Origin: a virus
Direction: 5' to 3' (one strand)
DNA length: 21,064 nt
IMG/VR virus record: IMGVR_UViG_3300032289_001479
Coordinates: 1-21,064 of that record
The notes under the pieces were generated by a model. That model was given only the letters and a program-made list of their open reading frames with translations, was not told the origin of the DNA and did not search any database. The position numbers were made by a program, and so were the translations under genes. Below are positions 1 through 21,064 of this stretch, piece by piece. Position 1 is the stretch's first letter. The number at the start of each line of letters is the position of its first letter.

Positions 1-410
1 GCTGTCCAAGATACAGAGTCTGAGCCAGCTGATGGAGACGATACTGATGGAGCTGTTGGTGTTGCAGGCACAGTAGTTGCAGTGATTGCAGAAGATGCAG
101 CAGAGGCTTCAGACGTGCCCTTAGCATTTGTTGCCGTTACTCTAAACGTGTATGACGTATTAGACTGTAGTCCAGCAACTGTTAGTGGCGAAGAAGCTCC
201 TGTTGCTGTATATGAACCAGGAGACGATGTTACAGTATATGATGTGGCAGGCTGTGATCCCGCAGGCAGAGAAAATGTAACAGTTGCAGCACCATTATTA
301 AATGCCCTCGCTGTTCCAACGTCTGTTGCAGACACGCTAACTGGTGCTGAAGGTGCTAAAAAGTCGTTTTGTGCAAGAGACTTTTTACCTACTCTTTTAT
401 TTGCTGCCAT
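1..410 (-). CDS. Fibronectin type III domain tail protein (3' end outside window)
   Basis: Reading the minus strand from an ATG at 410 gives at least 136 residues with no stop, so the gene continues past the window edge. The start follows a good Shine-Dalgarno AAGGAG at about 422-427. After about 20 residues (MAANKRVGKKSLAQ...) the sequence has the Gly/Ser/Thr-rich pattern of an FN3 repeat: strands around ATVTFSLPAG, SYTVTSSPGSYTATG, then the hallmark LQSNTSYTFRVTATNAKG. A Pro/Thr linker leads into a second similar repeat. FN3 repeats are common in phage tail fibres and tip proteins, where they act as spacers or bind carbohydrate. It lies 22 nt downstream of a tail-fibre gene on the same strand, probably in one late operon. 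A plus-strand frame also stays open here, but it has no Shine-Dalgarno and reads as a shadow. Confidence 0.8.
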   Translation of the reverse strand, partial: MAANKRVGKKSLAQNDFLAPSAPVSVSATDVGTARAFNNGAATVTFSLPAGSQPATSYTVTSSPGSYTATGASSPLTVAGLQSNTSYTFRVTATNAKGTSEASAASSAITATTVPATPTAPSVSSPSAGSDSVSWT

Positions 411-432
411 TTAATTTATTCTCCTTCTAGGA

Positions 433-2004
433 TTAAGCTGTTAGGTCTCCAAAAACAACCCAAGTGTTTTCGGCTCTCTTAAATAGTGTAGCAGATGACC
501 ACTGGGTGCGTAGCTTTAGACCTGGAGTAGCATTAACTGTAACTCCACCCGCACCTGCGATAGTAACCTGTCCAGCACCTGTCTGTAGGATGTCAATAGA
601 CGTTCCTACTGGATATGCAACAGATGAATTTGTAGGGATAGTAACTGTAACACCAGTAGCTGAAGAGACCTCTACAAGCTTGTCACGGTCTGTTAGAACT
701 GTTGTGTAAGCAGCTGTCTTCTGGTTGATTTCAGTAAGCGATGGAACACCTTGCTTAACCTGAACACCGTCAGAGAACTCTACTCCACCAAGTCTTAGTG
801 TATCATATACAGCACTTGTTAGGTCTACAGTATTTGATACTGGGTGTGGAACGTTTGAAACAAGCTTCCACTTTTTGGCATCGCTTACGTCACGGAACAG
901 TCCAGAGTGCTTGTGGCTACCCTCAGTTCCGCCAACTTCACCTGTAGCAGCAAGAAATCCTACGTCTACAATGTCTGTTGTCCAGGATCCGCTAGACATA
1001 TAAATTAGCGGGTCTGATATAGCCAGGTCTGTAGCATTAACTGTGGTTGTAGTTCCACCAACAGTAAGGTTTCCAGTAATGTTAAGAGCAGCTACGGTAG
1101 TAGTTCCTGTAAATGTTGGAGCCGCTAGTGGTGCCTTAGCATCTAGCTGAGTCTGGATTGCAGAAGTTACACCATCAACATAGTTTAGCTCTGTAACTGT
1201 TAGGGTAGCACCATCAAGAATATTTAGTTCTGCTGCTGAAGAAGTTACGTCAATAATATCTGCTGCATTTACTGTTACAGTGTTGTCTGCTGCAGAAATA
1301 GTCTTGTTGGTTAGCGTTTCTGTTCCAGACTTAGTTGCTAGAGCAGATGTATCTGAAATGCCGTGAACATTTGTGGTGTCCGAGTTGTGCGTAGAAATAG
1401 CTGTGGATAGGTTTGTAGCAGCATCTGTAACTGCAGTCGTAATGTTGCCACTAAGGGTAGTCTGAAGAGTTGAGACAGTTCCATTAGTTGTCTGTATTGC
1501 TGAGTCAACATATAATTTTGTAGCGGGCTCAGTATTGCCAGAAGGTGCCTGAAGATTAGTAATACGGTGGGCTCCACCTAGGCTTATGTCTCCAGTCATA
1601 ACTCCTCCAGAAAGAGAAAGCTTTCCTCCAAGAGATGTGGTAATGGCTGAGGCAAACGAACTATTGTCATCTATTGCTGCAGCAAGTTCATTTAGTGTAT
1701 TAAGTGCTCCTGGAGCTCCATCTACTAGATTTCCAAGCTGATTAAATGGAACCTGTCCACTAGCGTCAAGAGTAGCCACACCGTTGTTTGCAGCCTTTTG
1801 AGTTAGTGGGATGTAGTCGTCTAGGTCACCTCCAAGATCTTCAAGGTTCTTAAAGTATGATAGGTCGTCCCAGTGGTTGATACCATCACCGATCTTAAAC
1901 TGGTTAGTATCTGATTCGAATCCGATTTCACCAGCTGCTAGAATTGGGTCTGCCTGAGTCCACTGAGCCGCAGTTCCTCTGCGTTGCTGCATTCTTGTTG
2001 CCAT
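433..2004 (-). CDS. Long tail fibre with Mtd-like N-terminus
   Basis: This 523-residue protein starts with RRGTAAQWTQADPILAAGE followed by GFESDTNQFKIGDG and a W-D-D-L motif, the pattern of the N-terminal fold shared by Mtd-like and hyaluronidase-like phage fibres that anchors a fibre to the tail. The middle (about 100-330) is low-complexity beta-rich repeat with TETLTNKTIS, AAELNILDG and NYVDGVTSAIQTQLDAK motifs, also found in the 753-residue fibre upstream. Residues 425-523 form a C-terminal domain closely resembling the end of the protein at 9946-10578 (TIPTNSSV, VGTS, ending VVFGDLTA versus LIIGDLKA). The start has AGGAGA 8 nt upstream. A TATAAT box at 2054-2059 would give a leader of about 45 nt. 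Likely a trimeric adsorption fibre; the receptor is unknown. Confidence 0.85.
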   Translation of the reverse strand: MATRMQQRRGTAAQWTQADPILAAGEIGFESDTNQFKIGDGINHWDDLSYFKNLEDLGGDLDDYIPLTQKAANNGVATLDASGQVPFNQLGNLVDGAPGALNTLNELAAAIDDNSSFASAITTSLGGKLSLSGGVMTGDISLGGAHRITNLQAPSGNTEPATKLYVDSAIQTTNGTVSTLQTTLSGNITTAVTDAATNLSTAISTHNSDTTNVHGISDTSALATKSGTETLTNKTISAADNTVTVNAADIIDVTSSAAELNILDGATLTVTELNYVDGVTSAIQTQLDAKAPLAAPTFTGTTTVAALNITGNLTVGGTTTTVNATDLAISDPLIYMSSGSWTTDIVDVGFLAATGEVGGTEGSHKHSGLFRDVSDAKKWKLVSNVPHPVSNTVDLTSAVYDTLRLGGVEFSDGVQVKQGVPSLTEINQKTAAYTTVLTDRDKLVEVSSATGVTVTIPTNSSVAYPVGTSIDILQTGAGQVTIAGAGGVTVNATPGLKLRTQWSSATLFKRAENTWVVFGDLTA

Positions 2005-2080
2005 AGTATTTATCTCCTAATATCGGGGTTGAGACCCTTAGTATCTATTTATAATTATAACATTCATTTTATATGAATAT

Positions 2081-2542
2081 TTAATTAAAGTTGTCTATTG
2101 CTAATCCACCGTCATAGGTTATTTCCCACGAGTTGGTGTTGTAAAATCCTGCATCTTGTGGTGTTGACGAATCATCATTGTAATACCCTGCATCTACAAA
2201 TGAACTTACTACAAATCCTGTTCCACCGATAGCCGTATCGTGGATGTGCTGAGGAATATCGCTGGCATCTGCAAGAGTTGCCAGGGTTGTCCAAACACCA
2301 TTCAAAAATAATGCCAGTCTGCCTGTGACCGAGTTTATGAACAGCTGACCTTCTTCTGCTTCTTGTGGTGCAGAAGATTCTACAGGAATAATTGGATTAC
2401 TGACAAGGGCGTCAACATAGGCCTTGGTAGTGGCATGGGTAGAATCGGTAGGGGTGGCGACAACTACTGCACCACCAAAGGTACCGCCGTCTGCAACTTG
2501 CAGTCCGTTTTTAATCTTAAAGTCTTTTTCGACCGTTGCCAT
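2081..2542 (-). CDS. Short tail-fibre-like protein sharing the N-terminus of the 753-residue fibre
   Basis: The 153-residue product begins MATVEKDFKIKNGLQVADGG, nearly the same as MATVNKDFKIKSGLVVEG of the upstream fibre gene, so both probably use the same anchor segment. A TKAYVDAL motif, frequent in phage fibre stalks, follows at about 38-47. The middle (GQLFINSVTGRLALFLNGVW) resembles the small hairpin domains found in tail fibres. The C-terminus is Asp/Asn/Tyr-rich and matches nothing I recognise. Start selected from AGGAG at 6 nt spacing. It lies between two long fibres on the same strand and may be an alternative short fibre or an assembly partner. Confidence 0.75.
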   Translation of the reverse strand: MATVEKDFKIKNGLQVADGGTFGGAVVVATPTDSTHATTKAYVDALVSNPIIPVESSAPQEAEEGQLFINSVTGRLALFLNGVWTTLATLADASDIPQHIHDTAIGGTGFVVSSFVDAGYYNDDSSTPQDAGFYNTNSWEITYDGGLAIDNFN

Positions 2543-2571
2543 CTAATTCTCCTAATTAAAACTTTTTGGGT

Positions 2572-2594
2572 GGGGGGTTTTTAAGGAACCCCCC
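2572..2594 (-). terminator. GC-rich intercistronic hairpin between two fibre genes
   Basis: GGGGGGTT (2572-2579) and AACCCCCC (2587-2594) form a perfect 8-bp stem with a 7-nt loop in the 69-nt gap between the 753-residue and 153-residue fibre genes. No T-tract follows the stem on the minus strand, so it is not a textbook intrinsic terminator. It could be a transcription attenuator, an RNA-processing signal, or a 3' stabiliser of the upstream fibre mRNA. Confidence 0.5.
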
Positions 2595-2611
2595 TTAAAC
2601 CTTTAATTCAA

Positions 2612-4873
2612 TTATACTAGCAATGTTCCAACAACAGTAACTGTAGAGTTATTGTTGGCAGTTGTTGCTAGCAGTCTTACGTTTGAGCCTGAAATATCTG
2701 CTGAAATTGATGATGCTGAACCATTGGTTCCAACAATTCCATACTCAGTGATTGCAATGTTATCTGAGGTATCCAGGGTCAAGAGAACCTTAGAGATCTC
2801 GGTGTGAGTTCCGTATGCAACCTTAACCAGGAATTCTGCTGAACGGTATTCTGCCTTAGCAAAAGAGTAAGCTGTCTGAATACCTGCAGTTGGTGCTGAA
2901 AGAGTTGCTGCGACCTGCTTAGCAACTGAGTTTAGCTCAACTGCATCAAAGTCTGGAACAACTGCCTCAAGAGCGGTTACTGCACGAGCATTTGTAAAGT
3001 AAAGGTTTGTACCTTCTGCAAGATCAGTGGTTGTAGAATCTGCAACACCGTTTTCTGCAGTAATTGTAAGTCCTGAACCATTGCCAGTGATGGTAATGTT
3101 GGTCTTTGAAGCACCAGTCAACAACTCCGCAGCTGCAGTCTTAGCACGAGCAGCTGTGAAGTACTCATTAGTACCCTCTTCAATAACTGTGGTAGTCAGT
3201 GCGTCAATTGCTGTTGTGATGTTTGCAGGTGTAGCCTTAGCATCCAACTGTGTCTGGATTGCAGAAGTTACGCCATCTACATAGTTAAGCTCTACTGTAG
3301 AAGCAGTAATACCATCAAGTACGTTTAGCTCAGATGCTGATGCAGTCAAGTCAGAAACATCTGCAACCACAACAGTGATGTCGTTGCTTGCAGTGTTAAT
3401 TGTCTTGTTGGTTAGTGTCTCTGTCTTAGATGCAGTTGACTTATCGTCCAACTGTGTCTGGATTGCAGAGGTAACTCCATTAAGGTAACCAATTTCAGTA
3501 TCTGTTACATCTGCTACACGGGTCTGAGTAATTGTTGTGTCAATTGTAAAGGTGTTACCAGTTAGAGTCAGACCATTGCCTGCTAGGAATGTTCCAGCAC
3601 CAGAGAACTGAGTAAAGCTAATTGCATCTGTACCGATTGTAGCTGGCTTGTTTGTCTGTACCCATCCAGTACTTGCGTTTACTGTACCTGAGTATACGAA
3701 TACAAAGTCACCGCCGTCAACTTCTTGTGCGGTGTCAAAATCAGTTGCACGAGTTGGTTGACCTGAAGCCTGAACAACGTAGATACCGTTTTCTGAAGGG
3801 ATTGTCTGATTCTTGACAAGAACACGGTTGCCAGTAGCAAGAGTAATTCCGTCAAGAACGTCTCCATTTTCAAGAGCATTTGCAAGGTTAACGTTTGCAG
3901 TTGTTGCTGCAATTGCAGCCTCATGAATGTGAAGACCCTCTGATACTGAGTCTACATATGCCTTTGTTGCTGCGTCAGCTGAATCTGTTGGTGTACCAAG
4001 ACCAGTAATCTTGTTTGTACCCATTGCAATGGCACCAGTCATAGTACCGCCAGCCAAGGCTAGCTTTGCATCAAGCTGGGTCTGGATAGCAGAGGTTACA
4101 CCGTCAACATAATTAAGCTCAGTGGTGCTTAGAGTTGCACCATCTAGAATGTTTAGCTCAGTAGCAGTAGCGGTAAGAGCAACATCCTCATTAATCTTTG
4201 GTGAGGTTAGTGTCTTGTTAGTTAGTGTCTGAGTGTCGGTAGTTCCAACAATTGCACCAGTAACACCGTGAGTTGAAGTGTCTGACATGTGAGTGGTCAG
4301 GTCGCCAGCAACTGCAGAAGCTGAACCATATGCATCATATGTATTTGCAGTTACAGAGATTGCACCAGTTGTATCGTTGTAGGTAAGACCAGTTCCAACT
4401 GCGTTACCCACTGCATCTTGTGCTCTTTCGACTGTGAAGTACTCGTTTGTTCCTTCTTCAATAACGCTTGTTGTAATTGCATCTACTGCTGCAGTGATGT
4501 CTGAAGTAAGTGCCACTGTTCCAGTTGCGTTTGGAAGTGTAATTGTGCGGTCTGCTGTTGGATCTGTTACTGTAAGAGTTGTTTCGTAACCATCTGCTGT
4601 TGCACCCTCAAATGTAATCTGTGTATCAAATACGCCAACTGCTGCTGGATCTGACCACTGAACTCCGTATGTTGCACCTGAATTTGCAGTAAGAACTTGA
4701 CCGTTTGTGCCAACGCCTAAACGGGCAACTGCATCGTCTGCACTACCTACGATTAAATCACCCTTAGCATCAGAGATGCCTGCTGTGATAATTGATTTTC
4801 CATTAATGGTACCTGTGGTACCTTCTACGACTAGACCACTTTTGATCTTAAAGTCTTTATTTACTGTTGCCAT
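2612..4873 (-). CDS. Very long repetitive tail fibre
   Basis: The 753-residue product is the largest in the window. It has the short anchor MATVNKDFKIKSG, then a long stalk of degenerate repeats: TQTLTNKTL/TETLTNKTIN, ATELNILDGATLSTTELN, NYVDGVTSAIQTQLDAK (three near copies plus a variant) and VIEEGTNEYFT..RA (three copies). A TKAYVDSVSEG segment at about 306-315 and a globular insert at about 320-430 (NGDVLDGITLATGNRVLVKN) interrupt the stalk. The last ~110 residues resemble the C-terminal half of the 148-residue protein upstream, with a shared TEYGIVGTNG / SEYGTIDNDG strand. The start has AGGAG 6 nt upstream, 19 nt after the preceding gene. This is the usual build of a trimeric phage fibre; the C-terminus is the likely receptor-contact or trimerisation part. 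Confidence 0.85.
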   Translation of the reverse strand: MATVNKDFKIKSGLVVEGTTGTINGKSIITAGISDAKGDLIVGSADDAVARLGVGTNGQVLTANSGATYGVQWSDPAAVGVFDTQITFEGATADGYETTLTVTDPTADRTITLPNATGTVALTSDITAAVDAITTSVIEEGTNEYFTVERAQDAVGNAVGTGLTYNDTTGAISVTANTYDAYGSASAVAGDLTTHMSDTSTHGVTGAIVGTTDTQTLTNKTLTSPKINEDVALTATATELNILDGATLSTTELNYVDGVTSAIQTQLDAKLALAGGTMTGAIAMGTNKITGLGTPTDSADAATKAYVDSVSEGLHIHEAAIAATTANVNLANALENGDVLDGITLATGNRVLVKNQTIPSENGIYVVQASGQPTRATDFDTAQEVDGGDFVFVYSGTVNASTGWVQTNKPATIGTDAISFTQFSGAGTFLAGNGLTLTGNTFTIDTTITQTRVADVTDTEIGYLNGVTSAIQTQLDDKSTASKTETLTNKTINTASNDITVVVADVSDLTASASELNVLDGITASTVELNYVDGVTSAIQTQLDAKATPANITTAIDALTTTVIEEGTNEYFTAARAKTAAAELLTGASKTNITITGNGSGLTITAENGVADSTTTDLAEGTNLYFTNARAVTALEAVVPDFDAVELNSVAKQVAATLSAPTAGIQTAYSFAKAEYRSAEFLVKVAYGTHTEISKVLLTLDTSDNIAITEYGIVGTNGSASSISADISGSNVRLLATTANNNSTVTVVGTLLV

Positions 4874-4892
4874 TTTTATCTCCTAGGGTTAG

Positions 4893-5339
4893 TTAAGCCT
4901 TGAGTCCAATACGAGCGAATCGCACTGTGACTGGCTTTATGATTGAGTCTGGGGTAACAGTTAAAGCAACTGTATTCCCAGCTCTAGAGACGCTAACGGT
5001 GCCAATATTCCCATCGTTGTCTATTGTTCCATACTCAGAGACGTTAACATTTGTTCCGTCTACAAGAATGGTAAGTTCGGTTGCATAGAATTTGTTATCC
5101 CCTGCTGATGTTTTTGAAATTGAAACGAGGTACTTGACCATACGCCATACAGTTGCATCAAATGAATCAATAACTGTTGGGTTCTCAACACCGTTAATGG
5201 TGTTTTCGTTATTACCAAAGGTACCTAGGTCAGTTGCCTGGGCAGTTGTAGTATCGATAAGATCTACATAGTCCTGTTCTTCAGGACGGTCACCAGTTTG
5301 AAACCTGGTTTTTACATAAGATAGGGTTTGTCTAGACAT
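4893..5339 (-). CDS. Tail-tip/fibre-associated protein sharing a C-terminal domain with the long fibre
   Basis: This 148-residue protein has a charged N-terminus (RQTLSYVKTRFQTGDRPEEQDYVDLID) of a kind seen at the start of many phage fibre subunits. A beta-rich C-terminal domain from about residue 58 (YLVSISKT, FYATELTILVDG, SEYGTIDNDGNIG, ending RFARIGLKA) is similar to the last ~110 residues of the 753-residue fibre. The promoter box TGATATAAT ends 6 nt before the ATG, implying a leaderless mRNA. No ribosome-binding site is visible. This gene probably heads the operon that includes the long fibre. Its exact position in the tail is unknown. Confidence 0.75.
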   Translation of the reverse strand: MSRQTLSYVKTRFQTGDRPEEQDYVDLIDTTTAQATDLGTFGNNENTINGVENPTVIDSFDATVWRMVKYLVSISKTSAGDNKFYATELTILVDGTNVNVSEYGTIDNDGNIGTVSVSRAGNTVALTVTPDSIIKPVTVRFARIGLKA

Positions 5340-5345
5340 GTAATA

Positions 5346-5354
5346 ATTATATCA
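5346..5354 (-). promoter_or_regulatory. Extended -10 promoter TGATATAAT
   Basis: TGATATAAT sits 6 nt before the ATG at 5339, so transcription would start at or next to the start codon. There is no good -35 at 17 bp, consistent with an extended -10 promoter. Confidence 0.65.
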
Positions 5355-5363
5355 GCATTTATT

Positions 5364-5588
5364 CTACATTACGTAATTGTTTACGCCAATAACGGCAATG
5401 CCAATTGGGGCTGGCTGTGAGGAGCTATAGCTTGCAATTCCAATGTTTATAAACTTAACCTTAAATGGCAAAGTGTGACTAATTTTTACATTGCCAGACT
5501 TATACTTTATTTTTGAGTTAAAAAAATCTGCTAGCTTTATTGACCTAGTTATATGTTTTGTCTTATTGCTAATTACTGCCTTAGACAT
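5364..5588 (-). CDS. Small protein of unknown function, coupled to the BppU-like gene
   Basis: This 74-residue basic protein has a Lys-rich N-terminal half and a hydrophobic C-terminal half (FKVKFINIGIASYSSSQPAPIGIAVIGVNNYVM region). Its ATG overlaps the stop of the upstream gene as TAATG, which indicates translational coupling and a shared function or stoichiometry with the BppU-like protein. There is no signal peptide or clear TM helix; the alternating hydrophobic pattern suggests beta strands. I do not recognise the family. A structural or assembly role in the tail tip is inferred from position only. Confidence 0.65.
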   Translation of the reverse strand: MSKAVISNKTKHITRSIKLADFFNSKIKYKSGNVKISHTLPFKVKFINIGIASYSSSQPAPIGIAVIGVNNYVM

Positions 5589-5974
5589 TAATCAGTCACG
5601 TCTTCAATGATTATCATTTTACCCTGAGCAACTGTCCAAACAGTGCCAGGCTGTGATAGCTGGATGTCGAAGATATCTCCTGTTTGCAAAATTAAAGATT
5701 GTGATGCAGTGAGTGATACTGTAAACTCTCCAGCTAAATCATCTGGGTCGGCAACTGGCGAAAGCGTTAAAACCACTGTGGCATCGTCGGTTATAATTCC
5801 AAGATTTTTTGCAAGGTTTGGACGCTTAACCTTCATAGAAATTGTCCAGTCTGAAATTGTCAGTGCTGATTTTGCGTCGTCTGTTACATATACCTTAAAT
5901 GCTGCGGTATCTCCACGAACTACTGTCCACGCTACTTGTGGCGGTACGTTGCCAACGCTATATCCTCTAGCCAT
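5588..5974 (-). CDS. BppU-like baseplate/tail protein (paralogue 1)
   Basis: The 128-residue protein has the layout of the N-terminal domain of Siphophage baseplate upper proteins (BppU-like): an initial W-T-V-V-R-G-D-T motif, an aromatic/beta stretch ISDWTISMKVKRP, a central TVVLTLSP strand, then FDIQLSQPGTVWTVAQGKM and a terminal EDVTD. Two other proteins here (11889-12233 and 14476-14868) share the RGDT/HGDT start and the closing G-x-I-x-V-x-x-D-[IV]-T pattern. In known phages such domains attach receptor-binding proteins to the baseplate. It is preceded by TGATATAAT with a 6-nt gap to the ATG and is followed by a TAATG-coupled small gene. Confidence 0.7.
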   Translation of the reverse strand: MARGYSVGNVPPQVAWTVVRGDTAAFKVYVTDDAKSALTISDWTISMKVKRPNLAKNLGIITDDATVVLTLSPVADPDDLAGEFTVSLTASQSLILQTGDIFDIQLSQPGTVWTVAQGKMIIIEDVTD

Positions 5975-5980
5975 TTTATA

Positions 5981-5989
5981 ATTATATCA
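5981..5989 (-). promoter_or_regulatory. Extended -10 promoter TGATATAAT
   Basis: TGATATAAT followed by 6 nt and the ATG at 5974. It repeats the geometry of the promoter at 5346-5354, so the mRNA is probably leaderless. Confidence 0.65.
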
Positions 5990-6009
5990 CGATTAAGCTA
6001 AAATAAAGA

Positions 6010-6573
6010 CTAAACAATAAAGTTAGATAATTCTTTAGTTTTGTCAAAGGTTAGAAAAGAAGTTAAGGTATATCTAACCGCATTTTCTATTTTTGTAACC
6101 CCGTGCATATGATCTGTACTTGCTGGGTGTACAGCCATTTTCCCAGGCTCTGGGGCAATTTCAAAATTATATTGAGGATAAAAAGTTTTTCCTCCAGAAA
6201 AATCATCATTTAAGTATATAACAATGCCATACTCTCTATGCCTATGTATTTGATGATCGTTGGTGTTTTCCATATTGTCTGAATGTGGGGACTGCTCCAT
6301 TCCAGGAAACCATCTAGTTATGTTTAGCAAGTCTGGATATAGTTTTTGATCTAGTTGATAACTATCCTGTACTGTATCAACAATTCTATGTTTGATAATG
6401 TCAAGCGTCTTGCCTAGTTCGGGATTTTTTAAATAGATTGAGTGTGCACCCACAACACGACCATCCCAAAATGATTCTGGAATGCGGGACCAAAGATCTG
6501 TGTTTCTTGCAAAACTTAAAATGTCTTCAGTTTCTTTTTTAGTTAAAAAATTAAAAAATTCTTTGGCTATCAT
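6010..6573 (-). CDS. 2-oxoglutarate/Fe(II)-dependent oxygenase, prolyl 4-hydroxylase-like
   Basis: The 187-residue protein has the signature of the P4H-type 2OG-Fe(II) oxygenase fold. The iron ligands are H97-x-D99 (in SPHSDN) and a distal His, most likely H157 in HMHGVTKI, with R167 exactly ten residues later as the 2-oxoglutarate-binding basic residue (VRYTLTSF). GIVIYLNDDFSGGKTFYP (about 116-133) is the conserved strand block before the distal His, and PEPGKMAVHP the strand leading to it. Length fits a single catalytic domain. Enzymes of this class hydroxylate proline or other side chains using O2 and 2OG. It is encoded among tail genes, near collagen-like and polyproline proteins, which makes structural proteins the likely substrate (inference). 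A small-molecule or nucleic-acid substrate is not excluded. TATAAT sits 5 nt before the ATG; there is no Shine-Dalgarno. Confidence 0.85.
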   Translation of the reverse strand: MIAKEFFNFLTKKETEDILSFARNTDLWSRIPESFWDGRVVGAHSIYLKNPELGKTLDIIKHRIVDTVQDSYQLDQKLYPDLLNITRWFPGMEQSPHSDNMENTNDHQIHRHREYGIVIYLNDDFSGGKTFYPQYNFEIAPEPGKMAVHPASTDHMHGVTKIENAVRYTLTSFLTFDKTKELSNFIV

Positions 6574-6578
6574 TTTTT

Positions 6579-6584
6579 ATTATA
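6579..6584 (-). promoter_or_regulatory. -10 box TATAAT of the oxygenase gene
   Basis: TATAAT is separated by only 5 nt (AAAAA) from the ATG at 6573. It lacks the extended TG but keeps the leaderless spacing used by its neighbours. Confidence 0.55.
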
Positions 6585-6590
6585 TTACTA

Positions 6591-7094
6591 TTAGCTTAGG
6601 CCAGCTTTTAGTGCACCCCAAGTACCGTTTCCTTTTGAATCAACTGAGATGATTCCATTTTCTGAAGCATGGACAACCACTGCTACTGCCCCGCCAACAT
6701 CCTGTGTAGCAGTCAATCCTCCAGATGTGCCAGCATATAAAATATTTCCAGCAGAAAATCCAGAAGTATTAATGTTTTCTAAAATTCCAGAAACAACAAC
6801 AATGCCATTTGCTCCATTAGCAATTGAAGTTTTTGCCAAGCCAAGAATTGGCTGAGTAGTTGAAGAAGTTGCTTTACTTACTGTGGCTGCAGTAGTATAT
6901 CCAGTTACAAATACTGGATCGCCTGCAGAAATCAGCACCCCGCTATTATTTAACACTCTTATTTGAGAATATGAGGATAGTGGAAGAACTGCCTCTAGCT
7001 TTTCAACTAGTTGCTTAATATCTCCATGAACATTAACGCTATCTTCTGCTAATGGGTATGGTAAGTCGTAAGAGTTTGATTGTCCTGTAGCCAT
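6591..7094 (-). CDS. Small tail/virion structural protein
   Basis: The 167-residue protein begins MATGQSNSYDLPYPLAEDSVNVHGDIKQLVEKLEAVL: a short attachment segment and a likely helix. Next is a beta domain with IRVLNNSGVLISAGDPVFVTGY, ILGLAKTSIANGANGIVVVSG and GNILYAGTSGGLT. This pattern recurs in phage fibre and decoration proteins and resembles a small beta-barrel with turns at Gly/Asn. No catalytic motif is seen. TGGTATAAT stands 6 nt before the ATG, so the message is probably leaderless and runs away from the divergent lysis promoter. Either a fibre tip or a decoration protein is possible. Confidence 0.7.
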   Translation of the reverse strand: MATGQSNSYDLPYPLAEDSVNVHGDIKQLVEKLEAVLPLSSYSQIRVLNNSGVLISAGDPVFVTGYTTAATVSKATSSTTQPILGLAKTSIANGANGIVVVSGILENINTSGFSAGNILYAGTSGGLTATQDVGGAVAVVVHASENGIISVDSKGNGTWGALKAGLS

Positions 7095-7100
7095 TCAATA

Positions 7101-7109
7101 ATTATACCA
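7101..7109 (-). promoter_or_regulatory. Extended -10 promoter TGGTATAAT
   Basis: TGGTATAAT with 6 nt to the ATG at 7094. It is divergent from the lysis promoter whose -35 begins at 7120, so the two transcription starts are only about 60 bp apart. Confidence 0.65.
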
Positions 7110-7119
7110 CGCAAAAAGT

Positions 7120-7148
7120 TTGAATATGAGGTAAAAAACTGGTATAAT
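7120..7148 (+). promoter_or_regulatory. Consensus sigma70-type promoter of the lysis island
   Basis: TTGAAT (7120-7125), exactly 17 bp, then TATAAT (7143-7148). Predicted start is about 7155. Unlike the minus-strand late promoters it has a recognisable -35, so the lysis genes may be driven more directly by host housekeeping polymerase. Confidence 0.75.
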
Positions 7149-7155
7149 TATAGTT

Positions 7156-7175
7156 AACTTCTTGAAAAAGAAGTT
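7156..7175 (+). other. 5'-terminal GAAA-tetraloop hairpin in the lysis leader
   Basis: AACTTCTT-GAAA-AAGAAGTT is a perfect 8-bp hairpin capped by a GNRA-type tetraloop. It lies at the predicted RNA 5' end and just before the AAGGAGG at 7184-7190. TTT-G-TT follows, so weak attenuation is possible, but a 5' mRNA stabiliser fits its position better. Confidence 0.55.
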
Positions 7176-7194
7176 TTTGTTCTAAGGAGGACAA

Positions 7195-7272
7195 ATGATT
7201 AAACAGAGTAATAACAAAGTGAAAATCAGCATTAACTCTAAAAGACAGACAATTTTATTGCTATCGCACTAA
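7195..7272 (+). CDS. 25-residue leader peptide ahead of the endolysin
   Basis: ATG at 7195 follows a perfect AAGGAGG at ideal spacing and opens 25 codons (MIKQSNNKVKISINSKRQ... ending LLLSH). The peptide is strongly basic with a short hydrophobic end. It matches no family I know. Its ribosome-binding site is as strong as the endolysin's, and the leader then forms a GGTACT/AGTACC stem-loop (7291-7308). Translation here could therefore control access to the endolysin start. It could equally be a small functional peptide. The open frame and the ribosome-binding site are seen; the regulatory role is inferred. Confidence 0.5.
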   Translation: MIKQSNNKVKISINSKRQTILLLSH

Positions 7273-7290
7273 TAAAAATATTGTCGCCAA

Positions 7291-7308
7291 GGTACTGAAG
7301 CTAGTACC
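7291..7308 (+). other. Leader stem-loop upstream of the endolysin
   Basis: GGTACT-GAAGCT-AGTACC: 6-bp stem with a 6-nt loop, between the leader peptide stop (7272) and the endolysin Shine-Dalgarno AAGGAGGT (about 7329-7336). No T-tract follows, so this is an RNA structure rather than a terminator. Confidence 0.45.
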
Positions 7309-7342
7309 GTAACAACGAAAAGAATAAAAAGGAGGTAGCAAA

Positions 7343-8092
7343 ATGAATAAAAAATTTGCTGCAATTAGTACTATCGCACTATTAACTACTGGATCTGGAA
7401 CTGCATTTGCTCAGATATCAGATTTGTCCAGTTCAAAAACTGAACAGATAATAACAGAAGTAACAAAACCAGCCCCGATAATTAACTCCCCAATAACAAC
7501 AGAAGTTCTTTTTTCTGGGCCAGTGAAGTATATAAGCCTAGAGGCTGGTCCAGTACTTACCTCAGATGCCCCGCTTATTGGATCTGTTGACTGGATGGCT
7601 CAGGAAAAGGCCGCCAAGGATAAGATTAAGTCCGATGCCGAGAAAAAGCAAGACGAGCTAGAGGCAGAAATTGCTAGACTAGAGAAAATTGCTAGTGACA
7701 CTAAGACGCTAAATGAAACTTTGATCTTGGTTAAAAAGCAAATTGGAAAAACCCCTTGGGTATTTTCTGGATCTACTCCAGCAGCTTGGGACTGTTCGGG
7801 CCTAGTTATGTGGACATATGCCCACTTGGGTGTTGAGCTAGAACACAGTGCGACTAAGCAACGACTCTCGGGCGTGTTTGTCACTGAGCCTAAAATTGGA
7901 GACTTGGTCTCCTTTAATTATCAAAGCTACGGAAGCGCCTATCATGTTGGCATTTACATAGGCCCAGATGAGATGATCCATGCTGGTGGCAAGCCAGGAG
8001 ATAGAACCGAAATACGCTCTATTAGTGGATGGCAAAAAGGTAATGGAAACAGCGAAGTTACATATACCAGGATTATTGAAACTAACAACTAA
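7343..8092 (+). CDS. Secreted NlpC/P60 peptidoglycan hydrolase (endolysin)
   Basis: The 249-residue protein starts with a Sec signal peptide: basic MNKK, hydrophobic core to about residue 20 and an AFA-Q cleavage site at 23/24. A low-complexity linker and a charged coiled-coil helix (about 86-135, KAAKDKIKSDAEKKQDELEAE) follow. The C-terminal NlpC/P60 domain (about 133-245) has the catalytic Cys in WDCSGLVMW (C151), His in YHVGIYIG (H201) and a third polar residue in MIHAGG (H213). These cysteine peptidases cut the peptide stem of peptidoglycan, usually the D-Glu to diamino acid bond. The domain order, helix then NlpC/P60, resembles actinobacterial RipA/Rpf-type wall hydrolases. A Sec signal implies export without needing a holin pore. 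Start chosen from AAGGAGGT and the signal peptide. It could also act as a virion-independent wall remodeller. Confidence 0.88.
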   Translation: MNKKFAAISTIALLTTGSGTAFAQISDLSSSKTEQIITEVTKPAPIINSPITTEVLFSGPVKYISLEAGPVLTSDAPLIGSVDWMAQEKAAKDKIKSDAEKKQDELEAEIARLEKIASDTKTLNETLILVKKQIGKTPWVFSGSTPAAWDCSGLVMWTYAHLGVELEHSATKQRLSGVFVTEPKIGDLVSFNYQSYGSAYHVGIYIGPDEMIHAGGKPGDRTEIRSISGWQKGNGNSEVTYTRIIETNN

Positions 8093-8109
8093 AAACACAC
8101 CTTGCTATA

Positions 8110-8138
8110 TTGACTTTAACTATAAAATGATATATAAT
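8110..8138 (+). promoter_or_regulatory. Consensus promoter of the holin-like gene
   Basis: TTGACT (8110-8115), 17 bp, TATAAT (8133-8138). It lies in the 72-nt gap after the endolysin, giving the downstream gene its own transcription start at about 8145 and a roughly 20-nt leader with AAAAGGA before the ATG. Confidence 0.75.
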
Positions 8139-8164
8139 ATAAAAAACTATAACAAAAGGAAAAA

Positions 8165-8407
8165 ATGAAAAACATATATAAAAGCATGGTCGTGTCTATT
8201 GTATTTGGAAACATAATTTCGTTTTCAACAGTGGCTTGGACTTTTCCATGGGACACTTACCTTATTGATCCAACCCCATATTATATTGTTGAGTCTGGGG
8301 CTCTTGGATTGCTAATTGCTAGCTGTATATTCATTTATGAATGGGTAAGATATGGCGAAAAGAAATGGCTTACCAAGATCACTGCTAAGGCAAAAATAAA
8401 GAAATAG
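8165..8407 (+). CDS. Two-TM small membrane protein, holin candidate
   Basis: The 80-residue protein has two hydrophobic helices (about 8-26, MVVSIVFGNIISFSTVAW, and 42-59, VESGALGLLIASCIFIYEW) separated by an aromatic/Pro loop (FPWDTYLIDPTPYY). It ends in a strongly basic tail KKWLTKITAKAKIKK. Size, two TMs, cationic cytoplasmic tail and position directly after the endolysin fit a class II holin. Holins have no diagnostic motif, so the function is by context. AAAAGGA gives the ribosome site. A strong terminator follows 15 nt after the stop. Confidence 0.65.
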   Translation: MKNIYKSMVVSIVFGNIISFSTVAWTFPWDTYLIDPTPYYIVESGALGLLIASCIFIYEWVRYGEKKWLTKITAKAKIKK

Positions 8408-8422
8408 CATTAAAACAAAAAG

Positions 8423-8455
8423 ATACCCTCAGTTAATTCTGGGGGTATTTTTTTT
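8423..8455. terminator. Bidirectional rho-independent terminator
   Basis: ATACCCTCAG (8423-8432) pairs with CTGGGGGTAT (8439-8448) in a 10-bp stem (one G-T pair) with loop TTAATT, followed by eight T on the plus strand. On the minus strand the same stem is followed by CTTTTTGTTTT, so it can also end the minus-strand unit finishing at 8485. It insulates the lysis island from the converging tail genes. Confidence 0.9.
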
Positions 8456-8484
8456 AGTATTTATAAAAACACTTGAAGTATTAT

Positions 8485-8775
8485 TTACCATTTTCCTAGA
8501 GGGCATGTGGCCTTCTCTAGCTTTGTTTTTAGATTCATAAAGCATCCGCATTTCTTGCACTGATTTGTCAAGGATATTAGCTCTGGGCATTGCTTACAAA
8601 TTTCTAGTCTAGCCAAAGCCTTCTCGTCAGTCGATCTTTCAGATTTTGGATTTATAAGATCTAGTGGTGTGACTCTTGAAGGCTTATTATTTTTAGAAGT
8701 ATCGACTGTTTCTAAAAAACTAGAAGACTCTTTAAGGTCCTTGTATTTTTTCCAAGGACTTTTGCTTTCTTCCAT
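8485..8775 (-). CDS. Cys-rich zinc-ribbon-type small protein (paralogue of 15655-15873)
   Basis: The 96-residue protein has a polar, Ser/Lys-rich N-terminal half and a C-terminal Cys-rich half: RLEICKQCP, then CKKCGCFMNLKTKLE, ending TCPLGKW. C60, C63, C73, C76, C78 and C91 are likely zinc ligands. The same pattern ends the protein at 15655-15873, so the two are paralogues. Such Cys-rich short proteins ending in CP-x-x-KW are frequent in phages of this type; I cannot name a function. The ATG comes 5 nt after the stop of the upstream 130-residue gene and no own promoter is seen, so the two are cotranscribed. Confidence 0.75.
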   Translation of the reverse strand: MEESKSPWKKYKDLKESSSFLETVDTSKNNKPSRVTPLDLINPKSERSTDEKALARLEICKQCPELISLTNQCKKCGCFMNLKTKLEKATCPLGKW

Positions 8776-8780
8776 TTGGC

Positions 8781-9173
8781 CTACTGGATTCCCTTATACC
8801 TAATTGTTGGATTGCTTTGTAGTGCTGCAATGAGCGCACTCATGGGGCCACCCTCGTCTTCTCTAAGAATTGAGTTACCGTAAACAGTTTCTCCAACAAG
8901 GTATGAAAATCTAAAGGTCCCCTCTAAAGAATCTGGAACTGTTTGATTTTCTGAATTGTCTGGATTTATAAAAGTTCTAGACTGTTCGTCATACAAACTC
9001 ATCTTTTTAGGTACATAGTCTAAATCAGTAATCTCTACTACTCTTGCGTTATTTTCAAACGCATATACCTTATCTTCCATAACTGGATTTATTAAAGTGC
9101 CGTCTTCTGTGCAGGCATAGGCAAAAAAGGGAAGCGTGTCTTCTCCAATTACTAATTCAAAAATTTTCCTCAT
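8781..9173 (-). CDS. Conserved-looking phage protein of unknown function
   Basis: The 130-residue protein (MRKIFELVIGEDTLPFFAYACTEDG...) is acidic, with alternating strands and no signal peptide or TM segment. The C-terminal helix includes GGPMSALIAALQSNP. No motif identifies it. It starts 5 nt after TGAGATAAT (leaderless geometry) and is followed by the Cys-rich gene. Its place at the end of the tail-gene block suggests a virion or assembly role, but the sequence does not prove that. Confidence 0.65.
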   Translation of the reverse strand: MRKIFELVIGEDTLPFFAYACTEDGTLINPVMEDKVYAFENNARVVEITDLDYVPKKMSLYDEQSRTFINPDNSENQTVPDSLEGTFRFSYLVGETVYGNSILREDEGGPMSALIAALQSNPTIRYKGIQ

Positions 9174-9178
9174 AATAT

Positions 9179-9187
9179 ATTATCTCA
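9179..9187 (-). promoter_or_regulatory. Extended -10 promoter TGAGATAAT
   Basis: TGAGATAAT with 5 nt to the ATG at 9173; the same leaderless arrangement with GATAAT in place of TATAAT. Confidence 0.55.
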
Positions 9188-9201
9188 TACTATCTCTATT
9201 T

Positions 9202-9942
9202 TTAACATTGGCAACAATACGCTGGTCCATATGTTGTGGTATATCTAACTTGCAGGCTGCCGTCAGAGCAGTTACCGTACTCATAATACCCAGCTTCAGA
9301 GTATATTGATCCATTAATACAAGGCTCATTGTCCCAATAACCACCGAATGACCAGGAACATGTAACTGCTGGTGGTGGCGGTGGCGGTGGTGGCGGAGGT
9401 GGTGCTGATGGACCAAGGGTAAAGTAAATTGTTGACGAATTAGAGTTATATCCAGATCTTGATGCAGTTACCGTAAGGCTGGTAGAGCCTGCTGGCCCTT
9501 CAACAATATATTCTGGGTAACTACCTTCAAAGTTGTCATATCCTGGACTATAAGAAGTGCCGTCTTCCCAATTTGTTAAGTTTATAACTTGGTAGTATCG
9601 GCCGCCTGCACTATTTCCGCTGGTAGCTAAAGAAAGAGCTGGGGCCGATAGGGTTGGTAGCGGCGGTGGTGGTGGTGGCGGAGGTGGTGGTGGAGCAGAA
9701 TAAGAGTATAATACAATAGATATTGATGTCTCATAATCAACTAGTGATCCACTGGCTATTGAGCTACTTGAAACCGTTCCATTATTGCCAGAGCTTGCTC
9801 CGCTAGATGTAGTGGTAGCCTGACCAAAGGTAAGGCCAGCAGAAATAATAGCCGATTGTGCTGCTGAAGAGCTTAGCCCAGAAAGATTTGGCACAGTGGT
9901 CATGCCCTTAGATGAAAAAAGTCCAGATGATAGCCCAAGCAT
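9202..9942 (-). CDS. PASTA-like, polyproline-linked, Cys-rich tail protein
   Basis: The 246-residue protein has a distinctive modular build. Residues about 17-80 fit a PASTA repeat: VPNLSGLSSSAAQ, then IISAGLTFGQ, then a terminal strand SLVDYETSISIVLYSYS. An uninterrupted block of 11 prolines follows (DNA 9661-9693), then a beta domain of about 90 residues (LSAPALSLATS..GSTSLTVTASRSGYNS). A second block of exactly 11 prolines (DNA 9371-9403) leads to a C-terminal tip with six cysteines (CSWSFGGYWDNEPC, YGNCSDG, ending AYCCQC). PASTA domains bind uncrosslinked peptidoglycan in actinobacterial and Firmicute kinases, so a wall-binding tail tip is plausible. The proline blocks should be rigid PPII spacers and are possible hydroxylase substrates. 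Its start lies 3 nt beyond the preceding stop. Confidence 0.78.
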   Translation of the reverse strand: MLGLSSGLFSSKGMTTVPNLSGLSSSAAQSAIISAGLTFGQATTTSSGASSGNNGTVSSSSIASGSLVDYETSISIVLYSYSAPPPPPPPPPPPLPTLSAPALSLATSGNSAGGRYYQVINLTNWEDGTSYSPGYDNFEGSYPEYIVEGPAGSTSLTVTASRSGYNSNSSTIYFTLGPSAPPPPPPPPPPPAVTCSWSFGGYWDNEPCINGSIYSEAGYYEYGNCSDGSLQVRYTTTYGPAYCCQC

Positions 9943-9945
9943 TTA

Positions 9946-10578
9946 TTAGGCCTTAAGGTCACCTATAATTAGCCACTCATTAGTGTTAATTTTAGTTAGA
10001 GTTGCCCCAGTATATTGTGAAGAAAGTTTTTTGTTTGAGTTTTTGCTTCTAATTGTAACCCCTGAGCCTTCTCTAAAAGTTACTTCCCCAGTACCCAGCC
10101 TCATGACTTCTAGTCTTGTGCCTACTGACAGTGGAACAGATGAATTAGGTGGTATATCCAAGAAGGTGTCTGAAGAAGAGCTAATATTTATAGTTTTACC
10201 AAAGTCTGAAGCAACTAGTACGTATGTGCTTGTTTTTGTTGATATCTGAACGTCATTAGCCGAAACCCATGTAGATAGAGTAAGGGAATAGTAAAATATT
10301 TGATTAATTACATTTCCAGAAGAGTCTTCTCTTATAAAACAAACTGCACCATTTTGTGGCGCTGGGATTGCCGCATCTCTAGCAGCTGGATTTTGAAAAT
10401 TGTTAACTCCAGCTTTTGAATTTACTACATCTCTAAAAGATACTGAGGCAGAAAATGAATGATCTCCAGTCCAGTCGTAATCGGCAGATGTGCTGGCACT
10501 TCCTGATACTGGATACCAGGTATCTGTTGGTTCATCGTAAATATAAGCTAATTTACCGCTGGTGCTAACTGTTGCCAT
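9946..10578 (-). CDS. Tail fibre protein with the C-terminal domain shared with the Mtd-like fibre
   Basis: The 210-residue product starts MATVSTSGKLAYIYDEPTDTW. A segment NFQNPAARDAAIPAPQNGAV (about 60-79), a typical fibre motif, leads to a domain with FYYSLTLSTWVSAND. Residues about 112-210 align with the end of the 523-residue fibre: PPNSSVPLSVGT, TGEVTFREGSGVT, ending NEWLIIGDLKA. That shared domain is probably a trimerisation or host-contact tip. The ATG overlaps the preceding stop as TAATG. It is cotranscribed with the PASTA-like gene that follows 3 nt later. Confidence 0.78.
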   Translation of the reverse strand: MATVSTSGKLAYIYDEPTDTWYPVSGSASTSADYDWTGDHSFSASVSFRDVVNSKAGVNNFQNPAARDAAIPAPQNGAVCFIREDSSGNVINQIFYYSLTLSTWVSANDVQISTKTSTYVLVASDFGKTINISSSSDTFLDIPPNSSVPLSVGTRLEVMRLGTGEVTFREGSGVTIRSKNSNKKLSSQYTGATLTKINTNEWLIIGDLKA

Positions 10579-11300
10579 TATCTATAGCTCCAAACTTCAT
10601 ATGTTCCGCCGTCAAAACTACCAGCTGTGGTTAGTGATAGCTGTACTGAAGATATCTCATTAGTATTTTTGTAATAGCCAAAATATTGACCAGCCGTAGT
10701 GCTAGCAATTGTAGATACTGGCTTTAAAGATGCAGCGGTATTTGCTAAGTCTACCAATATAGTTATGTCTTGAGTATCAGTATTTGGGAAAAGCGGAGAG
10801 GATAGCGATGAAGCAGATATCAAGCCGCCAGTATTTACATAGTTTGGTCCTGAATCACTATTAAATTTAATAGATAGACCAGATGTTGAGGAGTGGTTAT
10901 GACTCCAGTCTTTCAATACTATAAAAAATTTATCGGCGTCTATCCCTGTAATATTTATAGATAATCCAGAAAGTGATCCACTATCAGACAATACCCAAGT
11001 AGCTTTTTCAACCAGAGGGGCAATAACTGATGTTGAATCTACCCAGATAAATCCATTTTGTGGCTCTGCTGGTCGCGTAGATGCATAATCAGATCCAATT
11101 CCAGTATTTTCTACTACGTCAATTCTTGTGTCTAATGCTTTTATGTGACCAACAACAGAGTTAGCTATTATTTGTGACTCATTAGTTATTGGGGTAGCTG
11201 TTCCATAGTGATAAAGTTTTAGTGCAGCCTGAATATCTGCAGCATCCTCGTATCCTGGGATTTGCGTTTTATATATAGTGCCTATGTCTTCAGATGCCAT
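10578..11300 (-). CDS. Tail fibre/tip protein
   Basis: The 240-residue protein has an N-terminal helical region (DIQAALKLYHYGT, VVGHIKALDTRIDVVE) like the attachment heads of many fibre proteins. A short PAEPQNGFIWVDST segment is followed by a Ser/Thr-rich beta C-terminus (about 100-240) ending GGTYEVWSYR. No enzyme motif is visible. The chosen ATG has GGTGAT at 6-nt spacing. The promoter TGGTATAAT overlaps the upstream gene's stop, and an earlier out-of-frame ATG at 11313 opens a 7-codon minigene overlapping this start. Confidence 0.7.
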   Translation of the reverse strand: MASEDIGTIYKTQIPGYEDAADIQAALKLYHYGTATPITNESQIIANSVVGHIKALDTRIDVVENTGIGSDYASTRPAEPQNGFIWVDSTSVIAPLVEKATWVLSDSGSLSGLSINITGIDADKFFIVLKDWSHNHSSTSGLSIKFNSDSGPNYVNTGGLISASSLSSPLFPNTDTQDITILVDLANTAASLKPVSTIASTTAGQYFGYYKNTNEISSVQLSLTTAGSFDGGTYEVWSYR

Positions 11301-11318
11301 TTTTTATCACCATTTTAA

Positions 11319-11327
11319 ATTATACCA
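11319..11327 (-). promoter_or_regulatory. Extended -10 promoter TGGTATAAT overlapping a stop codon
   Basis: TGGTATAAT contains the TAA stop of the upstream gene (11320-11322). The first ATG is 5 nt downstream (11313) but is out of frame with the 240-residue gene, whose own ATG is 18 nt downstream. Confidence 0.6.
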
Positions 11328-11889
11328 CAGTAATGAATACGTGAACTATCTTTGTTCCTGACAAGTTTGACCAAGAACTGCCAGAGTATTCCACTGCCTT
11401 TATTGAAATAGGCAATACCTGACTTCCATCAACTATCTGAATTGTTCCAATAGTTAGTGATGCTGAAACTGGATTACTGTTAATAACATTCAACTGAATA
11501 TTAAAGTTTGTTGCCGTAAGATTCTGTCTTTCTGTAATGCTTGAAACTGGAATATTGATTTGTGTTTCACCATTAACAAAAGACTTACTATAGTTCTGAC
11601 TGTAAGTATTTGGTATTAGTTTGAATAGTGGGACCCAGGCATTTGCAGCACCAAGATTTTGATACTGATACATAAACAAGTATTCTTCATCGGAAGTTAA
11701 TGTATTTATACAAAGATCAAATACCTCTGGAGTCTGCCCTAATACAGTTAGTGGGTCAGTTGGGTTGCCAGCTGCAATAAAAATCTGACTACCGCGTTTA
11801 CCAGTGGCACCAAGATCAACATTTACGTTTATTGAGGACGGTCCACCAAGAACCACTAAGTCATCATTAGCTATTAAAACTTCTGGCAT
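11320..11889 (-). CDS. Minor tail/structural protein
   Basis: This 189-residue protein begins MPEVLIANDDLVVLGGPSSINVNVDLGATGKRGSQIF, followed by IAAGNPTD and a long beta region with FVNGETQINIPVSSITERQN and NIQLNVINSNP, ending VHVFITVV. The repeated valine/threonine strands and lack of catalytic residues indicate a virion protein, perhaps a baseplate or fibre-attachment subunit. Its ATG overlaps the stop of the BppU-like gene (TAATG), so the two products are translationally coupled and may form a complex, as the BppU-like/partner pair at 5364-5974 may. Confidence 0.68.
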   Translation of the reverse strand: MPEVLIANDDLVVLGGPSSINVNVDLGATGKRGSQIFIAAGNPTDPLTVLGQTPEVFDLCINTLTSDEEYLFMYQYQNLGAANAWVPLFKLIPNTYSQNYSKSFVNGETQINIPVSSITERQNLTATNFNIQLNVINSNPVSASLTIGTIQIVDGSQVLPISIKAVEYSGSSWSNLSGTKIVHVFITVV

Positions 11890-12233
11890 TAAGATGCTCC
11901 AGTAATATCTGCGGTAACAGTAATTGTTCCAGTAAGTAGTGTGTGTACTACCGAGTCATTGCTTTTAGCAATTTGAACATCATAGAAATAAGTAACTCCT
12001 GGAGTTAGACTTCTACCTCTTGCTGGAAGAATGGTGCAAGTTATTACTCCATTTGATATTGAAGATGTAGCCTCGTACTGAGTAGCCCCAGTTCCTCTTT
12101 TAGTTGCAATAAAAAATTTGCTTGAATATCCAGTTAGGCTAAACGCTGAGCCGTCTGATGCTTTTGGGGTAACGGTAAACTCAAAAGTATCACCGTGATA
12201 GTATGAAATATTATAGGTTCCTGGAAATGCCAT
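11889..12233 (-). CDS. BppU-like baseplate/tail protein (paralogue 2)
   Basis: Starting at ATG 12233 the product is 114 residues (MAFPGTYNISYYHGDTFEFTV...). It contains the HGDT motif, FSLTGYSSKFFIATKRG, ISNGVITCTILP and the closing GTITVTADITG, matching the other two BppU-like proteins. The start is supported by TATAAT 6 nt upstream. An alternative GTG at 12248, overlapping the collagen-like gene's stop as TAGTG, would add five residues by coupled translation. Both routes could be used, from a monocistronic leaderless mRNA and a polycistronic one. It is likely a baseplate adaptor for the neighbouring fibres. Confidence 0.68.
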   Translation of the reverse strand: MAFPGTYNISYYHGDTFEFTVTPKASDGSAFSLTGYSSKFFIATKRGTGATQYEATSSISNGVITCTILPARGRSLTPGVTYFYDVQIAKSNDSVVHTLLTGTITVTADITGAS

Positions 12234-12239
12234 AAGTTT

Positions 12240-12247
12240 ATTATACA
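12240..12247 (-). promoter_or_regulatory. -10 box TGTATAAT inside an operon
   Basis: TGTATAAT with 6 nt (AAACTT) to ATG 12233. It lies between the collagen-like gene and the BppU-like gene, so the latter may be transcribed independently. Confidence 0.55.
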
Positions 12248-12961
12248 CTAATTAACTGATATATATATTGATTTTATCTTTACCTCAGAGTCAAGATCTG
12301 TCCTTATTTGTGGAACAATTCCTGCATTTTTATGTGTTTCGGAAAATATTGCCATGGTATGAGTTATTGACATTTCATAAGTATGCTGATATTTTAAATT
12401 TGCACAAAATGTTGTGACCGAATCATCTAATCCAAAAAATTGAGATCTCATCCATACTTCTGTATTTGAGCTAAAAGTTGTAATCTCAATATCATAGGTT
12501 ATCTGTACTTGAGCACCTACCTTTAGTCCTCTTGTATTTATCTTTCTGGTATCTTTAATGTAAAGACTTACTGAATCTTCTGGTAGAAAATCTTCGATAG
12601 ATGCTTCTGAATCTACATAAAGATCAACCCAGCCATCTATTCCCCTAGAAGCGCCTGCTGCGGTGGCTTTAGGCTTTTTATTTTTATAAAGTGCCCAACC
12701 AACATTTTGATTATATTTTGGAAAGTATGATTTGCCATCTTTACCGTCTTTTCCAGGAATTCCACGCTCACCCCTAGGTCCAGTAATGCTTTCTCCAGGA
12801 TCTCCATTTTTTCCAGGATCTCCCTTTGGTCCTGTTGGACCTGGAGGGCCTTGGGGGCCAGGGACAGCAAAAAATACTCCTTCTTGTGGTGTTTCGACAG
12901 ACTGTTTTACTTTTGAAGCATACCCAGATGTGGGGAAATCGATGTTAGATGAAGTTGCCAT
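12248..12961 (-). CDS. Collagen-like tail fibre protein
   Basis: The 237-residue protein carries 14 Gly-X-Y triplets: eight from residue 35 (GPQ GPP GPT GPK GDP GKN GDP GES), an IT interruption, then six (GPR GER GIP GKD GKD GKS) to about residue 78. Proline occupies the Y position in GPP, GDP (twice) and GIP, the position hydroxylated by prolyl 4-hydroxylases. The ~160-residue C-terminal part (NQNVGWALYKNKK..., ending VKIKSIYISVN) is a beta-rich globular tip with no known motif. Phage collagen-like segments form trimeric stalks. GATAAT preceded by TGG sits 6 nt before the ATG; no Shine-Dalgarno. Confidence 0.82.
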   Translation of the reverse strand: MATSSNIDFPTSGYASKVKQSVETPQEGVFFAVPGPQGPPGPTGPKGDPGKNGDPGESITGPRGERGIPGKDGKDGKSYFPKYNQNVGWALYKNKKPKATAAGASRGIDGWVDLYVDSEASIEDFLPEDSVSLYIKDTRKINTRGLKVGAQVQITYDIEITTFSSNTEVWMRSQFFGLDDSVTTFCANLKYQHTYEMSITHTMAIFSETHKNAGIVPQIRTDLDSEVKIKSIYISVN

Positions 12962-12967
12962 ACAACA

Positions 12968-12976
12968 ATTATCCCA
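12968..12976 (-). promoter_or_regulatory. Extended -10 promoter TGGGATAAT
   Basis: TGGGATAAT, 6 nt before the ATG at 12961. The position 17 bp further upstream has no -35 resemblance. Confidence 0.6.
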
Positions 12977-13026
12977 GACTATTTAAGCAAGTATGTAAGT
13001 ACCGTTAATGTAAGTTTTGCTAATCG

Positions 13027-14106
13027 TTATGATGCGTTGGCTTGATAAATAAAGTTGATGTGAAACAGGTCATCGGTAGTAAGAATAAATGGACTAGTAG
13101 CCTTAAATTCTTGGTCTTGACTAGACTGGTTTAGGAACCAAAGACTGCAAACATTACTGTTTGGTTCTAGGTGCCCCTTGATGCTGTAATACCTCTCTAG
13201 ATCTGTGTTGTGAATAGTTCCGCCCCAAGCATTTGCGTGAAGTGCTGACTGCTTTGGAAGAGTGACTGAGTAAGCACCAGTACCAAAGTGAGTAACGGCT
13301 GTCATTGGAACAGTAATTTGCACAACAACCATCTGACCATAGTCAAAGTAAGTTCCTGTAGCAAGGTTAGAAGACTGTGTTAGACCAGTTCCAGACCAAA
13401 CAGGCGTATAGGAAATTGGAGTTGGAGCACTGGTGTCACCAAACGGACCAGTGTTTGTTAGATAAAGACCGTACTCGTTTCCATTCGTAAGTCCAGATGC
13501 AATGGCACCATAGGCAGTAGCGTCGTACTCCAGGGTCCAAATTTCTTTATTTGGAGAAACATTTTCTACGTTTGGAGTAGGGACCCCTAGTGTCAAAGTA
13601 AAGCTTTCATGTTCTCCAAAAGACTTAAAGGTCCAGGATTGAGGAACACCCTTTGATATAGCGTAATTAATGTAGGCATCTACCTGTGGAGTTCTTGCAA
13701 TTGCAATTGAATTACCGTATGTAGCGTGGCTAAATTGTGCGTAGTCTACAGCATAGTTGCTTGCTTCTTGGAATGCTGTTAATGGCAAGAATGCTGGAAT
13801 ACCTGCAACCACAAGACCATTTGTATACTCTGTCCAAGACTCAGTGCCTGGGGGATACCCTGGATTGCCTGGGTTCGTGGCTCTTATAAATAGCTGTCCT
13901 GGGTTTCCATATGGACTTCCAACTGGAATACTTACAATTCCGCCAATTGGATAACTAGCTCCATTGTTGTATTCACCTAGGTAATTTGGATATTGACCAT
14001 CTGCACCATCGGCACCTGGGGCACCATCAGCACCGTCTGCCCCGTCAGCCCCAGCAGGCCCTGGAGTTCCTTCTCCGCTACCACCTGTAGTTGTAAAACG
14101 TGCCAT
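13027..14106 (-). CDS. Collagen-like tail fibre/tip protein
   Basis: The 359-residue protein has a short Gly-X-Y collar at about residues 13-38 (GTP GPA then GAD/GAP repeats). Next comes a YPIGGIVSIPVGSPYGNPGQLF segment rich in Pro/Gly, then a large domain (about 100-359) with FLPLTAFQEASNYAVDYAQFSHATYGNS and a beta-rich end (VTLPKQSALHANAWGG, IYQANAS). Two Y-position prolines (GTP and GAP) are possible hydroxylation sites. The acidic GAD triplets resemble those in other phage fibres, where they nucleate a trimer. Its ATG overlaps the stop of the preceding gene as TAATG. Confidence 0.8.
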   Translation of the reverse strand: MARFTTTGGSGEGTPGPAGADGADGADGAPGADGADGQYPNYLGEYNNGASYPIGGIVSIPVGSPYGNPGQLFIRATNPGNPGYPPGTESWTEYTNGLVVAGIPAFLPLTAFQEASNYAVDYAQFSHATYGNSIAIARTPQVDAYINYAISKGVPQSWTFKSFGEHESFTLTLGVPTPNVENVSPNKEIWTLEYDATAYGAIASGLTNGNEYGLYLTNTGPFGDTSAPTPISYTPVWSGTGLTQSSNLATGTYFDYGQMVVVQITVPMTAVTHFGTGAYSVTLPKQSALHANAWGGTIHNTDLERYYSIKGHLEPNSNVCSLWFLNQSSQDQEFKATSPFILTTDDLFHINFIYQANAS

Positions 14107-14390
14107 TAGTTGCCAGCCTCTAAACTAGTCTTTAGGACAGCAACAGTTGAACCGTTAGTTGCAGTAATTGCGTATAGTGGACTTGGTCCTGAAAGCTCGA
14201 CAGACCAGGCTGCTCCTGGTGCTAGACGGTATCCAAAACTTGAAGATGTTACTCCTTCTCCACCAAGATACACATATGCTGATTCATGTAGATTCTGGAC
14301 TGTGATATCAGTTCCAGTGTGCAAACCATTCGGGGTAAGTCTGGTTGCTGTTGAGTTACTCAAAGTAACTATTGCATGTGTAGTTGCCAT
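14106..14390 (-). CDS. Small virion protein of unknown role
   Basis: The 94-residue protein (MATTHAIVTLSNSTATRLTPNGLHTGTDITVQNLHESAYVYLGGEGVTSS...) is beta-rich. ITVQNLHESAYVYLGGEG and YRLAPGAAWSVELSG suggest a compact sandwich, as in small phage structural subunits. The start has AAGGTG upstream and overlaps the stop of the 28-residue gene (TAATG). It sits in a tightly coupled four-gene unit whose first product is BppU-like, so a baseplate or fibre-attachment role is likely. Confidence 0.7.
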   Translation of the reverse strand: MATTHAIVTLSNSTATRLTPNGLHTGTDITVQNLHESAYVYLGGEGVTSSSFGYRLAPGAAWSVELSGPSPLYAITATNGSTVAVLKTSLEAGN

Positions 14391-14476
14391 TATCTATTCA
14401 CCTTATATATTTTAGTCCCAATTTTAATAACTGGGGGTAGTGCTAAATTGTTTGTAGTAACCTTAATAACTGACAT
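14390..14476 (-). CDS. 28-residue coupled small gene
   Basis: A minus-strand ORF of 28 codons (MSVIKVTTNNLALPP... ending IYKVNR) fits exactly between two genes. Its ATG overlaps the BppU-like gene's stop as TAATG, and its own TAA overlaps the next ATG as TAATG. This double coupling leaves no spare nucleotide and argues that it is translated. The peptide is basic with alternating hydrophobic residues. I do not know a family. The 74-residue gene after the first BppU-like gene occupies an equivalent position. Confidence 0.6.
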   Translation of the reverse strand: MSVIKVTTNNLALPPVIKIGTKIYKVNR

Positions 14477-14868
14477 TATAGACTTCCTCCAGTTACATCA
14501 CCAATAACAGTAATTGTTCCTAATACTGGTGTCCAAACAGTGTCATCAATTATAACTTCAAGATCAAATGCTAGCTCTGCAACTATAGAACCAGAACCAA
14601 CGCCCCAATTTGCAGTAATATCAGAAGATGCTACGATATCCACATATCCGCTACCTGCAATAACCTCTAGTTCGTCAAGAAGTTCTCCCCTACTATCATA
14701 TGCCGAAGATGCAAATTCCCAGTCAGATGTGTCAAAAAAAGTTACCTCATCGTTATCAAGAAACTGGACACGGAGTTTGGCGGTATCGCCTCGGACTATA
14801 TTCCATTTAATAACAATAGGATTTGATCCAAAATATTCATCAGGGCAGCAGGTTGCAGAAGTAGTCAT
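14476..14868 (-). CDS. BppU-like baseplate/tail protein (paralogue 3)
   Basis: The 130-residue product (MTTSATCCPDEYFGSNPIVIKWNIVRGDTAKLRV...) has the WNIVRGDT motif, a DTSDWEFASSAYDSRG stretch, and the closing TVWTPVLGTITVIGDVTGG typical of this window's BppU-like family. A CC pair near the N-terminus is unique to it. I chose ATG 14868 rather than the tandem ATGs at 14889, because those lie upstream of or within the TATAAT promoter box. It heads the operon with the 28-residue gene, the 94-residue gene and the collagen-like gene, all overlapping by TAATG. Confidence 0.7.
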   Translation of the reverse strand: MTTSATCCPDEYFGSNPIVIKWNIVRGDTAKLRVQFLDNDEVTFFDTSDWEFASSAYDSRGELLDELEVIAGSGYVDIVASSDITANWGVGSGSIVAELAFDLEVIIDDTVWTPVLGTITVIGDVTGGSL

Positions 14869-14877
14869 AGTAATATA

Positions 14878-14885
14878 ATTATACA
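14878..14885 (-). promoter_or_regulatory. -10 promoter TGTATAAT of the tail-tip operon
   Basis: TGTATAAT ends 9 nt before ATG 14868, giving a leader of only 2-3 nt. It drives the coupled four-gene unit to 13027. Confidence 0.6.
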
Positions 14886-14895
14886 TCAATATAAT

Positions 14896-14943
14896 AAAAA
14901 ACTAGCACCCAAGGAGGTGGGTATGAGAGACATCCCTGGGCAC
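14896..14943 (-). terminator. Possible intrinsic terminator between the origin-like region and the tail operon
   Basis: On the minus strand GTGCCCAGG (14943-14935) can pair with CCTTGGGTGC (14914-14905), with one bulge and two wobble pairs. TAG and six T (14901-14896) follow. It would stop transcription from the 94-residue membrane-protein gene before the tail operon. On the plus strand the same DNA has a smaller hairpin that displays AGGAGG in its loop, so other roles are possible. Confidence 0.4.
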
Positions 14944-14966
14944 CAGTCTATATAGATTATATCACA

Positions 14967-15190
14967 TTATCCACAGATTTTTTGTAGTTATTCACAGTTT
15001 TATCATAGTTATCCACAGTTTTAGAATAGTTTTAAAAAATTTACACAATCGTAACAATTGATTTTATATATTTTGTTGCTTTTTGCTTTTTTATGTGTAT
15101 AATATCTATATATATTAAATAATAAAAGATATGTTAACTAGCTTTATAGCTTTATATATTATATATAATAATCGGTTTTAAGTTTTCGCA
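14967..15190. other. Putative replication origin: 21-bp DnaA-box repeats plus AT-rich tract
   Basis: Three DnaA-box sequences lie at exactly 21-bp spacing: TTATCCACA at 14967, TTATTCACA at 14988 and TTATCCACA at 15009, within repeat units of the form TTATyCACAG-T-rich-ATAG. A degenerate fourth unit (TTTTAAAAAATTTACACA) follows. Next is about 160 bp of very AT-rich DNA, including TATATATATT runs, with no ORF and a possible TATAAT box near 15098. Phased DnaA boxes beside an AT-rich tract are the hallmark of a bacterial or plasmid-type unwinding region. It lies near the point where gene direction changes. Confidence 0.6.
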
Positions 15191-15193
15191 GTT

Positions 15194-15478
15194 TTACTTC
15201 TGACGAGATACGTAGTTGATAAACATTTCTGTTAGATGATCTAGTTTAGAATCTAGCCTTTCGTGATATTCTTCACCTTTTACATTTTGATTCTTTAGAC
15301 TAACTATGTCTCGTTCTAGCCTATTAACCTGATCTTTCATTGATGATCCACCGTTAGGCTTTAGCTCTTGAAGCACGTCTTTTAGATAGTGGCGTATCGC
15401 CCACCTGACAGAAACACCGATGATTGTTAAAATTGATAGGGTTGTAAGGGTTAGGCCTAGCCAGTCTTGAATTGTCAT
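15194..15478 (-). CDS. Membrane-anchored coiled-coil protein (holin/spanin-like candidate)
   Basis: The 94-residue protein has one TM helix near the N-terminus (about 6-28, WLGLTLTTLSILTIIGVSVRWAI). A charged helical region follows, with heptad-like hydrophobics (about 45-90, MKDQVNRLERDIVSLKNQN...). This architecture is common in phage-encoded type II/III holins and in membrane-bound structural or exclusion proteins; nothing distinguishes these here. It is the first minus-strand gene left of the divergence point. TATAAT lies 9 nt before the ATG, giving a nearly leaderless mRNA. Confidence 0.65.
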   Translation of the reverse strand: MTIQDWLGLTLTTLSILTIIGVSVRWAIRHYLKDVLQELKPNGGSSMKDQVNRLERDIVSLKNQNVKGEEYHERLDSKLDHLTEMFINYVSRQK

Positions 15479-15487
15479 GATAATACA

Positions 15488-15493
15488 ATTATA
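15488..15493 (-). promoter_or_regulatory. -10 box TATAAT
   Basis: TATAAT with 9 nt to ATG 15478, the same 9-nt spacing as the promoter at 14878. Confidence 0.55.
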
Positions 15494-15587
15494 AGTGATT
15501 TTTTTATATATAGAATATAAAGTTCGCGGCTATAAGTTCAAAATTAAAAACGAAAAATTCGGCGGAATAAGAGATACTACACACACA

Positions 15588-15623
15588 TCTACAAGCAATG
15601 AATGCAAGCATTCTCTATGTAGA
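15588..15623 (+). promoter_or_regulatory. Nested inverted repeat abutting a promoter (operator candidate)
   Basis: TCTACA (15588-15593) pairs with TGTAGA (15618-15623), and inside them GAATGC-AA-GCATTC (15600-15613) is a perfect palindrome. The right outer arm overlaps the -35 hexamer at 15620-15625. A repressor bound here would block polymerase, so an operator is plausible. Confidence 0.45.
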
Positions 15624-15648
15624 CTAAGTGAGAGTTTTATGGTATTAT
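15620..15648 (+). promoter_or_regulatory. Promoter of the rightward small-gene unit
   Basis: TAGACT (15620-15625), 17 bp, then TATTAT (15643-15648) with TGG in front (extended -10). The ATG at 15655 is 6 nt further, implying a leaderless transcript. Confidence 0.6.
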
Positions 15649-15654
15649 TGCTGT

Positions 15655-15873
15655 ATGACTTCTAGGGACGATAAGAAAAGGGATGTAGTATTTCTTGACT
15701 TGTTTGATCCGAGGCAGCCTAGAAGCGACAGAGAGCTAATAGAGGCACGTTTAGCAATTTGCAATGAATGTCCCTGGCTAGATAAAAGATTAACAAAGTG
15801 TCGACAGTGTGGCTGCTATATGAAATTAAAGTCTACATTGAAACAAGCACATTGTCCGTTAGAGAAATGGTAA
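15655..15873 (+). CDS. Cys-rich zinc-ribbon-type small protein (paralogue of 8485-8775)
   Basis: From ATG 15655 the product is 72 residues. I prefer this to the upstream ATG at 15628 because the promoter box TATTAT ends 6 nt before it and would lie inside the longer reading. The N-terminus is charged (MTSRDDKKRDVVFLDLFDP). The Cys-rich end has C36, C39, C49, C52, C54 and C67 in RLAICNECPW, CRQCGCYMKLKS and HCPLEKW. This matches the 96-residue protein at 8485-8775 nearly position for position, so the two are likely paralogues with different N-termini. A zinc-binding nucleic-acid or protein-interaction role is possible. Confidence 0.75.
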   Translation: MTSRDDKKRDVVFLDLFDPRQPRSDRELIEARLAICNECPWLDKRLTKCRQCGCYMKLKSTLKQAHCPLEKW

Positions 15874-16073
15874 GAGGAATGAATAAGATAGAAATAGTAA
15901 CACTAATGACAGATCACATGATGGATATTAATAGGAAAGCTGGAGCCATAGCTGGATTTAATGCAGAAGAGTATAATAAACAGATTGAAGCTCTATATCC
16001 AAATATTTACTCTATCAACAATAGCGTATTTGACCTGCTAAAGTCTAAGGGACTTATTAATAGTGTTGAATAG
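15867..16073 (+). CDS. Small helical protein of unknown function
   Basis: ATG 15867 lies within the last codons of the Cys-rich gene (overlap of 7 nt) and gives 68 residues (MVRGMNKIEIVTLMTDHMMDINRKAG...). An alternative ATG at 15879 gives 64 residues but has its AGAGGA directly against it. A longer frame from 15798 would overlap the previous gene extensively and is unlikely. The protein is helical with acidic and aromatic residues (NAEEYNKQIEALYPNIYSINN). No family is recognised. The overlap implies cotranscription with the upstream gene. Confidence 0.6.
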   Translation: MVRGMNKIEIVTLMTDHMMDINRKAGAIAGFNAEEYNKQIEALYPNIYSINNSVFDLLKSKGLINSVE

Positions 16074-16108
16074 GTCAAAGTAGTTTGCCTATTATGGCTA
16101 TTGTAATA

Positions 16109-16141
16109 CTGACTCATCAACAGAACGTCAGAGCAAGCTCT
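16109..16141. promoter_or_regulatory. Inverted repeats upstream of an HTH gene
   Basis: CTGAC (16109-16113) and GTCAG (16127-16131) form a dyad, and AGAGC-AA-GCTCT (16130-16141) is a perfect palindrome beside it. Both lie about 50-80 nt before the HTH gene and could be its autoregulatory operators. The arms are short, so chance is not excluded. Confidence 0.3.
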
Positions 16142-16188
16142 ACCGTAATACCGTTGAATTTTAAAAATTAGACAATAAAGGATCAATA

Positions 16189-16362
16189 ATGGAAAATAAA
16201 GAATTAATCGCTTATAGAGACTCTAAGCCACATCAGAATAAAGAGATGCTTGCAGCATTGTTTGCTGAAGGATTGAATACCCTGGAAATAAGCAAAAAGT
16301 TGCATATTTCAGTTAATCTAGTAGAGATTATGCGAAAACAGTTTGGATTGCGTAGTAATTAG
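16189..16362 (+). CDS. Small helix-turn-helix protein
   Basis: The 57-residue ORF (MENKELIAYRDSKPHQNKEM...) has a central segment LFAEGLNTLEISKKLHIS followed by VNLVEIMRKQFGL. This fits a helix-turn-helix of the Mor/HTH_23-like type: helix, a Gly-containing turn, helix-turn (TLEISKKLHIS), then a recognition helix. AAGGA lies 6 nt before the ATG. It is the last rightward gene before a cluster of leftward small genes and overlaps by four bases the convergent 15-residue gene. It probably acts as a DNA-binding regulator of neighbouring early or late genes. Confidence 0.65.
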   Translation: MENKELIAYRDSKPHQNKEMLAALFAEGLNTLEISKKLHISVNLVEIMRKQFGLRSN

Positions 16363-16406
16363 TTCTTCTTGCCACATTGGCAATTTGAGCATGTGCATTC
16401 GGTCAT
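16359..16406 (-). CDS. 15-residue Cys-rich peptide
   Basis: The ORF encodes MTECTCSNCQCGKKN: four cysteines in C-x-C-x-x-C-x-C spacing and a basic end, metallothionein-like at very small scale. Its ATG starts one base after the stop of the 26-residue TM gene, with AGGGA at suitable spacing, so the two are probably cotranslated. It is too short to identify by homology. The dense Cys pattern and tidy junctions argue for a real gene, but only moderately. Confidence 0.4.
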   Translation of the reverse strand: MTECTCSNCQCGKKN

Positions 16407-16407
16407 G

Positions 16408-16488
16408 TTATTCCCTGTCCTGGTTAGTTACTAGTATATAGATAGCTAGACCTGCAAAGAATATAAATATAAGGGTTGCTCCTATCAT
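16408..16488 (-). CDS. 26-residue single-TM peptide
   Basis: From ATG 16488 the product is MIGATLIFIFFAGLAIYILV plus a polar tail TNQDRE: one TM helix (about 3-20) and a short hydrophilic end. I chose this start because TATAAT lies exactly 6 nt upstream. A longer reading from 16602 would put the promoter inside the gene. Small single-TM phage peptides can be pinholin-like, antiholins, or host membrane-protein modulators; none can be chosen here. Confidence 0.6.
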   Translation of the reverse strand: MIGATLIFIFFAGLAIYILVTNQDRE

Positions 16489-16494
16489 GCTTCT

Positions 16495-16500
16495 ATTATA
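16495..16500 (-). promoter_or_regulatory. -10 box TATAAT of the TM peptide gene
   Basis: TATAAT, then 6 nt (AGAAGC), then ATG 16488: the leaderless geometry seen in the late genes. Confidence 0.55.
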
Positions 16501-16620
16501 CCCCGAAATCTGAAAAATTTTAAATTTACCAAAATCTGAATATTTTTTAGTTATGTATGATACATGATCGGTATAAGAAACACAAACTTTTTTAGTGCGC
16601 ACACATTTACGGGCTTGTTT

Positions 16621-16701
16621 TTATTTCACCATTGCGCTACCCGTACGCCATTTTTGTTTAGCAGTAGTGCCACCTTTTTTGTGAACACTACCGCCACCCT
16701 T
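16621..16701 (-). other. In-frame coding-like extension beyond a TAA
   Basis: Directly after the TAA of the 58-residue gene (16702-16704), the same frame stays open for 26 codons: KGGGSVHKKGGTTAKQKWRT then GSAMVK and TAA. It is basic, Gly/Lys-rich and codon-like in composition, but has no start codon of its own. It could be a stop-readthrough tail, the remains of a longer gene, or chance. Confidence 0.3.
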
Positions 16702-16878
16702 TTATGCTTTTCTAATAACATTCTCATTGTAGTAATCCATAACCTTTTGGACAGCCTCAACACCGTGAACAAGTTTCATAAGTTCATACTCTTGTTCTGC
16801 ATCTTCTATCTCTTGACGGTCATCGCCCATTGTTGCAGTGTGATAAGCGGACACCGCTTGATAAATTTCTTGATTCAT
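16702..16878 (-). CDS. 58-residue acidic helical protein of unknown function
   Basis: ATG 16878 follows AAGGA at 6-nt spacing and gives MNQEIYQAVSAYHTATMGDD through VMDYYNENVIRKA. The middle is acidic and helical (RQEIEDAEQEYELMKLVHGVEAVQKV). No family is recognised. It is the last gene of the leftward four-gene operon started at P1 (17377-17401), 13 nt after the preceding stop. A plus-strand frame across this region lacks any ribosome site and is a shadow. Confidence 0.65.
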   Translation of the reverse strand: MNQEIYQAVSAYHTATMGDDRQEIEDAEQEYELMKLVHGVEAVQKVMDYYNENVIRKA

Positions 16879-16891
16879 TTATTTTCCTTTT

Positions 16892-17107
16892 CTACTTGAT
16901 AACTGATAACTTATTTAGTGAATCTAATGAGTCTGCGAACATTGCATCAAAAGCATTTTTTGATTTCTGCTTTCGCAATTCGTTGCAAGCTTTCACATTG
17001 TGATTAGCTTTCCACATTTTAGAATCTAAGTAGTAGCTTAGAACAGTTTCTTGTTCGTATTCGCAATTTGAACACTTAGTCTTTCTCCACATTGTTGTTG
17101 TTGTCAT
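16892..17107 (-). CDS. 71-residue Cys-containing protein
   Basis: The product (MTTTTMWRKTKCSNCEYEQETVLSYYLDSK...) has C12-x-x-C15 and a later H36/C41, a possible one-zinc ribbon near the N-terminus, followed by a Lys-rich helix (NELRKQKSKNAFDAMFADSLDSL). Its ATG abuts the stop of the 32-residue gene (TAAATG), with AAGGAAG 9 nt upstream. Function unknown; a small nucleic-acid-binding protein is conceivable. Confidence 0.65.
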   Translation of the reverse strand: MTTTTMWRKTKCSNCEYEQETVLSYYLDSKMWKANHNVKACNELRKQKSKNAFDAMFADSLDSLNKLSVIK

Positions 17108-17206
17108 TTAGTTATCTTCCTTTTCATTTATTGCGATTGTTAGCGAGGTGATGGAAGCAATAGCGTTATCGTATTCTTCCCAAGTGTCAAAGGTTAGAGT
17201 AATCAT
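17108..17206 (-). CDS. 32-residue small gene
   Basis: ATG 17206 begins MITLTFDTWEEYDNAIASITSLTIAINEKEDN region (32 residues), one base after the upstream stop, with AGGG upstream. The stop is directly against the next ATG (TAAATG). The peptide is acidic and helical. Its position in an otherwise gap-free operon supports translation; no function is known. Confidence 0.55.
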   Translation of the reverse strand: MITLTFDTWEEYDNAIASITSLTIAINEKEDN

Positions 17207-17207
17207 C

Positions 17208-17333
17208 TTATACCCTGTAAACACTTACAACATCTAGCATTGAGATACCCTCTTTTGCTAACCAGAATCCCCAGTTATCTCCTGGATAGATTTCTACTTT
17301 ACCATTTGCGAATGTAATCTGGACTTTTTCCAT
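17208..17333 (-). CDS. 41-residue small gene, first in the leftward operon
   Basis: ATG 17333 (MEKVQITFANGKVEIYPGDN...) encodes 41 residues: two beta strands, WGFWLAKEGISMLDVVSVYR, consistent with a very small alpha/beta domain. AAGGAAG precedes the start. It is the first gene downstream of promoter P1, which lies 44 nt upstream of the start codon. It is unlike any family I can name. Confidence 0.6.
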   Translation of the reverse strand: MEKVQITFANGKVEIYPGDNWGFWLAKEGISMLDVVSVYRV

Positions 17334-17376
17334 TTTACACTTCCTTTCTATTTATCTAATCTTTCTTTATGCTTTT

Positions 17377-17401
17377 AGCCTATCACCAACTACCGACATT
17401 T
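17377..17401 (-). promoter_or_regulatory. P1: early-type promoter AAATGTC-N12-TAGGCT
   Basis: On the minus strand AAATGTCGGTAG leads, after fixed spacing, to TAGGCT. It is the only leftward copy of the signal and drives the operon 17333-16702. Confidence 0.7.
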
Positions 17402-17447
17402 ATGCCCATTTTACTAGAGATTTTTATACAAACTTTTACCCTGATTT

Positions 17448-17464
17448 TTGTAGGATATCTACAA
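17448..17464. repeat. Palindrome TTGTAG-GATAT-CTACAA
   Basis: Perfect 6-bp arms flank GATAT in the divergent region between P1 (leftward) and P2 (rightward). It is a good-sized operator candidate for controlling both. Confidence 0.45.
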
Positions 17465-17478
17465 GGTAAGCATTTGCT

Positions 17479-17500
17479 AGGTAAACAATAGGTAAACAAT
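17479..17500. repeat. Tandem 11-bp repeat TAGGTAAACAA (two copies)
   Basis: Two exact, directly adjacent copies. AAGGTAAGCA 15 bp earlier is a degenerate third. One helical turn per unit suggests a protein-binding iteron. The rest of this 345-bp gene-free stretch (17334-17678) holds P1, a palindrome, the first GGGCGCGG cassette and P2. Confidence 0.5.
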
Positions 17501-17516
17501 TGTGAATTCTCAGCGT

Positions 17517-17576
17517 GTCAATTTGACAACGACACGCCCGACTGGGCGCGGGCCTGTGGATAACTATGTGTATAAC
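17517..17576 (+). promoter_or_regulatory. Intergenic cassette T1: palindrome, GGGCGCGG hairpin, DnaA-like boxes
   Basis: TGTCAA-T-TTGACA (17517-17529) is a perfect palindrome. CGCCC-GACT-GGGCG (17536-17549) forms a hairpin running into GCGGGCC. TGTGGATAA (17556) and TGTGTATAA (17568) are DnaA-box-like, 12 bp apart. No rightward gene ends just upstream, so this is not simply a terminator. Confidence 0.6.
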
Positions 17577-17628
17577 TCTTTATAAGAACGTTATAAAAAA
17601 CCCCCTAATTCTTGGCGTGTCATCCCAT

Positions 17629-17653
17629 AAATGTCAGTGGTTCGTGGTAGGTT
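17629..17653 (+). promoter_or_regulatory. P2: early-type promoter AAATGTC-N12-TAGGTT
   Basis: AAATGTCAGTGG plus TAGGTT at the invariant spacing. The ATG of the next gene is 25 nt beyond, with AAAGGA as ribosome site. Confidence 0.75.
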
Positions 17654-17678
17654 ATAAGTAGTTAGAAAGGATAAATAA

Positions 17679-17819
17679 ATGAATAAATTGTTTACAAACA
17701 CTTGGGGAGATGTAGCTTTTTGCGACATCTGCGACAACTACACCGAACAGGTGTTCGTTGAGGAGTTCCAGCAGAAATGCTGTGAGGGTTGCTACCTAGA
17801 GTATGGAGAGTGTAACTAA
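17679..17819 (+). CDS. 46-residue zinc-ribbon protein
   Basis: MNKLFTNTWGDVAFCDICDN continues to C34-C35-E-G-C38 and C45. The C-x-x-C (C15, C18) and C-C-x-x-C pairs fit a single zinc ribbon. AAAGGA precedes the ATG, and the stop overlaps the next start (TAATG). A small zinc protein; its partner may be RNA polymerase or another host factor, but nothing in the sequence says so. Confidence 0.65.
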   Translation: MNKLFTNTWGDVAFCDICDNYTEQVFVEEFQQKCCEGCYLEYGECN

Positions 17820-17926
17820 TGGGACACTACTTTTCCTACCTAATGGATGACGAAGTTTTACGCTGTGAGGAGTGTGGAGTAAATGTCCTATCTCCAAGAG
17901 CAAAAGAAGTTTGCCCCTACTCATAA
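17819..17926 (+). CDS. 35-residue Cys-containing protein
   Basis: MGHYFSYLMDDEVLRCEECG continues to VCPYS. C16-x-x-C19 and C32 leave one ligand short of a full zinc ribbon, so it may be a half-site or dimeric. It overlaps the upstream stop (TAATG). Its own stop lies in promoter P3, an unusually compact arrangement. Confidence 0.6.
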   Translation: MGHYFSYLMDDEVLRCEECGVNVLSPRAKEVCPYS

Positions 17927-17949
17927 ATGTCATAGGTCTATGATAGATT
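17925..17949 (+). promoter_or_regulatory. P3: early-type promoter AAATGTC-N12-TAGATT
   Basis: It overlaps the preceding TAA by two bases. There is no hairpin cassette in front, so it acts as an internal promoter in a longer unit. Confidence 0.65.
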
Positions 17950-17980
17950 TTTACTAACAACAAAAGAAAAGGATAATAAA

Positions 17981-18115
17981 ATGACAGTAGAAGTAATGTT
18001 CCACGATGGCTCAACAATCACACCACACTATGACCCTGAACACCGCAAAAGTGTTTTAGAGTTCTATGCCAACCTTTTTGACAAGGGTGAAATTATGTCT
18101 TGGAAGGTAATCTAA
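17981..18115 (+). CDS. 44-residue small protein
   Basis: MTVEVMFHDGSTITPHYDPE... ends GEIMSWKVI. Predicted strand-turn-strand then helix (HRKSVLEFYANLF). AAAAGGA precedes the ATG, and the stop overlaps the next ATG. No family is recognised. Confidence 0.6.
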   Translation: MTVEVMFHDGSTITPHYDPEHRKSVLEFYANLFDKGEIMSWKVI

Positions 18116-18222
18116 TGATGTTCTATAACGGATTCAACCTGTTGATTGACCTAATGTTGGTTGCTGTTGTGTATGTAATTGCTCACGGCATTGGATACCG
18201 CAAAAACAAAGCACCGTTCTAA
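18115..18222 (+). CDS. 35-residue single-TM peptide ending APF
   Basis: MMFYNGFNLLIDLMLVAVVY plus VIAHGIGYRKNKAPF: one TM helix (about 8-24), then a short basic tail. The final KNKAPF resembles KNEAPF at the end of the TM protein at 18813-18953. The start overlaps the previous stop (TAATG). Likely a host membrane-targeting early product. Confidence 0.6.
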   Translation: MMFYNGFNLLIDLMLVAVVYVIAHGIGYRKNKAPF

Positions 18223-18227
18223 CGGCG

Positions 18228-18286
18228 TGTCGATTTGACAGATCCCTCGAAAGAGGGCGCGGCCCTGTGGATAACCCTGTGAACAA
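18228..18286 (+). promoter_or_regulatory. Intergenic cassette T2: palindrome, GGGCGCGG hairpin, DnaA-like boxes
   Basis: TGTCGA-T-TTGACA (18228-18240), hairpin CCCTC-GAAA-GAGGG (18244-18257) continuing CGCGGCC, then TGTGGATAA (18266) and TGTGAACAA (18278), again 12 bp apart. Order and spacing repeat those of T1, and the sequences align through to the promoter. Confidence 0.65.
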
Positions 18287-18329
18287 CTCCGTTATGAACT
18301 TGTTATGAAACGCCTTGGAAATATGCCAG

Positions 18330-18354
18330 AAATGTCGGTGGTTTGTGATAGGGT
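18330..18354 (+). promoter_or_regulatory. P4: early-type promoter AAATGTC-N12-TAGGGT
   Basis: AAATGTCGGTGG then TGATAGGGT. The GTGAT immediately before TAGGGT gives an extended -10 look. ATG 30 nt beyond. Confidence 0.75.
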
Positions 18355-18384
18355 TTTTAGTAAGCCAAAAGAAAGGAATCCCAA

Positions 18385-18525
18385 ATGGATAAAATGTGTG
18401 TTTACTGCGAAAGTGTTTTCACTTCAGACACGATTGTCTGCCACAACTGTAATGAGTATGACGGAATGATGCCGTTAGAGTCTGCCGTTGACTACTTAAA
18501 CCTTGACCCTAATGACTTTTACTAA
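18385..18525 (+). CDS. 46-residue zinc-ribbon protein
   Basis: MDKMCVYCESVFTSDTIVCH then NCNEYDG: C5-x-x-C8 and C19-x-x-C22 form a complete four-Cys zinc ribbon. The tail is acidic (ESAVDYLNLDPNDFY). AAAGGA is the ribosome site. The TAA overlaps the start of P5 by one base. Confidence 0.65.
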   Translation: MDKMCVYCESVFTSDTIVCHNCNEYDGMMPLESAVDYLNLDPNDFY

Positions 18526-18549
18526 AATGTCAGACCCCTATACTAAGTT
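18525..18549 (+). promoter_or_regulatory. P5: early-type promoter AAATGTC-N12-TAAGTT
   Basis: The weakest match after AAATGTC (CAGACCCC replaces GGTGG), but geometry is exact. It overlaps the upstream stop and has no cassette. Confidence 0.5.
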
Positions 18550-18573
18550 TGTAGTAATCAGAAAGGACAACAG

Positions 18574-18720
18574 ATGAAGCAATCAGTAATCACAGCCACC
18601 ACCATAAGCACCCTTGTGGCTAAGGCAGAAGATGTCATTGACAGACCGCTAACCTATATGGAGAACGCACTTATAGAGTATGTCGTTGACCAGATTCGTT
18701 TGGGGTTGGTCGAGAAATGA
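18574..18720 (+). CDS. 48-residue helical protein
   Basis: MKQSVITATTISTLVAKAED... ends IRLGLVEK. Mostly amphipathic helix, with no Cys and no TM. AAAGGA gives the start, and the stop overlaps the next ATG (ATGA). Unknown function. Confidence 0.55.
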   Translation: MKQSVITATTISTLVAKAEDVIDRPLTYMENALIEYVVDQIRLGLVEK

Positions 18721-18812
18721 CAACTGAAGAACTAGAAACTTTGATTTACCAAATTGACCTAATGCTAACTGAAAGTGTTAGCCAACTATTCACAACACCA
18801 GAGGAGAAATAA
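18717..18812 (+). CDS. 31-residue acidic peptide
   Basis: MTTEELETLIYQIDLMLTES... ends TTPEEK. It overlaps the preceding stop by ATGA, and its stop directly abuts the next ATG (TAAATG). A short acidic helix; no family can be assigned. Confidence 0.5.
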   Translation: MTTEELETLIYQIDLMLTESVSQLFTTPEEK

Positions 18813-18953
18813 ATGGAACTAGGTTTGATTCTTATTTTTATTGCTGTTGGCGTTTCAATTTTTGTTGGAACTTCGGTTGCCACAATTTTATTTTTGCTAC
18901 AAGAAAATAACAGACTTGGCGAAGAGCTAGAAAAAAACGAAGCCCCATTCTAA
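18813..18953 (+). CDS. 46-residue membrane peptide ending APF
   Basis: MELGLILIFIAVGVSIFVGT plus SVATILFLLQ: one long TM helix (about 4-29), then a charged cytoplasmic-type helix (ENNRLGEELEKNEAPF). GAGGAG precedes the ATG. The C-terminal KNxAPF is shared with 18115-18222, hinting at a common partner or origin. Confidence 0.6.
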   Translation: MELGLILIFIAVGVSIFVGTSVATILFLLQENNRLGEELEKNEAPF

Positions 18954-18959
18954 ACGACA

Positions 18960-18978
18960 CGCCCGAGAGGGCGCGGCC
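18960..18978 (+). promoter_or_regulatory. Intergenic cassette T3: GGGCGCGG hairpin
   Basis: CGCCC-GAGA-GGGCG (18960-18973) continuing CGGCC. It is preceded by ACGACA as in T1 and lies 6 nt after the membrane-peptide stop. GGATAA follows 13 bp later but no full DnaA box. Confidence 0.6.
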
Positions 18979-19026
18979 CATCGCAGGATAATAAATAACC
19001 TTAAGAATGTTTTAAGATCTCCCCCA

Positions 19027-19051
19027 AAATGTCCTAGGGTAGTGATAAGAT
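19027..19051 (+). promoter_or_regulatory. P6: early-type promoter AAATGTC-N12-TAAGAT
   Basis: AAATGTCCTAGG with TGATAAGAT. Leader of about 20 nt with AAAGGA before the ATG at 19078. Confidence 0.7.
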
Positions 19052-19077
19052 AATCTTATTAACGAAAGGAAACCCCA

Positions 19078-19599
19078 ATGACTAACTATGTAGAGATTTA
19101 TTCAGAGATTGCAAGTCGTGCAACATTTGGCCAGGTAGAGCAGGCAACTAAGTGGTACCTTGACGCAGAGACAGTAGCACGTGAAGTTGCAGCTAACCTA
19201 GGCGTGACACTTGAAGTAGGTGCAACTATTGTTTCAGCATTCAGCCCTCGTGAGCGCTGGGCACGTAATGTTTCTAACGCTATCAAGTTTTCACTAGGAG
19301 AACATGTTACCGCTCTAGGCAATAACATTCGCATGGCTAACGCTGCATTTGACTTAGGCTTCAAGGCTTTGAATGGTCAGAAGACTAATGCATTTGCTAA
19401 GGCTATTGCAGGTAATGAAGAATCAGTTGTGATTGACGTATGGATGTTGCGAGCAGTTGGTATTGAGAAGAAGACACCTAACCAGTCTGGCTATAACGAA
19501 CTTGCTAAAGCAGTGACTACTGTTGCAGTTAAGCATGGCATGACACCACGTGCAATGCAAGCCCTAATCTGGATTGTTGTTAGAGGAAGTGGAGAGTGA
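19078..19599 (+). CDS. 173-residue helical protein, possible HhH-GPD glycosylase-like fold
   Basis: This is the largest gene of the early region. It is all-helical with FSPRERWARNVSNAIK (about 55-70), LGNNIRMANAAFDLGFKALNG (about 80-100), VVIDVWMLRAVG (117-128, with D120) and a C-terminal WIVVRG. The order - an S-P-[RQ]-x-x-W-x-x-N helix, a K-x-x-x-F helix, then V-I-D-x-W - resembles base-excision glycosylases of the HhH-GPD superfamily, where V-D-x-H/W-V carries the catalytic Asp. No iron-sulfur cysteines are present. This is a fold-level guess; the enzyme activity is not established. It might act on modified host or phage DNA. Confidence 0.6.
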   Translation: MTNYVEIYSEIASRATFGQVEQATKWYLDAETVAREVAANLGVTLEVGATIVSAFSPRERWARNVSNAIKFSLGEHVTALGNNIRMANAAFDLGFKALNGQKTNAFAKAIAGNEESVVIDVWMLRAVGIEKKTPNQSGYNELAKAVTTVAVKHGMTPRAMQALIWIVVRGSGE

Positions 19600-19628
19600 T
19601 TGACAATAAAGCCCTAGTCTGGGATAAT
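19600..19628 (+). promoter_or_regulatory. Canonical promoter TTGACA-17-GATAAT
   Basis: TTGACA (19600-19605) and GATAAT (19623-19628) are 17 bp apart, with TGG just before the -10. It begins immediately after the upstream stop. It is the only perfect -35 in the early region. Confidence 0.75.
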
Positions 19629-19636
19629 AGAAGGTG

Positions 19637-19771
19637 ATGGAATTTTATGTTTGGTTGCCAGTTTTTATTTTATTGTTTTTACTTTTGATTTTTGCCCTGC
19701 TTCCAATTTTTGTTGGTATAGTTTTTATTCTAGAATATTTGGCAGAAATATTTAGCAAAATAAAAAGCTGA
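19637..19771 (+). CDS. 44-residue membrane peptide
   Basis: MEFYVWLPVFILLFLLLIFA then LLPIFVGIVFILEYLAEIF: two hydrophobic stretches (about 5-21 and 22-37) split by a Pro, ending KIKS. AAGGTG is close to the ATG. It has its own consensus host-type promoter, so it may be expressed independently of the phage early programme, for example in superinfection exclusion or lysis timing. This is inferred from the promoter only. Confidence 0.6.
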   Translation: MEFYVWLPVFILLFLLLIFALLPIFVGIVFILEYLAEIFSKIKS

Positions 19772-19777
19772 TAGACA

Positions 19778-19800
19778 CTCACCGATCTGGAGGGCGCGGC
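19778..19800 (+). promoter_or_regulatory. Intergenic cassette T4: imperfect GGGCGCGG hairpin
   Basis: CTCACC-GATCT-GGAGGG pairs with one mismatch, then CGCGGC. The 8-mer GGGCGCGG is kept even though the stem is poor. A T-run (ACTTTTTC) follows. Confidence 0.5.
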
Positions 19801-19858
19801 ACTTTTTCTGCCAGAAGTCAATTACGTTATGCATTAAAAATCTCCTAAAATATCCCCA

Positions 19859-19883
19859 AAATGTCGGTGGGTCATGATAAGAT
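19859..19883 (+). promoter_or_regulatory. P7: early-type promoter AAATGTC-N12-TAAGAT, leaderless
   Basis: AAATGTCGGTGG with TGATAAGAT, then only 6 nt (AAGGCT) to the ATG at 19890. This copy shows the TANNNT is a true -10. Confidence 0.75.
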
Positions 19884-19889
19884 AAGGCT

Positions 19890-20045
19890 ATGAAACTAGG
19901 AAAAGGTAATGAGGCAAGACGCAAGGCTGAGAGCCAAGCGTTATTCTTCACCATGCTCAAAGCCCCTCACCTAGTAGCAACCCCTAAGAAATACAAAGGA
20001 AGCCGTCAGTCTAATAAGGCTAAGGCAATAAAGGAGAGCGAATGA
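19890..20045 (+). CDS. 51-residue highly basic protein
   Basis: MKLGKGNEARRKAESQALFF then TMLKAPHLVATPKKYKGSRQ, ending IKESE. Rich in Lys/Arg with one hydrophobic helix, typical of small nucleic-acid or ribosome-binding peptides. Leaderless from P7. Its stop overlaps the next start (ATGA). Confidence 0.6.
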   Translation: MKLGKGNEARRKAESQALFFTMLKAPHLVATPKKYKGSRQSNKAKAIKESE

Positions 20046-20194
20046 TTCTGCAAGGTTTGATTCACTATGTTTGTGAAGACTGTAATAAGTTTGTTCACTC
20101 TAATACAGTCTATTCCTATGACCTCAAAAATGTCTGTGGCAGATGTTATGCTATTCAGGCAGGACACCCCTCAACAAGAAAGCTGGTAAAGTAA
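20042..20194 (+). CDS. 50-residue zinc-ribbon protein
   Basis: MILQGLIHYVCEDCNKFVHS ... NVCGRCYAIQAG: C11-x-x-C14 and C32-x-x-C35 make a four-Cys ribbon. The end is basic (RKLVK). It overlaps both neighbours (ATGA, then TAATG). An early-type promoter match lies inside it at 20128-20152. Confidence 0.65.
   Translation: MILQGLIHYVCEDCNKFVHSNTVYSYDLKNVCGRCYAIQAGHPSTRKLVK
20128..20152 (+). promoter_or_regulatory. Candidate intragenic promoter AAATGTC-N12-TATGCT
   Basis: AAATGTCTGTGG and TATGCT at the exact spacing of the other eight copies, inside the zinc-ribbon gene. It could drive the two downstream genes starting at 20194 and 20388. The coding constraint makes chance more likely than elsewhere. 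Confidence 0.35.
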
Positions 20195-20388
20195 TGCCAA
20201 AGTATAATGTAGCAGTTCAGTTATCAGGTAATGATGGAAACGCATTCTCAGTAATGGGAGCCGTAAAGTCTGCCCTCAAAAAAGCTGGAGCAAGTAGAGA
20301 AGAACTTGATGAATACGTATCAGACTCAATGTCTGGCGACTATGACAACTTATTGCGTGTAGCAATGGAATGGGTAAAGGTAAAGTAA
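20194..20388 (+). CDS. Conserved-looking 64-residue phage protein
   Basis: From ATG 20194 (TAATG overlap): MPKYNVAVQLSGNDGNAFSV, then MGAVKSALKKAGAS, EELDEYVSDSMSGDYDNLLR and EWVKVK. The LSGNDGNAF strand-turn and the acidic MSGDYDNLL segment are patterns I associate with small proteins spread among actinobacterial phages and plasmids, function unknown. A longer reading from 20143 would run through the zinc-ribbon gene and is unlikely. Confidence 0.7.
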   Translation: MPKYNVAVQLSGNDGNAFSVMGAVKSALKKAGASREELDEYVSDSMSGDYDNLLRVAMEWVKVK

Positions 20389-20702
20389 TGGGAAGAATGA
20401 CAGCAATGGATATCGCAGCAACTGATATCTCACTAGAGCAACAACTATCCTGGCACTTACAGGGTAATCACTATCCACCAATTCCTCAGTCAATGATTCC
20501 AGTTTGTATTGAAGCTATTGACGCTTATTGGGAAGAAGACTATGACCGTCTAATCAAGTTGCCGTTTGATGGAGTAGACCGTGATGGTAATCCATTCCAA
20601 ATTAGATGGCGTGATGGTTCAGACCACGCACCAGCTCACGCAATTATTGAACACGCTCACCTTGACTCGTGGCTAGTTGATGACTACGAGGACGAAGAGT
20701 AG
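20388..20702 (+). CDS. 104-residue phage protein of unknown function
   Basis: Start at the TAATG-overlapping ATG (20388): MGRMTAMDIAATDISLEQQL, followed by SWHLQGNHYPPIPQSMIPVC, EDYDRLIKLP, RWRDGSDHAPAHAIIEHAHL and an acidic end DDYEDEE. The HLQ-NHYPP-P segment resembles small proteins common in phages of this type; I know no assigned function. His/Asp-rich C-terminus, but no clear metal site. Confidence 0.7.
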   Translation: MGRMTAMDIAATDISLEQQLSWHLQGNHYPPIPQSMIPVCIEAIDAYWEEDYDRLIKLPFDGVDRDGNPFQIRWRDGSDHAPAHAIIEHAHLDSWLVDDYEDEE

Positions 20703-20710
20703 CTAACGCT

Positions 20711-20764
20711 GCCCCAGAAATGGGGCGCGGCTCAGGATCAGTCAAAAGTCAAACCGACACGCCC
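20711..20764 (+). promoter_or_regulatory. Intergenic cassette T5: GGGCGCGG hairpin and CGACACGCCC
   Basis: GCCCC-AGAAAT-GGGGC (20711-20726) continuing GCGGC, 8 nt after the stop. CGACACGCCC recurs at 20755-20764, here without the matching right arm seen in T1 and T3. Confidence 0.6.
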
Positions 20765-20781
20765 TTAAGAAGATAACAATT

Positions 20782-20821
20782 TATCCCCCAAATCGTTATA
20801 ATTATTTTGCCTTTGGGGATA
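20782..20821 (+). repeat. Inverted repeat TATCCCC...GGGGATA next to P8
   Basis: TATCCCC (20782-20788) and GGGGATA (20815-20821), with CAAA/TTTG extending the stem inside. It ends 3 bp before the promoter, so it could be an operator or a terminator hairpin of the preceding unit. Confidence 0.45.
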
Positions 20822-20824
20822 GAT

Positions 20825-20849
20825 AAATGTCGGTGGTTAGTGGTAAAAT
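20825..20849 (+). promoter_or_regulatory. P8: early-type promoter AAATGTC-N12-TAAAAT
   Basis: AAATGTCGGTGGTT with TAAAAT at the invariant spacing. Leader of about 55 nt to the ATG at 20913. Confidence 0.7.
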
Positions 20850-20912
20850 AAACCTATCAACAAAAGTTGGTAATAAAAACAAAACAGTCCCTCTGGGGCG
20901 GAACGGAAGCAA

Positions 20913-21064
20913 ATGTCAAACGCAACTCTAACTGTTGGCTCACAGTTCACCACTCTAAAGTCTGGTGTTGTTGGCACAATTCAGGAAATCGTAAACAACA
21001 AGAACGGCACTCAGCGTGTTCGCCTTGATGTAAACGGACAGCCACGCTGGACTACTGTAAAGTA
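20913..21064 (+). CDS. Small beta-rich protein (3' end outside window)
   Basis: ATG 20913 gives at least 50 residues: MSNATLTVGSQFTTLKSGVV, then GTIQEIVNNKNGTQRVRLDV and NGQPRWTTVK, still open at the window end. Glycines and the SG-VVGTI-x-EIV-x-x-x-NGT-x-R-V-x-L pattern suggest a small SH3/KOW-like beta barrel that could bind nucleic acid. The upstream leader is GC-rich (CCTCTGGGGCGG) with a weak GGAA ribosome site. Codon use has a more C/G-rich third position than its neighbours. Confidence 0.6.
   Translation, partial: MSNATLTVGSQFTTLKSGVVGTIQEIVNNKNGTQRVRLDVNGQPRWTTVK

Follow-up and report, generated by a model that had tools for sequence, protein, structure and literature searches.

What does a prolyl-hydroxylase-like enzyme do among the tail genes of a phage? 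The window, by which we mean the whole 21,064-nucleotide stretch of viral DNA analysed here, encodes such an enzyme at 6010–6573 on the (-) strand. An earlier note on this DNA had proposed that the phage brings its own enzyme to harden its fibre stalks, with collagen-like proteins as the leading candidates for the substrate and a polyproline protein as the second.

The family of the enzyme is clear. The 187-residue protein is a prolyl-hydroxylase-like 2OG-Fe(II) oxygenase (PF13640; E 5.6e-9, 37.3 bits against a cut-off of 27), and the H-x-D...H...R set that had been read in its sequence stands, as H97, D99, H157 and R167 are unchanged in 22/22 sequences of the clade to which it belongs. The gene is under purifying selection, with a dN/dS of 0.12 relative to an 89% identical relative (L004). 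The AlphaFold (AF2) model, with a pLDDT of 95.6, matches double-stranded beta-helix (DSBH) enzymes. Its best fold match in the PDB is human P3H1 (Z 20.5, 2.2 Å over 178 residues), followed by the viral enzyme vCPH (Z 17.8), PHD2 (17.5) and the prolyl 4-hydroxylases (P4Hs) of P. putida and B. anthracis (approximately 17.3–17.5), and nearly all of the 50 matches listed by VIA-align are prolyl hydroxylases (P3H1, vCPH, PHD2 and bacterial, algal and Trichoplax enzymes). At the distal basic position stands an arginine, R167, which aligns with the distal Arg of P3H1 and is likewise Arg in PHD2, whereas collagen P4Hs have Lys at this position. The earlier label of "P4H-type" needs correcting on this point. 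A search for relatives in cultured phages gave the enzyme only six weak matches, to cyanophages and marine viruses, and a scan of GTDB genomes with its clade found no relative.

The strongest indication of a substrate comes from the stalk protein encoded at 9202–9942 on the same (-) strand. This protein, a member of a hypervariable-linker family, carries a PASTA domain (PF03793; residues 16–78, 9709–9897; E 2.7e-7, 30.9 bits against a cut-off of 23.2) that had gone unmentioned before, followed by proline-run linkers and a Cys-rich end. The two blocks of 11 prolines previously noted are each exactly 11 residues long, at residues 84–94 (9661–9693) and 181–191 (9370–9402), and both lie after the PASTA domain. 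Both are written in mixed CCA/CCT/CCG codons, which argues for selection on the protein rather than repeat slippage.

The enzyme falls in a separate clade of 22 sequences (support 100/100), here called the PP clade. Relatives retrieved with nothing but the enzyme sequence adjoin stalks with motifs such as P23, P49, (PPPTT)n, (PPPPPSF)n, (VVPP)n and (VAPPP)n, the runs reaching up to 49 prolines. Proline-run stalks were found in 16/17 PP-clade lineages with a sequenced stalk region versus 14/103 other stalks (p 7e-11, kinship ignored), although here the clade was represented by proline-rich ORFs and the other stalks by PASTA proteins. Of the 14 PP-containing repeat stalks outside the clade, some are accompanied by a different 2OG subfamily and others, of the FFPP type, by none. 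In a fairer recount by contig cluster, in which any ORF on either strand was admitted in both groups, runs of at least 10 prolines occurred in 8/21 clusters with the PP clade and in 0/159 without it (p 9e-9, kinship again ignored), so that an 11-proline run is not a background feature. The polyproline protein, listed second as a substrate in the earlier note, is therefore the one that co-varies with the enzyme, and the enzyme's polyproline link is much stronger than its collagen link. The stalk scaffolds themselves are unrelated across the clade, with PASTA stalks in the window, L002, L003 and L004 only. One PP-clade lineage (L379/L380/L382/L383) is an exception, in which the enzyme is present but a proline-run stalk was not seen.

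We consider it probable that the 6010–6573 enzyme hydroxylates the polyproline linkers of the neighbouring stalk, as one of several interchangeable stalk-tailoring enzymes; peptidyl-proline as the site of hydroxylation is a prediction from the genomic association with proline-run stalks. The enzyme would be produced together with the late tail genes and would act on prolines of the polyproline (PPII) linkers of the 9202–9942 protein, and the modification may either stiffen the stalk or create sites for glycan attachment. Such a scheme would retain the earlier idea of a tail-module enzyme for which a virion stalk is the likely substrate, but not collagen as that stalk.

A wider pattern is consistent with such tailoring. 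We scored the position behind the PASTA stalk gene, the slot, for hydroxylases (2OG) and glycosyltransferases and compared its cargo with the type of stalk repeat. In the training loci, from which the repeat-class hypothesis was derived, slot enzymes accompanied 32/36 low-aromatic (hydrophilic) repeats versus 4/32 aromatic ones (Fisher 1e-10, PGLS 3.5e-6). The held-out set, on which it was then tried, gave 12/13 versus 2/6 (p 0.017), and both held-out exceptions are stalks with TP repeats. These results suggest that 2OG oxygenases and glycosyltransferases beside phage stalk genes may form an interchangeable set matched to repeat chemistry. Across the 2OG family at large there is no specificity for proline, since genes of other clades adjoin proline-poor stalks with NTI or QNT repeats, and across the wider PASTA family the proline fraction of the linker was not associated with the presence of any nearby 2OG gene (p 0.27). 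This phage group carries up to 15 2OG genes per genome. A further family, 2OG-B, is probably related to the main one, the hhalign result being suggestive only (E 6.7e-5, probability 64%).

Glycosyltransferase genes also adjoin PP-clade members, in L026, L367, L369, L375, L374, L377 and L381. The arrangement in L026 and L225, where a prolyl-hydroxylase-like gene adjoins a PF11397 glycosyltransferase gene, resembles the Skp1 prolyl-hydroxylase pathway of Dictyostelium, in which the hydroxyproline GlcNAc-transferase is of the PF11397 family, although the substrate of that pathway is cytosolic and eukaryotic. PF11397 is not an obligate partner: it showed no positive contig-level association with 2OG genes, and some of the phage contigs that carry it have no detected 2OG gene. 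A bolder and tentative extension, which we think more likely wrong than right, is that adjacent hydroxylases and glycosyltransferases, exchanged to match the repeat (PP, TP, VTP or NT), make hydroxylated, glycosylated rods or coats, while stalks with aromatic repeats stay bare. Decorated phage stalks of this kind would be analogous to the hydroxyproline-rich glycoproteins of plants.

Alternatively, stalk and enzyme could be swapped together as a host-range cassette, in which case co-transfer or a shared host would account for their association and the enzymes would act on glycans or small molecules. The slot cargo is indeed very variable, including epimerase, O-FucT-like, GT61, radical SAM/SPASM, methyltransferase and PF11397 genes. 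However, the slot association survives both PGLS and a nearest-pair control, and that of the PP clade crosses scaffold types, making this explanation unlikely.

We likewise give little weight to a host target, either a protein such as EF-Tu or a surface component, with the place in the tail module a matter of operon convenience. In its favour, the predicted fold lies near that of the EF-Tu-bound P4H of P. putida (4iw3, Z 17.2) and that of B. anthracis P4H (5v7y), a modifier of EF-Tu. The bacterial enzymes (P. putida, 4j25; B. anthracis, 3itq and 5v7y) share the compact prolyl 4-hydroxylase fold, with Z scores of approximately 17.3–17.5, but they have a known substrate in EF-Tu and lie outside phage tail modules. 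A host target leaves unexplained both the occurrence of the PP clade with proline-run stalks on unrelated scaffolds and the way in which slot enzymes track the stalk repeat type.

The collagen reading has a precedent: the action of P4HA on viral collagen tail fibres has already been raised for Baltic viromes, where viral use of prolyl hydroxylase was termed cryptic (PMC9301287). The enzyme shares its module and strand with two Gly-X-Y proteins that have prolines in the Y position, as the earlier note had described, and every coordinate given there proved correct. The first (12248–12961, (-) strand; PF01391, E 2.6e-7, 30.7 bits against a cut-off of 27.2) is a collagen-like stalk of 14 triplets, with Pro in Y in four and in X in five, ending in a TNF/C1q-like jelly-roll knob. 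Folded as a monomer, this C-terminal domain is mostly above 90 pLDDT and resembles the Sf6/HS1 tail needle knobs and C1q-like proteins. The second (13027–14106, (-) strand) has a single run of nine triplets, two with Pro in Y, too short for a match to any Pfam family. Hydroxylation of these Y-position prolines would stabilise the triple helix. The best fold match is the catalytic domain of the collagen prolyl 3-hydroxylase P3H1, or leprecan (8k0m), which has the aligned distal Arg; at 16% identity, however, P3H1 is a large, multi-domain enzyme with the partners CRTAP and PPIB. The vCPH of Paramecium bursaria chlorella virus 1 (PBCV-1; 5c5t) is also close and, like the window enzyme, is a viral, single-domain 2OG prolyl hydroxylase. 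Unlike it, vCPH comes from a virus of a eukaryotic alga, is 16% identical and has Lys as its distal residue. It was reportedly found by Eriksson in 1999 to be active on proline-rich peptides, and we know of no pairing of vCPH with a tail stalk gene.

Nonetheless, the survey of relatives did not bear out the expected co-occurrence of the enzyme with Gly-X-Y fibres. The collagen-stalk/C1q-like-knob protein is near-universal in the actinophage group (47/51 contigs) and is present in three contigs of 92–108 kb (G007, G025, G027) in which no 2OG gene was detected. Across 66 collagens, Y-Pro content did not depend on whether a 2OG gene lay next to them (p 0.46 by PGLS, p 0.98 in nearest pairs), and collagens of 96–235 triplets beside large 2OG arrays have approximately 0–1% Y-Pro. 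An early naive pooled test of Y-Pro was suggestive (p 0.01), but the effect disappeared with more loci and phylogenetic control. With the window enzyme's clade tracking proline runs instead, the collagen protein at 12248–12961 is not supported as the best substrate, and a collagen hydroxylase is an improbable account of the enzyme.

A function in metabolism or on nucleic acids, be it as a "DNA endonuclease V", in DNA repair or in the modulation of 2OG levels, although in line with PHROG names and with the DNA repair and 2OG balance proposed for cyanophage 2OG oxygenases (PMC3037559), is very hard to credit for an enzyme whose model has a prolyl/lysyl-hydroxylase fold, and leaves its tail-module position and stalk partnership unexplained. 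The PHROG name of the family, "DNA endonuclease V", looks like an inherited misannotation, given that the model is confidently assigned to that fold with no endonuclease among the matches listed. The cyanophage enzymes (S-SSM5 "leprecan-like", phrog_2297, phrog_61) are similar in being phage-borne, of like size and several per genome, at approximately 25–38% identity; in a 2010 comparison, cyanophages had at most five per genome (PMC3037559), versus up to 15 here.

2OG-Fe(II) oxygenases are numerous in aquatic phages, and the pairing of clade with stalk and of slot with repeat chemistry makes the phage use of such hydroxylases testable. If stalk tailoring by the window enzyme and its relatives is correct, protein hydroxylation, perhaps with glycosylation, would join phage tail assembly, expanded 2OG arrays would have a suggested role, and small enzymes would be on offer for polyproline modification.

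The source virus is a freshwater one with a bacterial host, of the actinophage group. Next to the enzyme gene in its tail module lies a conserved protein used as an anchor, A3 (6591–7094, (-) strand; weak Phage_cement_2 similarity), which has more than 500 relatives among viral contigs and no match among 50,697 phage records. A minor tail protein (9946–10578, (-) strand; phrog_8780, E 1.6e-20) lies upstream of the stalk gene. Between the stalk gene and A3 is an NlpC/P60 endolysin-like gene on the (+) strand (7343–8092; PF00877, E 1.7e-18), and in most relatives in the slot survey a reverse-strand gene occupies this position.

The gene at 6010–6573 (minus strand) encodes a 2OG-Fe(II) oxygenase (PF13640), and the prolyl-hydroxylase-like character proposed for it in the earlier note holds. 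The top solved structure for the enzyme model (pLDDT 95.6, from an alignment of 45 sequences) is human P3H1 (Z 20.5, 2.2 Å across 178 residues), with further matches to chlorella-virus vCPH (Z 17.8), PHD2 (17.5) and the P4Hs of P. putida (17.5) and B. anthracis (17.3). The triad and distal Arg are conserved in 22/22 members of the enzyme's clade, here called the PP clade, and the enzyme is under purifying selection (dN/dS 0.12). It thus appears prolyl-hydroxylase-like by predicted fold and residues, which do not in themselves give the substrate. In PHROG, proteins resembling 2OG oxygenases or HxD relatives bear the names "DNA endonuclease V" or "ferrochelatase" (phrog_2297, phrog_274, phrog_2954, phrog_3531), which are probably inherited misannotations.

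Our results match the PP clade to stalk proteins with proline runs. In a tree of 2OG oxygenases from the slot, the interval between the stalk gene and the anchor gene A3 (6591–7094, minus strand), the enzymes of the window and the related loci L004 (as L170), L002 (as L204) and L003 (as L215) form a separate clade (100/100), and these are the four with runs of at least 8 prolines; enzymes adjoining NT repeats group elsewhere. Several branches of this tree are long and its deeper order is unsure. Clade members were then retrieved using the enzyme sequence alone, and their adjoining stalks carry (PPPTT)n, P23, (PPPPPSF)n, (VTPP)n, (VVPP)n, P49, (PPPVT)n and P10(VAPPP)n. A proline-run stalk is found in 16 of the 17 clade lineages with a stalk region in the data, compared with 14 of 103 stalks without the clade (p = 7e-11). 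Likewise, runs of at least 10 prolines, counted in any ORF on either strand, occur in 8/21 contig clusters with the clade and 0/159 without (p = 9e-9). The lineage L379/L380/L382/L383 is the exception to this pairing. Shared descent of the stalks fails to explain the pairing, because the PASTA scaffold is present only in the four nearest stalks and the remaining clade-associated stalks use different scaffolds. The runs are coded by mixed codons, which argues for selection on proline. One stalk protein (L381:2397–2777) has 49 prolines in a row, encoded by a mixture of CCA and CCT.

Phages with 2OG oxygenases and viruses with prolyl hydroxylases have been described before, and a viral P4HA has been linked to collagen fibres as a proposal (PMC9301287). 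Our literature search found no paper linking phage hydroxylases to polyproline stalks; within the literature searched, this pairing is new.

The window's own proline-block protein (9202–9942, minus strand) carries a PASTA domain, and its linker is hypervariable from one relative to the next, with non-aromatic types (PPPP, (TP)n, (VTP)n, (NTI)n, (QNT)n) and aromatic types ((FTPYS)n, (FSPFGVFGF)n, (FFPP)n). Across this stalk and ~100 relatives the repeat linkers split into hydrophilic and aromatic classes, and class predicts the enzyme content next door. Slot cargo is variable. It comprises 2OG oxygenases and a second HxD family that probably belongs to their superfamily, along with PF11397 GlcNAc-transferases, GT61, epimerases, O-FucT-like and radical SAM genes. 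Of the slots with low-aromatic linkers, 32/36 contain a 2OG or PF11397 enzyme, but only 4/32 of those with aromatic linkers do (Fisher p = 1e-10; PGLS p = 3.5e-6; 22 nearest pairs, p = 1.3e-4), with the window and L170 scored as enzyme-bearing although their enzyme sits just beyond the anchor gene. For the main 2OG family only, the counts are 25/36 and 4/32 (p = 2e-6). The pattern was first noticed in these 36 + 32 slots and then tested on 19 new ones, where an enzyme is present in 12/13 low-aromatic versus 2/6 aromatic slots (p = 0.017; Mann-Whitney p = 0.002); both aromatic exceptions also carry TP repeats. Aromatic stalks with a 2OG gene occur in L027 and L028, and also in L363 and L084 (gene outside the defined slot). 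In tail modules of L208, L139, L130, L220, L101, L115 and others, as many as 9 diverged 2OG-Fe(II) oxygenase genes lie in tandem with gaps <1 kb. Whole-contig counts (L219, L155, L169, L205) reach 15 per contig of ~112 kb, whereas a 2010 cyanophage comparison recorded at most 5 (PMC3037559).

Collagen is an unlikely general substrate. The earlier note proposed that the enzyme may hydroxylate Y-position prolines of the phage's Gly-X-Y fibres and suggested surveying their co-occurrence; neither the survey nor the Y-proline data bear this out. We gathered ~390 loci centred on the enzyme, the stalk and collagen proteins, and two anchors. The collagen protein (12248–12961, minus strand), which joins ~14 triplets to a TNF/C1q-like jelly-roll knob, was found in 47/51 contigs, three of them 92–108 kb without a detected 2OG gene. 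Y-position proline stands at 15.5% with a nearby 2OG gene versus 12.5% without, and shows no association across the 66 collagens (PGLS p = 0.46; nearest discordant pairs p = 0.98). In phages L390, L394 and L395, where 2OG genes lie in long series, the collagens have 96–235 triplets and about 0–1% Y-proline. These three belong to a different lineage with YFPP/FFPP stalks, and their very long collagens are of the GAT/GPT type.

The stalk linker is the substrate we favor for the enzyme, which is encoded co-directionally with the tail genes. Late in infection, it would act on the PPII linker, hydroxylating its prolines either ahead of assembly or as assembly proceeds, and this modification could stiffen the linker or prepare it for glycosylation. 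Genes beside clade members agree with the latter use: PF11397-type glycosyltransferases (L026, L367, L369, L375), GT61 (L374, L377, L381) and nucleotide-sugar dehydrogenases (L385, L388). The window's own slot contains neither a glycosyltransferase nor a nucleotide-sugar dehydrogenase gene. Glycosyltransferases of PF11397, to which the Skp1 hydroxyproline GlcNAc-transferase belongs, occur in stalk slots with or without 2OG genes (L026:1756–2679, L225:11888–12811, L233:14897–15859). Radical SAM/SPASM proteins share cassettes with the PP-clade enzyme (L381:3453–4325, L374:1630–2517, L378:2067–2942); SPASM proteins are frequent peptide modifiers. Immediately downstream of that enzyme lies a DUF6065 gene in the two loci tested against Pfam (L381:5855–6607, L011:1814–2602), and unlabelled ORFs of similar length follow it in several others.

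The window is a complete IMG/VR record of 21,064 bases, with a tail module of low-strand genes running from ~15 kb down to its left end. Its host most likely belongs to the Actinobacteria, because its large relatives carry whiB (23/30 contigs). Freshwater Nanopelagicales phages have collagen-like tail genes inside a variable island (PMC10202952). The anchor protein has no relative among the 50,697 deposited phages searched. In the right arm (17380–20846), eight copies of a AAATGTCGGTGGTTNGTGATAR-like motif, perhaps an early promoter, stand ahead of small genes (chance expectation 0.01). Two small Cys-rich proteins (8485–8775 and 15628–15873) are alike; the first is DUF6171 (phrog_13558), and its relatives adjoin stalk genes and enzymes.
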